Assembly: GCA_036389795.1 (NCBI GenBank)
Contig: DASVWD010000206.1
Coordinates: 1 to 54,640 of the forward strand
Direction of reading: 5' to 3'
From: Longimicrobium sp.
GTDB lineage: Bacteria > Gemmatimonadota > Gemmatimonadetes > Longimicrobiales > Longimicrobiaceae
DNA: 54,640 nucleotides
Below, piece after piece: positions 1 to 54,640 of this stretch. Below the pieces are notes generated by a model. The model saw nothing but the letters and a program-made list of their open reading frames with translations, had not been told where the DNA came from and searched no databases. Numbering within the stretch: position 1 is the first letter of the stretch; each line of letters starts with the position of its first letter. The translations under genes were made by a program, and so were the position numbers.

Positions 1-139
1 TCGGCTCGACGGGTTCGCTACCCCGCTTCTTTCAGCGCTCCCCTCGCGGTCGGCGCCTTGCGGCTCGCTTCGGTCCCTACGACCAAGTTCCGGGAGGACT
101 TTCACCTCCTGACCACTGTCCATGCTGGGCACACACGAG
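1..139. other. Left edge, no gene recognised
   Basis: No convincing coding region lies here. The segment contains a short interrupted dyad (GGGAGG ... CCTCC around 100-117) and could be the end of a repeat or element that continues outside the window. Nothing supports a named feature. Confidence 0.3.
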
Positions 140-169
140 AGCGGGCGCCAGGCCGACCTGGCGCCCGCT
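140..169 (-). terminator. Perfect 13-bp hairpin at the gene end
   Basis: A 13-bp perfect inverted repeat (140-152 and 157-169) with a four-base loop CCGA. The stem overlaps the TAG stop codon of the minus-strand gene at 168-554. The downstream minus-strand sequence is only mildly T-rich, so it may terminate transcription or protect the 3' end. Confidence 0.6.
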
Positions 170-554
170 ATCCGTCTGCGTCCTCGTCCGCGTCTCCCGA
201 CGTCTCCAGGCGTCTCGCGAGCCACTCGGGGAGCGGAACTCCGTCGTCGCGCAGGACCGCGGCCCATTCGCCGAGCATCCGCATCCGTCCCTTCGCCTTC
301 CGGTGCCTGGGAACGCGGGCGAGCGCCAGGTCGAGCATCGCGTCCATCGTGGCTTCCGAGACGTTGTGATACCAGGCTTCCAGCTTTTGCCGTGTCGCCT
401 CCTGGGGCTCGCCTCCCCCCAGGAAGTAATCCAGCCCTCCGTGCGTGATCCCGATCTCGCCCGCCGCCGCGCGCAGCGAGCGGACCTCCGCCACGCGCCG
501 CGCCGCCTCGCGGAGCTCCGGCACGGGGACGCGCGACGGCTCAGGCGTCGGCAC
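168..554 (-). CDS. Small HTH-like hypothetical protein (paralog of the gene at 23083)
   Basis: 128-residue hypothetical protein. I do not recognise a named family. Residues 10-65 look like a small helical DNA-binding fold: a helix REAARRVAEVRSLRAAA, then a turn and a second helix leading to GLDYFLGGGEP and ATRQKLEAW. The whole N-terminal half aligns with the protein at 23083-23469 (shared REAAR, SLR, GL..FL.G.EP, ATR.KL.AW), so the two are paralogs. The start is GTG at 554, preceded by GCGGAGGCGC; the paralog has the same ten bases before its ATG, which fixes the start in both. It stands alone, facing away from gcvP. A repressor-like role is inference only. Confidence 0.75.
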   Translation of the reverse strand: MPTPEPSRVPVPELREAARRVAEVRSLRAAAGEIGITHGGLDYFLGGGEPQEATRQKLEAWYHNVSEATMDAMLDLALARVPRHRKAKGRMRMLGEWAAVLRDDGVPLPEWLARRLETSGDADEDADG

Positions 555-827
555 GCGCCTCCGCCCCGCGCCGGTCCCGCCGGCGTATAAAACGTATAAA
601 AGCTAAATGATTACACCGGGATAGATAGCCGGCTCCCCCGCGCCGCGCAAGGACGAGGCCTCACGACCCTTCGTGCACTTTTCCGGGAATCTGGACGGCG
701 CGCCGCCGCGGCGGACGATTCCTTCGCGGCCCTTCGTCTCCCGGCCGCCCCGGTTTGCCATCCCTTGACCGACTATCTAGATTCCCGCCGGCTTCTCCCG
801 AATCCCCCGAAAGCAGGACGTAACGCA

Positions 828-3701
<2,874 letters not shown>

Positions 3702-3728
3702 CGGCCGGCCGCTTCTCCACACGCAACG

Positions 3729-3761
3729 GGGCCGCCTCTCGCGAGGCGGCCCTTGCATTTG
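3729..3761 (+). terminator. gcvP terminator
   Basis: A 10-bp GC-rich stem (3729-3738 with 3743-3752), tetraloop TCGC, followed by TTGCATTTGTC. It starts 27 bases after the gcvP stop codon and fits a Rho-independent terminator. Confidence 0.8.
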
Positions 3762-3780
3762 TCATCGGGAAAATCGGTTA

Positions 3781-4017
3781 GCCTCACGCAGAGTCATACC
3801 ACGTTGCAGAGCATTGTTCTGATTCCGAACAGATCGAAATCACACAGAGACACAGAGGAACAGAGAACCGAAGGGCTTCGTTTTTCTCTGTGCCTCTGTG
3901 TCTCTGTGTCTCTGTGTCTCTGTGTGAGATTTTTCAGGACCTATACCCGAACGATCCTCTGCAAACTGGTATCAGCAGAGTCAGCAGAGGTGTTTCTCTG
4001 TTGACTCTGCGTGAGAA
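3781..4017. repeat. GCCTCAC-type long hairpin repeat, interrupted by an insertion
   Basis: The outer parts (3781-3796 and 3972-4017) together form the same hairpin repeat seen at 48063-48130: left arm GCCTCACGCAGAGTCA followed by GCAGAGTCA units, right arm ending ACTCTGCGTGAGA. The left arm is split by a 175-bp element at 3797-3971 flanked by TCA on both sides. Gene-free stretch between gcvP and the MqsA-like gene. Confidence 0.75.
3797..3971. mobile_element. MITE-like element with terminal inverted repeats
   Basis: A 175-bp non-coding element. The left end TACCACGTTGCAGAGCATTG and the reverse complement of the right end, TACCAGTTTGCAGAGGATCG, are clear imperfect terminal inverted repeats. 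The centre is a CAGAGACACAGAGG / CTCTGTGTCTCTGTG hairpin. It is flanked by TCA direct repeats (3794-3796 and 3972-3974), or by TA if the ends are trimmed, and interrupts another repeat. A diverged second copy lies at 12408-12549 in the opposite orientation. No transposase is present, so it would be non-autonomous. Confidence 0.6.
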
Positions 4018-4106
4018 AAGTCTTTTTGCTGGCGTGACGGGAGAGCGGTGATTATGATGCATCGTCCACTTAGTCCACTTCACACGAGTCGGGCGAGGTA
4101 CCGCAA

Positions 4107-4532
4107 ATGAAGCTGGTGGAAGTGTGCTACCTGTGCGAAGGCGAAGCGCCGCTGGTAACAGAGCCGCGCAGGGCCTCGATCGCGGATCGCACGGTGACGA
4201 TCGAGGACGAGTTCTACCGGTGCGGCACGTGCGGCGAGACGTTCTACACCGGCGACATGGGCGACGAGGCGCTGCGCCGCGCATCCGCCGCGGTTCGCCG
4301 GGAGGACGGGCTGCTCATGCCGGAGGAGATCCGGGAGATCCGCCGCAAGTACGGCCTGTCGCAGGCCGGGCTGGAGCGCCTGATCGGCGCGGGCGCCAAG
4401 ACGGTGGTCCGCTGGGAGCGAGGCACCATCTTCCAGAACAAGACCGCCGACACCCTGCTGCGCGTGCTCCGCGACCATCCCGAGGTCGTCGCGGAGCTCG
4501 CCCGGGAGCGCGGGTGCCGGATCGCGGCGTGA
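4107..4532 (+). CDS. MqsA-family antitoxin-like regulator, orphan
   Basis: 141 residues. The N-terminal zinc-binding part has two CxxC pairs (C7, C10 and C39, C42), as in MqsA-type antitoxins, with C42 followed by GETFYTGD. The C-terminal half is an HTH (about residues 72-110) with LSQAGLERLIGAGAKTVVRW, typical of the Xre-like DNA-binding domain of this family. MqsA neutralises the MqsR toxin and represses its own operon, but no MqsR-like or HigB-like toxin gene lies on either side: upstream is the repeat region, downstream a TM2 protein. It may therefore be a solitary regulator. The ATG follows GAGGTACCGCAA. Confidence 0.8.
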   Translation: MKLVEVCYLCEGEAPLVTEPRRASIADRTVTIEDEFYRCGTCGETFYTGDMGDEALRRASAAVRREDGLLMPEEIREIRRKYGLSQAGLERLIGAGAKTVVRWERGTIFQNKTADTLLRVLRDHPEVVAELARERGCRIAA

Positions 4533-4656
4533 GGCGCAGCGTGCGAAACGTCACATAGCGACTGGGACACGGCGTCGTTATTTTCCTGTCCGCCGGGCGT
4601 GGTCCGTTCATCTCCTCCCTCGGCCCTCCTCCCAGCCTCACGCGAGAACCTCTCCG

Positions 4657-5001
4657 ATGGCCCTGATGTATTGCCGCGAGTGCGGCAAGCAGGTGAGCAG
4701 CGAAGCCTCGAACTGCCCGCACTGCGGTGTCCCGCGGCCCGTGCTCCCGGCGCCCGCCGAGTACCAGGCCCAGCCGGTCTACTACGCGCCGCCGAAGCGC
4801 CACGACCCGGCCGTCGCCGCGCTGCTCAGCTTCTTCCTCCCCGGCGTGGGGCAGATGTACAAGGGCGAGGTGGGGATCGGGATCGCCCTGCTGATCGGCA
4901 CCATCATCGGCTACATGGCATGCATTGTCCCCGGCATCGTCCTGCACATCGTCGCCATCGTCCACGCGGCACAGGACCCGCTGGTGAGGCACGGCGGCTG
5001 A
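4657..5001 (+). CDS. Zinc-ribbon TM2-type small membrane protein
   Basis: 114 residues. The N-terminus is a zinc ribbon with two CxxC pairs (C6, C9 and C20, C23: YCRECGK, NCPHCG). A Pro/Tyr-rich linker follows, then two predicted membrane segments (about 54-70 and 74-100) around a GVGQMYKGEVGIGIALL turn, the hallmark of TM2 domain proteins. Function of this class is unknown. The gene stands alone, convergent with the antitoxin-like gene that follows. It has a predicted RBS (AGAACC) that is weak. Confidence 0.75.
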   Translation: MALMYCRECGKQVSSEASNCPHCGVPRPVLPAPAEYQAQPVYYAPPKRHDPAVAALLSFFLPGVGQMYKGEVGIGIALLIGTIIGYMACIVPGIVLHIVAIVHAAQDPLVRHGG

Positions 5002-5078
5002 TCATCGCGGAAAACGGAACCGCCGGGCCAGCACGAGGCACCCGGCGGTTGCCACTGATAGAGGATTTCTCGAATCGA

Positions 5079-5357
5079 TCAATCTTCCCACGGATCGAGT
5101 AGCGGAATGCCGTTCAGCCAGACCCGGGCAGCCTCGATGTCGGCGGCGAATGCCTCCGCCTCCTCCGTGTCCAACCGCGGCAACGAATCGAAAAGCGCCG
5201 GCAACTCGCCGAACGTCACATCGCGAGAGACCGGCCGCAGCTCCGCGACCGGTTGCCCGCCTCTCGTCAGCACGATGCTCTCGCCGCTGTCCATCACCTG
5301 ATTCACGTACGCGGTGAAATCACACGCAACCTCTTCAACGGGTACTTCCCTCGGCAT
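5079..5357 (-). CDS. Phd/YefM-family antitoxin-like protein, orphan
   Basis: 92 residues. The N-terminal 45 residues match the Phd/YefM fold: short N-terminal strand, helix ending NQVMDSGESIVLTRGGQPVAEL, the diagnostic segment in which the antitoxin dimer binds operator DNA. The C-terminal part (acidic, ELPALFDSLPRLDTEEAEAF) would be the toxin-neutralising tail. No PIN, RelE or Doc toxin follows it: the next minus-strand space is non-coding and then occupied by the plus-strand TM2 gene. An RBS-like GAAGAGATG is just upstream of the start. Confidence 0.75.
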   Translation of the reverse strand: MPREVPVEEVACDFTAYVNQVMDSGESIVLTRGGQPVAELRPVSRDVTFGELPALFDSLPRLDTEEAEAFAADIEAARVWLNGIPLLDPWED

Positions 5358-5382
5358 CTCTTCAGCTCCATCAGAACTCTCT

Positions 5383-6012
5383 TCACCGCACCGTGAACGA
5401 GCGGCTGCGCACCTCGTAGCGCCTGGCGGGCAGGCCCAGCAGGCGCACGACGAAGCGGCGCAGGCCCCGCTCCACGGCGCGGCCCACCGGCTTCTCGCCC
5501 GCCACGGCGGGGCGCGCCTCGCCGCGCAGCCAGCGGCGCAGCTCCTCCAGGTCGGAGAGCGAGAGCGTCTCCACGTCCAGCCGCGCCAGGTAGTAGTACC
5601 TCCCTGTGCGCTCCGGCCGCACCGGGGGCTGGAACGCCTCCTCCAGCGCGGCCTCGGTGGCCGCCAGCGTGGGGTACGCGCGCTCGGTGCGCCCGTCCTC
5701 CAGCGTGTACCCCTCGCCCAGCGGCGAGCGCAGCATGGCGCGGGAGATCTCGCGCGCGTCCACCTGCTCGTCGATCACGTCCTTGCGCCACAGCTCCACC
5801 CGGAAGTGGAAGCGCAGCGGCAGCCCCGACCTGAGCGCCTCCTGCAGCGAGCGGTCGCGCAGCACCCCGTCCATGCGCACCACCGGGCGCCAGCGCTCGG
5901 CCGGGCCGCCCACCTCCAGGGTGAGCGGCCGCCGCTGCTGGGCCGGTGCGGGCCCCGCCAGCGCCGCCAGCAGCAGCAGCGCGAGCGGGGCCCGGAGCGC
6001 GCGCGGGGTCAA
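5383..6012 (-). CDS. DUF4390-like exported protein
   Basis: 209 residues starting at TTG 6012, which overlaps the TGA stop of the upstream barrel gene (TTGA), so translation is probably coupled. Residues 1-22 form a signal peptide (ALRAPLALLLLAALAGPAPAQ). The mature part resembles DUF4390: RFHFRVELWRKDVIDEQV, YTLEDGR, YYYLARLDVETLSLSDLEELRRWLRGE. In proteobacteria DUF4390 genes are commonly next to ntrY/ntrX homologs (established context), and a kinase and regulator of that type lie just upstream here. Function is unknown; periplasmic location is inferred. Confidence 0.75.
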   Translation of the reverse strand: MTPRALRAPLALLLLAALAGPAPAQQRRPLTLEVGGPAERWRPVVRMDGVLRDRSLQEALRSGLPLRFHFRVELWRKDVIDEQVDAREISRAMLRSPLGEGYTLEDGRTERAYPTLAATEAALEEAFQPPVRPERTGRYYYLARLDVETLSLSDLEELRRWLRGEARPAVAGEKPVGRAVERGLRRFVVRLLGLPARRYEVRSRSFTVR

Positions 6013-7868
6013 AAGCGCGGGTCGAGCCGGATGAAGAAGTTCACGCCCTCGCCCCCGCGGTCGACGTCGACCACGGGGACGGCCAGGTACACGCCGAGCC
6101 GGCCGAACAGGAGCCCGAAGCCGACGTCGGCCACCGTCTCGGTGTCCTCGAACTCGTCGTGGTGGGTCCAGCCGCGGCCCAGGTCGGCGAAGAGCACCCA
6201 GGCGAAGTCGGCGTCGAAGCGGCGCCAGTCGTCGTCGCCGCCGTCCCACTCGTCGTCGTCGCCCCAGTGGCCCACGTCCATGCGGAAGCTCAGGGTCCCG
6301 CGGTACTCCACCTGCCCCAGCACGAAGCCGTCGCAGCCGTACGCGGGGAAGAAGAGGGCGCTGTTCGGGTCGGCCGGCCGCGGGTCCACCCGCCGCTCGC
6401 GGGCGCCGCAGTCCTGCGAGAAGAGGCCGTAGCCGGGGAGCGACCCCTCGCCGCCCAGCGCGTGCTGCCGCTGCGGCGGGAGCGCGGCGCCGCCCAGCGC
6501 GCCGCCCGCCAGGAGCCGCAGGTTGAGCCGCGACGACGCGCTGATGCGGTTGTAGCGCCGCAGGTCGATCATCCCATGGGTGAAGAGGCCGTAGTCGCGC
6601 TGGATGAAGGGGATCTCCACGGGCTCGTCGCCGATCCCCGGCACGATCTCCACCCCCGTCAGCCCGCCCAGCTCGGCCTCGAGCGCGCGCTCCACCTCGG
6701 CGCGCACGAGCCACCCGTCGGAGGGGTCGCGCTCGTCGTTGCGGGTGTCGATGCGGGTGGTGAGCGCCAGCGAGTTGAGCGTGCCGCCGGCGGCGAGCGG
6801 CTGCAGGCGCCACGGGTCGTCGTTGTTGAAGAGCGACCAGGGGCTCCCCGCCTCCACCGGGCGGTGCTTCTCCAGCCTGAGCTCCAGGGTAGAGGAGAGC
6901 GGCGAGCCGGCCGGGTCCACCCGCGCGTAGACGCTGCCGCCCTCGCGGCGGTAGTGGTCGCGGTAGTCGCGGTGCAGGAAGAAGGTGGAGAGCGCGTTCT
7001 CCAGGTCGCTCAGGTGCCAGTCCTCGATCGGGTCGATCCGGCGGAAGAAGGTGCCGCCCAGGCGCGCCGCCCGGCGGCCGCCCAGGAACTGCTCGGCGCG
7101 CGCCTCGAACCCCCAGCGCTCGGGCCCCAGCTCCGGCCCCGTCTCGGTGCGGAAGATCCCCATGATCCGCAGCCGGAAGGGGTTGGAGCCGGCCGTCTCG
7201 AACACCGGCCCGAAGGTGATCGGCAGCCCCTCCACGCGGTTGTACGCGTTCCCCGTGGCCACGATGAAGTCGGCGCGCCCGCGGCGGCTGCGCCGCTCGA
7301 TCGTCCACCCGTCGTCGTCGGCCTCCTCCCAGTCCCCCCCGCGGCGCGCCTCGTCCTCGCGCGCCTCCTCGTCGCGGCCGGCATTTCGCCCCGCGTCGCG
7401 ACCGGCGTCCCGGCCGTCGGGGCGGTCGACGTCGGCGTAGATGCGCTCGCCGCGGCGCACGTAGTCCAGCCGCTCGGCGTAGGCCAGCAGCTCGCCACCC
7501 ACGCGGGCGCGCTCGAACCCGGTGGCGGCGCCGCCCACCACGGTGACGTCGCCGGTGACCTCGGCGCCGTCCCGCAGCTCCAGGTCGCCGTTGATCACCA
7601 CCACGTCGCCCCGCACGCGGCCGGCGACCACCAGCGAACCGTCCAGCACGGCCACGTCGCCCGTGACCGTGCTCCCCGCCGCAATGCGCGCGGGGCCGGT
7701 GAGGCGCACGGTGCCGGGATCGTTGTACAGGCCAACCACCCGCTCGGCGATCCCGGGCGGGAGCCGCCGGAGCGCCTCGGCGCGCGGGATGGTGTCCTGC
7801 GCCCGCGCGGCGGCGGGGAGGGCGGGAAGGAGAAGCGTGAGCAGGAGCGGGAGCGCGTGCCTGCGCAT
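6009..7868 (-). CDS. Outer-membrane beta-barrel protein with bactofilin-like N-terminal repeats
   Basis: 619 residues. A signal peptide (1-24, ending AARAQ) is followed by about 90 residues of short beta repeats (GSTVTGDVAVLDGSLVVAGRV ... GDVTVVGGA type) like polymer-forming or bactofilin-type beta-helices. A charged linker (DGRDAGRDAGRNAGRDEE) follows, then about 400 residues of amphipathic strands resembling the BamA/TamA surface-antigen barrel, with aromatic-rich turns and a terminal aromatic FFIRLDPRF, as expected for barrel assembly. Start ATG 7868 has GGAGG at a good distance. It follows the sensor/regulator pair and is probably its co-transcribed partner or target. Substrate unknown. 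Confidence 0.75.
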   Translation of the reverse strand: MRRHALPLLLTLLLPALPAAARAQDTIPRAEALRRLPPGIAERVVGLYNDPGTVRLTGPARIAAGSTVTGDVAVLDGSLVVAGRVRGDVVVINGDLELRDGAEVTGDVTVVGGAATGFERARVGGELLAYAERLDYVRRGERIYADVDRPDGRDAGRDAGRNAGRDEEAREDEARRGGDWEEADDDGWTIERRSRRGRADFIVATGNAYNRVEGLPITFGPVFETAGSNPFRLRIMGIFRTETGPELGPERWGFEARAEQFLGGRRAARLGGTFFRRIDPIEDWHLSDLENALSTFFLHRDYRDHYRREGGSVYARVDPAGSPLSSTLELRLEKHRPVEAGSPWSLFNNDDPWRLQPLAAGGTLNSLALTTRIDTRNDERDPSDGWLVRAEVERALEAELGGLTGVEIVPGIGDEPVEIPFIQRDYGLFTHGMIDLRRYNRISASSRLNLRLLAGGALGGAALPPQRQHALGGEGSLPGYGLFSQDCGARERRVDPRPADPNSALFFPAYGCDGFVLGQVEYRGTLSFRMDVGHWGDDDEWDGGDDDWRRFDADFAWVLFADLGRGWTHHDEFEDTETVADVGFGLLFGRLGVYLAVPVVDVDRGGEGVNFFIRLDPRF

Positions 7869-8047
7869 GGATACCTCCGGGTAGGGAAAGAACGTCCGCC
7901 AGCGGTTCGCGGGCCCGCCCTGGGGCAGGGGGCATGCCCGGCGCGGCGAAACGCGCATCATCTTATCGGCGAAAGACTTGGACGGGAAGGCGCCCGCGCC
8001 GGGCGCCGCCGCGCGTGTCGAAACGACGCGCGGGAGCGACGCAGGTG

Positions 8048-9412
8048 TCACCGCACGATGCCGAGGCGCCGCATCCGCCGGTAGAGGTTGGCGCGGTCGG
8101 TCCGCAGCCGGCGCGCGGCCTCGGCCATGCTCCCGTCCGCGGCGTCGAGGGCGCCGGTGAGCAGCTCTCTCTCGTAGTCGTCCAGCCGGTCGGCGAGGGT
8201 GCGCTCGTCGTCCTCGCGGTACGCGGCGGCCCGCCCCGCCGCCTGGCCGCCGCCGGGGAGGAGCGCGCGGATCTCGGCGGGGCCCACCTCGGCGCCGGCG
8301 TGCAGGATGGAGAGCCGCTCCAGGATGTTCGCCAGCTCGCGCACGTTCCCCGGCCACGAGTGGCGGGCCAGCGCGTCCAGCGCGGCGGGCGCGAGCCGCG
8401 GCGGGCGCAGCCCCGTGCGCCTGCGGCTGCGCTCGAGGAAGTGCTCCACCAGGAGGGGGATGTCTTCCTTCCGCTCCCGGAGCGGCGGCAGGTGCAGGGG
8501 GATCACGTGCAGGCGGAAGAACAGGTCCTCGCGGAAGCGCCCGGCGGCCGCCTCGGCGCGGAGGTCGCGGTGGGTGGCGGCCAGGATGCGCACGTCCACG
8601 GGGATCGGCTCGGAGCCGCCCACGCGCTCCACCTCGCCGGCCTCCAGCGCGCGCAGCAGCTTGGCCTGGGCCTCGGGACTGAGGTCGCCGATCTCGTCCA
8701 GGAAGAGCGTCCCCCCGCTGGCCAGCTCGAAGCGCCCCCGTCGCCGCTCGGTGGCCCCGGTGAAGGCGCCCTTCTCGTGGCCGAACAGCTCCGACTCCAC
8801 CAGGTCGCGGGGGATGGCGGCGCAGTTGAGGCGCACGTACGGCCCTTGCGCGCGCTGCGACCGCCCGTGGATCAGGCTGGCGGCGATCTCCTTTCCCGTC
8901 CCCGACTCGCCGGTGATCAGCACGCGCGCGTCGGTGGGAGCCACGCGGGCGATCAGCTCGCGCACCTTCTGGACCGAGGGGGCGCGCCCCACCATCTCGT
9001 CGGCGCCGGCCAGCTCGGCGCGGAGCGCGCGGTTGACTTCGCGCGTCTTCCTCAGCTCCAGCGCGGAGCGCAGGGTGAGGAGGACGGCCTCGGGGGTGAG
9101 CGGCTTCTCGATGAAGTGGAAGGCGCCGAGCTGGGTGGCGTGCACGGCGTCGGAGAGGGTGGCGCGGCCGCTCATCATCACCACCGGCAGGTCGGGCGCC
9201 GCGTCCAGCAGCCTGGGCAGCGCGTCGAGCCCGCCGTCGTCGTCCATGTAGAGGTCCATCAGCACCGCGTCGGGCTCGTCGGCCAGCACCTCGGCCAGGG
9301 CGCCCCTGCCGCTCCCCGCCTCGCGCGTGCGGAACCCCTCGGCGCGCAGCAGGGCGCCCAGCATGCGGCGGATGTTGGGCTCGTCGTCGACGATCAGGAT
9401 GGAGGCGGACAT
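8048..9412 (-). CDS. Sigma-54-dependent NtrC-family response regulator
   Basis: 454 residues. The receiver domain (1-120) has the acidic pair DD (residues 9-10), the phospho-acceptor in DAVLMDLYMDD and the conserved lysine in FIEKPL. The AAA+ domain (about 140-370) has Walker A GESGTGKE, the sigma-54 contact loop GAFTGA, Walker B GGTLFLDEIGD and the arginine-finger region. A Fis-type HTH ends the protein (AARRLRTDRANLYRRMRRLGI). It would activate sigma-54 promoters after phosphorylation by the kinase encoded 45 bases upstream. Domain order and partner resemble NtrX. Confidence 0.95.
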   Translation of the reverse strand: MSASILIVDDEPNIRRMLGALLRAEGFRTREAGSGRGALAEVLADEPDAVLMDLYMDDDGGLDALPRLLDAAPDLPVVMMSGRATLSDAVHATQLGAFHFIEKPLTPEAVLLTLRSALELRKTREVNRALRAELAGADEMVGRAPSVQKVRELIARVAPTDARVLITGESGTGKEIAASLIHGRSQRAQGPYVRLNCAAIPRDLVESELFGHEKGAFTGATERRRGRFELASGGTLFLDEIGDLSPEAQAKLLRALEAGEVERVGGSEPIPVDVRILAATHRDLRAEAAAGRFREDLFFRLHVIPLHLPPLRERKEDIPLLVEHFLERSRRRTGLRPPRLAPAALDALARHSWPGNVRELANILERLSILHAGAEVGPAEIRALLPGGGQAAGRAAAYREDDERTLADRLDDYERELLTGALDAADGSMAEAARRLRTDRANLYRRMRRLGIVR

Positions 9413-9457
9413 CGCGCGCGGGGCTCGGGGGAAGGGGCGCTTGCGAGGCGGCGCCTT

Positions 9458-10675
9458 CTACGCCCGGCCGGCCAGGGATGTTTCCGGGGTGACGGGAAGG
9501 AGCACGCGGAACTCGGCGCCGCCCTCGGGGCGGTTGCGCGCGGCGACGCGGCCGCCGTGCGCCTGCACCGTCTGGCGGACGAGGGCCAGGCCCAGCCCCG
9601 TCCCGCGCGACTTGGTGGTGAAGTCGGGCTCCCAGATGCGCTCCAGGTGCTCGGGCGCGATCCCCGGGCCGCTGTCGAGCACGCGCACCTCCACGAAGCC
9701 GTTCGCCGCGCGGGCCACCACGTCCACCGCGCCCCGGCCGCCCACCGCGTCGGCTGCGTTCAGCAGCAGGTTGGCGAAGACGCGCGCGAGGGCGTCGGGG
9801 TGGCCCTGCACCGTGGGGAGGTCGACCGGCACCCTGAGGCGAGGCTGCACCTCGGGCGGGAGATGGGTGCGCAGCAGGTACTCCAGCAGCTCGCGCAGGT
9901 CCACCTCGGCGGGCGGCCCCTCGGGGAGGCGGCCGAGCTGCGCGAACGAGCGCGCCAGCTCCTCCAGCCGCCCGCTCTCGGCCGCGATCACCTCCAGCGC
10001 CTCGCGCCCCGGCTCCGTGGCCGTCCCCGCGCGCTGGAGCGTGCGCACGGCCAGGCGCATGGGCGTGAGCGGGTTCTTCAGCTCGTGGGCGACGCTCCGC
10101 GCCATGGCCACCCAGGTGCGCGCGCGCTCGGCCTCCAGCTCCCGCGCCCGCGAGGCGTCCAGCTCGGCCTGCATCCCGCGGAAGGCGGCGCGCAGCACGC
10201 CGAACTCGCCCTGCTCGGCCTCGCCCGGCGCCGGCTCGGGGAGCGGCTCGCCGCGCGCCACCATCCCGGCCCACCCGGCCAGCTCGTCCACCGGCCGCGA
10301 GAGGCGCCGCCCCATCCGCCGCGCGGCCCGGTGCGCCAGGAGCGCCAGCACCCCGCCCAGCAGCAGCGTCAGCAGGGGGAGGAGGAGGAGCGCGCGGCGC
10401 AGCAGGTACTCCCAGCGCCGGGCGTGGGTGACGGAGTCGGAGAGCTCGTCGCGGTGCGCGCGCGCGGCCGCCGCCAGCGCGGGGTCGCCCGAGGCTTCGG
10501 CGCGCTCGATCAGGCGGCCGCCGCTCCGGGCCACCCGATCCCACGCCGCCACGGGGTCGGAGAGCGTGAAGGTGCGGGAGACGGCGTACGTGCCCACGCC
10601 CAGCAGCAGGAGCGTGGGGACGATGGAGAACAGCAGCAGGGCGCGCCGGAGCCGGCGCTCGAACGATCTGCGCAC
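9458..10675 (-). CDS. Membrane sensor histidine kinase (NtrY-like)
   Basis: 405 residues starting at GTG 10675. Two membrane segments (about 12-33 and 90-113) flank a periplasmic loop of about 60 residues; a HAMP-like segment follows (RRMGRRLSRPVDELAGWAGMVARGE). The H box is VAHELKNPLTPM (autophosphorylated His), followed by N box NLLLNAADAV, G1 DSGPGIAPEH and G2 GTGLGLALV. The H-box type LKNPLTP is typical of the NtrY/NtrB group. It is encoded just before its likely partner regulator. No strong RBS precedes the GTG. Confidence 0.93.
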   Translation of the reverse strand: MRRSFERRLRRALLLFSIVPTLLLLGVGTYAVSRTFTLSDPVAAWDRVARSGGRLIERAEASGDPALAAAARAHRDELSDSVTHARRWEYLLRRALLLLPLLTLLLGGVLALLAHRAARRMGRRLSRPVDELAGWAGMVARGEPLPEPAPGEAEQGEFGVLRAAFRGMQAELDASRARELEAERARTWVAMARSVAHELKNPLTPMRLAVRTLQRAGTATEPGREALEVIAAESGRLEELARSFAQLGRLPEGPPAEVDLRELLEYLLRTHLPPEVQPRLRVPVDLPTVQGHPDALARVFANLLLNAADAVGGRGAVDVVARAANGFVEVRVLDSGPGIAPEHLERIWEPDFTTKSRGTGLGLALVRQTVQAHGGRVAARNRPEGGAEFRVLLPVTPETSLAGRA

Positions 10676-10847
10676 GTGCAGGGTGCGGAAGCCGCGGGGG
10701 TCGCCCGGGGCCGAACGGCCGGGCGAGCGAGGGTGGGAGAGGTCACCCTCGCGGATGGAAACTACCCTCCGGCGCTCCGAAGTGGCAAGAAGATACGGCG
10801 GAACGAAGGCGGAACGGATGAACGGACGACGGGGACCGGATCCTCGA

Positions 10848-11156
10848 TCACGACGTCACGGGCGACGGCTCGTCTTCCTCCTTCGCGGCGGTGGCGTCGG
10901 CGGGCGGCCGGGTGCTCCGGCCCAGGTACGCCGCCACCAGTGCGACGAGGGCGGCGGTCAGCGCGGCCAGCCCGCCGATGTTCCTCCCCGCGTACAGGAG
11001 CAGGATCCCCCCGACCAGGGTGACCAGGACCACCAGGGTCCCGCTCGCGAGTCCGGCGTACGACAGCCGCAGCAGTCCGCTCTCGATGGAGCGCCGGTGC
11101 CGGGCCTCTCTTTCGGCGTTGCCGACGATCCGCTCGGCGAGCCCGGGGAGCACCAC
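10848..11156 (-). CDS. DUF2335-like membrane protein (5' end uncertain)
   Basis: At least 102 residues from GTG 11156, with two membrane segments (about 35-55 and 60-80). The N-terminal LPGLAERIVGNAEREARHRRSIE matches the DUF2335 pattern (PGxAERIxxxAExxxxHR). In that family the conserved region starts earlier, and the same frame upstream indeed reads FSGPLPHPRLLREYDVV directly before LPGLAER, so true coding sequence extends upstream to at least about 11200. That frame is open up to a TAG at 11352-11354 but has no ATG, GTG or TTG there; a CTG at 11235-11237 next to GGAGGAG is one candidate. Function unknown. Confidence 0.6.
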   Translation of the reverse strand: MVLPGLAERIVGNAEREARHRRSIESGLLRLSYAGLASGTLVVLVTLVGGILLLYAGRNIGGLAALTAALVALVAAYLGRSTRPPADATAAKEEDEPSPVTS

Positions 11157-11351
11157 GTCGTACTCGCGGAGGAGGCGGGGATGGGGGAGCGGCCCGCTGA
11201 ACGCTGCGGCGCGGACCTGGACCTGGGCCGGGAACAGCTCCTCCTGGCGCTCGACAGCCTCCGCCCGCGCCGGCTGGGCGAGCGGAGGCTGCTTGTGAGC
11301 GGACGTATCGGGGAGCCCGGCTGTTCCCTTCTCCTGACGGCGGTGTCGCCC

Positions 11352-11573
11352 CTACGACGCCTGCTCATCGGCGAGCCCCGCGGCACCGCCGAGCGCGCGC
11401 TCCCAGTCGCCGCGGATCGCCCTGGCGTCGGCGGCGAAGCCCCCGGAGAAGCGCCCCCGGTCGCGGGCGAACGCCCCGCCGAAGTCCAGGACGTGCGCGA
11501 AGCCGTAGAGGAGCGCGGACAGCCGCGCGGCCTCCGGCCGGGGCCTCCGGGCAGAACGGCGGGAGATCGGCAT
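11352..11573 (-). CDS. Small hypothetical protein
   Basis: About 73 residues from ATG 11573. The sequence after an Arg-rich start is RLSALLYGFAHVLDFGGAFA, then a Trp-containing acidic/basic C-terminal part (ARAIRGDWERALGG). I do not recognise a characterised family; the pattern of LDFGG followed by RxDWE looks like small lineage-specific proteins. It ends at the TAG that also closes the upstream frame of the DUF2335-like gene, so the two are in the same frame and adjacent. The start has no clear RBS. Real but uncertain. Confidence 0.4.
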   Translation of the reverse strand: MPISRRSARRPRPEAARLSALLYGFAHVLDFGGAFARDRGRFSGGFAADARAIRGDWERALGGAAGLADEQAS

Positions 11574-11691
11574 CATCGCAGGCAAACCGGGACAGGAGTG
11601 GACACACCGTACAGCTCCGGCCCAACGGTACGCGCTTCGCGGCTCCCTGTCAACGGGGAAGATTCGGATCAATGGCGAGGAGGCGGCGCGG

Positions 11692-12384
11692 ATGGAGACG
11701 GAGCGGGGGACGGAGGGCGCGCTGGAGCGCGAGCTGCGCGCGGAGGTCGAGGTGCGCGAGGAGCGGTTCGAGCACGGCGGCTTCGCGGCCGACGTGCTCC
11801 TTCCCCGCGCGCCCGACCTGCTGATCGACCCCGCCGAGTTCGAGGCGGACGAGCGGCTCCCTTACTGGGCCGAGCTGTGGCCCTCGGCGCGCGGCCTCGC
11901 CCGGCACCTGCTGGACCACCCGCCCGCCGGGGAGCCGATTATCGAGCTGGGGTGCGGCGTCGCCCTCCCGTCGCTGGCGCTCCGGTGGCTGGGGCGCGAC
12001 CCCCTGGCCACCGACTACTACGCCGACGCGCTGCGCTTCGCCCGCGCCAACGCCGAGCGCAACGGCGTGGCCCCCTTGAGCACCGCGCTCTTCGACTGGC
12101 GGCAGGCGCCGCCGGGGCGCTTCGGGCTGGTGCTCGCGGCGGACGTGCTCTACGAGCTGCGCAACGGCCTGGCGCTGGTGGAGCTGCTGCCGCGGCTGGT
12201 CGCCCCCGGCGGGCGCGTGCTGCTGGCCGACCCGGGGCGCATCCACGCCGGCGAGTTCCACAGCCGCATGCACCTGGCCGGCTGGCGCGTCCGCGAGGTC
12301 GACGCCCGCGTGGAGACGAGCGACCCGGCGACGGGCGCCACGAGCACGGTGCGTATCTTCGAAATCGGGCTGCGGCAGGATTGA
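11692..12384 (+). CDS. Class I SAM-dependent methyltransferase (family 16 type)
   Basis: 230 residues. Motif I is IIELGCGVALPSLAL (about 83-97), preceded by the LPYWAELWPSARGLARHLL segment typical of the lysine/small-molecule methyltransferase-16 group (including ETFB lysine methyltransferase relatives). Post-I acidic residue is in LATDYYADAL and motif IV-like segment is LVLAADVLYE, then RLVAPGGRVLLADPGR. It would transfer a methyl group from SAM, likely to a protein or small molecule; substrate cannot be read. Monocistronic; ATG preceded by GGAGGCGGCGCGG. Confidence 0.85.
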   Translation: METERGTEGALERELRAEVEVREERFEHGGFAADVLLPRAPDLLIDPAEFEADERLPYWAELWPSARGLARHLLDHPPAGEPIIELGCGVALPSLALRWLGRDPLATDYYADALRFARANAERNGVAPLSTALFDWRQAPPGRFGLVLAADVLYELRNGLALVELLPRLVAPGGRVLLADPGRIHAGEFHSRMHLAGWRVREVDARVETSDPATGATSTVRIFEIGLRQD

Positions 12385-12407
12385 GCGCCGGGACCACGAG
12401 GCGGTCA

Positions 12408-12549
12408 TACCACCTCGCGGACGCCGGTCCCGAAAAGCCTCACACGGAGAAACAGAGGAACAGAGAACCGAAGTCCTCCGTTCCTCTGTTTCTCCGCGTG
12501 ATCCCGATCTGTTTGGAATCAGAAGAATGCTCGACGGCGTGGGATCATA
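12408..12549. mobile_element. Second, diverged copy of the MITE-like element
   Basis: Gene-free stretch between two convergent genes. The right end, read in reverse, contains GAGCATTCTTCTGATTCCAA and CAGATCGGGATCAC, matching the left end of the element at 3797-3971 (GAGCATTGTTCTGATTCCGA, CAGATCGAAATCAC). The left end begins TACCAC and carries GGTCCCGAAAAGCCTCACAC, matching that copy's right end read in reverse. The centre is a hairpin of AGAAACAGAGGAACAGAGAA with TTCCTCTGTTTCTCCGCG. It may also act as a bidirectional terminator. Confidence 0.55.
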
Positions 12550-13920
12550 TCACTTCGCCGGCGCGGGCCCGCGCGGCTGGTTCTGCCTGGCGAACTCCCA
12601 CAGCGCGCGGTCCAGGTCGCGCATCGACACCCCGGCGCGCGACGCCAGCTGGCGACAGGTGAGCGTGTACCTCCACCAGAGCGGGAAGCTGCAGGCCGGC
12701 GGCGTGTCGAAGCCGAGGGACCAGAGCGCCCGGAAGTCGAAGATCGGGTACCGGTCGCGGGCGCCGAAGTGGAGGAGCACGGACGCGGTCGCCCACTCCA
12801 CGCCCTCCAGCAGCCGCAGGATCCCGATCCGGAGCCGCTCGTCGCGGGCGGCGAACGCCAGCCGGGTGGTCTCCTCGACGTACGACTCGGCGTTCGTCTC
12901 GCAGCGCTTCTTCGAGCGCGGGCTCTTCCAGTGCGTGAGCACGAGGAAGTCCGGCCTGGTCACGAAGCCCGCACCCCGGATCCGCGGCGCGATCTCCGCC
13001 TCGATCCGCCGCTCGATCTCGCGCTCCCGCGGGCTGCTGCGCTCCAGGTAGCCCTCGGCGAGCCGCGGCACCTGGTCGAGGGAGAAGCCCGCCCGCGGCA
13101 CGAGCAGATCCTGGGACGACACGTCCGCGGGGATCACGCTCAGGGCGTGCTTCCGCAGCAGCTCGCGGACCTGCTCCAGCGTGGCCCCCGGGTACCGCTC
13201 CAGGAAGAGCGCCACGATCCCGGCGATGTTCGGCGCGGCGAAGCTGGTGCCGTGCTTCACCACCTGCTCGCCGCGCAGCCACACCACGGGCTGCTCCACC
13301 CCCCAGGCCTGGCACTCCATCGCCTCGTCAGGGAGGTAGCGGTACTCGTAGGGGCTCTCGAAGCGCTCGGCCGAGACGCCGATCACGTTCTCGAAGATCG
13401 CCGGGTAGCTCCAGGAGCGCGAGTTGTGGCCGGCGGCCACCACGACGATCCCCTGGCGCCGGGCGCGCTCGCACGCGGCGTACAGCGGGTGCAGCGTCCC
13501 CTCGAGCGTGGTGCCCAGGCTCAGGTTGATGACCTGCACCCCCTGCTCGATGGCCCAGAGGATGCCGGCCTGCAGCGTCCCCGGCGAGGTCTCCAGGTCG
13601 CCGCCGAACACGCGCACCGGGTGCACCCGCGCGTCGGGGGCGATGCGCAGGATCTGGTTGATGCAGGCGGTGCCGTGGCCCACGCGGTCGTGGTCGTCGT
13701 CGGTCCGCAGCATCGCCAGGTCGTCGGCGGGGTCCACCAGGCCCACGCCAGGGAGCACGCGCGGGTCGGGACAGGTGCGGTCCCACCCGCTGTCGATCAC
13801 CGCGATGCGGATCCCCTTCCCCGTCGCGCCGCCCAGCTCGTCGCGCACCCACGCCGGCGGCTCGAACGGGGCCGGGGGTGCGGGCGCCTCCGCCGGCGCC
13901 TCCACGCTCGTATCCGTCAA
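12550..13920 (-). CDS. Subtilisin-like (S8) protease fused to an HhH/GPD-like domain
   Basis: 456 residues from TTG 13920, which overlaps the TGA of the upstream hlyD-like gene (TTGA). Residues 35-265 are an S8 domain with the full triad: D43 (AVIDSGWD), H82 (VGHGTA), S226 (HGTSFAAP), and oxyanion N166 (AAGHNS). There is no signal peptide, so it should act in the cytoplasm. Residues about 300-450 form a second domain, with RIGILRLLEGVEWATASVLL then YPIFDFRALWSLG and LDRALWEFARQNQ. Its helix, G-x-W/P hairpin, and following Asp resemble the helix-hairpin-helix/GPD glycosylase core. Last gene of the peptide operon; a leader-peptidase role is inferred from context. Confidence 0.8.
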   Translation of the reverse strand: MTDTSVEAPAEAPAPPAPFEPPAWVRDELGGATGKGIRIAVIDSGWDRTCPDPRVLPGVGLVDPADDLAMLRTDDDHDRVGHGTACINQILRIAPDARVHPVRVFGGDLETSPGTLQAGILWAIEQGVQVINLSLGTTLEGTLHPLYAACERARRQGIVVVAAGHNSRSWSYPAIFENVIGVSAERFESPYEYRYLPDEAMECQAWGVEQPVVWLRGEQVVKHGTSFAAPNIAGIVALFLERYPGATLEQVRELLRKHALSVIPADVSSQDLLVPRAGFSLDQVPRLAEGYLERSSPREREIERRIEAEIAPRIRGAGFVTRPDFLVLTHWKSPRSKKRCETNAESYVEETTRLAFAARDERLRIGILRLLEGVEWATASVLLHFGARDRYPIFDFRALWSLGFDTPPACSFPLWWRYTLTCRQLASRAGVSMRDLDRALWEFARQNQPRGPAPAK

Positions 13921-15125
13921 CTCTCCAGCTTCTCGGTCAGGTAGTTCCAAAGCAGCGTGAGGATGCGCCCGCTCCTGGTGATGATGTGGCCGCGCACCGA
14001 GTAGCCGCGGCGGAACTTCTCCAGCCCCATCCGCTCGATCTCGGCCTCGTTGAGCGCGGCGATCACCCGGTACGTCCCCGGCCCCGCCGCGGGCGCCGCC
14101 TGGGCCGCGGCCGCGCCCCCCGAGCCGCCCTGCCCCTGCGCGCTCGCCGGCTCGGGCGAGACGTACACCACCCGGCCGCCCAGCATCTCGCGCTCGGCCT
14201 GGTTGAAGGCCTGGACCTCCACCTTCACCGAGTCGCCCACCTCGATCTTGTGCACGTCGCGCTCGCTGACGGTGAGCTGCACCCGCCAGTCGTGCAGGTT
14301 GGCCACCTCCAGGATCTGGTCGCCCTCGCGCACGAACGCGCCCGGGAGCCGCTCGATGCGCTCGGTGAGCACCACCCCGTCGATCGGCGAGGTGAGCACC
14401 AGGCGCCCCATCCGCTCGCGCGCCGCGGCGATCTGCGCGGAGAGCTGGTCCATCTGCGCGCCCAGCTTGGCCCGGTCGAAGCTGGTGAGGTCCTGCAGGG
14501 CGGCCTCGGAGCCGGAGAGGCGCATCTCGGCCTCGGCGGCGCGCACCTCGCCCACCGCCTGGTCCAGGGCCACGTGGCTCCCGGGGCGGTAGAACTGCAG
14601 GAGCGAGTCGAGGTTGGTGCCCAGGTCGTACTCCACCATCCGCTGCCTGAGCGTGGCCCGCGCGGTGGAGAGCCGGGCCGCCGACTGCTCGCCGCGCTGC
14701 GAGAGCCGGCGCCGCTCCAGCGGGTCGGCGCTGGCCGAGCGGCGCCGGTCGATGTCGGTGGAGCGGTACTGCGCCTCGAGCTGCGCCAGCGAGGCGGCCA
14801 GCTGCAGCGTGTCGAGCCGCGCCAGCACCTGCCCCGCCGCCACGGTGTCGCCGGTCTGCACCAGCACCTCGCGCACCGGCCCCGACTCCATGGCGCGCAC
14901 GGGGTAGATCTTCACCGGCTCCAGCACGCCGGTGGACTTCACGGTCACGTCCATGCTCACCAGCGACGCCACCAGGAGCCCCGCCGCGACCAGCCCGAAC
15001 AGGGTGGACAGGGTGAGCCCCACGGCGCGCTTGACGAAGCGGGCGCCCGGCTGCCCCTCGTCCCCGATGTGGGGGAGGCGCAGCGGGATGACGTTCTTGT
15101 CGGCCTTCTCGGCGGCGGCAGCCAT
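13917..15125 (-). CDS. HlyD-family membrane fusion protein (peptide export adaptor)
   Basis: 402 residues. One membrane anchor near the N-terminus (about 34-56, TLSTLFGLVAAGLLVASLVSM), then a biotinyl-lipoyl-like segment (SGPVREVLVQTGDTVAAGQVLARLD), a long coiled-coil hairpin (about 105-250) and the second lipoyl half (LTSPIDGVVL), followed by a beta-barrel region (VQLTVSERDVHKIEVGDSV). This is the architecture of type I secretion adaptors that link an inner-membrane ABC exporter to an outer-membrane channel. It is encoded between the exporter and the S8 protease. No TolC-type gene is in the window. Confidence 0.93.
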   Translation of the reverse strand: MAAAAEKADKNVIPLRLPHIGDEGQPGARFVKRAVGLTLSTLFGLVAAGLLVASLVSMDVTVKSTGVLEPVKIYPVRAMESGPVREVLVQTGDTVAAGQVLARLDTLQLAASLAQLEAQYRSTDIDRRRSASADPLERRRLSQRGEQSAARLSTARATLRQRMVEYDLGTNLDSLLQFYRPGSHVALDQAVGEVRAAEAEMRLSGSEAALQDLTSFDRAKLGAQMDQLSAQIAAARERMGRLVLTSPIDGVVLTERIERLPGAFVREGDQILEVANLHDWRVQLTVSERDVHKIEVGDSVKVEVQAFNQAEREMLGGRVVYVSPEPASAQGQGGSGGAAAAQAAPAAGPGTYRVIAALNEAEIERMGLEKFRRGYSVRGHIITRSGRILTLLWNYLTEKLES

Positions 15126-15129
15126 GAAA

Positions 15130-15219
15130 GTGCCCAGGTTCCAGTGCCCAGTGCCCAGGAGAGCCAGCGCGGAGGTGCCGTCGTTCCTGGGCACCGGGCA
15201 CTGCGCACTGGGCACTGCC
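15130..15219. repeat. GTGCCCA heptamer repeat pair forming an inverted repeat
   Basis: Tandem GTGCCCA units on the left (GTGCCCAGGTTCCAGTGCCC) and the inverse on the right (CTGGGCAC, GGGCACTG repeated). It fills the gap between the exporter and adaptor genes and can fold into a hairpin. The same family occurs at 49577-49650. Confidence 0.8.
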
Positions 15220-15223
15220 GTTG

Positions 15224-17035
15224 TCAGTTCTGCGGGATCGCGCGCAAGGGGCGGCGGCTGTCGTCGACGACGACGCCGCCCTGCAGCTGGCGGTAGACCT
15301 CGTTGTCCTTCATCAGCTCGGCGTGGGTGCCCACGCCCACCACGCGGCCCGCCTCGATCACGCAGATCTGGTCGGCCAGCGCGGCGGTCTGCACGCGGTG
15401 GGTCACGAAGAGCACCGTCTTGTTCTCCAGCCGCGTGAACAGGTCGCGCAGGATCTCCGTCTCGGTCTGCATGTCGATGTTGGAGGTGGCCTCGTCCAGC
15501 AGGAGCACCGGCGCGTCGCGGATCAGCGCCCGGGCGATGGCCATCCGCTGGCGCTGCCCGCCCGAGAGGGTGGCGCCCCACTCGGCCACGCTGGTCTGGT
15601 ACCCCTCGGGGAGGTCGCGGACCAGCGAGTCGAGCCGGCAGAGCCGCACCGCGTCCTCCACCCGCGCCAGCGAGGGCTCGGGAGCGCCCAGCGTCAGGTT
15701 CTCCCAGATGGTGCCCTGCATCAGGCTGAACTCCTGCCACACCACCGACACCTGGCGGCGCAGGTCGGCCAGCGGCATGGCGGTGACCGGCATCCCGTCC
15801 ACGAACACCTGCCCCGAGTCGGGCTCCTCCATGCGCGTCACCAGCCTCAGCAGGCTGCTCTTCCCGGCGCCGCTCGGGCCCACCACCGCGGTGATGGCGC
15901 CCCGGGGGAAGTGCAGGTTCACGTCGTGCAGCACCCGCTTCTCGGCCGAGTAGCCGAAGCAGACGTCCCTCAGCCGGATGTCGCCCTCGATCGGGTGCGC
16001 GATCGGGGCGGGGGGCGCGTAGGAGATGGCGGGGTCCTGCTCGACGGGGCTGTCCAGGTACTCGAACATGCGCCCCAGGTTCACCGCCGTCTGCTGGAAG
16101 TCGGAGAAGAGCCCGGTGATCGACTGCAGCGGGTTGTACAGGTACCCCATGTAGGCGGTGAAGGCGATGTAGTCGCCCAGGCTCATCTCGCCGCCGATGA
16201 TGAGCGTCCACCCGTACCAGGTGAAGAGCGCCGTGCCCCCCGAGCGGATGACGGCGTTCAGGGTGCCGAACACCTGGCCGTAGCCGCCCGCCTTGAGCTG
16301 CACCTGCAGCGCGTTCTGGATCTGCCCGCTCACCCGGCTGTAGATGTGGTGCTCCATCGCCATCGCCTTGAGCGTGCGGATGTGCGAGAGCACCTCCACC
16401 TGGTAGGCGCCCAGGTCGGCGTAGGCCTCGGCGCTCTTCTTCCAGAAGCGCCTGAGCACCCGCGCCGACAGCGTGGTGAGCGCCACCGTGAGCGGGATGG
16501 TGATGAGCGCCACGATCGCCAGCTTCCACTGCAGCAGGAAGAGGAAGGGCGGCACGATGAACAGGTAGACGCCGTTGACGAAGAGGGTCTCGAAGACGCG
16601 CGAGACGCTGTTCAGCGAGTTCCTCACGTCGCCGAAGCGGCTCATGATCTCGCCCACCCGGTGCTCGTCGAAGAAGCGCACCTTCAGGTGCTGCAGGTGG
16701 TTGAAGAAGAGGAGGCTGGTGGCGTTGGCCAGGTGGCTGGTGGTGAAGGTGGTGAAATAGCCGCGGATGGCCCCCATGACGGCCTGCGCGATGGAGACCG
16801 ACAGGATCCCCAGCACCAGCACGTGCATCAGCGTGAGGTTGCGCGAGGGGTACACCTCGTCGATCAGCAGCTTGGAGAGGTAGGGGGTCACCATCCCGAA
16901 GACGCCCAGCACCAGCCCCAGGGCCATCCCCTTGAGCAGCGGCGTCCAGTACGGGCGGATCACCCGCAGCAGCCGCAGGAACTGCTGGAAGGCCTCTCTG
17001 AGCGGCGGGATGTCCGCCGGCTGAGTGGGGGGCAT
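15224..17035 (-). CDS. ABC transporter, fused permease-ATPase, no C39 peptidase domain
   Basis: 603 residues. Six membrane segments in the first 320 residues, then a nucleotide-binding domain with Walker A GPSGAGKSSLL, signature LSGGQRQRMA, Walker B PVLLLDEATS and H-loop FVTHR. It belongs to the exporter type used for bacteriocins and lipids. The N-terminus (PPLREAFQQFLRLLRVIRPYW) goes straight into the first membrane segment, so the C39 leader-peptidase domain of many peptide exporters is missing; cleavage would need another enzyme, plausibly the S8 protease of the same operon. It follows the thirteen precursor genes. Confidence 0.93.
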   Translation of the reverse strand: MPPTQPADIPPLREAFQQFLRLLRVIRPYWTPLLKGMALGLVLGVFGMVTPYLSKLLIDEVYPSRNLTLMHVLVLGILSVSIAQAVMGAIRGYFTTFTTSHLANATSLLFFNHLQHLKVRFFDEHRVGEIMSRFGDVRNSLNSVSRVFETLFVNGVYLFIVPPFLFLLQWKLAIVALITIPLTVALTTLSARVLRRFWKKSAEAYADLGAYQVEVLSHIRTLKAMAMEHHIYSRVSGQIQNALQVQLKAGGYGQVFGTLNAVIRSGGTALFTWYGWTLIIGGEMSLGDYIAFTAYMGYLYNPLQSITGLFSDFQQTAVNLGRMFEYLDSPVEQDPAISYAPPAPIAHPIEGDIRLRDVCFGYSAEKRVLHDVNLHFPRGAITAVVGPSGAGKSSLLRLVTRMEEPDSGQVFVDGMPVTAMPLADLRRQVSVVWQEFSLMQGTIWENLTLGAPEPSLARVEDAVRLCRLDSLVRDLPEGYQTSVAEWGATLSGGQRQRMAIARALIRDAPVLLLDEATSNIDMQTETEILRDLFTRLENKTVLFVTHRVQTAALADQICVIEAGRVVGVGTHAELMKDNEVYRQLQGGVVVDDSRRPLRAIPQN

Positions 17036-17222
17036 CGCTTCAGGTCTCCAGAGCCAGGCCGCCGCGGACGTGCGGCGGCGGGGACGAGGCCGGGGCGGGC
17101 ACGGTCCCGCGGACGCTTCCCGCGCGCGGGTCCCCGTTTCCGGCCAGGACGTTAAAGATAACCCGTTCTTCGCTTTCCCGCACCTGGCGGCCGTGCTCCG
17201 GACCGCGACGGCGACGATGCGC

Positions 17223-17250
17223 CGGCCCGCGCCCCGGCGGGCGCGGGCCG
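17223..17250 (-). terminator. GC hairpin between precursor 13 and the exporter gene
   Basis: An 11-bp perfect stem (17223-17233 with 17240-17250). It lies in the 265-base gap between the last precursor gene and the exporter; no other gene is visible in that gap. No T tract follows, so it may attenuate rather than stop transcription. Confidence 0.45.
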
Positions 17251-17300
17251 GGCGGTGCAGTCCCCCCTGCTCCCGTGCCGATCCGGGTCCGGACCGCGCG

Positions 17301-17483
17301 TCAGGCGCAGTCGGCCGGGCAGGCGGTGTAAACGCAGCTCCGGTAGCAGGTGCAGGCGGCGTAGAGCGTGTAGTTCGTGGGGGCCAGGTCGTGCGCGCGG
17401 ACGGTCCCCCCGGGCTCCACGCCGTCCGCGGCGGCGAACGACTCCACCGCCAGCTCGTCGAAGTCCAGCTTCAGCTTCTCCAT
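17301..17483 (-). CDS. Precursor peptide 13: VESF leader, Cys-rich core
   Basis: 60 residues. The leader MEKLKLDFDELAVESF is followed by an acidic spacer and GGTVRAH; the core (about residues 32-60) is short and aromatic, with five Cys (AACTCYRSC ... ACPADC). GTVRAH differs from the usual GTVxGH in having Ala, as precursors 10 and 11 do. It is the exporter-proximal member of the array. RBS GGAGGACCGTC precedes the ATG. Leader type resembles pinensin-family lanthipeptide precursors (family knowledge; not verified by search). Confidence 0.8.
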   Translation of the reverse strand: MEKLKLDFDELAVESFAAADGVEPGGTVRAHDLAPTNYTLYAACTCYRSCVYTACPADCA

Positions 17484-17564
17484 GACGGTCCTCCGGTGCG
17501 GGGACGGGAGGCGCCGGGAGGGGGCGTCCCCCGCCCGGCCGGCCCGAGGGTCTCGCGCGGAGAA

Positions 17565-17592
17565 CGCGGAGGGCCTCGCTTCTCCCTCCGCG
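17565..17592 (-). terminator. GC hairpin after precursor 12
   Basis: A 9-bp perfect stem (17565-17573 with 17584-17592), loop of ten, followed on the minus strand by TTCTCC. Located between precursors 12 and 13. Confidence 0.45.
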
Positions 17593-17609
17593 CTTCCGCG
17601 CCGGGGCGC

Positions 17610-17747
17610 TCAGCAGGTCTGGTAGCAGGTCATGCAGTTGCCGGTGATGCGCAGCGTATGGCTCATGTCCTCGACCACGACCTCGGCGGGCGCCGCGTCG
17701 AAGGATTCCACCCGCAGCGAGTCCAGGTCCAGCGTCAGCTTGCTCAT
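17610..17747 (-). CDS. Precursor peptide 12: short, three-Cys core
   Basis: 45 residues. The leader MSKLTLDLDSLRVESF is intact, but the GTVxGH motif is replaced by VVVEDMSHTLRITGN. The core is only the last eight residues, CMTCYQTC, with three Cys, each of the last two preceded by Thr. Of the thirteen this is the shortest and the most reduced, either a specialised member or a decaying copy. It is not in the longest-ORF lists because of its size; start fixed by the leader and the GGAGGAGACC before the ATG. Confidence 0.75.
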   Translation of the reverse strand: MSKLTLDLDSLRVESFDAAPAEVVVEDMSHTLRITGNCMTCYQTC

Positions 17748-17774
17748 GGTCTCCTCCCATCGAAGGGGGGTGAA

Positions 17775-17796
17775 GGGAGGGCGGCGGCGCCCTCCC
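17775..17796 (-). terminator. GC hairpin after precursor 11
   Basis: A 9-bp stem (17775-17783 with 17788-17796) with loop GCGG, followed on the minus strand by TTCACCCCCCTT. Confidence 0.45.
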
Positions 17797-17879
17797 CGAA
17801 CCGGGCCGCGCGACGGGCGGTCGTCCCACCCGGCCCCCCGCCACCTGTGCCGGCCCGGCGGCGAAGTGGGAGCGGCGGA

Positions 17880-18047
17880 TCAGCAGGTGACGTCGGCCGT
17901 CTCGGGACAGCACCCCGTCCGCCGGCACGAATGGCCGTGGTCGATCGTGTTCTGGTGGGCGAGCACGGTGCCCCCGGCCGCCTCCACGGCGTCGATGGCG
18001 AACGACTCCACCGCCAGCTCGTCGAGATCCAGCTTCAGCTTCTCCAT
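17880..18047 (-). CDS. Precursor peptide 11: HGHSC-type short core
   Basis: 55 residues. Leader MEKLKLDLDELAVESF, spacer AIDAVEAAGGTVLAH, then a core QNTIDHGHSCRRTGCCPET with a final VTC (four Cys, including a CC pair, and two His). It is a close paralog of precursor 10: both share TVLAHQNTI, HGHSC, RT, CCP and VTC, so the pair arose by a recent duplication. The His/Cys mix could also suit metal binding. Confidence 0.8.
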   Translation of the reverse strand: MEKLKLDLDELAVESFAIDAVEAAGGTVLAHQNTIDHGHSCRRTGCCPETADVTC

Positions 18048-18075
18048 GGCGTCCTCCGCTGCGGGGGGAAAAGGA

Positions 18076-18107
18076 GCGCCGGGCGAGGCGCGTCCCTCGC
18101 CCGGCGC
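18076..18107 (-). terminator. Strong hairpin with T tract after precursor 10
   Basis: A 12-13 bp GC-rich stem (18076-18088 with 18095-18107), followed on the minus strand by TCCTTTTCCCC. Of the array hairpins this one looks most like a Rho-independent terminator. Confidence 0.6.
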
Positions 18108-18117
18108 GGCCGCCCTC

Positions 18118-18294
18118 TCAGGCGCAGGTGCAGGTGACCTGGAAGGTGTCCGGGCAGCACGGCGTGCGCTGGCACGAGTGCCCGTGGTTGATCGTGTTCT
18201 GGTGGGCGAGCACGGTCCCCTCGCCGGCGTCCGCCCGTTCCGTGGCGAACGACTCCACCGCCAGCTCGTCGAGGTCCAGCCTCAGCTTCTCCAT
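18118..18294 (-). CDS. Precursor peptide 10: HGHSC-type short core
   Basis: 58 residues. Leader MEKLRLDLDELAVESF, spacer ATERADAGEGTVLAH, core QNTINHGHSCQRTPCCPDT then FQVTCTCA (five Cys). Close paralog of precursor 11, with a C-terminal TCA extension. The GTV motif is followed by LAH rather than xGH. Start fixed by the leader; RBS GGAGGGACCC. Confidence 0.8.
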   Translation of the reverse strand: MEKLRLDLDELAVESFATERADAGEGTVLAHQNTINHGHSCQRTPCCPDTFQVTCTCA

Positions 18295-18324
18295 GGGTCC
18301 CTCCGGTGGGAAAGTGGTGGTTCG

Positions 18325-18347
18325 CCCGCGCGGGCCCGCCGCGCGGG
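18325..18347 (-). terminator. GC hairpin after precursor 9
   Basis: A 9-bp perfect stem (18325-18333 with 18339-18347) in the 76-base spacer between precursors 9 and 10. No clear T tract. Confidence 0.4.
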
Positions 18348-18370
18348 AAGTGGGGCCGGGTCCGGCGCCG

Positions 18371-18709
18371 TCAGTACCCGTAGGCCACGTCCTCGGCGGC
18401 GCAGCCGGCGCCCGGCGAGGTGCAGTCGACCTGGCAGGTGCGCAGGCAGTTGGTGGCGCAGGTGATCTCCTGGCAGAGCGTGCACGAGTCGCACGAACCC
18501 TGGCAGCTGGCGGCGCAGGTCTGCCAGCAGGTGTCCTGGAGCTCGCACGTCCGGCAGCTCGCGTCGCAGGTCGGGCAGCGGCTGCAGTCGATCTCGTCCG
18601 CGGGCACGGCCTCGGCGTGGCCGCGCACCGTCCCCGCGCCGCCTGCCGCGGGCGCGGTGTCGAACGACTCCACCGCGAGCGCCTCCAGCTCCAGCCTCAG
18701 CTTGGGCAT
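18371..18709 (-). CDS. Precursor peptide 9: long multi-Cys core (16 Cys)
   Basis: 112 residues. Leader MPKLRLELEALAVESF, spacer DTAPAAGGAGTVRGH, then a core with 16 Cys, many in x-[ST]-C steps of three to four residues (PTCDASCRTC, DTCWQTCAASCQGSC). The tail GAGCAAEDVAYGY is Cys-poor. It belongs with precursors 1-4 in the long repetitive class. Only 22 bases separate it from precursor 8. Confidence 0.85.
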   Translation of the reverse strand: MPKLRLELEALAVESFDTAPAAGGAGTVRGHAEAVPADEIDCSRCPTCDASCRTCELQDTCWQTCAASCQGSCDSCTLCQEITCATNCLRTCQVDCTSPGAGCAAEDVAYGY

Positions 18710-18731
18710 GGCGTCCTCCGTGGCCCGGTGG

Positions 18732-18893
18732 TCAGCAGCGGCTGGTGTCGCAGAGCCGGGTGGGGCAGGCGTCGATCGCCGAGCACAGGGGCGTCCTCAG
18801 CAGCAGGCGTTCCGGCTCGGCGCCGTCCGGCTCGTCCGCGGTCTCGAACGAGGCGACCTCCAGCTGCTCGAGCGCCAGCTTCAGCTTCTTCAT
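18732..18893 (-). CDS. Precursor peptide 8: atypical leader end, four Cys
   Basis: 53 residues. The leader is MKKLKLALEQLEVASF (VASF instead of VESF), and the usual GTVxGH is absent; the spacer reads ETADEPDGAEPERLLLRTP. The core CSAIDACPTRLCDTSRC has four Cys. Loss of the conserved motif suggests either a specialised or a degenerating member. RBS GGAGGACGCG is the conserved array type. Confidence 0.75.
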   Translation of the reverse strand: MKKLKLALEQLEVASFETADEPDGAEPERLLLRTPLCSAIDACPTRLCDTSRC

Positions 18894-18912
18894 CGCGTCC
18901 TCCGGTAGAGAG

Positions 18913-18941
18913 GCGCCCCGGCCGTGCTCCGGCCGGGGCGC
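18913..18941 (-). terminator. GC hairpin after precursor 7
   Basis: An 11-bp perfect stem (18913-18923 with 18931-18941), followed on the minus strand by CTCTCTACC. Sits in the 56-base spacer between precursors 7 and 8. Confidence 0.5.
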
Positions 18942-18949
18942 GTTGCGGG

Positions 18950-19204
18950 TCAGGCGATGCAGCAGATCGGGACGCCGGTGGGGCAGACGGTCGGCGAGGC
19001 CGTGCACTCCTCGCAGGTGTCGGGCTGGCACGAGCCGTAGCCGCTGAGCGGGCAGCCGTCGCCCTCGCAGGTGAGGTCGCAGGTCTGCTGCTGCCGCGTG
19101 GGGCGGGCGTGCCCGTGCACGGTCCCGGCCTCCCGCGGCGCCGCGGCGGCGGTCTCGAAGCTCTCCACCCGCAGCGCGTCCAGCTTCAGCCTCAGCTTGC
19201 GCAT
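18950..19204 (-). CDS. Precursor peptide 7: CPTGxPxCC tail class
   Basis: 84 residues. Leader MRKLRLKLDALRVESF, spacer with AGTVHGH, then a core with nine Cys ending in VCPTGVPICCIA. The tail CPTGxPxCC is shared with precursors 5 and 6, while the middle (CDLTCEGDGCPLSGYGSC) is not. It is followed closely (22 bases upstream) by precursor 6 with no hairpin between them. Confidence 0.85.
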   Translation of the reverse strand: MRKLRLKLDALRVESFETAAAAPREAGTVHGHARPTRQQQTCDLTCEGDGCPLSGYGSCQPDTCEECTASPTVCPTGVPICCIA

Positions 19205-19228
19205 GGAATTCCTCCTCCGTGGGGGCCG

Positions 19229-19555
19229 TCAGCCGATCGCGCAGCAGACCGGGAAGCCGGTGGGGCAGACCGTGTAGTTCTTCGTGCAGTTGCTCTCGCA
19301 GGTGTGCACGCACGAGCCGTAGCAGCTGATCTCGCACGTCCCCCAGCAGCTGTCTTCGTTGGTGTCGCACCCCGGGGTGCAGCACGTCTCGCCCCCCTCG
19401 CACGTCCCCCAGCAGGTCTCCCAGTCGGTTTCGGCCACGGGCTCGCCCGCCGCCGCGTCGTAGTGGCCGCGCACGGTGCCGGCGCGCCGCGGCATGAGCG
19501 TGGTGTCGAACGACTCCACCTCCAGGGCGTTCAGGTCGAGCTTGAGCTTGGGCAT
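19229..19555 (-). CDS. Precursor peptide 6: CPTGxPxCC tail class (14 Cys)
   Basis: 108 residues. Leader MPKLKLDLNALEVESF, GTVRGH, then an acidic linker and a core with 14 Cys. The last 35 residues (ISCYGSCVHTCESNCTKN ... VCPTGFPVCCAIG) are almost the same as in precursor 5, whereas the segment before (TCWGTCEGGETCCTPGC) is unique. This points to shuffling or duplication of core segments. Spacer to precursor 5 is only 15 bases. Confidence 0.85.
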   Translation of the reverse strand: MPKLKLDLNALEVESFDTTLMPRRAGTVRGHYDAAAGEPVAETDWETCWGTCEGGETCCTPGCDTNEDSCWGTCEISCYGSCVHTCESNCTKNYTVCPTGFPVCCAIG

Positions 19556-19570
19556 GGCGTCCTCCCTCGG

Positions 19571-19870
19571 TCAGGCGTACGCGCAGCAGTTCGGGACACC
19601 GGTGGGGCAGATCGTCCAGTTGCGCGTGCAGTTGCTCTCGCAGGTGTGCACGCACGAGCCGTAGCAGCTGATCGGGCAGGTGTCGTAGCAGGTGCCGTTG
19701 CAGCTCCGGTACTCGCTGGGCGGGGTGGTGATCGCCTCCTCTTCCCCGATCTCGCCGTTCCAGGCGTCCGGGTCGCCGTGCCCGCGCACGGTCCCGGGCT
19801 CGGCGGGGAGCGACGACGTGTCGAACGACTCCACCTCCAGCGCCTCGAGGCTCAGCTTCAGCTTCCGCAT
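19571..19870 (-). CDS. Precursor peptide 5: CPTGxPxCC tail class (10 Cys)
   Basis: 99 residues. Leader MRKLKLSLEALEVESF, spacer with PGTVRGH, an acidic linker (NGEIGEEEAITTPP), then ten Cys: SCNGTCYDTCPISCYGSC, VHTCESNCTRN, ICPTGVPNCC. Nearly all Cys follow Ser or Thr. C-terminal 35 residues parallel precursor 6. RBS GGAGGACGCC just before the ATG. Confidence 0.85.
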   Translation of the reverse strand: MRKLKLSLEALEVESFDTSSLPAEPGTVRGHGDPDAWNGEIGEEEAITTPPSEYRSCNGTCYDTCPISCYGSCVHTCESNCTRNWTICPTGVPNCCAYA

Positions 19871-19931
19871 GGCGTCCTCCCGTCTCGCGTCTGCCGCCGG
19901 CCGGGCGGCGCGGCTGCTCCCGGCGTGCGGA

Positions 19932-19962
19932 GGCGGCGCGGGGAAGGCTCTCCCGCGCCGCC
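19932..19962 (-). terminator. GC hairpin after precursor 4
   Basis: An 11-bp perfect stem (19932-19942 with 19952-19962) immediately downstream of the precursor 4 stop codon. No T tract. Confidence 0.45.
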
Positions 19963-19970
19963 CGCGCGCG

Positions 19971-20345
19971 TCACTTCGGGTAGCAGTACTCGGGCTGCTC
20001 GGTGGTGCAGCCGCCGCAGGTGTAGAACAGGCAGGTGTCGCACGACCCGTAGCCGCACGTGTCGCCGCAGGTGCGCCCGCAGGTGTCGGGGCAGGTGTGG
20101 CAGCTGCCCTCGCAGCTCCCGCCGCAGCTCACCGGGTCGCCGGCGCAGGTCCAGGGGCAGCTCCGGGCGCAGGCGGAGTCCCACGAGCACCCGCCCGCGC
20201 AGGTGTCCGCCTCCACGGTGTCGGCGGCCACCGTATCGGCGGCTATGGCGTTGCCCCGCACGGTGCCGCGCCGCGCCTCTTCGGCCGCCGTGGTGTCGAA
20301 CGACTCCACGCGCAGCCCGTCGACGTCCAGCCTGAGCTTCCGCAT
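19971..20345 (-). CDS. Precursor peptide 4: long multi-Cys core (17 Cys)
   Basis: 124 residues from ATG 20345 (GGAGGCGGCG before it). Leader MRKLRLDVDGLRVESF, RRGTVRGN (Asn for His), then a short repeat AADTVAADTVEADTC and 17 Cys, with a dense stretch HTCPDTCGRTCGDTCGYGSC. The tail EQPEYCYPK ends with an isolated Cys. Longest-frame start at 20429 is rejected because it lies within heptamer repeats and precedes the leader. Confidence 0.85.
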   Translation of the reverse strand: MRKLRLDVDGLRVESFDTTAAEEARRGTVRGNAIAADTVAADTVEADTCAGGCSWDSACARSCPWTCAGDPVSCGGSCEGSCHTCPDTCGRTCGDTCGYGSCDTCLFYTCGGCTTEQPEYCYPK

Positions 20346-20377
20346 CGCCGCCTCCGGATCAGGGGTCCAGGCCGCGC

Positions 20378-20431
20378 GTCCGCGGCCGCCTCGCACTTCG
20401 CACCCCGCACTTCGCACCTCGCACTTCACCG
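20378..20431. repeat. GCACTTC/GCACCTC heptamer array
   Basis: About five tandem seven-base units (GCACTTC, GCACCCC, GCACTTC, GCACCTC, GCACTTC) between precursors 3 and 4. Other heptamer arrays occur at 15130, 49206, 49577, 52206 and 54297. Confidence 0.75.
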
Positions 20432-20463
20432 ACCGGGGACCGCGCCCGGGGGGCGGCGGCGGG

Positions 20464-20862
20464 TCAGAGACAGGCGTAGTACGGGCCGGTGTTGCAGTAC
20501 TTGAGGCAGGTGTCGCACGTGTAGTCGCAGGTGTACTCGCCGCAGGTGCCGTAGCAGCTGGCGTCGCCGCAGGTGTACTGGCCCGCGCACGAGTTGCAGG
20601 TGCCGTTGCAGCTCGCCTGGCAGGTGTTCTCGCCGCACGTGCCGTTCATGCAGCTGGCGTCGCAGCTGCCGAAGCAGCTGTCGAAGTCGGTGCATCCGCC
20701 GCAGTCGCTCTCGAAGCAGGAGCCGTAGTCGGTGCCGCAGTACCGGTAGTACGTCTCGGGGGCCATGTTGCCCTGCACGGTGCCGCGCGCGCGCTTCTCG
20801 CCGCCCGTGGTGTCGAACGATTCCACCTGCAGCGCGTCGAGGTCGAGCCGGATCTTGCTCAT
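20464..20862 (-). CDS. Precursor peptide 3: long multi-Cys core (20 Cys)
   Basis: 132 residues, the longest of the array. Leader MSKIRLDLDALQVESF, ARGTVQGN, then METYYRYC-like aromatic start and 20 Cys. Stretches such as NTCQASCNGTCNSC and YTCDYTCDTC show a Cys every three to four residues, each usually preceded by Ser or Thr. Ends in an aromatic, GPYYACL. Confidence 0.85.
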   Translation of the reverse strand: MSKIRLDLDALQVESFDTTGGEKRARGTVQGNMAPETYYRYCGTDYGSCFESDCGGCTDFDSCFGSCDASCMNGTCGENTCQASCNGTCNSCAGQYTCGDASCYGTCGEYTCDYTCDTCLKYCNTGPYYACL

Positions 20863-20933
20863 GGGTGTCTCCGTCGGGTCGGGTGGGTTGCGGGGGCGCG
20901 GTCCCCGGTCGTGACTGGCCGATGCGTCGTCGA

Positions 20934-20968
20934 GCCGTCCCCGGCGCCGCGTGCGCGCCGGGGACGGC
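20934..20968 (-). terminator. Perfect 13-bp hairpin after precursor 2
   Basis: Stem 20934-20946 with 20956-20968 (GCCGTCCCCGGCG and its complement), loop of nine. No T tract, so mRNA protection or pausing is as likely as termination. Confidence 0.5.
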
Positions 20969-21008
20969 CTCCTTCGGCGTGCGTGGCAATCCCCGGAGGT
21001 CGGGTGCT

Positions 21009-21356
21009 TCACATGCAGTACATCCGGGTGCAGGGGTAGAAGGTGCAGTCCCAGGCACACTCGGTGAAATCGCAGCTCTCCCAGCAGGTGTCGACGCACG
21101 ACGCCTGGCCGTCGCAGGTGTTGCAGGTGGCCGGACACGTGTTCCGGCAGGTGGCCGGACAGGTGTTGGCGCAGGTGTCCGGGCACGTGTTGAAGCACGT
21201 GTCGCAGGTCCCCTCGCACGAGGCGCAGGTGTCTTCCGTGCAGTTGCACCCGAGCGTGCCGGTGATGTAGCCGCGGACCGTGCCGCGCTCCGGCTCGCCC
21301 GCCACCGTCTCGAACGACTCCACCTGGAGCTCCTCGAGGTTCAGCTTCATCTTCAT
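21009..21356 (-). CDS. Precursor peptide 2: Cys-ladder core (20 Cys)
   Basis: 115 residues from ATG 21356 (GGAGGTGCTC before it). Leader MKMKLNLEELQVESF, ERGTVRGY, then 20 Cys. Between about residues 50 and 80 the pattern xxTC repeats with a strict four-residue step (FNTCPDTCANTCPATC, RNTCPATCNTC). Its sister is precursor 1. Such a ladder could form a disulfide- or thioether-stitched solenoid or bind metal; the sequence does not decide. Confidence 0.87.
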   Translation of the reverse strand: MKMKLNLEELQVESFETVAGEPERGTVRGYITGTLGCNCTEDTCASCEGTCDTCFNTCPDTCANTCPATCRNTCPATCNTCDGQASCVDTCWESCDFTECAWDCTFYPCTRMYCM

Positions 21357-21478
21357 GAGCACCTCCATGCAGATGTGCCGATCCGGGCTCGTCGCCCGCC
21401 GCAGCCTCTTCCTGCCGATCCCCGGCGGACCGGGCCCGTCCACGCGCGCCGGGGACCGCTCCCTTCGGCGTGGGATGG

Positions 21479-21504
21479 CGCGCCCGGGCCGGGTGCCGGG
21501 CGCG
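21479..21504 (-). terminator. GC hairpin after precursor 1
   Basis: A 9-bp perfect stem (21479-21487 with 21496-21504), loop of eight, starting 17 bases beyond the precursor 1 stop. Confidence 0.45.
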
Positions 21505-21520
21505 CGGATGGGTCAGCGGC

Positions 21521-21889
21521 TCAGTACGGCTGCGGGTAGTACGGGCCGCACAGCTTGATCGGGTACGAGCAGTCGTACCCGCAGTCGGTGTAGTAGCAGC
21601 TCCCGCCGCAGGTGTCGTCGCAGGTGTACTGGCCCGCGCACGTCTGGCAGGTGGCCGGACAGGTGTTCTGGCAGGTGGCCGGACAGGTGGCGGCGCAGGT
21701 GTAGACGCACGAGTCCACGCACGAGTCGCAGCTCTGCTCGCACGTGTCGCAGGTGTACTCGCCGTTGTAGGTGCAGTCGTAGCAGCGCGTGCCGGTGATG
21801 TGGCCGTGGACGGTGCCGCGCTCCTGCTCGCCGGAAACGGTCTCGAACGACTCGACCTGGAGCTCGTCCAGGTTCAGCTTCATCTTCAT
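21521..21889 (-). CDS. Precursor peptide 1: Cys-ladder core (19 Cys), first of the array
   Basis: 122 residues from ATG 21889. Leader MKMKLNLDELQVESF, ERGTVHGH, then ITGTRC and 19 Cys, with the four-residue ladder YTCAATCPATCQNTCPATC. The Gly/Tyr-rich tail is KLCGPYYPQPY. It shares leader and ladder with precursor 2, and QYTCDDTC-like segments with precursor 3. Being first in transcription order, it lies nearest the presumed promoter region at 21.9-22.4 kb. Confidence 0.87.
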   Translation of the reverse strand: MKMKLNLDELQVESFETVSGEQERGTVHGHITGTRCYDCTYNGEYTCDTCEQSCDSCVDSCVYTCAATCPATCQNTCPATCQTCAGQYTCDDTCGGSCYYTDCGYDCSYPIKLCGPYYPQPY

Positions 21890-21957
21890 GCGGGTCTCCC
21901 TTGGGTTGGGCGGTCTGCCAGGCGCGGTCCCCGGCCGTCTCCCGCTCTGCTGCACCC

Positions 21958-22021
21958 CCGCCGGCCGCGCGGCCGGCGGAGACGAGAAAGCCGCGCACCC
22001 CCGGACGAGGGATGCGCGGCT
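21958..22021 (-). promoter_or_regulatory. Palindrome and terminator-like hairpin upstream of the array
   Basis: A 22-base perfect palindrome (21958-21979) and a second hairpin (21989-22021: a 9-bp stem with a bulge and a further 3 bp), which on the minus strand is followed by TTTCTCGTC. It sits about 100 bases before precursor 1, so it could attenuate the array transcript or end an upstream transcript. Confidence 0.4.
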
Positions 22022-22594
22022 CGAATGGCTAGGACGCTGGGCGGGGTCCCGCAGATACACGCCGCCCGGCACGCGCGGCTGCGACAGCACGCGGCGGGCA
22101 CGCGGACCTGGGCGCTGCGAGGCGGGACCATGCCGATTCGACTCCACGGGTCGGGGCGCGGCGTCCGGCCCCGGCCGCTGGCTGCGGCGGGTCCGGCTCG
22201 CGCCTCCTGTGAACGGCTCACCCGGCGGGCGGCGCCGGGGCGCACGCTCCGCATCGGGCATCAACGGCCACAACTGCTCTGCGGGCGGCTGCTCGAGAGC
22301 GAGCCACGCGACAGTTCCGCGTGTCGGGGGAGACTGACCCTCTCCTGGGAGTCGGGCCCGGACCTGCCGGGCGCCTGGGAGAGGGAGCGCCAATTTTACG
22401 CCACCGAGCGAAAAAAGGAAAGACTCTTGTTGATTGTCACGATGCGGACTGGAACGTTTCCGCGCTCACCCTGTTCCCTTTCCTGAAACGGCGCGCTGGA
22501 GCGAGGATTGTCGACAGTATGCAGGAGGTTGTCGGGCCGGAGCGGCGCCGCCTGGCAAACAGATGGAGTGCGTTCACCCTGGCCGAGAAGGAAC
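22022..22594. other. Gene-free region upstream of the peptide array
   Basis: No convincing coding sequence on either strand. The part at 22390-22560 is AT-richer than its surroundings and probably holds the promoter of the array, but I found no clear -35/-10 pair. Confidence 0.4.
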
Positions 22595-22622
22595 GGGGCC
22601 GCCGTTGCGCAACGGCGGCCCC
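22595..22622. terminator. Perfect 12-bp palindromic hairpin
   Basis: GGGGCCGCCGTT with its complement around GCGC (28 bases, fully symmetric). It lies between the small gene at 22694 and the array region, and on the minus strand it is followed by GTTCCTTCTC, so it most likely ends the small gene's transcript. Confidence 0.6.
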
Positions 22623-22693
22623 GACCTTTAGCGGACGCTTCGACCACAGAGGAATGTCCGGCCCGGCGCTCTCCGCCGACGGGCCGGGCCCCC

Positions 22694-22885
22694 TCACCGC
22701 TTGCGGTACTTCTCGCGCAGGTGGTCGATCCAGTACGGCACGTCGACGCCGTGCTCCACGTGCAGGCGCTCCAGCTCGTCCAGCAGGCGGCGGAGCGTGC
22801 GCTCCCGCTCTCCCTCGGGGAGGCCGGCCACCAGGTTGCGCAGCGCGGTCTCCTGCACTTCACCCTCTCGGTCGCGCCGTGACAT
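22694..22885 (-). CDS. Small hypothetical protein
   Basis: 63 residues from ATG 22885 (GAGGGG upstream); a longer GTG start at 22924 would add 13 residues. Highly charged, probably all-helical: EVQETALRNLVAGLPEGERE then LLDELERLHVEHGVDVPYW and a basic end REKYRKR. No family recognised. It sits between the array's upstream region and the divergent HTH-like gene. Confidence 0.5.
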   Translation of the reverse strand: MSRRDREGEVQETALRNLVAGLPEGERERTLRRLLDELERLHVEHGVDVPYWIDHLREKYRKR

Positions 22886-23082
22886 CGTCCCCTCGCTCGG
22901 CGTCGTCGCGTCCACCTCGGCCACCTTGCCGGTGTAAGAAGTGTACGAAATGAACGCGCCGCGCGACAGGTGCGCGGGAGACCTTGTCGCCGGGACGGGA
23001 CGGCCCTAATCTACCGAGTGTAACGCCGCGGAACTTGCACAGTTTGGACGCCCGGCGGGGGTCCGGCCCGGCGCGGAGGCGC

Positions 23083-23469
23083 ATGCCTTCGCCCGGTAGC
23101 GGCATTCCCGTCGGAGCCATCCGGGAGGCGGCGCGGCTGGCGGTCGAGGCCACGTCGCTGCGCTCGGTGGCGCGCGCCGTCCGGCTGAGCCCCATGGGGC
23201 TGAAGAACTTCCTGGAGGGGCGCGAGCCGTACTCGGCCACCCGCCGCAAGCTGAACGCGTGGTTCGTGGAGCACGCCGCCGGGCGGCCCGAGTACGCCGA
23301 GTCCGCCGCCCGCGCCTCGCTGGCCGTGCTCACCGAGGGGATCCCGGCCGCCGGCCGCGACGCCGTCGCCGCGCGCATCCTGCAGGTGGTCCGCGAGGGC
23401 CACGGGCGCAGCGGCACCCCGCCTCCCGCCTGGCTCGACGCCCTGAGCACCGGCGAGGAGACGCCGTGA
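23083..23469 (+). CDS. Small HTH-like hypothetical protein (paralog of the gene at 168)
   Basis: 128 residues from ATG 23083. It is a paralog of the protein at 168-554: both begin MPxP, then REAAR, SLR, GL..FL.G.EP and ATR.KL.AW over about 60 residues, and they have the same length. The ATG is preceded by GCGCGGAGGCGC, as in the paralog, which rules out the longer start at 22984. The C-terminal half (AARASLAVLTEGIPAAGRDA) differs. Function unknown; the N-terminal helices may bind DNA. Confidence 0.75.
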   Translation: MPSPGSGIPVGAIREAARLAVEATSLRSVARAVRLSPMGLKNFLEGREPYSATRRKLNAWFVEHAAGRPEYAESAARASLAVLTEGIPAAGRDAVAARILQVVREGHGRSGTPPPAWLDALSTGEETP

Positions 23470-23644
23470 TGCCGCTCCAGCGGGATGCCTGAAGACACCC
23501 GCTGGAACCACGGGAAGCCTCGCCCACCCTCCGCGCACTCCGCGGGCTCGGTGCGGCGAGGCTTCGGTTCAACCGCCAGCCCGGCCCACCCGGTGCCTGG
23601 TTTCGTCGCGCGGGGCACCACCGCGCGGGGTGAGGCCGGCCCGC

Positions 23645-25345
23645 TTACCTGCGATCCGTCTCTGTCGTCTCCTTCCCCAGCAGCGCCAGCACCAGGCGGA
23701 CCACGTCAAGCTGCGAGGGGTGCTCGCCCACGGCGCGGCGGACGACGCCCCGCAGCTGGCGGCCGTCGCCGCCGGGGCGGGCCACCACCAGGGGGATGCG
23801 GCTGTCCTGGTCGCTGGGGCTGCCGTGCCAGGAGTGCTGGGCGGGGGAGAAGTAGTAGCGCCGCTCCAGCGGCAGCTCCATCCCCGCCCGGGCCAGCAGC
23901 AGCACGTCGCCAGCGTGGTGGCCCCAGGGGCCCGCCGCCAGCCCGCGCAGCCGCTCCTCCAGCCGCAGCAGGTCGGGGCGGGGGTGCGCGGCCAGGTACT
24001 CGCCCACCGGCACCAGCCGCCGCCCGTCCCACACCTGGAACGGCAGCGCCTCGGCCCCCGGCGGGCGCGGCTCCCGCGCGAACACCAGGTCCAGCGCGCC
24101 GCGCAGCGCGGGCACCCCCGCCCCGGTGCGGCCCGCCGCGTCGAAGGCGCGCGCCACCGGCAGCACGTCCTCGACGAGCCGCGGCGGGCGGCGCCAGTCG
24201 CAGCGGTCCCCCGGGCGCGGGCAGGTGGAGCGGTCGGCCAGGTACACGTAGGCGATGGCGCCCTGGTACGCCAGCACCGCCTGGTGGTCGCCGCCCTCCA
24301 CCTCCAGCTCGAACGGGCGCACGCGGAAGCCGGCCCGCCGGAGCACCTCCGCCGGCTCGTCGCCGCCGTCGGTGCCCAGCGAGTGGGCGTCGTCGTACGG
24401 CACCGGGGTGTGCCCGTGGTCGGCCACGAAGAGCACGTAGGTGCCCTCCAGCGCCCCCTTGCGCCGGTACGCCGCGAGCACCCGGCCCACCGCGCGGTCC
24501 ACCACCTCCTCCACGTACGCCCGCTCGTCGGAGAGCGGCCGGGGCGCCACGTGCGTCCACAGGTCCACCCCGGGGAAGTAGACCACCTGCAGGTCCGCCG
24601 GGCCGCGCCGCGCGATCGTCTCCAGCAGGCTCTCGACGGCGCTCTCGTCGAGCTCCGCGTACAGCTCCCGCTCCGCCGCGCCCTCGGCGGCGCCCCGGGC
24701 CGCCCCGGCGAGCACCTCGCCCAGCGCGCCGGGGTCCGGCACCGTCACCAGCGAGGCGCCGCGCTGCAGCGCCGCCAGCGACACGTAGCTGCGCACGCCG
24801 GCGCGCTCGTACAGCGTGGGCGCGTGCGTCACCGCGCCCATGAGCTGGTCGCTGTAGACGCGCATGGCGTCGCCGAACCCCGAGGCCGACACGGGCGCGG
24901 GGGCGTAGAAGCGGTCCTCCTCGCGCGCGAACCACTCGTTCCCCGGCACCCCCGTGCGCGCGGGCGGCTCGCCGGTGAAGAGCGAGGTCCACGCCGCGTA
25001 GGTGGTGGAGGGGAGGATGCTGAGCACGCCCGGGACGGCGTAGGCGTGGCGGTAGACGCCGGGCTCGCCGGTGGGCGGGCCCAGGAGCCCGGCGATGTGG
25101 GGCGCCCGCCCGCCGCGGACCACCGCCTCGAGCTCGTCGGCGCCCACGCCGTCCAGCGCGAACACCAGCACCCGGGGCGCCCCGCGCGCCGGGGGGAGCG
25201 GGTCGGCCAGGAGCTTCTCGCCCCCCTCGGCCACCAGCTCGGCCACCTCCTCGGGCGGGTTCCCCGTGAGCGCCAGCACCGCCGCGCCGGCCCCCAGCGC
25301 CAGGACCAGCAGCAGCGCCGCCAGCAGCTTCCACCGTTTCCGCAT
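23645..25345 (-). CDS. Type I phosphodiesterase / alkaline phosphatase superfamily protein
   Basis: 566 residues from ATG 25345 (an earlier in-frame start at 25441 lies in the repeat). One N-terminal membrane segment or signal (about 8-28). The metal-binding start VLVFALDGVGADEL carries the first Asp; the nucleophile Thr region is ILPSTTYAAWTSLFTGEPP; further ligands are in VYFPGVDLWTH, VLFVADHGHTPV and a distal HSWHG. This is the nucleotide pyrophosphatase/phosphodiesterase type of the superfamily, acting outside the cytoplasm on phosphoesters. Substrate not readable. Single gene. Confidence 0.85.
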   Translation of the reverse strand: MRKRWKLLAALLLVLALGAGAAVLALTGNPPEEVAELVAEGGEKLLADPLPPARGAPRVLVFALDGVGADELEAVVRGGRAPHIAGLLGPPTGEPGVYRHAYAVPGVLSILPSTTYAAWTSLFTGEPPARTGVPGNEWFAREEDRFYAPAPVSASGFGDAMRVYSDQLMGAVTHAPTLYERAGVRSYVSLAALQRGASLVTVPDPGALGEVLAGAARGAAEGAAERELYAELDESAVESLLETIARRGPADLQVVYFPGVDLWTHVAPRPLSDERAYVEEVVDRAVGRVLAAYRRKGALEGTYVLFVADHGHTPVPYDDAHSLGTDGGDEPAEVLRRAGFRVRPFELEVEGGDHQAVLAYQGAIAYVYLADRSTCPRPGDRCDWRRPPRLVEDVLPVARAFDAAGRTGAGVPALRGALDLVFAREPRPPGAEALPFQVWDGRRLVPVGEYLAAHPRPDLLRLEERLRGLAAGPWGHHAGDVLLLARAGMELPLERRYYFSPAQHSWHGSPSDQDSRIPLVVARPGGDGRQLRGVVRRAVGEHPSQLDVVRLVLALLGKETTETDRR

Positions 25346-25434
25346 CGTCGTTCCGGGTTGGAAGGCGCCGGAGAGGACTCGCGTGACCGGCGGCGCCCCA
25401 TCGCAAGTCGTCCGCCAGCCGCAGTCATCCGAAA

Positions 25435-25508
25435 GCCTCACACGGAGTCAACGGAGTTAACGGAGGAGCCCCTGCAGTTCTCTGTCGACTCCGTTAACTC
25501 CGTGTGAG
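25435..25508. repeat. GCCTCACACGGAG-type long hairpin repeat
   Basis: Left arm GCCTCACACGGAGTCAACGG AGTTAACGGAG, right arm TCGACTCCGTTAACTCCGTG TGAGA: a hairpin of about 28 imperfect base pairs in 74 bases. Near-identical copy at 27072-27146, together bracketing the beta-lactamase-like gene. Confidence 0.85.
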
Positions 25509-25748
25509 ACATTCAGTTAAGAATTTCGTACCGGATGAACTCCCCCCTTTTTAATCCCTTCCTAACCGGATTTCGAACGCTCGTACGAAACCTCTGCTCC
25601 CTGAAGGTGTAGCACTCTCGCAACTCCCATTGACAGAACGAGTTACACCGCCGGAACCCCGTTCCGGCGCTCTCGACAACCGGGAACTTACCCGGCCGCG
25701 CGGCGCCTTCGCGCGCCCGCACGGCCGGGGAACAGGATACGGAAGACG
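25509..25748. other. AT-richer upstream region of the serine hydrolase
   Basis: 240 bases without a gene, clearly less GC-rich than the surroundings. A TTGACA hexamer at 25630-25635 may be a -35 box, but no good -10 follows at 16-18 bases. Confidence 0.3.
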
Positions 25749-27041
25749 ATGGGACCGAAGCGACACCACGATCCCAGGACGGTGCTGATCGCCGCGGCGG
25801 CCGCGCTGATCTCCTTCTCCGGCGCGCTCTTCGGGAGCGCGGCGCCGGAGGTGGCCGCGCCCGCGGCGCAGGCGACGGTGCGGGCCCTGTCGCCCGTGCA
25901 CGTGTCGCTGCGCCGGGCGGCGTCGGTGGAGCGCGAGGCGTCGGCCCGCACCGCGCTGGCCCCGGGGCCGCTGGAGACGGCCGAGGCGGCGGTGCGCGCG
26001 CAGGTGGCCGCGGGCGCCTTCCCCGGCGCGGCGCTCGCCATCGGGCGCGAGGACAACAGCGTGGTGGAGAAGGGGATCGGCAGGCTGGCGTGGGGGCGCG
26101 GGATGCCGGCGGTGGACCCCGCGCGCACCGTCTACGACCTGGCCTCGCTCACCAAGGTGGTGGCCACCACCACGGCGGTGATGCTGCTGTACGAGGACGG
26201 GAAGATCGACCTGGACGCGCCGGTGTCGAAGTACCTCCCCGAGTTCGGCGGCGGCGGGCAGCGGGGCGAGGTGACCGTCCGCCACCTGCTCACGCACACC
26301 TCCGGGCTCCCCGCGGGCGCCGAGGCGTGGGGCGCGCGCGACGCGGCGCTCGAGCGCGTGGTCCGCACCCCGCTGGTGCGCGCGCCGGGCGAGGCGGTGG
26401 AGTACTCGGACGTGGGCTTCATCGTGCTGTGGGAGGCGGCCGGGCGCGCCGCGCGCGAGCCGCTCTTCCGGCTGCTGGACCGGCGCGTATACGGCCCGCT
26501 CAAGATGCGCTCCACCACCTACGTCCCGGGGCGGAACTGCGTCACCTGCGCGCCCACCTGGGTGGACGGCGGCGCGGCGGTGCGCGGCGTGGTGCACGAC
26601 CCCACCGCCCGCAAGCTGGGCGGGATCGCCGGCAACGCCGGGCTCTTCTCCACCGCCCACGACCTGGGCCGCTTCGCCGCCATGCTGGCCCACGGCGGAG
26701 AGCTGGACGGGGTGCGGGTGCTGAAGGAGGAGACGATCGCCCGGTTCACCCGTCCCCAGCCGGGCGCCGGCAAGCGCGCGCTGGGGTGGGACACGCCGGG
26801 CCCGGTCGGCGCGGGCGGGGCGGGACTCAGGATCTCGAAGCGCGCCTTCGGGCACACCGGCTTCACCGGCACCTCGCTGTGGATCGACCCCGAGCGGGGG
26901 ACCTGGACGGTGCTCCTGGCCAACCGCACCTACGAGCCGCAGGCGCCCAACCGCATCATGTCGCTGCGCCGCAAGGTCAACGACCAGGTGGCCACCGCCG
27001 CCGACGTGATCGACGACTCGCTGGCCGCGCTCGCCGACTGA
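25749..27041 (+). CDS. Exported serine hydrolase, class C beta-lactamase/PBP family
   Basis: 430 residues. N-terminal signal peptide (about 1-34, ALISFSGALFGSAAP). The catalytic motif SLTK (DLASLTKVVATTTAVML) supplies nucleophile Ser and base Lys; the tyrosine motif is YSDVG rather than YxN; the third motif is HTGFTGT. This is the beta-lactamase/D-Ala-D-Ala carboxypeptidase-like hydrolase family that includes esterases and peptidases, not necessarily a true beta-lactamase. Two Cys in GRNCVTCAP are unusual for the family. Monocistronic. Confidence 0.9.
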   Translation: MGPKRHHDPRTVLIAAAAALISFSGALFGSAAPEVAAPAAQATVRALSPVHVSLRRAASVEREASARTALAPGPLETAEAAVRAQVAAGAFPGAALAIGREDNSVVEKGIGRLAWGRGMPAVDPARTVYDLASLTKVVATTTAVMLLYEDGKIDLDAPVSKYLPEFGGGGQRGEVTVRHLLTHTSGLPAGAEAWGARDAALERVVRTPLVRAPGEAVEYSDVGFIVLWEAAGRAAREPLFRLLDRRVYGPLKMRSTTYVPGRNCVTCAPTWVDGGAAVRGVVHDPTARKLGGIAGNAGLFSTAHDLGRFAAMLAHGGELDGVRVLKEETIARFTRPQPGAGKRALGWDTPGPVGAGGAGLRISKRAFGHTGFTGTSLWIDPERGTWTVLLANRTYEPQAPNRIMSLRRKVNDQVATAADVIDDSLAALAD

Positions 27042-27071
27042 CGGCAGGTCCGGGTCGACACGACCCCCAGA

Positions 27072-27146
27072 GCCTCACACGGAGTCAACGGAGTTAACGG
27101 AGAACTGCAAGGGGGTTCTCTGTTGACTCCGTTGACTCCGTGTGAG
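27072..27146. repeat. GCCTCACACGGAG-type long hairpin repeat
   Basis: Same hairpin family as 25435-25508, with arms GCCTCACACGGAGTCAACGG and GTTGACTCCGTGTGAGA. It starts 31 bases after the serine hydrolase stop. Confidence 0.85.
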
Positions 27147-27176
27147 AATCAAATCAGTTCGGAAGTCCAAGCGAAA

Positions 27177-27207
27177 GAGCGGCTCTCCCGGGAGCCGCCT
27201 CTTTTGT
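27177..27207 (+). terminator. Rho-independent terminator
   Basis: Stem of GAGCGGCTC with GAGCCGCCTC around CCCGG, followed by TTTTGTCG. Probably ends transcription from the serine hydrolase gene. Confidence 0.65.
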
Positions 27208-27561
27208 CGTTCTCCCCAGTGAGATGGGCCAGGAAAGGGGATCCACCCGCGGTCTGGGGTGGCGATCAGGACGGCACCGGGCGGGGCGGGCCTGTCTCGA
27301 CTGGGGCGCCCGTGCCCCACAACGACACCCTTGCGCCATCAAACGTTTCTCTTCAATTTGTTGTTCCTCTTCGACTTGGATTCTGAGACAACACCCGTCG
27401 AACATCGGAATGCTTCTTGAGGCGGAGGAGGCCATCTCCTTCGCCGTGAGGGACTTCCACCGTCCCCTCACCCCGCCGTGCAATCCCCCGCGGCGTCCGA
27501 GCCTTCCCAGTCATCCCGTGCGCACCCGCGTGCGCTCCAGGCCAGCCCGGAGATTCCCCCC
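27208..27561. other. Gene-free region upstream of the lipid operon
   Basis: 354 bases without a convincing gene. The stretch 27330-27420 is AT-rich for this genome and probably holds the promoter of the five-gene operon; TTGCGC at 27331 with a weak CAATTT 17 bases on is the best, poor, candidate. Confidence 0.3.
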
Positions 27562-28614
27562 ATGCCCACCCTGGCACCCGCAGGCCGCACCACCGACCGC
27601 ATCGTCCCCTTCGTCGCCGACGACGGGAGGGAGCTGAACCTGATTCACGTGGAGGGCGAGCGCACGCCCACCAGGGGCCCCGTCGTCCTGGTGCACGGCG
27701 CGGGGGTGCGCGCCAACATCTTCCGCGCCCCCGTCAAGCACACCGTGGTGGACCTGCTGCTCGACGCGGGCTACGACGTGTGGATGGAGAACTGGCGCGC
27801 CAGCATCGACTTCCCCGCCAATCGCTGGACGCTGGACCAGGCCGCCCTCTTCGACCACCCGGCCGCCGTGCGCAAGGTGGTGGAGGAGACGGGCGCCGAC
27901 GAGTTGAAGGCGATCATCCACTGCCAGGGCTCCACCAGCTTCATGATGTCGGCCGTGGCGGGGCTGGTGCCGCAGGTGAAGACCATCGTCTCCAACGCCG
28001 TGTCGCTGCACCCGATCGTGCCGCTCGGCGCGCGGGTCAAGCACAGGGTGGCGGTGCCGGTGATCGCCCGGCTCACGCCCTACATCGACGCGCAGTGGGG
28101 GCTCAGGCCGCCCTCGGCGCTGGCGAAGACGCTCAACGCCGTGGTGAAGCTCACCCACCACGAGTGCGACAACATCGTGTGCAGGTGGTCGAGCTTCGTG
28201 TGGGGGCTGGGCTTCCCCACCCTGTGGCGGCACGAGAACCTGAACGACGAGACGCACGAGTGGCTCTCGCACGAGTTCGGCGCGGGGCCGCTGGAGTTCT
28301 TCCGCCAGATCGGGCGCTGCCTGAAGGCCGGCCACCTGGTGAGCTACGACCACGCCGACCGCCTCCCCGCCGACTTCACCGCGCAGCCTCCGAAGACCGA
28401 CGCGCGCTTCTCCTTCTTCGCCGGCGAGGAGAACCGCTGCTTCCTCTACACCAGCCAGGTGAAGACGCACGCGTGGTTCGAGGGGCACCGCCCCGGCGGC
28501 TACCACACGCTGCACGTGATCCCGAAGTACGCGCACCTGGACGTGTTCATGGGGAAGGACGCCTGGAAGGACGTGCTCCCCCTGATGGTCGAGGAGCTCG
28601 ACCGCCCCGGCTGA
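27562..28614 (+). CDS. Alpha/beta hydrolase with Cys in the nucleophile position
   Basis: 350 residues from ATG 27562 (GGAG upstream). The oxyanion segment is VVLVHGAGVRANIF. Where the family has GxSxG, this protein has IIHCQGSTSFM, so the nucleophile is probably Cys, as in PHA synthases and dienelactone hydrolase. The closest type known to me is the hydrolase that is fused to, or co-encoded with, cholesterol-oxidase-like GMC oxidoreductases in actinobacteria (YDVWMENWRASID, VSNAVSLHPIVP). Catalytic His is likely in KYAHLDVFMG. First gene of a five-gene operon that ends with such a GMC enzyme. Confidence 0.85.
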   Translation: MPTLAPAGRTTDRIVPFVADDGRELNLIHVEGERTPTRGPVVLVHGAGVRANIFRAPVKHTVVDLLLDAGYDVWMENWRASIDFPANRWTLDQAALFDHPAAVRKVVEETGADELKAIIHCQGSTSFMMSAVAGLVPQVKTIVSNAVSLHPIVPLGARVKHRVAVPVIARLTPYIDAQWGLRPPSALAKTLNAVVKLTHHECDNIVCRWSSFVWGLGFPTLWRHENLNDETHEWLSHEFGAGPLEFFRQIGRCLKAGHLVSYDHADRLPADFTAQPPKTDARFSFFAGEENRCFLYTSQVKTHAWFEGHRPGGYHTLHVIPKYAHLDVFMGKDAWKDVLPLMVEELDRPG

Positions 28615-28756
28615 CCCCGCGCCGGCAGAACGAACATCCGCGCAGGGACGCCCGCCCCCACGGGCTCATCGCTCAGGACCACCACCCGCTCCATCCCTCG
28701 ATCGCCTTCCGCCCAGCCGGAAGCCGATCTCACCTCATCCCCCGCAGGAGGCCCCC

Positions 28757-29731
28757 ATGGCCATACCCCGCCGGATCAAGCGCCTGGCCGGCCGCCACGC
28801 GCTGGTCGACGGCATCCCGTTCCAGCTTCCCGTGGCGTCGAAGGCGAGCCCGGCGCTCATGGCCGCGTTCCCGATCGACGCCGAGAAGGCGCAGGCGCTC
28901 ATCCCCGGCAACGAGATCCAGGTGCTCCGCTGGGGCCGGCGGGCGTTCCTGCTGGTGACCGTGATCGACTACCGCCACACCAACATCGGCAAGTACGTCG
29001 AGTACAGCGTGGGGATCGCCTGCACGCACGGCCGCCGCCGCGTCCCCCTCCCGCTGGCCATGCTCCTAGCCAAGACCTTCGGCACCGGGCAGTACGTCTA
29101 CGACCTCCCCGTCTCCTCCCTGGTCTCCGTCAAGGGCGGCAAGGGGATCTGGGGGATGCCCAAGCACCAGGCCAACCTGGACTTCGTGGTCGGCGACGAG
29201 TGGGTGAGCTCGCGCTACGACCTGGACGGGAAGATGGTGATGAAGGTGGAGGTCAAGCGGAAGAAGGCGTGGCTCCCGCTGAAGGCCGGCGCCGTCAACT
29301 GGTGCAGCTTCCGCGGGCTGCTGATGAAGTCCTCCATCTACTTCGCCGGCAAGCTGGGCTTCTCGCTGCTCAAGAAGGACGACGCGCGCATCACCCTGGG
29401 CGACCATCCCCGCGCCGGGGCGCTGCGCGGGCTCGACATCGGCGCGCCGCTCTTCTCGGGCTTCTTCCCCGAGACGCACGGCGTGCTGGACGACCACTTC
29501 GAGTGCTGGTTCGAGAGCTTCGAGACGCCGCCCGCCGCCGCGCCGGAGGGGATGGAGAGCGTGCTCTGGCTCCCCCGCAGCGAGGACTGGCTCCCGCCCC
29601 CCGGCGCGCCCGAGGCCGACCGGCAGCAGCACGAGCAGGAGCGCATCTTCGTCGGCTTCACGCAGGTGGTCTCGCGGGCGCAGGCCGAGTCGGCCGCCGT
29701 CGCGGCGGGCGAGGCGGAGGGTGGCTCGTGA
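28757..29731 (+). CDS. Acetoacetate decarboxylase family protein
   Basis: 324 residues. The region GGKGIWGMPKHQANLDF has the Lys context of the acetoacetate decarboxylase superfamily (Schiff-base lysine in the PK motif), and the N-terminal half has AAFPIDAEKAQALIPGNEI and YVEYSVGIACTHG like other ADC-fold proteins. A decarboxylase, or a related aldol-type or hydratase activity on a keto acid, is expected; the true substrate is not readable. It overlaps the next gene by four bases (GTGA), so the two are translationally coupled. ATG after CAGGAGGCCCCC. Confidence 0.85.
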   Translation: MAIPRRIKRLAGRHALVDGIPFQLPVASKASPALMAAFPIDAEKAQALIPGNEIQVLRWGRRAFLLVTVIDYRHTNIGKYVEYSVGIACTHGRRRVPLPLAMLLAKTFGTGQYVYDLPVSSLVSVKGGKGIWGMPKHQANLDFVVGDEWVSSRYDLDGKMVMKVEVKRKKAWLPLKAGAVNWCSFRGLLMKSSIYFAGKLGFSLLKKDDARITLGDHPRAGALRGLDIGAPLFSGFFPETHGVLDDHFECWFESFETPPAAAPEGMESVLWLPRSEDWLPPPGAPEADRQQHEQERIFVGFTQVVSRAQAESAAVAAGEAEGGS

Positions 29732-31326
29732 GCGCGGACCGCATCCCCGTCCCCGCGCTGGTGGGCGAGGCCGCCCCGCACGTCCCCTGGGGCGCGCCGC
29801 CCGAGGGGTACGCCGGGCCCCGCCGCTCGCTCATCCTCTCCGGCGGCGGCATCCGCGTCTGCTACCAGGCGGGCGTGGTGCGCGCGCTGGCCGAGGAGGG
29901 GCTGGTCTTCGGCCACATGGACGCCACCAGCGGCGGCGCCATGAACCTGGCGATGCTGCTGTCCGGCGTGAGCCCCGCGGAGATGTGCGAGCGCTGGGCG
30001 ACGCTCAAGATGATGGACACGGTGTCGCTGCTGCCGCTGGAGGACTACCTGCGCCAGAGCACCGCCGTGGCGATGGGCGGCTCCGACGCGCTGCGGCGCC
30101 GCGCCTTCCCGCACCTGGGGATCGACCCGGCCCGCGTGCGCGCCGCGCGGGGGCTCACGGGCACCTTCAACGTGCTCGACTACGCGCGCAAGACCGTGGA
30201 GGTGGTGGAGCACACGGCGCTCGACACCGACTGGCTGGTCGCCTCGATGTCGCTCCCCGGGCTGCTGCCGCCGGTGCGGATCGGCGGGCGGCTCTACCTG
30301 GACACCGCGTTCACCCAGGACGCCAACCCGCTGGAGGCCGTCCGCCGCGGCGCCGACGAGCTGTGGCTGGTGTGGTGCCTGGGCGACACCGACCGGTACC
30401 TGGGCGGGCCGCTCCACCTGTACGTGCAGATGCTGGAGATGGCGGCCAACGGCGCGCTGGTGAAGGACTTCGCGGCGATCGCCGAGCTGAACGGGCGCGT
30501 CTCCTCCGGCGAAGCCGTCGCCGGGCGGACGCGGCCGGCCGTGCTGCACCTGATCCGCCCCGAGCACCCGCTCCCGCTGGACTCCGACCTGTACCTGGGC
30601 CGCGTCACCCCCGCCCGGCTGGTGGAGCAGGGCTACGCCGACGCCCGCCGCTACCTGTCCCGGCGCACCGAGGCCGGGCTCCCCTTCGCTCCGGAGACGC
30701 TCATGCAGACCACCGCCCCCCCCACGGGTCCGGGGATCACCTTCGACGAGGTGATGAAGGGCCCCTTCGCGCTGGGCGCCGCCGACCCCGACGCCGGGCG
30801 CCAGCAGGGGAAGACCGACGGCCACGAGCTGGCGCTGCACGCCACCGTGAGCGTGGACGACGTGGAGCGCTTCCTGGCCGACCCCGAGCACACCGGCTCG
30901 CTCATGGGCTCGGTCGACTTCACCCCCTGGGGGAACGGGCTCCCCGGCACGGGTCCCGGCATCTTCAACCTCTTCTCGCCGGGCGGCGACCCGAAGACCA
31001 AGTACATGGTCTACGAGCTCCCCTTCTCGCACGCCGGCGAGCCGTACTACCTGGCGGGGAAGAAGGTCGTGCGCGACGACCCCGGCTTCGACCTGTGGAA
31101 GGACACCACCACCCTCTACACCGTGCTCCACAAGGGGGCGGACAAGACGGGCCCGGTGGTGGGCGCCGGCGTGCTGACGCTGGGCGTGGCCGACTTCGCC
31201 AAGGTGATCGGGGCGATCCGGGTGACCGGGGCCGACGGCGCGGGCGAGAAGGCGGCCACGCTGGCGAAGTTCGGCCGCTTCTTCGCCGGCGAGCTGTGGG
31301 ACAGCTACGTGAAGGTGGCGCTGTGA
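29728..31326 (+). CDS. Patatin-like phospholipase with an extra C-terminal domain
   Basis: 532 residues from GTG 29728. The patatin part (about 30-320) has the oxyanion motif LILSGGGIRVCYQAG, the nucleophile in DATSGGAMN (ATSGG instead of GxSxG) and the Asp of the dyad in LYLDTAF. Residues about 340-532 form a second domain: ITFDEVMKGPFALG, DDVERFLADPEHTGSLMG, FNLFSPGGDPKTKYMVYELP, VRDDPGFDLWKDTTTLYTVL. I believe this matches the segment between the GMC and hydrolase parts of fused actinobacterial sterol oxidases. Lipid acyl hydrolase is likely. Coupled to the gene before. Confidence 0.85.
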   Translation: MSADRIPVPALVGEAAPHVPWGAPPEGYAGPRRSLILSGGGIRVCYQAGVVRALAEEGLVFGHMDATSGGAMNLAMLLSGVSPAEMCERWATLKMMDTVSLLPLEDYLRQSTAVAMGGSDALRRRAFPHLGIDPARVRAARGLTGTFNVLDYARKTVEVVEHTALDTDWLVASMSLPGLLPPVRIGGRLYLDTAFTQDANPLEAVRRGADELWLVWCLGDTDRYLGGPLHLYVQMLEMAANGALVKDFAAIAELNGRVSSGEAVAGRTRPAVLHLIRPEHPLPLDSDLYLGRVTPARLVEQGYADARRYLSRRTEAGLPFAPETLMQTTAPPTGPGITFDEVMKGPFALGAADPDAGRQQGKTDGHELALHATVSVDDVERFLADPEHTGSLMGSVDFTPWGNGLPGTGPGIFNLFSPGGDPKTKYMVYELPFSHAGEPYYLAGKKVVRDDPGFDLWKDTTTLYTVLHKGADKTGPVVGAGVLTLGVADFAKVIGAIRVTGADGAGEKAATLAKFGRFFAGELWDSYVKVAL

Positions 31327-31363
31327 CGCGGGCGCCCGGACATCCTACGACCCGAGAGGTGGA

Positions 31364-33253
31364 GTGATGAGCGAGACGACCGGCACCGCCGCCCCGCCCG
31401 CGCCCGCGCACCACGGGCGCTACGAGAACGGCGGGCCCGCCACCGAGGCCGAGCTGCGCTTCGAGCGCAAGCGCATGGTGCAGTGGCTGGACCCGCAGCA
31501 GCTCTGCGGCACCGCCGTGCGCGCGGTGCTGGGCGCCGTCTTCGGCGCCTACGCCGACCAGCGCGAGATGCAGGCGGCGCTGCACGAGCCCAGGGAGCAC
31601 GACTACTCCGACGCCGACGAGCTCTGGCTCGACTACACGGCCGACCTGGGCGACGGCTTCCGCTCGGGCTACACCATCGCCTGGCTCCTGGCGCAGGGGA
31701 AGCTCGCGCTGGAGAGCCCCGACGGGTCCGTCGGCCCCGAGACCCCGCGCGGGCGCCTCCTGATGATGGGCGGCGACCAGGTGTACCCCACCGCCTCGAA
31801 GCAGGAGTACGGCGACCGGACGGAGGGGCCCTACGAGGCCGCGCTCCCCTGCCACCCCGAGGGGACGCACCCGCACCTGTACGCCATCCCCGGCAACCAC
31901 GACTGGTACGACGGGCTCACCGCCTTCACCCGGCTCTTCACGCAGGGGCGCTGGATCGGCGGGTGGCAGACGCAGCAGGCGCGCAGCTACTGGGCGCTCA
32001 AGCTGCCGCACGGCTGGTGGGTGCTGGGCACCGACATCCAGCTGCAGGCCGACATCGACCAGCCGCAGCTGGACTACTTCCAGAAGGAGGTCGCCCCGCG
32101 CTTCCAGAAGGGCGACCGGGTGATCCTGCTGACGGCCGAGCCCGCCTGGGTGCACACCCCCGAGGAGCCCGACTGCTTCGACGCGCTGGCGTTCTTCGAG
32201 CGCACGGTGATCCGGGAGCACGGCGCCGAGCTGGCGCTCACGCTCACCGGCGACCTGCACCACTACGCCCGCTACTCCGACCAGGCCGACGGCCGGCACA
32301 AGATCACGGCCGGCGGCGGCGGCGCGTACCTGTACGGCACGCACCGGCTGCCCGAGGAGGTGGAGCTCAAGGAGCGCCACGGCAAGAGCGAGGTGAAGGC
32401 CGCCTGGAGGCGCCGCGCGGTGTTCCCCAGCCTCAAGGAGTCGCTGCGGCTCAGGGCGATGGCCCCGCTGGCGCCGCTGGCCAACCCCGGGTTCGCCGTG
32501 TTCCTGTCGTGCTTCTACGCCTTCTACGCCTGGCTGCTGCAGAGCGCCACCCTCAAGTCGGGGAAGGGGCTGATGTCGCAGATCACCAGCCTGGACTGGG
32601 GCGACTTCGCCGCGGTGTGGTCGGTGTTCTTCCGCACCCTGCAGGACTCGCCCCTGCTGGCCATCCTCACCGTGCTGGTGGTCTACGCCTGGTGGAAGTT
32701 CTGCACCCCCGACGCGGGGCTGCCCAAGGCGCTCAAGGGCCTGGGGATCCTGCACGGGGCGCTGCACATCGTGCTGGCCGTGACGCTCATGTGGGCGTTC
32801 ACCTGGTTCAACGCGGTCCAGCTGGGGCTCCCGGTGGACCACCACCTGGGCCAGGCGGCGCTCTTCTTCGGCGAGATGCTGGTGGTGGGCGGAGTGCTGG
32901 GGAGCCTGCTGGTGGGCTGCTTCCTCCTGCCGGGGGTGAACTTCAACGAGGCGTTCTCGGCGCAGCACCGCACCGGGTGGAAGAACTTCCTGCGGCTGCA
33001 CATCGACCGGGACGGCACGCTCACCGTCTACCCCGTGGGGGTCCGCAGGGCGGCCGACTGGGAGTTCGTGCCGCGCGCCCCGGCGGGGCAGCCGTTCTTC
33101 CGCCCGAAGGACGGCCAGGCCCCCGCCGCCCGGCTCATCGAGCCCCCGATCCGGATCGCCGCGCCGCACCCGCGGATCGCGCTCACCCCCGAGGTGTCCG
33201 TGGTGTCTGAGGCCGACCTGGCCGCCGGCGCCGGCGCGGACGCCCACGACTGA
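31364..33253 (+). CDS. Membrane-anchored metallophosphoesterase
   Basis: 629 residues. The phosphoesterase part (about 90-340) has GGDQVYP, PGNHDWYDG and TGDLHHYAR, the metal-ligand motifs of the calcineurin-like family; the first DxH motif is not obvious. Residues about 370-550 contain four to five membrane segments (FAVFLSCFYAFYAWLL, ILTVLVVYAWW, IVLAVTLMWAFTW, GGVLGSLLVGCFLL). A soluble C-terminal tail follows. Predicted to cleave phosphoesters at the membrane, in keeping with lipid substrates handled by the neighbouring patatin. ATG after GAGAGGTGGAGTG. Confidence 0.88.
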   Translation: MMSETTGTAAPPAPAHHGRYENGGPATEAELRFERKRMVQWLDPQQLCGTAVRAVLGAVFGAYADQREMQAALHEPREHDYSDADELWLDYTADLGDGFRSGYTIAWLLAQGKLALESPDGSVGPETPRGRLLMMGGDQVYPTASKQEYGDRTEGPYEAALPCHPEGTHPHLYAIPGNHDWYDGLTAFTRLFTQGRWIGGWQTQQARSYWALKLPHGWWVLGTDIQLQADIDQPQLDYFQKEVAPRFQKGDRVILLTAEPAWVHTPEEPDCFDALAFFERTVIREHGAELALTLTGDLHHYARYSDQADGRHKITAGGGGAYLYGTHRLPEEVELKERHGKSEVKAAWRRRAVFPSLKESLRLRAMAPLAPLANPGFAVFLSCFYAFYAWLLQSATLKSGKGLMSQITSLDWGDFAAVWSVFFRTLQDSPLLAILTVLVVYAWWKFCTPDAGLPKALKGLGILHGALHIVLAVTLMWAFTWFNAVQLGLPVDHHLGQAALFFGEMLVVGGVLGSLLVGCFLLPGVNFNEAFSAQHRTGWKNFLRLHIDRDGTLTVYPVGVRRAADWEFVPRAPAGQPFFRPKDGQAPAARLIEPPIRIAAPHPRIALTPEVSVVSEADLAAGAGADAHD

Positions 33254-33275
33254 ACGGAAGAAGGAGAAACGAGAG

Positions 33276-35081
33276 ATGTCCACCGACCACTTCGACGTCG
33301 TCATCGTCGGCTCCGGCTTCGGCGGGAGCGTGATGGCGTACCGCCTGGCCGAGGCCGGGGTGCGGGTCTGCGTGCTGGAGCGCGGCAAGCCCTTCCCCCC
33401 CGGCTCGTTCCCCCGCGACCCGGCGGGAATGAAGCAGAACTTCTGGGACCCGAGCGCGGGCCTCTACGGGATGTTCAACGTCTGGAGCTTCCGCCACATC
33501 GACTCGCTGGTGTCGGCGGGCCTCGGCGGCGGCTCGCTCATCTACGCCAACGTGCTGCTGCGCAAGGACGAGAAGTGGTTCGTGCGCGAGCAGCCCGGCA
33601 AGCCCGGGTGGGAGTACTGGATGGTCACCCGCCAGGACCTGGACCCGCACTACGACCAGGTGGAGCGGATGATGAACGCCCAGCGCTACCCGCTGGGGTA
33701 CGAGCCGTACGCGTCGACGCCCAAGACGCTGGCCATGCGCGAGGCGGCCGAAGCGCTCCGGGCGCGGGGCGAGACGGTCTCCTGGGACCTGGTGGACCTG
33801 GCGGTCACCTTCCACAACGACGGCGAGGAGCCGATCCCCGGCGAGCCGATCGTGGAGGCGCACCGCAACCTGCACAACCGTACGCGCTACACCTGCCGCC
33901 TCTGCGGCGAGTGCGACGCGGGGTGCAACTACGGGAGCAAGAACACCCTCGACTACACCTACCTCTCCGAGGCGAAGCGGCTGGGGGCGGAGATCCGCAC
34001 CCTCTCCGACGTGCGGGCGTTCTTCCCCAACGGCCGCGGCGGCTACACGGTGCGCTACGACGAGCTCACCATCGGCGAGCCGCGCGGGCCCGACACGCCC
34101 AGGCGCACGCTGGACTGCGACCGGCTGGTGATCGCGGCGGGGACGCTGGGCTCGACGCACCTGCTGCTGAACAACCGGGCGTTCTTCCCCAGGCTCAGCC
34201 CCGCGCTCGGCACCCACTTCTGCGGCAACGGCGACCTGCTGGGCTTCGCGCTGAACGCCCACCGCACGGTCGGCGGGAAGAAGGTGCCGCGGACGCTCGA
34301 CCCCAGCTTCGGGCCGGTGATCACCGGCGCCATCCGCATGGGCGACGCGCTCGACGGGCCGCCGAACACCGGGCGCGGCTTCTACCTGGAGGACGCCGGC
34401 TACCCGTCGTTCCTCAACTGGATCCTGGAGACGGCCAACCGCGCGGGGCTGCTGGCGCGCGGGGTCGGCTTCGCCTGGGACCGGCTCAAGAGCCGCTTCG
34501 GGATCGACCCCGACACCGACCTGGGCGACGAGCTCTCCGGCATGCTGGGGCCGTGCACGCTCTCTTCCACCTCGCTCCCGCTGCTGGGGATGGGGCGCGA
34601 CGTCCCCGACGGGCGGCTCTTCCTGGACGAGGAGTGCCTGCAGAGCGACTGGAAGATCAAGGAGTCCGACCCGTACTTCGAGCGGCTGCGGGAGACGATG
34701 GAGAAGGTGGCCGGGGAGTGGGGCGCCGCCTTCCTCGACAACCCGATCTGGCACCTGGGCAAGCGGGTGATCAGCGTGCACCCGCTGGGCGGCTGCCCGA
34801 TGGGGCGCAACGAGCAGGAAGGCGTGGTGGACGCCTGGGGCGAGGTCTACAACTACCCGGGCCTGTACGTGGCCGACGGGGCGGTGATGCCCGGCCCCAC
34901 GGGCGCCAACCCGTCGCTCACCATCGGGGCCATGTCGAACCGCTTCGCCGACCGGATGATCGAGCAGTACTACACGGCCAAGGTGGCCGTGCCCAAGGTG
35001 GTGGCCGAGACGGGCGTGATCGCCGAGGCCCCCTCCGTCGAGGCCGGCTCCGTGGACGACGGCGGCGCGCCGCTGGTCTAG
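33276..35081 (+). CDS. GMC-family oxidoreductase (cholesterol-oxidase-like)
   Basis: 601 residues. FAD-binding Rossmann motif at the N-terminus (VVIVGSGFGGSVMAYRLAEA), then GGGSLIYANVLL, a four-Cys segment CRLCGECDAGCNYGSKNT that is typical of the ChoD-like branch, and the C-terminal HPLGGCPMG, YVADGAVMPGPTGANPSLT with the active-site His region and FAD contacts. It oxidises an alcohol, probably of a sterol or other isoprenoid or long-chain lipid. No signal peptide. Last gene of the operon, closed by a strong terminator. ATG after GAAGGAGAAACGAGAG. Confidence 0.92.
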   Translation: MSTDHFDVVIVGSGFGGSVMAYRLAEAGVRVCVLERGKPFPPGSFPRDPAGMKQNFWDPSAGLYGMFNVWSFRHIDSLVSAGLGGGSLIYANVLLRKDEKWFVREQPGKPGWEYWMVTRQDLDPHYDQVERMMNAQRYPLGYEPYASTPKTLAMREAAEALRARGETVSWDLVDLAVTFHNDGEEPIPGEPIVEAHRNLHNRTRYTCRLCGECDAGCNYGSKNTLDYTYLSEAKRLGAEIRTLSDVRAFFPNGRGGYTVRYDELTIGEPRGPDTPRRTLDCDRLVIAAGTLGSTHLLLNNRAFFPRLSPALGTHFCGNGDLLGFALNAHRTVGGKKVPRTLDPSFGPVITGAIRMGDALDGPPNTGRGFYLEDAGYPSFLNWILETANRAGLLARGVGFAWDRLKSRFGIDPDTDLGDELSGMLGPCTLSSTSLPLLGMGRDVPDGRLFLDEECLQSDWKIKESDPYFERLRETMEKVAGEWGAAFLDNPIWHLGKRVISVHPLGGCPMGRNEQEGVVDAWGEVYNYPGLYVADGAVMPGPTGANPSLTIGAMSNRFADRMIEQYYTAKVAVPKVVAETGVIAEAPSVEAGSVDDGGAPLV

Positions 35082-35110
35082 CGTCGACCGCGCTGTAGAG
35101 GATTCGAGAC

Positions 35111-35143
35111 GCGAAGAGGCGGCCTCCCGGGCCGCCTCTTCGC
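35111..35143 (+). terminator. Terminator of the lipid operon
   Basis: A 13-bp perfect stem (35111-35123 with 35131-35143), loop CTCCCGG, followed by GTTGGGT. Sits 30 bases after the GMC gene stop; may work in both directions. Confidence 0.75.
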
Positions 35144-35224
35144 GTTGGGTGCATGGGTGTCGGGGCGAATGAATTCGCTGCAACAACCACACGAAGTCCG
35201 CCTTCGCGGACTCGCCCCGTGGTG

Positions 35225-36298
35225 CTATCGCGCCGCCGGCAGCACGCCGACGTCGACGTTCGCGCGCACCTGGCGGTTCGCGGAGCCGCCGACGGAATAG
35301 ACGCGGCCGCCGATCACGGGGGTGACGTGCACGTGGCCGCGCGCCGCCGGCAGCCCGGGCGCGACAGCCTCCCACGCGCCCAGTCGGCCGTCCTCGCGGA
35401 ACGGCGCGCGCCAGACGGCGTCGACGAAGCGGCTGTTGTCCTCCACCCCGCCCAGCACGTACAGGAAGCCGCCGTGCACCAGCGCCGAGTGCGTGCCGTA
35501 CGCGTGCGGCATGATGGAGGCGAGCTCCCACTCGCCGAGCGTGCCGTCCTCCCTGATCGCGGCGCGGCGCACGTCGTTCAGCAGCGCCGGGCCCGCCGCG
35601 GGGTTCCCGTCCAGCCCGGCCACCACGTAGAGGTAGCCGCCGTGCACCAGCGAGGCATGGTGCGAGCGCGGGCGCGGCAGCGGGGTCAGCTCCGTCCACG
35701 CCGAGAGCCGCCCGCCCTCCACGCGCGCCATGTAGACGCTCGCCTCGGAGCCCGTCGCCCCCTGGCCGCCGGTGACGTAGACGGCGCTGCCGTGCGCGGC
35801 GGCCGCGTGGTGGAAGCGGGCGGCGGGGAGCGGCGGCGCGGGCGCCCAGGCCTCCAGTGTGCCGCCCTGCGCGATGCGCGCGGTGAAGACGTCGGCCGTC
35901 TTGCTGCGGTCGGGGAGCTGGCCGGAGACGAGCACCGCCAGCCCGTCCACGGCCACCGCGGCCGCCCCGGCGCGCGGCCCCGGCAGGTCGGGCCCGCGCG
36001 TCCACCCCTCCAGCCCCCCGTCCACCCGCACCCGCGCCGACCACACGTCCGCGAACACGGTGCGGTAGTCCGTGCCCCCGGCGACGAAGACGCGGTCGTC
36101 GGTGGCGAACACCGCGTGGTGGTCGCGCCCCTGCTCCAGCGCCGGTCCCTGCGACCAGGCGATCGGCGCCGGCGGCGCGGCCGGGGCCGGGGCCTGCGCG
36201 ATGGCGAGAGCCGGAGAGGTGGAGAAGCCGAAAACCGCGGCCGCGCGGGCCATCCGGCGCAGCCCGCGCGCGCTCCTCGATCCTGCGTGGTGTGGCAT
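35225..36298 (-). CDS. Exported Kelch-repeat beta-propeller protein
   Basis: 357 residues. Signal peptide about 1-35 (ending ALAIAQA). The rest is six to seven Kelch repeats of about 50 residues, each with a GG doublet and hydrophobic strands: VFVAGGTDY, AVYVTGGQG, YLYVVAGLD, FLYVLGGVED, RVYSVGGSA, with RxHHA or similar between. Such propellers bind ligands or carbohydrates; no enzyme motif is visible. Single gene, transcribed toward the lipid operon terminator. Confidence 0.85.
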   Translation of the reverse strand: MPHHAGSRSARGLRRMARAAAVFGFSTSPALAIAQAPAPAAPPAPIAWSQGPALEQGRDHHAVFATDDRVFVAGGTDYRTVFADVWSARVRVDGGLEGWTRGPDLPGPRAGAAAVAVDGLAVLVSGQLPDRSKTADVFTARIAQGGTLEAWAPAPPLPAARFHHAAAAHGSAVYVTGGQGATGSEASVYMARVEGGRLSAWTELTPLPRPRSHHASLVHGGYLYVVAGLDGNPAAGPALLNDVRRAAIREDGTLGEWELASIMPHAYGTHSALVHGGFLYVLGGVEDNSRFVDAVWRAPFREDGRLGAWEAVAPGLPAARGHVHVTPVIGGRVYSVGGSANRQVRANVDVGVLPAAR

Positions 36299-36468
36299 GG
36301 GAGACCGTCCGTCGAAGGTGGGACGTCGAGATTACTGCTCGCGGAACGATGCGCGCGGAAGGAGACGTCCGCCAAGCGGCGGGGGGTGAACGGAGCGGAT
36401 GGTGGTGCGAGACGCCGCAATGCGAAGACGGCCGCTCCGGCGGAAAGCACGACCCGCGGGCGCTCCGG

Positions 36469-37275
36469 TCACCCCGCGGGGACCTCGGTGATCGCGAGCT
36501 CGCGCGGGGAGGCCGGGTCGAGCGCGTAGAGGGCGTCCAGCAGGCGCACGCGGAACGAGCCGGGGCCCACCGCCGGGCGCGCCGCCTCCTCGCCGCAGAG
36601 GCCGAAGAGCGCCAGCGCCGCCGCCGCCGACCCGGGCGAGCGCTCCACCGCCAGGAACGCCGCGCAGACGGCGCTCAGCGCGCACCCCAGCGCGGTGACG
36701 CGCGTGAGCATCGGGTGGCCGTGGCGCACGGCCAGCACCCCGCTGCCGTCGGTCACGTAGTCCACCTCGCCGGTGACGGCCACGATGCACCCCAGCTCGC
36801 CCGCCAGGTCCCGCGCCGCCTCGCGCGCCTCGTCGGCCGTCTGGGTGGAGTCGACGCCGCGGGTGCGGCCGGCGGCGCCCGCCAGCGCCAGGATCTCCGA
36901 GGCGTTGCCGCGCACGGCGGCCGGCGAGCGCCGCGCCAGGTCGCGCGCGGTCTCGGTCCGGTACGCGGTGGCGCCGGCGCCCACGGGGTCCAGCACCCAC
37001 GGCTTCCCGAGCTCCACGGCGCGGTCGGCGGCCAGGTGCATGGACTCGACCCACGCCGGCGAGAGCGTGCCGATGTTGATCAGGAGCGCCGAGGCGATGC
37101 CGACGAACTCCTCCACCTCCTCGGCCGCGTGCACCATCGCCGGCGCCGCCCCCAGCGCCAGCAGCGTGTTGGCGGTGACGTCCATCGCCACATAGTTGGT
37201 GATGCAGTGCACCAGCGGCGACTGCCGGCGCAGGTCGGCCAGGAGGCGCCAGGGGCGGGCGGGATCGTCGGTCAT
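36469..37275 (-). CDS. thiM: Hydroxyethylthiazole kinase
   Basis: 268 residues, the usual length of ThiM. It phosphorylates 4-methyl-5-(2-hydroxyethyl)thiazole for thiamine salvage. Characteristic segments: PLVHCITNYVAMDVTANTLL at the N-terminus, WVLDPVGAGATAYR, RGNASEILALAG, and VTALGCALSAVCAAF, where the GC contains the catalytic Cys. It stands alone: no thiD, thiE or transporter gene is adjacent and I saw no TPP riboswitch upstream, which instead holds a dispersed repeat. Confidence 0.95.
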   Translation of the reverse strand: MTDDPARPWRLLADLRRQSPLVHCITNYVAMDVTANTLLALGAAPAMVHAAEEVEEFVGIASALLINIGTLSPAWVESMHLAADRAVELGKPWVLDPVGAGATAYRTETARDLARRSPAAVRGNASEILALAGAAGRTRGVDSTQTADEAREAARDLAGELGCIVAVTGEVDYVTDGSGVLAVRHGHPMLTRVTALGCALSAVCAAFLAVERSPGSAAAALALFGLCGEEAARPAVGPGSFRVRLLDALYALDPASPRELAITEVPAG

Positions 37276-37381
37276 CGCGCGAACTCGCGGCTCTGCGGTG
37301 GATCGGCTGCAGTTTTCGGCAAGATGGGGCGTGCGGACGCGGAGGGAAACCTCGAGCGGGAAGATCTTACGCGGCGAGCGG

Positions 37382-37470
37382 TGTCATTCTGAGGCCCGGC
37401 CACACCGAAACCCGCATTCGCGCGAACGACCGCAGGGCCGAAGAATCTTCTCACCCCGGCAGGTGGGTTG
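37382..37470. repeat. TGTCATTC-type dispersed repeat
   Basis: Begins TGTCATTCTGAGGC and ends GAAGAATCTTCTCACCCCGG. A second copy at 44265-44354 has TGTCATTCCGAGCG and GAGGAATCTACTCACCC. Repeats of this style are frequent between genes in several phyla (general knowledge). Confidence 0.6.
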
Positions 37471-37533
37471 GGCGCGGCAGCGGCACCGATGCCGGCCCGG
37501 CACGATCCCCTGATCGCCTGTCGTCAGCCCGGA

Positions 37534-38139
37534 TCAGCTCACCACCGCGCCGAAGGCCTGGGCGAGCAGAATGGCGTGGGCGATGTCGATCCGCGCCCCG
37601 CGCAGGTTGGCCGTGCGCAGGTCCACGCGCGCGAGCTCCGCCCCGCGCAGGTCCGCGCCGGCGAGCACCGCCTTGTCGAGGCTGGCGCCGGTCAGGTCGG
37701 CATGGCGGAGGTCCGCGTCGCCCAGGTCGGCGTCGTAGAAGTCGGTTTCCACCAGCTTCACGCGCGAGAAGCCGGCACCCCGGAGCGTCTGCCCGCGCAG
37801 GTTGGCGAACGACCAGTCGCCGCCGTCGATCTCCAGCCCGCTCAGGTCCGCCTTCACGAAGCTGGCGCCGAGCAGCCTGCACCCGGCGAAGCGCGCGGAG
37901 AACAGCGACGCCCCGTCGAAGCTGCTGTTGGAGAAGTCGGAGCGGTCGTGCTCCGAGGCGTTCAGCCGGGCGTCGCGGAAGTCGCACGTGTCGAAGCGGC
38001 AGTCCTCCGTCCGCGCCTCCACCAGCCGCGCGCGGCGGAAGCTGCACCGGACGAACACGCACCCGACGAAGCGGAAGTCGTCGAAGTCCTCGCCGTCGAA
38101 GCGCTCGTCGGCCACCTCCCGGTCTTTCCACTCTCGCAT
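37534..38139 (-). CDS. Pentapeptide-repeat protein
   Basis: 201 residues made almost wholly of A(D/N)LxX-type pentapeptide repeats: CSFRRARLVEARTEDCRFDT, ADLGDADLRHADLTGASLDK, ADLRGAELARVDLRTANLRG. This gives a right-handed quadrilateral beta-helix, as in Qnr or McbG, which mimic DNA and bind gyrase, but many members have other or unknown roles. The end is a hydrophobic helix AHAILLAQAFGAVVS, which may cap the helix or pair the dimer. It is single; no resistance genes are next to it. Confidence 0.9.
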   Translation of the reverse strand: MREWKDREVADERFDGEDFDDFRFVGCVFVRCSFRRARLVEARTEDCRFDTCDFRDARLNASEHDRSDFSNSSFDGASLFSARFAGCRLLGASFVKADLSGLEIDGGDWSFANLRGQTLRGAGFSRVKLVETDFYDADLGDADLRHADLTGASLDKAVLAGADLRGAELARVDLRTANLRGARIDIAHAILLAQAFGAVVS

Positions 38140-38224
38140 CGGTTCGGCACCAGGTCCACGGCCGAGGAATAGATACCACCCACGGACAGGATAACCCGCC
38201 GGACCCGAAGGTGAAACGCCCGCT

Positions 38225-40087
38225 TCACCTGCCCACGAACGGAGGGCGGTAGGCGCGCACCACGTCCGCCGGCGTGCGGCCGGCGTGGGCCGGGTGCGGA
38301 GTGTTCTCCCATTCGCGCTGGCGGCCCACCAGCACCTGCTCCAGCGCGTCCGGGTCCACTACCCCGCGGCGCACCGCCTCGTCGTACCAGAGCAGCCACC
38401 GGCGCTCCAGCTCGCGCTCCAGCAGCGCCACGTCCATGTCCATGAAGGCGGGCCAGCCGCTCGCTACGCCAGGGATGCTCCGGTCGTGCAGCATGCGGCG
38501 CGCGTCGAGGTAGGGGTAGAGCTCCTCGTGCAGCTCATCCAGCAGGTCGTCTAGCGGCTTCTTCTCCTCGTCGGCCACCTGCGCGACCTCCTCCAGCTCC
38601 TCCAGCGCCCGCGCGGCGAACGGGTAGCGGATCCCCTCCTGCTCCTCCAGGAAGCGGAAGATGCGCGCGAGCGAGCCGGGAAGCTCGTGCGCCGCCGCCT
38701 TCGTCGCGTTCGCCTTGCGGGGATAGAAGTCGTAGAGGAACACGCGCAGGTCGAACTCGGTCACCGCCCCGGCCGGGAGCGCGTGGAACTCCAGGAACTC
38801 CATCCAGTGGCGCGCGTTGCGGAGGTCCGCCTCCAGCGCAGGCTTCGAGAGTGCCTGGTCCCGCAGCCACGCCTCCATCCGCCGCAGGCGCTCCCCTTCG
38901 GTCCGCTCCACCTCCTCGTGGTCGTCCCACCCCCGGAGCGCACCCTCGGGGTCGGCGCCCGGCCCCTCGGCGCAGATCGGCTCGGCCCGCTCCGGGAGGT
39001 CCCAGGGAGGGCCGTGATCACATTCGTCGTCCCCCTCGAGTTCCAGCACCGACACGCGCACGCCCGTCTCGGGTTCCGGGTCCTCCTTCCGGGCCAGGAG
39101 GGTGAGCGCGCGCAGCGCGAGCGTGGCGATGCGCACGTGCTCTGCGGCAAACCGCCCCCCGGGGAGGTGGAGCCCGATGATCACCGGGTACGCGTTCGGG
39201 CGCGCGATCTCCCACCCCGCGGCGGTCACCTCGCGCTGCATGGTGCGGGGAAGGTTGCCGCGCGGCTCGAAGCTCACCGAGAGCGCCATCCCCCGCATCC
39301 CGGCGAAGTGCTCCTCGGGACCCTGCCGCTCCGCGAACAGCGCCAGCAGGTCGCCGGGGTCGGAGTAGAGCGCCACCCCCTGCTCGATCCCGGCGTCCCC
39401 CATCACGCTCGCCGCCCACTCCCCGCCGCCGGGAAGCGCCAGCGAGAACAGCTCGTCGTTGGGGAGGGCGCGCCAGGGGGCCACGCGGTGGAACGCCGCC
39501 GCCGCCGCGTGGAAGGCGGCCAGCTCCGCGGGCGAGGCGCCGGTCTCGCGCCAGCTCTCCAGGAAGGCCGTGTAGGCGCCCGGCCCGCCCGCGCCCAGGT
39601 GCGCGACCGCCTCCGCCAGCAGCGCGTCGAGCTGCGGTAGCGGCGCGGCGGCGGGGAAGACGCCGCGCCGCCCCAGCTCGGCGCCCAGCGCCTCGGCCAC
39701 CTCGGGGTCGCGCACGTGCACCCGCGCGGGGAGCGCGCCGGCCGCGCTCCCCGCCGCCGTCACCGCGCGGGCGATCTCGCGGGCGCACTCCGCCGCGGTG
39801 GTGGGCCGCTGCGCCAGCACCTCGGCGTGCACCACCACCTCGCCGGTCGCCACCAGCAGCAGGGCGGGCGCGGCGGCGTCGACCCGCCGCATCCCCAGCG
39901 GCGCCACGTCCGCCTCCCAGAACTCCGCCCCGCTCGCCGCCTCCCGCCACTCGCCCGCATCTTCCGGGGCGGCGTCCTCGCCCAGGAGCCGGAAGGCGCG
40001 TTCGGCGATCCGCTCCGCGTTCATGCAGCACGCCTTGTACTTCCGCCCCGAGCCGCAGGGGCACGGATCGTTGCGCCCGACCGTCAT
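38225..40087 (-). CDS. SEC-C motif protein of unknown function
   Basis: 620 residues from ATG 40087. Starts with a SEC-C zinc motif right at the N-terminus: VGRNDPCPCGSGRKYKACC (three Cys plus the CC ligand group). The remainder has no family I recognise: an N-terminal alpha/beta part, an acidic middle (ELEGDDECDHGP), and a helical C-terminal half (SLARIFRFLEEQEG, ALEELEEVAQVADEEKKPL). SEC-C is usually a C-terminal tail that binds SecB or ribosome, so its N-terminal position here is unusual but occurs. Function unknown. Confidence 0.8.
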   Translation of the reverse strand: MTVGRNDPCPCGSGRKYKACCMNAERIAERAFRLLGEDAAPEDAGEWREAASGAEFWEADVAPLGMRRVDAAAPALLLVATGEVVVHAEVLAQRPTTAAECAREIARAVTAAGSAAGALPARVHVRDPEVAEALGAELGRRGVFPAAAPLPQLDALLAEAVAHLGAGGPGAYTAFLESWRETGASPAELAAFHAAAAAFHRVAPWRALPNDELFSLALPGGGEWAASVMGDAGIEQGVALYSDPGDLLALFAERQGPEEHFAGMRGMALSVSFEPRGNLPRTMQREVTAAGWEIARPNAYPVIIGLHLPGGRFAAEHVRIATLALRALTLLARKEDPEPETGVRVSVLELEGDDECDHGPPWDLPERAEPICAEGPGADPEGALRGWDDHEEVERTEGERLRRMEAWLRDQALSKPALEADLRNARHWMEFLEFHALPAGAVTEFDLRVFLYDFYPRKANATKAAAHELPGSLARIFRFLEEQEGIRYPFAARALEELEEVAQVADEEKKPLDDLLDELHEELYPYLDARRMLHDRSIPGVASGWPAFMDMDVALLERELERRWLLWYDEAVRRGVVDPDALEQVLVGRQREWENTPHPAHAGRTPADVVRAYRPPFVGR

Positions 40088-40189
40088 CTTTGTTCTCCCG
40101 GTGGCGAGTTGTGGCCGCACGAAAAGCGGATCGGGGGGAGACCGTTTGGCCTCCCCCCGATCCGCCGCGTCGTCATTCTCTTCCGTTCC

Positions 40190-41299
40190 TCAGCTCAGCA
40201 GCCGGAGCGGCATCACCAGGCAGAGGTAGTCGGGGGTGTCCTCGTTGCCCAGCGGCATCATGGTGGCGGCGCGCTCGGGCGCCTTGAAGCTCATCCGCAC
40301 CTCGTCGGTGGGCATGTAGCGCAAGAGCTCCAGCAGGTACTGCGCGTTGAAGCCGATCTCCAGCGGGTCGCCCTCGTACTCCACCGGCAGCTCCTCGTTG
40401 GCCGCGCCCAGGTCCGGGCTCTCCACGCTGAACTTCACCATCGGCCCGCCCAGCGACATGCGGATGCGGTGCGTCTGGTCGCTGGCCACGATCGCCATGC
40501 GGCGCACCGCCGCGGTGAGCTGCCCCTTCTCGGCAACCAGGTTCTTGTCGTTGTCCTTGGGGATGACCTGCTCGTAGTTCGGGTACGGGCCCTCGATGAG
40601 GCGCGTGTACACCTGCACGTCGGGACTCCTGAAGCCCAGGTGGTTCTCCGAGCGCGCCACCTCCACCGGCGTGTCGCCCGTGAACAGGCGCTGCACCTGT
40701 GCCAGCGCCTTGGGGTGCACGATCAGGTCGGCCGAGGGCACCTGCGCCGAGGCCTCCACCGGCAGCGTCATCTTGGCCAGGCGGTGGCCGTTGGTGGCCA
40801 CCATGCGCATCTCGCCCTCGCGCAGCTGCCAGAGCACCCCGTTCAGGATCGGCCGCGTCTCCTCGGTGCTGGCCGCGAAGGAGACGTGCGTGATGAGCCG
40901 CACCAGGTCGGCCCCGGTGAGCCGCCAGCTCTCCGCGAACTCCACCCTGGGGAAGGCGGGGAACTCGTCGCGCGGCAGCCCGTTCAGCTTGAAGCGGCTC
41001 CGCCCGCTGTTCAGGAAGATGGAGTCGCCCTGCGTGGAGACCTCCACCACCCCGGGGAGCTCGCGCGCGATCTCCTGCAGCTTCTTCGCCGGCGCGGTGA
41101 TGGAGCCCGCCTCGGCCACCTCGGCCGGGACGCGCACCGTGACGGCCGTGTCCAGGTCGGTGCCGCTCATCCGCACCGCGCCCTCCTCGGCCTCGATCAG
41201 GATGTTCGAGAGCACGGGGAGCGTGGTGCGGGTCGGGATGCTCCCGGCGACCGCGCCGAGCCCCTGCTGGAGGTTCTCACGCGTGATGGTGAATCTCAT
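40190..41299 (-). CDS. dnaN: DNA polymerase III beta subunit (sliding clamp)
   Basis: 369 residues, standard clamp length. It forms a ring dimer around DNA that tethers DNA polymerase III. Three similar domains are visible; N-terminal MRFTITRENLQQGLGAVAGSI is typical, as are LPVLSNILIEA, EFPAFP and the C-terminal VMPLRL(L)S. It lies downstream of dnaA with a gap of about 590 bases that carries oriC-like sequence. Both read on the minus strand. Confidence 0.97.
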   Translation of the reverse strand: MRFTITRENLQQGLGAVAGSIPTRTTLPVLSNILIEAEEGAVRMSGTDLDTAVTVRVPAEVAEAGSITAPAKKLQEIARELPGVVEVSTQGDSIFLNSGRSRFKLNGLPRDEFPAFPRVEFAESWRLTGADLVRLITHVSFAASTEETRPILNGVLWQLREGEMRMVATNGHRLAKMTLPVEASAQVPSADLIVHPKALAQVQRLFTGDTPVEVARSENHLGFRSPDVQVYTRLIEGPYPNYEQVIPKDNDKNLVAEKGQLTAAVRRMAIVASDQTHRIRMSLGGPMVKFSVESPDLGAANEELPVEYEGDPLEIGFNAQYLLELLRYMPTDEVRMSFKAPERAATMMPLGNEDTPDYLCLVMPLRLLS

Positions 41300-41339
41300 G
41301 GCCGGTCCACGTTCCTGGGGAGGTGGGCTTTTCCACCGG

Positions 41340-41590
41340 GAATCTTCTCTACCCCTGGGTAGATCTTCAAATCAGTAGTAGTAGTAGAGGGTGTGGAAGT
41401 GTGGACTACCCTCTCCCGCGCCCTCCATCTCCTTCCCCCGCAGCCACCTGCGCCCTCGTTGACGGTGTGGACTCGCCTGTGGGAAACCCGCCGTCTCTCC
41501 ACGCCGTCCACATCCCCACAGCCGCCGCCGGTTTCCCACATCTTTCCCACACCCGTTCCACACCGCTCTCCACAACCCGTTGTGGCAGGG
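41340..41590. other. Probable oriC with DnaA boxes and DnaA-trio
   Basis: On the minus strand, reading away from dnaA, there are two DnaA-box-like sites (41400-41408 and 41392-41400, each starting TGTGGA on the plus strand), then a short GC stretch, then CTACTACTACTACTG (41373-41387), matching the DnaA-trio pattern of four consecutive TAG units on the plus strand, then AT-richer ATTTGAAGATC. This is the order box - GC - trio - unwinding element of the B. subtilis origin. More box-like TTTCCCACA, TGTGGGAAA and TCCACAAC sites cluster at 41460-41585. Confidence 0.75.
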
Positions 41591-41757
41591 AAGACGCACG
41601 TGCGCAAATACGGCGTCCGGGGGGCGCCTGTCAAGGGAGCGCGTGGAAAAACCGGGGTAAAATACCGTCGAGAATCCCGGGCTGGCCGGCAGGCGGCCAT
41701 TTCCGGCTTGCGCGACCCGGATCCAGGGTCGTCCGACCCGTTCTCCGAACCGCCCGG

Positions 41758-41831
41758 GCTCACGCGGGAGAACCAGAGAACCCGGCGGCGAGAGACGAAG
41801 CTCTCTGCTTCTCCGTGCCCCTGCGTGAGGC
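41758..41831. repeat. GCTCACGCGGGAG-type hairpin repeat
   Basis: Diverged member of the GCCTCAC hairpin family: left arm GCTCACGCGGGAGAACCAGAG, right arm CTCTGCTTCTCCGTGCCCCTGCGTGAGG. Lies between oriC and the end of dnaA. Confidence 0.65.
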
Positions 41832-41889
41832 CATTCGGTTGTCGAGGTGAGGATCGCGCGGGATGCCCGGGCGGCCGGCCGACGGCCTT

Positions 41890-43317
41890 TCAGCGGAGCG
41901 AGCGGCGGATCTCCTCCACGCGCTTCCGGAACGCGTCGTCGCCCGCCATGTCCTCCTCCACCTTGCCGATGGAGTGGATCACCGTGGAGTGGTCGCGCCC
42001 GCCGAAGAGCCGGCCGATCTCCACCAGCGGCAGGTCGAAGAGATCGCGGGTGAGGTACATCGCCACCTGGCGCGGGACGGTGAGGTCCTTGGTGCGCTTC
42101 TTCGACTGCAGCGCCTCGGCCGTGGTCCCCCACGCCTCGGCCACCTTTTCGCGCACCCGCTCGGGGCTGGGCCCCTCGAAGCCGCCGGGGCCCGAACCCG
42201 CCGGCCGTACCACCCCGCCCAGCGCCTCCTGCGCCAGCCCCAGGTCGATCGGGCGGCCGGTGAGCGAGGAGTAGGCGAGCAGCTTGATCACCGCCCCCTC
42301 CAGCTCGCGCACCGAGCTGGTGCGGTTGCGGGCGATGAAGGTGAGCACGTCGTCCGCGTCCTGGATGGTGAGCCGGTCCTCCTCCACCTTGCGGCGCAGG
42401 ATGGCCATGCGCGTCTCGAAGTCGGGCGGCTTGATGTCGGTGACCAGCCCCCACTCGAAGCGCGACACCAGCCGGTCCTCCAGCCCCGTGTCCTTGGGCG
42501 GGCGGTCGCTGGTGAGCACGATCTGGCGCTGGGCGTCGTGCAGCGCGTTGAAGGTGTGGAAGAACTCCTCCTGCGTGCGCTCCTTGCCCTCCAGGAACTG
42601 GATGTCGTCCACCAGCAGCAGGTCGATCTGGCGGTACTGGCGGCGGAACTCCGCCATCGAGCCTTCCTGGATGGCGCTCACCAGCTCGTTGGTGAAGCGC
42701 TCGCTGGAGATGTACATCACCCGCTTGCCCCCGTCGCGCTCCAGCATGTGGTGCCCGATGGCGTGCATCAGGTGCGTCTTCCCCAGCCCCACCCCGCCGT
42801 AGATGAAGAGCGGGTTGTAGTGCTTCGCCGGCGCCTCGGCCACCGCGTGCGCGGCGGCGCTCGAGAGCTGGTTGTTGTTGCCGACCACGAAGCGGTCGAA
42901 GGTGTAGCGCGGGTTGAGCGGCACCGACCCGCGCACTCCTCCCGCCTGCGCTGCGGCGGCGGCCGCCGCGGGGGCGGCGGTGGCGGCGTGTACGACCGGG
43001 GGGGCGACGGACACGGGCGGGGGCGCGAGCTCGGGCGGGGGAGGAGGGGCGGCGGCCGGCTTGCCGTTCGCCTGGAACTGCACCGAGAGGGTGAAGCGCC
43101 TCCCGAAGAGCCGCTCGCCGATCCCGGTGAGCAGCTCCGCGTACTTGTCCTCCACCCAGTCCACCGCGAACGGGTTGGGGGTGGAGACCACCAGGAGGTC
43201 CTGGGAGATGGCGACGGCCTCGGTGGGGGCCAGCCACGTCCGGAACGCCTGCTCGGGAAGGGCGGCGCGCGCGCCTTCCAGAACGCGTGTCCAGACTTCG
43301 CCCGCGGTGAGCTCCAT
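41890..43317 (-). CDS. dnaA: Chromosomal replication initiator DnaA
   Basis: 475 residues from ATG 43317 (longer in-frame starts lie in the promoter). Domain I at the N-terminus (VWTRVLEGARAALPEQAFRTWLAP), a Pro/Ala-rich domain II linker (about 95-150), the AAA+ domain III with Walker A GGVGLGKTHL, Walker B LLLVDDIQF and the sensor regions, and domain IV with the signature GGRDHSTVIHSIGKVEE that binds DnaA boxes. It opens oriC and loads the helicase, and it represses its own promoter in many species. A DnaA box lies in that promoter here. Confidence 0.98.
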   Translation of the reverse strand: MELTAGEVWTRVLEGARAALPEQAFRTWLAPTEAVAISQDLLVVSTPNPFAVDWVEDKYAELLTGIGERLFGRRFTLSVQFQANGKPAAAPPPPPELAPPPVSVAPPVVHAATAAPAAAAAAAQAGGVRGSVPLNPRYTFDRFVVGNNNQLSSAAAHAVAEAPAKHYNPLFIYGGVGLGKTHLMHAIGHHMLERDGGKRVMYISSERFTNELVSAIQEGSMAEFRRQYRQIDLLLVDDIQFLEGKERTQEEFFHTFNALHDAQRQIVLTSDRPPKDTGLEDRLVSRFEWGLVTDIKPPDFETRMAILRRKVEEDRLTIQDADDVLTFIARNRTSSVRELEGAVIKLLAYSSLTGRPIDLGLAQEALGGVVRPAGSGPGGFEGPSPERVREKVAEAWGTTAEALQSKKRTKDLTVPRQVAMYLTRDLFDLPLVEIGRLFGGRDHSTVIHSIGKVEEDMAGDDAFRKRVEEIRRSLR

Positions 43318-43363
43318 GAACCTCGGCGGTGGGGACGGCGGACCCTCGAAACGGTAACGGCGC

Positions 43364-43392
43364 AACCTAGAAACCGTCTGTGGAAAAGTCAA
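43364..43392 (-). promoter_or_regulatory. dnaA promoter with a DnaA box in the spacer
   Basis: On the minus strand: -35 TTGACT (43387-43392), 17-base spacer, -10 TAGGTT (43364-43369), 47 bases before the dnaA ATG. The spacer carries TTTTCCACA (43379-43387), one mismatch from the DnaA box TTATCCACA, which suggests autoregulation. The rest of 43393-43681 holds no gene I can see. Confidence 0.65.
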
Positions 43393-43681
43393 GGAAACGG
43401 CGTAGTTGCTGGATTTGGCTCGACTTGCGGCCGTTTTGGACGCGCACCGGCCCCGACGGATCGCGGTGTCGAACGTCCGTCAAAGCGCACGCCGTGACGC
43501 CCCCGCAAATCACCGGAGTGGACGCCCCTGGACGGAGCGGTCCGCCCCTCCGGACCCCGTGGGACGGGGAGCGAGAGAGAAGCAGCGCGACCTGATTTTA
43601 GAAGCAGATCTGTGTGGCTGGTCCCGGCTGCTACCACTGGGAAGCGGACCGGGGCGTATAAGATGTATGATGAGCCGCCGC

Positions 43682-44236
43682 TCATCCAGTCCCCAGCTCC
43701 GCGTCCACTTCGTCCAGCCACGCCAGCTCCGTCTCGAACTGGCGGATGGTGAGGCGCACCATGAGCCTGGGGGCGGCGAGGTGGCCGGGCTCCGCCTCCA
43801 GGTCGGCCAGCGTGGCCCGCTCCTTCGCCAGCTCGCGCTCCAGGAAGGCGCGCCGGCGGGCCACTTGCTCGCGCACCACCCCGGGGCGGGCGTGCCCGCA
43901 GAGCGCCAGCCAGGTGACGAACGCCGGCGGCGGGCGCTGGGTCGCCCAGTCCGCGCGCTCCAGCGCCCCGGCCAGCGCCTCGGTCCCCTTCGCAGTCGGC
44001 TGGTAGACGCGGCGCTCGGGCCCGGCCGCGGGCTCCGCCGCCTCGCCGGCCTCCTCCACGTACCCTTCCGCGGCCAGCTTCTTCAGCGAGTAGTAGACCT
44101 GCGGGCGCGAGATCCCGGCCCAGTCCCGCGCCTCGCGCCACTCCAGCTCCGCGTTCAGCGCGTACCCGTGCATCGGCCGCTCCGAGAGCAGCGCCAGCAC
44201 CACCAGGTCCGGCACCGTCAGCCCGCGCTCCGTCAT
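43682..44236 (-). CDS. PadR-family transcriptional regulator
   Basis: 184 residues from ATG 44236 (GGAGAAGCGG before it; a GTG at 44260 is possible). Winged helix at the N-terminus (LVVLALLSERPMHGYALNAEL then SRPQVYYSLKKLAAEGYV), followed by the C-terminal dimerisation helices with the ERELAKERATLADLEAEPG coiled coil. PadR proteins are usually repressors of a neighbouring promoter; a dyad at 44406-44428 in the adjacent promoter is a good candidate operator. It probably controls the divergent VOC gene. Confidence 0.88.
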   Translation of the reverse strand: MTERGLTVPDLVVLALLSERPMHGYALNAELEWREARDWAGISRPQVYYSLKKLAAEGYVEEAGEAAEPAAGPERRVYQPTAKGTEALAGALERADWATQRPPPAFVTWLALCGHARPGVVREQVARRRAFLERELAKERATLADLEAEPGHLAAPRLMVRLTIRQFETELAWLDEVDAELGTG

Positions 44237-44264
44237 CCGCTTCTCCACGATCAGACCCACGAAA

Positions 44265-44354
44265 TGTCATTCCGAGCGGCGCCGCATTGCCGAAGCCGTC
44301 GTCCCGGCGAAGCCCGGCGGCGCCCGAGGAATCTACTCACCCTGCCCGGTGGCC
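44265..44354. repeat. TGTCATTC-type dispersed repeat
   Basis: Second copy of the repeat at 37382-37470; shares TGTCATTC, GAG and GGAATCTACTCACCC, then GGTGGCC-like end. It occupies the gap between the PadR gene and its neighbour's promoter. Confidence 0.55.
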
Positions 44355-44395
44355 AGTCTCGGCGCATCGATCCCACCCTTTTCCCACACAGACTC

Positions 44396-44424
44396 TTGAC
44401 ACCCAGCTAGTCTAATTTAGATTA
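44396..44424 (+). promoter_or_regulatory. Promoter with overlapping dyad (likely PadR operator)
   Basis: -35 TTGACA (44396-44401), 16-base spacer, -10 TAGATT (44418-44423). The near-palindrome TAGTCTAATTTAGATTA (44408-44424) overlaps the spacer and -10, so a bound repressor would block RNA polymerase. It lies between the divergent PadR and VOC genes. Confidence 0.65.
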
Positions 44425-44466
44425 GTACCCGCCGTCCAGTCTTTCACCGCAACGGGGAGACGGACC

Positions 44467-44946
44467 ATGCCGAAGCTGCTCGCCGTTCTGCTGCTGCTCG
44501 CCGCGCCCGCGGCCGCCGCGGTGCGCCCGAACCCAACCGTCCCGGAGGAGGGTCCAGCCATGACCATGAAGAAGCTCACCCCCGTGCTGGTGGTCGACCG
44601 CGTGGAGCCGTGCGCCGAGTTCTGGACCGGGCGCCTGGGCTTCCGCCGCACCGCCGAGGTGCCGCACGACGGCGCGCTCGGCTTCGTGATCCTGGAGAAG
44701 GACGGCGTGGAGATCATGTACCAGAGCCGCGCCAGCGTGGCCGCCGACCTCCCCGCGCTGGCCGAGGGCGCGCACCGCACCGTGCTCTTCCTGGAGGTGG
44801 GCGACCTGGACGCCGTCGAGCGCGCCGTGCAGGGCGTGGAGGTGGTGAGCCCGCGCCGCACCACCTTCTACGGCATGCACGAGATCGCCGTCCGCGAGCC
44901 CGGCGGCAACGTCGTGGTCTTCGCCCAGCAGGCCTCGGGGTCGTAA
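44467..44946 (+). CDS. VOC-family (glyoxalase-like) protein
   Basis: 159 residues from ATG 44467 (GGGAGACGGACC before it). The VOC domain is about residues 33-155: KLTPVLVVDRVEPCAEFWTG, LGFRRTAEV, FVILEKDGVEIMYQSR, FYGMHEIAVREPGGNVVVF, with metal-ligand type His and Glu residues in the strands. It is a glyoxalase/bleomycin-resistance fold protein with unknown substrate. The first 20 residues (MPKLLAVLLLLAAPAAAAV) look like a signal peptide, but a second ATG at 44560 has a better RBS (GGAGGAGGG), so the cytoplasmic form of 128 residues is equally possible. PadR is its likely regulator. Confidence 0.75.
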   Translation: MPKLLAVLLLLAAPAAAAVRPNPTVPEEGPAMTMKKLTPVLVVDRVEPCAEFWTGRLGFRRTAEVPHDGALGFVILEKDGVEIMYQSRASVAADLPALAEGAHRTVLFLEVGDLDAVERAVQGVEVVSPRRTTFYGMHEIAVREPGGNVVVFAQQASGS

Positions 44947-44959
44947 GAGCGACGACTGC

Positions 44960-45346
44960 GGTTTTGGGCGTGTCCCTCCGCTGCGCTCCGGGCCGGGCTG
45001 CGCGCGCGGTAGGGCACGATACGACTGTGCCCAACCGCGCCGGGCCACCGCCGCCACGAAACCCCTGTGGCGGCGGCGTCCCGGCCCTCCGGGCGCGCAT
45101 CCCTCACGCAACTGCGGGGAACAGCCCAACACCGACCGGACCCGTAAAGTCCACCCTCTCCCGAAGTTGGGAGAGGGTTGCCGCTCTAAGGCGGCGGGTG
45201 AGGGCCCCCGCGGCCGCGCCGACGCCCGTCGTACCGAGATTACCCTCGCCCCACCCGTCACGGGCGCGGCGAGGAAGTCCCTCTCCCGCGCGGCGGGTGA
45301 GGAACAGGCGCGCCAGGCGCCAGGGAGGGGGCTCGCCGGAGGGGGC
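44960..45346. repeat. Repeat-rich region with several hairpins
   Basis: Gene-free stretch of about 390 bases. It contains CCGCCGCCAC ... GTGGCGGCGG (around 45039-45066), a 10-bp hairpin ACCCTCTCCC-GAAGTT-GGGAGAGGGT (45153-45178) and two copies of a CCCTCTCCC ... GGCGGGTGAGG motif (about 45190 and 45281-45301), like dispersed REP-type elements. Confidence 0.6.
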
Positions 45347-45355
45347 TCCGAGCGG

Positions 45356-45384
45356 TTGACGCAAGTGCGCATCCTGGCTATATT
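45356..45384 (+). promoter_or_regulatory. rpmH promoter
   Basis: -35 TTGACG (45356-45361), 17-base spacer, -10 TATATT (45379-45384), 56 bases upstream of the rpmH ATG. This is the best promoter in the window by consensus, fitting strong expression of the ribosomal gene and the genes after it. Confidence 0.85.
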
Positions 45385-45439
45385 CCTCGTCTTTGCCGCA
45401 CCCTGACCACAACGAGAGCAGAGCCCCGAGGGGGGATCG

Positions 45440-45589
45440 ATGAAGCCCAGTTTCCGTCCGCGCAACCGCAAGCGGATCAACAAGCACGGGTTCCGCGCCC
45501 GCATGGCCACCAAGGGTGGCCGCAAGGTCCTCAACGCCCGCCGGCGCAAGGGCCGCCACCAGCTCGCGGTGAAGATCGCGGGCAAGTAA
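45440..45589 (+). CDS. rpmH: 50S ribosomal protein L34
   Basis: 49 residues, highly basic: [39 protein letters not shown]. Typical L34 size and sequence, including RKRxxxHGFR. It starts the classic rpmH-rnpA-yidD-yidC run diverging from dnaA; in many genomes it is next to dnaA, but here PadR and VOC genes lie between. RBS GAGGGGGGATCG before the ATG. Confidence 0.97.
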
Positions 45590-45616
45590 GCCGGGCGAGG
45601 GGACCCGCCGCACGCC

Positions 45617-46003
45617 GTGGACGCCGGGGGCGAAAGCCAGGGCTCCTTCGCGCTCCCGCGCGAGGCGCGCATCACGGCGTCCGGCGAGATCCGGGACCTG
45701 TTCCGACGGGGGAAGAGGAGGAAGACGCGTCACCTCGACGCGTTCGTCTCCCCTTCCCCCGCGGCGTTTCCCCGGCTGGGCGTGGTGGTGCCCAAGCACA
45801 AGCGCACCATCGTCGAGCGCAACCGCCTCAAGCGGCGCCTGCGCGAGGTCGGGCGCACGCAGATGCTGCCGGCGCTCAGAAACCGCGGCGCCGCGCTCGA
45901 CGTACTCCTCCGCGCCCGGCCCGAGGCGTACACCGCCCCGTTCGCCGAGCTGCGGGGCCAGCTCGCGGAGCTCGTGGAGGAGCTGTGCTCGCGCGCGTCC
46001 TGA
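45617..46003 (+). CDS. rnpA: Ribonuclease P protein component
   Basis: 128 residues from GTG 45617. The protein subunit of RNase P, which with the rnpB RNA cleaves tRNA 5' leaders. Diagnostic motif [21 protein letters not shown] contains the RNR core that binds the RNA. N-terminus is somewhat extended and Gly-rich. Its C-terminus overlaps the yidD start by 19 bases. Confidence 0.93.
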
Positions 46004-46197
46004 CCGGAGCCATCCGCTTCTACCAGAAGGGGATCTCGCCGCTCAGGCCGCCCGTGTGCCGCTTCTACCCGAGCTGCTCGCAGTACGGGCTGGAGGCCAT
46101 CGAGAAGTACGGCGCCGCCAGGGGGAGCTGGCTCACCCTGCGCCGGCTGCTGCGCTGCCACCCGCTCTGCAAGGGCGGCTACGACCCGGTCCCCTGA
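45985..46197 (+). CDS. yidD: Membrane protein insertion efficiency factor YidD
   Basis: 70 residues from GTG 45985 (GTGGAGGAGCT before it), overlapping rnpA by 19 bases. The pattern [30 protein letters not shown] is characteristic, with conserved Cys in [10 protein letters not shown] and [13 protein letters not shown]. Membrane-associated helper of YidC-dependent insertion. Same gene order as in most bacteria. Confidence 0.96.
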
Positions 46198-46240
46198 GCG
46201 GGGCGGGTGGATCCGGATCCGACGACACTTCGGAAGATAG

Positions 46241-47974
46241 ATGGAGAAGCGACTCCTCCTGGCCTTCGCCCTGACGGCGATCCTGCTGGTGGTGTGGAAC
46301 TACCTGGCGCCGCCCGCCCCCCAGCCGCCCGCGCGGCCCCGCGCCGACAGCGTGGCCGCCGCCCCCGCGGCGGCGCCGTCAGCCGCGCCCGCCGCCGCGG
46401 TCCCGGCCGCTCCGCGGGCGCCCGCGCGCACCGTCACCGTCCGCTCGCCGCTCTACGAGTACGACTTCTCCACGCGCGGCGCCGCGCTGGTGGCCGCCGA
46501 GCTGCTGAAGTACCGCTCGTACGTGCAGCCGCGGAGCAACGTGCAGCTCATCCCGAAGGGCGCTACCGACGTGCTCGGCCAGCGCGTGGTGGCCGCCGGC
46601 CGCACCCTGGACCTGCGCGCGGCCGACTTCCAGCCCAGCGCCCCCCGCATCGACCTGCGCGAGGGCGACCGGCCACAGGAGCTGCGCTTCACCTACGCGC
46701 CCGGCGGCACCCCGGTGGCCGAGATCGTCTACACCTTCCGGCCCGACGACTACCTGGTGGACGTCCGCGGCCGCTTCTTCGGGCTCGGCGGCGCGGGGAC
46801 GCTGTACACCGAGCTGGGCCCCGGCCTGGCGCCGCACGACGCGCGCGAGCACGCCCAGGAGCGCGAGCTCTCGCTGGTGGCGTGGAACCGCGAGCGCGTC
46901 GAGCGGCTCCCGCTGCGCCGGGTGCAGGCGGCCGACACCATCCCCGGGCCGCTCGCCTGGGCGGGGGTGCGGGACCGCTACTTCTTCCTGGCGCTCATCA
47001 ACCCCACCGGCCGCCAGTTCACGCGGCTGATGGCCCGGAACGTCCCCGACGAGCCCTACACGGTGCGGGGCGAGCGCCTGGTCTCGCCGCGGGCGCTCGG
47101 CACCACCGTGCTCCCGCTGGGGCCCGACGGCACCTTCGCCTTCCAGGCGTACCTGGGGCCGCTGGAGCACGGGCGCCTGGCCGCCGCCGGCCACGAGCTG
47201 GAGGAGGTGAACCCGTACGGCTACCGCTGGCTGCGCCCGGTGATCCGGCCGATCGCCGCGGGGGTGCTGTGGGTGCTGCGCGAGCTGCACGACTCGCTGG
47301 GGCTGGCGTACGGGTGGGTGCTGATCCTCTTCGGCGTGATGGTGCGCCTGGTCACCTGGCCGCTGAACGCCAAGGCCGGCCGCGCGCAGATGCGCAACAT
47401 GGCCGTGCAGCCGCAGCTGCAGGCGCGCATGAAGGAGATCCAGACGCGCTACGCCGAAGACCCGCGGAAGCAGCAGCAGGAGATGATGAAGATGTACCAG
47501 GAGCTGGGGGTGAGCCCCTTCTCCATGATGTCGGGGTGCCTGCCGCTCTTGATCCCCATGCCGGTGCTGATCACGCTCTTCTTCGTCTTCCAGGGCGCCG
47601 TGGAGTTCCGCGGGGCGCGCTTCGCCTGGCTGCCGGACCTGTCGCTGCAGGACCCGCTGTTCCTGCTGCCGGCCTTCCTGGTGGCCTCCATGTTCGCGCT
47701 GCAGTGGATCACCAGCAAGATGAGCGGGATCGAGCAGAACGCGCAGACGAAGACGATGATGTACACGATGCCCCTGATGATGGGCTTCTTCTTCTGGTTC
47801 ATGCCGTCGGGGCTCAACCTGTACTACGCCACCACCAACCTGGCCTCCATCCCCCAGCAGGTGCTGCTGGCCCGCGAGCGCCGCGCGGCCATGGAAGCGC
47901 AGAAGGCGAAGGAGTCCGCCCAAGCCAGGCGCCCCGCCGGCCGCCCCGCGAGCCGCGAAAAGCCCCGCCGCTGA
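46241..47974 (+). CDS. yidC: Membrane protein insertase YidC
   Basis: 577 residues. N-terminal membrane segment (LLLAFALTAILLVVWNYLAPP), an Ala/Pro-rich linker, a large periplasmic domain (about 70-340), then the conserved insertase core of five membrane segments: YGWVLILFGVMVRLVTWPL, MMKMYQELGVSPFSMMSGCLPLLIPMPVLITLFF, and the distal SGLNLYYATTNLASIPQQ. The long form with a periplasmic domain indicates a Gram-negative type cell envelope. It inserts inner-membrane proteins with or without SecYEG. Confidence 0.97.
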   Translation: MEKRLLLAFALTAILLVVWNYLAPPAPQPPARPRADSVAAAPAAAPSAAPAAAVPAAPRAPARTVTVRSPLYEYDFSTRGAALVAAELLKYRSYVQPRSNVQLIPKGATDVLGQRVVAAGRTLDLRAADFQPSAPRIDLREGDRPQELRFTYAPGGTPVAEIVYTFRPDDYLVDVRGRFFGLGGAGTLYTELGPGLAPHDAREHAQERELSLVAWNRERVERLPLRRVQAADTIPGPLAWAGVRDRYFFLALINPTGRQFTRLMARNVPDEPYTVRGERLVSPRALGTTVLPLGPDGTFAFQAYLGPLEHGRLAAAGHELEEVNPYGYRWLRPVIRPIAAGVLWVLRELHDSLGLAYGWVLILFGVMVRLVTWPLNAKAGRAQMRNMAVQPQLQARMKEIQTRYAEDPRKQQQEMMKMYQELGVSPFSMMSGCLPLLIPMPVLITLFFVFQGAVEFRGARFAWLPDLSLQDPLFLLPAFLVASMFALQWITSKMSGIEQNAQTKTMMYTMPLMMGFFFWFMPSGLNLYYATTNLASIPQQVLLARERRAAMEAQKAKESAQARRPAGRPASREKPRR

Positions 47975-47998
47975 TCCCGGTCCGGACCGATCGACACG

Positions 47999-48030
47999 AC
48001 GCCCGCCCCTCACGACGAGAGGCGGGCGTT
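47999..48030 (+). terminator. Terminator after yidC
   Basis: A 9-bp stem ACGCCCGCC / GGCGGGCGT (47999-48007 with 48021-48029), extended by a bulged CTC-GAG, followed by TTCGCGTCTCAT. Ends the rpmH-yidC run. Confidence 0.65.
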
Positions 48031-48062
48031 CGCGTCTCATCCCATTCTGGGAAAACGACAAA

Positions 48063-48130
48063 GCCTCACGCAGAGTCAGCAGAGTCAGCAGAGTCAGCAG
48101 AGAAACACCTCTGCTCCCCCTGCGCGAGAA
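48063..48130. repeat. GCCTCACGCAGAG-type hairpin repeat
   Basis: GCCTCACGCAGAGTCA followed by further GCAGAGTCA units (nine-base period), then a right arm CTCTGCTCCCCCTGCGCGAGA. Same family as the repeat at 3781-4017, and it shows what that copy looked like before its insertion. Confidence 0.75.
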
Positions 48131-48179
48131 AGATCTCCCGCGGTTGCCCCCCGCCCTCCCCTCCCCCATTCTCCCCCGC

Positions 48180-49577
48180 ATGCCCGCGCCTCCCCTTACC
48201 GCCGACACTATCGCCGCCATCGCCACGCCGCCCGGCCGCGGCGCCGTCGCCCTGCTGCGCGTCTCCGGCCCCGGCGCGCTCGGCGTGCTCCGCGGCGTCG
48301 CGCCCTCGCTCGACGGCGCGCCGGCGCCGCGCCGCCAGCGGCTGCTCGCGCTCCGGCACCCGGAGACGGGTGAGCGGCTGGACCGGGGGCTGGTCGCCTT
48401 CTTCCCCGCCCCGGCCAGCTACACCGGCGAGGACACGGTCGAGATCACCACCCACGGCGGCGTGCTCACCCCGCAGCTCGTGCTCGACGCGCTCCTGGCC
48501 GCCGGCGCCCGCGCGGCCGAGCCGGGCGAGTTCACCCGCCGCGCGTACCTGAACGGCAAGCTCGACCTCCTCCAGGCCGAGGCCGTGCTCGACCTGATCG
48601 ACGGGCGCTCGCGCGCGCTGCACCGGGCGGCCGTGCACCAGATGGAGCGCGGCCTCTCGCGCCGGGTCGAGGAGCTGCGCGCGGCTATCGTCGGCACCGA
48701 GGCGCTCGTCGCCTACTCCATCGACTTCCCCGAAGAAGACGAGCCGCCCGTTCCCCCCGCGCGCGCGCGCGCCTCCGCCGCCGACGTGCTCGGCCGCCTG
48801 GACGCGCTCCTGGCCACCGCGCCCGAGGGCGAGCTGCTCCGTGAGGGAGCGCTCACCGTCCTCGCCGGGCGGCCGAACTCGGGGAAGTCGTCGCTCTTCA
48901 ACGCGCTGCTGGGGGTGGAGCGCGCCATCGTCACCGACGTCCCCGGCACCACCCGTGACGCGCTGGAGGCCTCGGTCACCCTCGACGGCTACCCCTTCCG
49001 CCTGGTGGACACCGCCGGCCTGCGCGAGACCGCCGACCGCGTGGAGACGATCGGCATCGAGGTGGCCCGCCGCTACCTGGCCGCCGCCGACATCGTGCTC
49101 TTCTGCGTCGAGGCCGGCCGGTCGGTCGAAAGCGACGAGCGCGAGTTCCTGGTCGGGCTCGACCCCGCGCGCGCGGTGGTGGTGCGGACCAAGTCCGACC
49201 TGATGGGGGACAGGGGACAGGGGACAGGGGACAGCGGGAACGATCTGCCCGGTGGTGTTCGCGAGGTGAGCGTCGCCGCCACGGAGGGGAGGGGGATCCC
49301 GGAGTTGCGGGACGCGCTGCTCGGGATCGCGTTCGGCGGCATCCTGGGGGAGCCGGGGGAGGCGCCGCTCGTCACCCGCGGCCGGCACGCGCGCGCGCTG
49401 CGCTCCGCCCGCGGCGAGGTGGCCGCCTTCCTGGAGGCGATGGACGACGCCGTGCCGATGGAGCTCGCCGCCACCCACCTGCGCGCCGCCGCCGGCGCGC
49501 TCGAGGACCTGATCGGCGCCGTCACCGTCGACGACGTGCTCGACCGGGTCTTCGGCGACTTCTGCGTCGGGAAGTAG
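48180..49577 (+). CDS. mnmE: tRNA modification GTPase MnmE
   Basis: 465 residues from ATG 48180. With MnmG it makes the cmnm5 modification of U34 in certain tRNAs. N-terminal formyl-THF-binding domain (DTIAAIATPPGRGAVALLRV), central helical domain with a G domain: G1 GRPNSGKSS, G2 TTRD, G3 DTAGLRET, G4 TKSDL (NKxD variant), and the C-terminal signature FCVGK with the redox Cys. The stretch MGDRGQGTGDSG after TKSDL is encoded by a heptamer repeat not usual in this family. No clear RBS precedes the ATG, so a leaderless or alternative start is possible. Confidence 0.95.
   Translation: MPAPPLTADTIAAIATPPGRGAVALLRVSGPGALGVLRGVAPSLDGAPAPRRQRLLALRHPETGERLDRGLVAFFPAPASYTGEDTVEITTHGGVLTPQLVLDALLAAGARAAEPGEFTRRAYLNGKLDLLQAEAVLDLIDGRSRALHRAAVHQMERGLSRRVEELRAAIVGTEALVAYSIDFPEEDEPPVPPARARASAADVLGRLDALLATAPEGELLREGALTVLAGRPNSGKSSLFNALLGVERAIVTDVPGTTRDALEASVTLDGYPFRLVDTAGLRETADRVETIGIEVARRYLAAADIVLFCVEAGRSVESDEREFLVGLDPARAVVVRTKSDLMGDRGQGTGDSGNDLPGGVREVSVAATEGRGIPELRDALLGIAFGGILGEPGEAPLVTRGRHARALRSARGEVAAFLEAMDDAVPMELAATHLRAAAGALEDLIGAVTVDDVLDRVFGDFCVGK
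49206..49233 (+). repeat. GGGGACA heptamer array inside mnmE
   Basis: Four perfect GGGGACA units (28 bases). They lie between the G4 and G5 motifs of the MnmE GTPase and are read in frame. Other heptamer arrays in the window are intergenic. Confidence 0.85.
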
Positions 49578-49650
49578 TGCCCAGGGCCCAGTGCCCAGTG
49601 CCCAGGAACCACACACCGGGTTTCCTGGGCACTTGGGACTGGGCACTGCC
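49577..49650. repeat. GTGCCCA heptamer repeat pair
   Basis: GTGCCCAGGGCCCAGTGCCC-type units on the left and CCTGGGCAC, CTGGGCACTG units on the right, forming an inverted repeat. Starts at the last base of the mnmE stop codon. Same family as 15130-15219. Confidence 0.8.
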
Positions 49651-49783
49651 TTCAAAACCCCGGTCGAAATCGCGCTACAAACGATTTTGGGGTGGGGGGC
49701 GCACCACGCACCCTCTCCCTGCCTCGTTTTTACGGCAGGCGCGAAATGGCGAAGCCGTTTTTCTTCGGGTGAGCTTCGGAAAA

Positions 49784-50056
49784 TCAGCGGATGATGTCGA
49801 ACCCGGCCGCCGCGGGGGAAAGCGACGCGGGGATCCGGTCGACCGCCGCCACCCGCGCGTGGGGCGGCCCCTCCTGGAGGAGCCGCTCCAGCTCCGCGAG
49901 CGCGGCGTCGGATCCCCGCGCCTGGACCTCCACCGAACCGTCGTCCGCGTTCCGCACCGTCCCCACCAGCCCCAGGCGCGAGGCCTGGGAGCGGGCCCAC
50001 CAGCGGAATCCCACCCCCTGCACCCGCCCCCGCACGCGGAACCCGGCGTCGGTCAT
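49784..50056 (-). CDS. Acylphosphatase
   Basis: 90 residues, standard size. Catalytic signature FRVRGRVQGVGFRWWARSQA holds the phosphate-binding loop with the conserved Arg (GVGFR); the conserved Asn is in GTVRNADDGSVEV. It hydrolyses acylphosphates. The C-terminal VEVQARGSDAALAELERLLQEGP is normal. It is the last of four minus-strand genes, five bases after the membrane-protein gene. Confidence 0.94.
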   Translation of the reverse strand: MTDAGFRVRGRVQGVGFRWWARSQASRLGLVGTVRNADDGSVEVQARGSDAALAELERLLQEGPPHARVAAVDRIPASLSPAAAGFDIIR

Positions 50057-50060
50057 CCCG

Positions 50061-50843
50061 TCAGAGGTTCTCCTGGTGGCTCGGCGGCCGGTGCGTGCCG
50101 CCGCTCCCCGCCGACGCCATGCCGCCGCCGCTGCGCCCCGCGGTCGCGGCCGGCCGGGCGCCGCCGCCGCCGCTGCTCCCGCTGCTGCTGCTGCCGCCGC
50201 GGGCCGGGCCGCCCAGGCCGGGGATGTTCTGCATCACCTCGTTCACCACGCTGTCCTCGGCGCCCAGGTTGCGCAGGAAGTTGCGCGCCCCCTGCGCCAG
50301 CCCGGCGGTCACGCCGGCCATCAGCGCGTTGCGCAGCTCGCTGCGAGCCCGCGACGCCTTCCCCTCGCGCAGCTGCCCCTCGCCGCCGCGACGGCTGCCG
50401 CCGCCCGCCAGCAGGAAGCCGACGGCGAAGGCGATCCCCAGCGCCGGGAGGGGGTTCTCGCGCATCTTGTCCAGCATCCCCCGGTCCTCCAGCGCGGTGG
50501 TGGCCCGGTCGGCCAGGCCGCTCACCCGCGTGCGCGCCTGCGAGGCGAGCTCGCCGGCCCGGCTGCCCACGTCGCCCGCCACCGAGCGGGCCCGGCTCCC
50601 CAGGTCGCCCGCGCGCTCGGCCACCGTGCCGGCCACGTCCTTCACCCGGCTGGTGGCCTTCTCGCGCAGCCCGGCCGGCTCGTGCTCGGCCGAGAAGGCG
50701 ATCCCCGCGTGCACCTCGGCGCCGCCCGGCGCGTCGCCCATCGCCAGCGAGCGGGTGGTGCCGGCCTCCAGCCCCTCGTGGTCGCGGCCCGTTCCGCTCA
50801 GGCCAGGTCCCGACGGACCGACTTCATCTCGCTCTGCAGCCAT
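50061..50843 (-). CDS. Membrane-associated protein of unknown function, helical repeat type
   Basis: 260 residues from ATG 50843, preceded by GGAGGACAAGCA; it overlaps the upstream holin-like gene by 46 bases. The middle (about 60-130) is an amphipathic helix with a repeated DVAGTVAERAGDLGSRARSV pattern, then a single membrane segment (NPLPALGIAFAVGFLLAGG), and a Gly/Ser-rich C-terminus. This resembles small ElaB/YqjD (DUF883)-like or CsbD-like stress proteins, but no clear assignment is possible. Co-transcribed with the neighbours. Confidence 0.65.
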   Translation of the reverse strand: MAAERDEVGPSGPGLSGTGRDHEGLEAGTTRSLAMGDAPGGAEVHAGIAFSAEHEPAGLREKATSRVKDVAGTVAERAGDLGSRARSVAGDVGSRAGELASQARTRVSGLADRATTALEDRGMLDKMRENPLPALGIAFAVGFLLAGGGSRRGGEGQLREGKASRARSELRNALMAGVTAGLAQGARNFLRNLGAEDSVVNEVMQNIPGLGGPARGGSSSSGSSGGGGARPAATAGRSGGGMASAGSGGTHRPPSHQENL

Positions 50844-51268
50844 TGCTTGTCCTCCTTGAGGGTCTCGAGCGTCTGTTCGGGCGCCAGGCTCTCCTGCTTC
50901 AGGTTGCCGAGCGCCTTCTTCGCCAGGATCCCGCCGACGATCAGGAAGAGCGCGCCCACGATCAGCGCGCCCAGCCAGTACTCGTCGAGCGCGTCGCCCA
51001 CCAGCATCACCAGGAAGGCGACCAGCACCAGCACGCCCAGCAGGGCCAGGACGCCGCCCACCGCCACCATGGCGGCGTTGCGCCCGGCCGTCTTCACGTT
51101 CTCGCGGATCTCCGCCTTGGCGAGGGCGACTTCCTGGCGGACCAGCGTCGCGCTGTCCTGCGCCAGTTGCCGGATGAGGTCGCCGAGCGCGGGCTCGCCC
51201 CCGGGGACTCGCCCGTCATCGGCCCTCGCCACCGGCGCGGGCGCCGTGGTCTGAACTCGGTCCGCCAT
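50798..51268 (-). CDS. Phage-holin-3_6 / DUF1469-type membrane protein
   Basis: 156 residues. N-terminal helix with LIRQLAQDSATLVRQEVALAKAEIRENV, the conserved feature of the DUF1469 (Phage_holin_3_6) family, followed by two membrane segments (about 65-90 and 98-118: ALLGVLVLVAFLVML and LGALIVGALFLIVGGILA). The rest is a charged helix. Not a phage gene by context: it belongs to a four-gene set of envelope proteins. RBS GGGAGGCATCG before the ATG. Confidence 0.85.
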   Translation of the reverse strand: MADRVQTTAPAPVARADDGRVPGGEPALGDLIRQLAQDSATLVRQEVALAKAEIRENVKTAGRNAAMVAVGGVLALLGVLVLVAFLVMLVGDALDEYWLGALIVGALFLIVGGILAKKALGNLKQESLAPEQTLETLKEDKQWLQSEMKSVRRDLA

Positions 51269-51279
51269 CGATGCCTCCC

Positions 51280-52125
51280 TTAGCGAAGGACCTTGCCGAC
51301 CACGAACCCGGCGGCCACCGCCAGGAGCACCGTCCCCACCGGCTGCTGGCTCACCACGCGCCCCAGCTCGCGCTGCAGCGAGTTCATGTCGTTGTCGCGG
51401 AGGAAGCGCGCCACCGCCTCCAGCGAGTCGGCCGCGCTCGACGCCAGGTTGCCGGCCTTCGCCCCGAGCCCCTTCTGCGGGACGCGGTCGGCCAGCTCGT
51501 CGATCTTCTGCGCGGCGGTCTCCAGCTGGTCGGCCGCCTGGTCGAGCATCTGGTCCGCGCGGCCCTGCAGCTCGCCGAGCGTGTCCTCCAGCCCGCCGCC
51601 CTGGCCGCCCAGCCGGCTGGCCGTGGCCGTCCCGGTCCCCGTGCCGCCGAACTCGGAGGCGCCGGACGCCCCCGCGCCGCCGCCGAGCCCGCCGCTCAGG
51701 CCGCCTGTCGATCCGCCCAGGCTGGTGCCGCCGCCGAGCCCGCCGCCGGTCGACCCGCCCAGGTTCGTGCCGCCGCCGAGCCCGCCGCCGGAGCTGCCGC
51801 CGAGCCCGCTGGAGCCCGTCGAGCCTCCCAGGCCGGTGCTCCCGCCGGCGGAGCCGAGGCCGCCCGTGGAGCCGCCGGTCGACCCGAAGCCGCCCGTGCT
51901 CCCCGCGCCGGTGCCTCCCAGCCCGCTCCCGCCGCTCGTTCCGCCCAGGCCGCCGCTGCCGCCCGTGCTCGCGTCGAGGCCGCTGCCTCCGGTGGAACCG
52001 CTCGCGCCACCCAGCCCCGCGCCGCCCGTGCCCGTGGAGCCGAGGCCGCCGGCGCCGCCCGTGGTGCGGCCGCTCTCGCCCGTCCCGCCGCCGGTCCCTC
52101 CGGCGCCGAAGTTAGGGTCTGACAT
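51280..52125 (-). CDS. Gly/Ser/Thr-rich low-complexity protein with a C-terminal helical and membrane part
   Basis: 281 residues from ATG 52125 (GGGAGGAGAACGTC before it). Residues about 5-165 are almost pure Gly, Ser, Thr and Leu in GGSTGG-type repeats. The last 110 residues are helical (LQGRADQMLDQAADQLETAAQKIDELADRV, EAVARFLRDNDMNSLQRELGRVV) with one membrane segment at the end (VGTVLLAVAAGFVVGKVLR). First of the four-gene set. Likely an envelope or stress protein; the repetitive part is a plausible site of slipped-strand length variation. Confidence 0.7.
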   Translation of the reverse strand: MSDPNFGAGGTGGGTGESGRTTGGAGGLGSTGTGGAGLGGASGSTGGSGLDASTGGSGGLGGTSGGSGLGGTGAGSTGGFGSTGGSTGGLGSAGGSTGLGGSTGSSGLGGSSGGGLGGGTNLGGSTGGGLGGGTSLGGSTGGLSGGLGGGAGASGASEFGGTGTGTATASRLGGQGGGLEDTLGELQGRADQMLDQAADQLETAAQKIDELADRVPQKGLGAKAGNLASSAADSLEAVARFLRDNDMNSLQRELGRVVSQQPVGTVLLAVAAGFVVGKVLR

Positions 52126-52205
52126 AGACGTTCTCCTCCCTTTTCCGGTTCCCATCCGTGGGACGGGGCGGGGGTGCAACGTATGTGCCAGGGTCCTGGG
52201 CAGAG

Positions 52206-52244
52206 AGTGCGTAAGTGCGTGAGTGCGCAGGTGCGTGAGCGCAG
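52206..52244. repeat. GTGCGTGA-type heptamer/octamer array
   Basis: Units AGTGCGTA, AGTGCGTG, AGTGCGC, AGGTGCGTGAG in tandem, just upstream of the first parS site. Same family as 54297-54417. Confidence 0.75.
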
Positions 52245-52269
52245 GCGCGCTCTTTCGATCCCGTCCAGA

Positions 52270-52285
52270 TGTTCCACGTGGAACA
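52270..52285. promoter_or_regulatory. parS centromere site 1
   Basis: TGTTCCACGTGGAACA, a perfect 16-base palindrome with three differences at most from the consensus bound by ParB near origins (TGTTNCACGTGAAACA type). Located upstream of mnmG; a second copy is at 54425. Confidence 0.9.
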
Positions 52286-52397
52286 CTCCTCCACAGGCGA
52301 GGTAATGAGAGCCCGTTTTCCTGACGCTATTATCCATGTACCTGAATCCGCGCGGATCAGCGGCGGATCATCCCTGGGCGAGTGGCCGGAAGCACGC

Positions 52398-54305
52398 ATG
52401 GACAACCGGTTCGACGTGATCGTGGTGGGCGGCGGGCACGCCGGGGTGGAGGCAGCCGCGGCGTCGGCGCGCATCGGGGCGCGCACGCTGCTGGTCACCG
52501 CCAGCCTGGAGGCCATCGGCCAGATGAGCTGCAACCCCGCCATCGGGGGGGTGGCGAAGGGTACCGTGGTGCGCGAGGTGGACGCGCTGGGCGGCGTGAT
52601 GGCGCTGGCCACCGACCGCGCGCGGATCCAGTTCCGCATGCTGAACCGCTCCAAGGGCCCCGCCGTCTGGGCCCCGCGCGCCCAGTGCGACCGCGGCCTG
52701 TACCCCCGCGCCGCCCGCGCGCTGCTGGAGCGGCACCGGGACCTTGAGTTCTTCCAGGGGATGGTCGGCTCGCTCGTGCTGGAGGGTTCGCGCGTGGCCG
52801 GGGTGCGCACGGAGAGCGGCTTCGAGTTCCGCGCCCGCGCCGTGGTGCTCACCGCGGGCACCTTCCTGCGCGGCAAGATCCACGTCGGCAGGTCTCCGGG
52901 CGTGCCGGCCGGCCGCGCGGGCGACCCGCCGTCGGTGCGCCTGGCCGAGCAGATGGAGGCGCTGGGGCTGGAGGTGGCGCGCTTCAAGACCGGCACCCCG
53001 CCCCGCATCGACGGCCGCTCGGTCGACTTCTCGAAGACGGAGGTGCAGCCCGGCGAGAGTCCCGAGTACCGCCTCTCCGCCTGGGAGCGGGCCCCGCTCC
53101 TCCCGCAGCGGCCGTGCTGGATCACCTGGACGGGCGAGCCGCTGCGCGAGATCGTCCGGCATCACCTCGGAGATTCCGCGCTGTACGGCGGCGAGATCTC
53201 CGGGCGGGGGCCGCGCTACTGCCCCTCGATCGAGGACAAGATCGTCAAGTTCCCCGACGCGCCGCGCCACCAGGTGTTCCTGGAGCCGGAGGGGCTGGAG
53301 ACCACGGAGCTGTACGTGAACGGCCTCTCCACCTCGCTCCCGGCGGAGGTGCAGCTCCGCATGCTGCGGAGCATCCCGGGGCTGGAGCGGGCGCGGATGA
53401 CCAGGGTGGGGTACGCCATCGAGTACGACTACTACCCGCCCCACCAGCTCCGCTCCACGCTGGAGCTGAAGGCGCTGGACGGGCTCTTCCTGGCCGGCCA
53501 GGTGAACGGGACCACGGGGTACGAGGAGGCCGCCGGGCAGGGGATCGTGGCCGGCGCGAACGCCGCCTTCGCGGCGCTGGAGCGCGAGCCGCTGGTGTTG
53601 GAGCGCGACCGGGCGTTCGTCGGCGTGCTGGTGGACGACCTGGTGACGCGGGGGACGGACGAGCCGTACCGCCTCTTCACCTCGCGCGCCGAGTTCCGGC
53701 TGGTGCTGCGTCAGGACAACGCCCTGCAGCGGCTGGGCCCGCTGGCCGCGGCGCGCGGGCTGCTCACCCCCGCGCAGCGCGAGGCGCTGCAGCGGCGGCT
53801 GGAGCTGGCGGAGCGGCTGGAGGGGTGGCTGCGCGGCACCAACGCCGCCCCCGCGCAGGTGGGCGCGCTGCTGGAGCGGGCCGGCTCGCAGCCGATCCGC
53901 GAGCCCGTGCGCCTGGCCCAGCTCCTCAAGCGCCCGGGCGTCACCGCGGCGGCGCTGCTGGAAGCCGTGGGAGGCGGGCCGCTCGCCGGGGACGGAAGCG
54001 AGGAGGAGCGCGCGGCCGCCACGGAGGCGCTGGTGACGGTGGAGATGGAGCTCAAGTACGACGGCTACCTGGCGCGCGAGCGCGAGCGCGCCGAGGCGCT
54101 GCAGCGGCAGGCCGACTTCGCGCTTCCGGCGGACCTTCCCTACCCCGAGCTGGCCTCGCTCTCTTTCGAGGCGCGGCAGAAGCTGGAGCGGGTGCGCCCC
54201 GCCACCCTGGCCCAGGCTGGCCGCATCCCCGGCGTGAGCCCGAGCGACCTGCAGAACTTGGTGATGGAGGTGCGGAAGCGGAGGGCGATAACTGCCAGTG
54301 CGTGA
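52398..54305 (+). CDS. mnmG: tRNA uridine 5-carboxymethylaminomethyl modification enzyme MnmG
   Basis: 635 residues from ATG 52398. FAD-dependent partner of MnmE. N-terminal FAD motif [21 protein letters not shown], family signatures [74 protein letters not shown]. An upstream in-frame ATG at 52269 begins inside parS and is rejected. The final codons (TASA) are made of the heptamer repeat that follows. Confidence 0.97.
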
Positions 54306-54417
54306 GTGCGTGAGTGCGGAAGTGCGTTACGACCGAGGTGGATGGAGGTGTCTGCGCGGGCCGGGACGGCTCCTGGATTCCAGCGCACTCACGCACTTCC
54401 GCACTCACGCACTCGCC
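54297..54417. repeat. GTGCGTGA-type inverted repeat array
   Basis: Left array AGTGCGTGAGTGCGTGAGTG (54297-54334) and its reverse-complement counterpart GCACTCACGCACTTCCGCAC (54384-54417), separated by about 50 bases. The left part begins within the last codons of mnmG. Confidence 0.8.
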
Positions 54418-54424
54418 GTTGAAA

Positions 54425-54440
54425 TGTTCCACGTGGAACA
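54425..54440. promoter_or_regulatory. parS centromere site 2
   Basis: Identical TGTTCCACGTGGAACA palindrome as at 52270, 85 bases upstream of the parA start. Confidence 0.9.
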
Positions 54441-54524
54441 CTTCCGTACCACGTTTCTGGACGAAGCCGGGACGGCCGGTTAGATTCCCCTGTCCCCACC
54501 CCCACCCAGGCTCAGAGGACGGGC

Positions 54525-54640
54525 GTGTCGCGCATCATCGCCATCGCGAACCAGAAGGGCGGCGTCGGCAAGACCACCACGGCCATCAACCTGGGGGCGT
54601 GCCTGGCCGTCGCCGAGAAGAAGACGCTCGTCGTGGACAC
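54525..54640 (+). CDS. parA: ParA/Soj chromosome partitioning ATPase, 5' end only
   Basis: First 38 residues from GTG 54525 (AGAGGACGGGC before it), cut by the window edge. The deviant Walker A motif [24 protein letters not shown] is diagnostic of ParA. Its ATPase cycle with ParB bound at parS segregates the origin. The two parS sites just upstream fit. rsmG, usually between mnmG and parA, is absent. Confidence 0.95.

What the first reader, a model, noticed from the sequence alone, without database searches (positions are those of the whole stretch)
17301..21889. Array of thirteen Cys-rich precursor peptides with one shared leader
Thirteen consecutive minus-strand genes encode peptides of 45-132 residues that all start MxKLxLxLxxLxV(E/A)SF and, in eleven, continue to a GTVx(G/A)(H/N/Y) motif, after which cores diverge completely and carry 3 to 20 Cys. 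They precede an ABC exporter, HlyD adaptor and S8 protease. Conserved leader with hypervariable core is the RiPP signature; thirteen distinct cores in one operon is unusually many. The leader resembles pinensin-type lanthipeptide precursors, but these cores are, as far as I know, not described.
Basis: partly seen in the sequence, partly recalled or inferred. Interest (0 to 1): 0.92.

Follow-up and report, generated by a model that had tools for sequence, protein, structure and literature searches.

The report
Huge class I lanthipeptide precursor library
The thirteen genes encode precursors of ring-forming antibiotic-like peptides (lanthipeptides), and they are the largest of many clusters in a genome that holds about 144 such precursors but only one matching enzyme set, apparently a one-enzyme, many-products library known until now from a different lanthipeptide class in marine cyanobacteria.

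Summary
In detail: 13 consecutive minus-strand ORFs at 17301-21889, each with a Shine-Dalgarno site, share a pinensin-type leader. Eleven continue to GTVx(G/A)(H/N/Y). Cores diverge and carry 3-20 Cys. Downstream lie ABC, HlyD and S8 genes. The RiPP reading is supported and can be sharpened. The genome holds about 144 precursor ORFs with this leader on 65 contigs; the window's array is the largest. It holds one split class I dehydratase (LanB-N and LanB-C) and an adjacent LanC, on another contig. In relatives, including an Ignavibacteriales genome, the same enzymes sit in one cluster: LanB-N, LanB-C, LanC, precursor(s), ABC, HlyD, S8. The window is therefore the precursor/export/protease half of a class I lanthipeptide system modified in trans. 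Across 27 genomes tested for both, the leader occurs in exactly those with LanB (11 of 11 versus 0 of 16). The LanC carries a C-terminal extension, found also in Ignavibacteriales, that folds like TglI/NGO1945 and ends in a leader-binding (RRE-like) winged helix. Two relatives reach at least 150 precursors. This resembles the class II prochlorosin libraries but uses class I enzymes. No lanthionine ring, cleavage site or activity has been shown.

The parts
21521..21889 (-). precursor 1, 122 aa, 19 Cys, core with TCPATCQNTC repeats
   Evidence: NF038180 32.6 bits
21009..21356 (-). precursor 2, 115 aa, 20 Cys; core 70% identical at DNA level to that of precursor 1
   Evidence: NF038180 33.0 bits
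20464..20862 (-). precursor 3, 132 aa, 20 Cys
19971..20345 (-). precursor 4, 124 aa, 17 Cys
19571..19870 (-). precursor 5, 99 aa, 10 Cys; also matches TIGR04114 Cxxx repeat (20.3 bits, cut-off 20)
19229..19555 (-). precursor 6, 108 aa, 14 Cys
18950..19204 (-). precursor 7, 84 aa, 9 Cys
   Evidence: NF038180 24.4 bits
18732..18893 (-). precursor 8, 53 aa, 4 Cys; core CSAIDACPTRLCDTSRC is conserved between species (83% identical to G009's), leader lacks GTV
18371..18709 (-). precursor 9, 112 aa, 16 Cys
18118..18294 (-). precursor 10, 58 aa, 5 Cys; core HSCQRTPCCPDTF related to cores in the G008 and G002 clusters
17880..18047 (-). precursor 11, 55 aa, 4 Cys; paralogue of precursor 10
17610..17747 (-). 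precursor 12, 45 aa, 3 Cys; leader lacks GTV
17301..17483 (-). precursor 13, 60 aa, 5 Cys
15224..17035 (-). ABC exporter, membrane + ATPase domains, no C39 peptidase domain; 75-83% identical to the exporter beside LanB/LanC in G008, G002 and G009
13917..15200 (-). HlyD-type periplasmic adaptor (start codon not fixed)
12550..13920 (-). S8 (subtilisin-like) protease with intact Asp/His/Ser; TTG start overlaps the HlyD stop; proposed leader peptidase; the last ~146 aa are an extension absent from the other orthologues

Best explanation
The array encodes 13 of about 144 class I lanthipeptide precursors of one Gemmatimonadota genome. Inferred mechanism: a single split LanB, encoded on contig C225, glutamylates Ser/Thr in the cores (LanB-N) and eliminates the glutamate (LanB-C). 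The adjacent LanC joins Cys thiols to the dehydro-residues to make (methyl)lanthionine rings. All precursors are recruited in trans through the shared leader, probably by the RRE-like winged helix at the end of LanC (and perhaps by LanB's own). The ABC/HlyD pair encoded beside the array exports the products and the S8 protease removes the leader. The products are then a diverse library of secreted polycyclic peptides; antagonism towards competitors is the most likely use, but nothing tested here bears on that. Shown: precursor family, enzyme genes, gene order in relatives, co-occurrence, catalytic motifs, predicted fold. Inferred: chemistry, recruitment, cleavage, function.
For: Leader: NF038180 over cut-off for 3 of 13. 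Enzymes: G000 has one LanB-N (PF04738), one LanB-C (PF14028) and a LanC next to them with both CHG motifs that supply zinc ligands; the LanC is closest to LanM cyclases, as Walker 2020 (PMC7268733) reports for pinensin-type LanCs. Synteny: LanB-N, LanB-C, LanC, precursor(s), ABC, HlyD, S8 in G008, G002, G009, RYN_364 and Ignavibacteriales CG18, with a rearranged form in G180 from another family and genus of the class. Co-occurrence: leader present in 11 of 11 genomes with LanB over cut-off and 0 of 16 without. Cores: 16.5% Cys, 12.9% Thr, against 0.1% Cys in leaders; half of all Cys directly follow Ser or Thr; S+T>=C in 129 of 142. Leader recognition: the LanC extension folds like the TglHI chain (Z 12.9) and NGO1945 (Z 11.3), with its last part like leader-binding TbiB1 and PqqD (Z 6-7).
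Against: LanB and LanC are not in the window's contig, so the enzyme-substrate link rests on synteny in relatives and co-occurrence, which is not corrected for shared ancestry. Thirteen cores have more Cys than Ser+Thr, so some Cys cannot be in lanthionines. The genome also has two LanMs and a further lone LanC elsewhere. S8 relatives occur in genomes without LanB, so this protease type is not specific to the pathway. No product, ring or transcript has been observed.
Confidence: 0.82

Rival explanations
1. The peptides are RiPPs of another chemistry: radical-SAM thioether peptides (ranthipeptide or sactipeptide type), as the CxxxC spacing and one TIGR04114 match might suggest.
For: Modal Cys-Cys spacing is 4; precursor 5 reaches 20.3 bits on TIGR04114, cut-off 20. 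Ranthipeptide clusters are reported in another Gemmatimonadota order (PMC11651109).
Against: No CxxxCx(aromatic)C motif in any ORF of 250 aa or more within about 2.5 kb of the precursors or in the window. The leader tracks LanB across genomes, and LanB/LanC flank leader-bearing precursors in relatives.
Confidence: 0.05
2. The peptides are unmodified, secreted disulfide-rich or metal-binding peptides that merely use a pinensin-like leader for export.
For: Very high Cys content, 13 cores with more Cys than Ser+Thr; dedicated exporter and protease.
Against: Odd and even Cys numbers are equally common (73 of 142 even), unlike disulfide-paired families; Ser/Thr are as enriched as Cys and directly precede half of them; LanB co-occurs without exception.
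Confidence: 0.08
3. Class II LanMs of this genome (contig C28) modify the precursors, making this a prochlorosin-type class II library.
For: Two LanM genes exist in the genome.
Against: LanC-like genes occur without any leader in G003, G004, G005 and G014, which have no LanB; no leader was found on C28; the exporter lacks the C39 domain; relatives' clusters contain split LanB.
Confidence: 0.04

Closest known systems
Pinensins and the pinensin-leader family (NCBIfam NF038180; class I, Bacteroidota)
   Same: Leader motif LxLxxLxVESF; split LanB; LanC of the LanM-cyclase-like type (PMC7268733).
   Different: One genome holds about 144 precursors dispersed over 65 contigs; cores up to 24 Cys; enzymes act in trans; LanC carries an RRE-like extension (not checked in the pinensin producer itself); S8 protease.
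Prochlorosins / synechococsins (class II; one or two ProcM-like enzymes, 29 to 143 precursors per strain; PMC10783134)
   Same: Shared leader, hypervariable cores, precursors scattered, one or few promiscuous enzymes.
   Different: Class I split LanB + LanC instead of LanM; pinensin-type instead of Nif11 leader; ABC without C39 plus separate S8 protease; different phylum.
Multi-precursor class I clusters (Tumebacillus, 10 precursors in one cluster; Walker 2020, PMC7268733)
   Same: Several different class I precursors in one cluster.
   Different: 13 in this array, about 144 genome-wide, most far from any LanB/LanC.
TglHI / TglI and PqqD-type RREs
   Same: Fold of the LanC C-terminal extension.
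   Different: Here fused to a lanthionine cyclase.
QhpE (leader-cutting subtilisin of quinohemoprotein amine dehydrogenase maturation, NF049966)
   Same: Closest NCBIfam model of the S8 protein (136.8 bits).
   Different: Below the family cut-off of 165.

Membership tests
class I lanthipeptide system | LanB glutamylation domain | tested here: met
   PF04738 at G000:C225, the only one over cut-off in the genome; in trans, not in the window
class I lanthipeptide system | LanB glutamate-elimination domain | tested here: met
   PF14028 on a separate ORF next to LanB-N
class I lanthipeptide system | LanC cyclase with zinc-ligand motifs | tested here: met
   PF05147; WCHG and CHG motifs
class I lanthipeptide system | leader plus Ser/Thr/Cys-rich core | tested here: met
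class I lanthipeptide system | (methyl)lanthionine rings in the product | not testable with these tools
   needs mass spectrometry or NMR
pinensin leader family NF038180 | score over curated cut-off (24 bits) | tested here: inconclusive
   met by 3 of 13 window peptides; 7 match below cut-off, 3 not at all; 5 of 21 near genomes have a match over cut-off
pinensin-type pathway | split LanB and LanM-like LanC | tested here: met
   definition from PMC7268733
pinensin-type pathway | core similar to pinensin A/B | not tested
prochlorosin (class II) | LanM synthetase linked to the precursors | tested here: not met
   LanMs are on C28 with no leader hits there
prochlorosin (class II) | Nif11-type leader | tested here: not met
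   no Pfam match among the 10 window peptides scanned at E up to 1
prochlorosin (class II) | exporter with C39 peptidase | tested here: not met
   ABC protein has only membrane and ATPase domains
QhpE | score over NF049966 cut-off | tested here: not met
   136.8 against 165 bits
radical-SAM thioether RiPPs | radical SAM gene by the precursors | tested here: not met
   motif search in 69 precursor regions and the window: none; a regular expression, not a profile search

The most novel reading that the evidence does not exclude
A single class I LanB/LanC set, with an RRE fused to the LanC, processes more than 140 dispersed precursors in trans: the class I counterpart of the prochlorosin system, evolved independently, with cores of up to 24 Cys in TCxxTC ladders that would give ring topologies not seen before.
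Probability: 0.55. Interest if true: 0.82.

Novelty: new variant of a known kind. Interest (0 to 1): 0.7.

Why it matters
Library-scale lanthipeptide systems with one tolerant enzyme were known as class II in marine picocyanobacteria. A class I counterpart of equal size in Gemmatimonadota would show that this strategy arose at least twice. It offers a tRNA-dependent enzyme set that should tolerate about 121 core families, and it gives a natural test of whether an RRE fused to a cyclase is what lets one enzyme read many dispersed substrates. It also warns that mining methods that look only near LanC (Walker 2020 searched seven genes each side) miss most precursors in such genomes.

Tried and rejected
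Radical SAM chemistry: motif search near all precursors negative. Class II origin: LanMs not linked. C39-type export: no C39 domain. Disulfide-only peptides: no even-Cys preference. Two of these are odd (C84, C90) and were left out of the core statistics. A genome-contig scan with the S8 alignment found the synteny in other MAGs but beyond about ten loci only generic subtilases. Pinensin leaders in 395 genomes of the Ignavibacteriales locus's phylum: only two genomes matched, one with three lone precursors and no LanB close by, so the LanC extension could not be compared with a true pinensin cluster. Literature searches found no report of this expansion; only open-access papers are held, so this is weak evidence of novelty. 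Promoter scan found nothing.
Full report
OBSERVATION. The window's minus strand carries 13 consecutive ORFs at 17301-21889. All start with ATG behind a Shine-Dalgarno-like motif, are 45-132 aa long and hold 3-20 Cys. M1, K2, L5, L10, V12, S14 and F15 are invariant; 11 continue to GTVx(G/A)(H/N/Y). After that the sequences diverge. Downstream on the same strand are an ABC exporter (15224-17035), a HlyD adaptor and an S8 protease. The S8 gene starts with a TTG that overlaps the HlyD stop codon, which suggests translational coupling.

LEADER. Three of the 13 pass the curated cut-off of NCBIfam NF038180, 'pinensin family lanthipeptide', and seven more match below it. Pfam knows none of the ten scanned.

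THE GENOME. The window is contig C206 of a 7.5 Mb, 285-contig genome. Two leader models gave 146 and 143 matches. After fetching the regions and rescoring all six frames I obtained 144 precursor ORFs, spread over 65 contigs in 78 groups. Fifty-five stand alone; the window's 13 form the largest array, followed by 12, 9 and 7. All 144 start with ATG and 139 have a ribosome-binding site.

CORES. In the 142 complete-looking ones the core holds 2-24 Cys (median 6). Core composition is 16.5% Cys and 12.9% Thr, while leaders hold 0.1% Cys. Of 1109 core Cys, 559 directly follow Thr or Ser, and the commonest Cys-Cys spacing is 4. Leaders are on average 47% identical, cores 19% (shuffled cores 17%). At 50% identity there are 121 core families, and no two cores are identical. 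Even Cys numbers are not favoured (73 of 142) (all). Some close pairs show change concentrated in the core: C197:10606 and C197:11390 share 97% of leader DNA and the whole 60 nt upstream, but only 62% of core DNA (background about 45%).

ENZYMES. The genome has one LanB glutamylation domain (PF04738) over cut-off, on C225, one LanB elimination domain (PF14028) on the next ORF, and next to it a LanC (PF05147) with both CHG motifs. The split LanB is the pinensin and thiopeptide arrangement (PMC7268733). The LanC resembles LanM cyclases, as Walker and colleagues report for pinensin-type LanCs. Two LanMs (class II) lie on C28 and a further lone LanC on C285; no leader was found on C28.

SYNTENY. 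In relatives the window's exporter and protease sit in one cluster with the enzymes: LanB-N, LanB-C, LanC, precursors, ABC, HlyD, S8 in G008:C103 (10 precursors), G002:C23 (6), G009:C6 (1), Gemmatimonadetes RYN_364 (2) and Ignavibacteriales CG18 (1). G180, from another family of the same class, has the same genes in a slightly different order with one precursor. The window's ABC is 75-83% identical to those in G008, G002 and G009. Two window cores recur there: CSAIDACPTRLC (precursor 8, 83% identical to the only precursor of the G009 cluster) and HSCxRTxCCPDTF (precursor 10). The window is thus the precursor, export and protease half of this cluster; in this genome the enzymes are on another contig.

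CO-OCCURRENCE. The leader (E<=1e-5) occurs in G000 (144), G002 and G008 (at least 150 each, scoring saturated), G009 (74), G252 (58), G233 (43), G007 (15), G001 (11), G006, G178 and G180 (1-2). All eleven have LanB-N or LanB-C over cut-off. Sixteen genomes without it (G003-G005, G010-G020 as far as tested, G065, G118) have no such leader. Several of these do have LanC-like genes, so the leader follows LanB and not LanC or LanM. Relatedness of the genomes was not corrected for. In the 298-genome phylum sample the expansion is confined to one family; the Ignavibacteriales genome has a single precursor, which suggests a one-precursor ancestral cluster. G233 and G007 appear to be the named MAGs Gemmatimonadetes RYN_364 and 0707_bin15 (same coordinates and counts), so the phylum is Gemmatimonadota; the family is probably Longimicrobiaceae, which is my inference.

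A LEADER READER ON LanC. The LanC is about 700 aa; its last 240 residues have no accepted Pfam family, only weak PqqD hits (E 0.014), yet they are conserved from Gemmatimonadota to Ignavibacteriales. AlphaFold gives a confident model (pLDDT 83, pTM 0.78). It matches the TglHI complex (Foldseek E about 1e-5, Z 12.9) and NGO1945 (Z 11.3) over most of its length. Its last 110 residues match leader-binding RREs: TbiB1 and lasso B1 in complex with leaders (Z 6.5-6.8), PqqD (6.4), NisB (6.3) and TbtB (5.9). The Z values for the small domain are in the range where chance similarity is possible, and unrelated winged helices score alike, but many of the listed rows are RiPP leader readers. An RRE on the cyclase would explain recruitment of dispersed precursors; that is inference.

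HOW IT PROBABLY WORKS. Shown: genes, motifs, synteny, co-occurrence, fold. Inferred: one LanB/LanC set dehydrates and cyclises the cores of all precursors in trans, the S8 protease (catalytic residues intact) removes the leader, and ABC/HlyD export the product. The use of the peptides is unknown; antagonism is my guess.

KNOWN OR NEW. The leader family, the split LanB and the idea of a one-enzyme library are known. ProcM has 29 precursors, SyncM 79, and one Synechococcus strain 143 with two ProcM-like enzymes (PMC10783134); Walker found at most 10 in a class I cluster (PMC7268733). A class I library of this size, and a LanC with an RRE-like extension, I did not find described, but only open-access papers could be searched. 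The Longimicrobium terrae genome note reports three lanthipeptide regions, its RiPPs being without known relatives (PMC7291104).

LIMITS. The assembly is fragmentary, so a second LanB may be missing. Counts for G002 and G008 are lower bounds. The pinensin producer itself was not examined. No product has been seen.

Noticed in passing
window 12550-12990 (-): The S8 protein runs on in frame into a ~146 aa extension without Pfam match. Relatives of that part appear as separate ORFs in G011:C581, G007:C268, G001:C400 and G002:C44, and other S8 orthologues stop before it: a gene fusion, or a sequencing/assembly effect.
   Followed up: partly
window 20934-20968, 18076-18107, 18913-18941, 21478-21505, 17222-17251: Perfect GC-rich stem-loops between precursor genes and before the ABC gene; they may tune or end transcription inside the array.
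   Followed up: no
window 18732-18893; L058:13811, L059:10197, L060:11398: One core, CSAIDACPTRLCxTSxC and close variants, is conserved between species while nearly all others are not; it is the only precursor inside the G009 enzyme cluster.
   Followed up: partly
window 40190-41299, 46241-47974, 52269-54305: dnaN, yidC and mnmG/gidA suggest that the array lies near the replication origin.
   Followed up: no
L057 14298-15038 and orthologues: LanC C-terminal extension with a TglI/NGO1945-like fold ending in an RRE-like winged helix, conserved across phyla.
   Followed up: yes
G000:C197:10606 and 11390; G000:C13:18359; G000:C14:27178: Precursors with near-identical leader and upstream DNA but different cores; a core with 24 Cys including CCCC; a core built of three near-identical GGGATQCGGVQTCGGGCQ repeats.
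   Followed up: partly
L061 11242; L062 8825 (G006:C30, G008:C98): Leader-like precursors with Cys every third residue (SGC, SNC repeats) beside a second, more distant LanB/S8/ABC cluster type.
   Followed up: no
L043, L044, L045: S8 homologues (55-60% identical) in genomes without LanB (or, for L044, away from it) sit next to a small ORF of 166-181 aa with no Pfam match; perhaps another peptide-processing pair.
   Followed up: no
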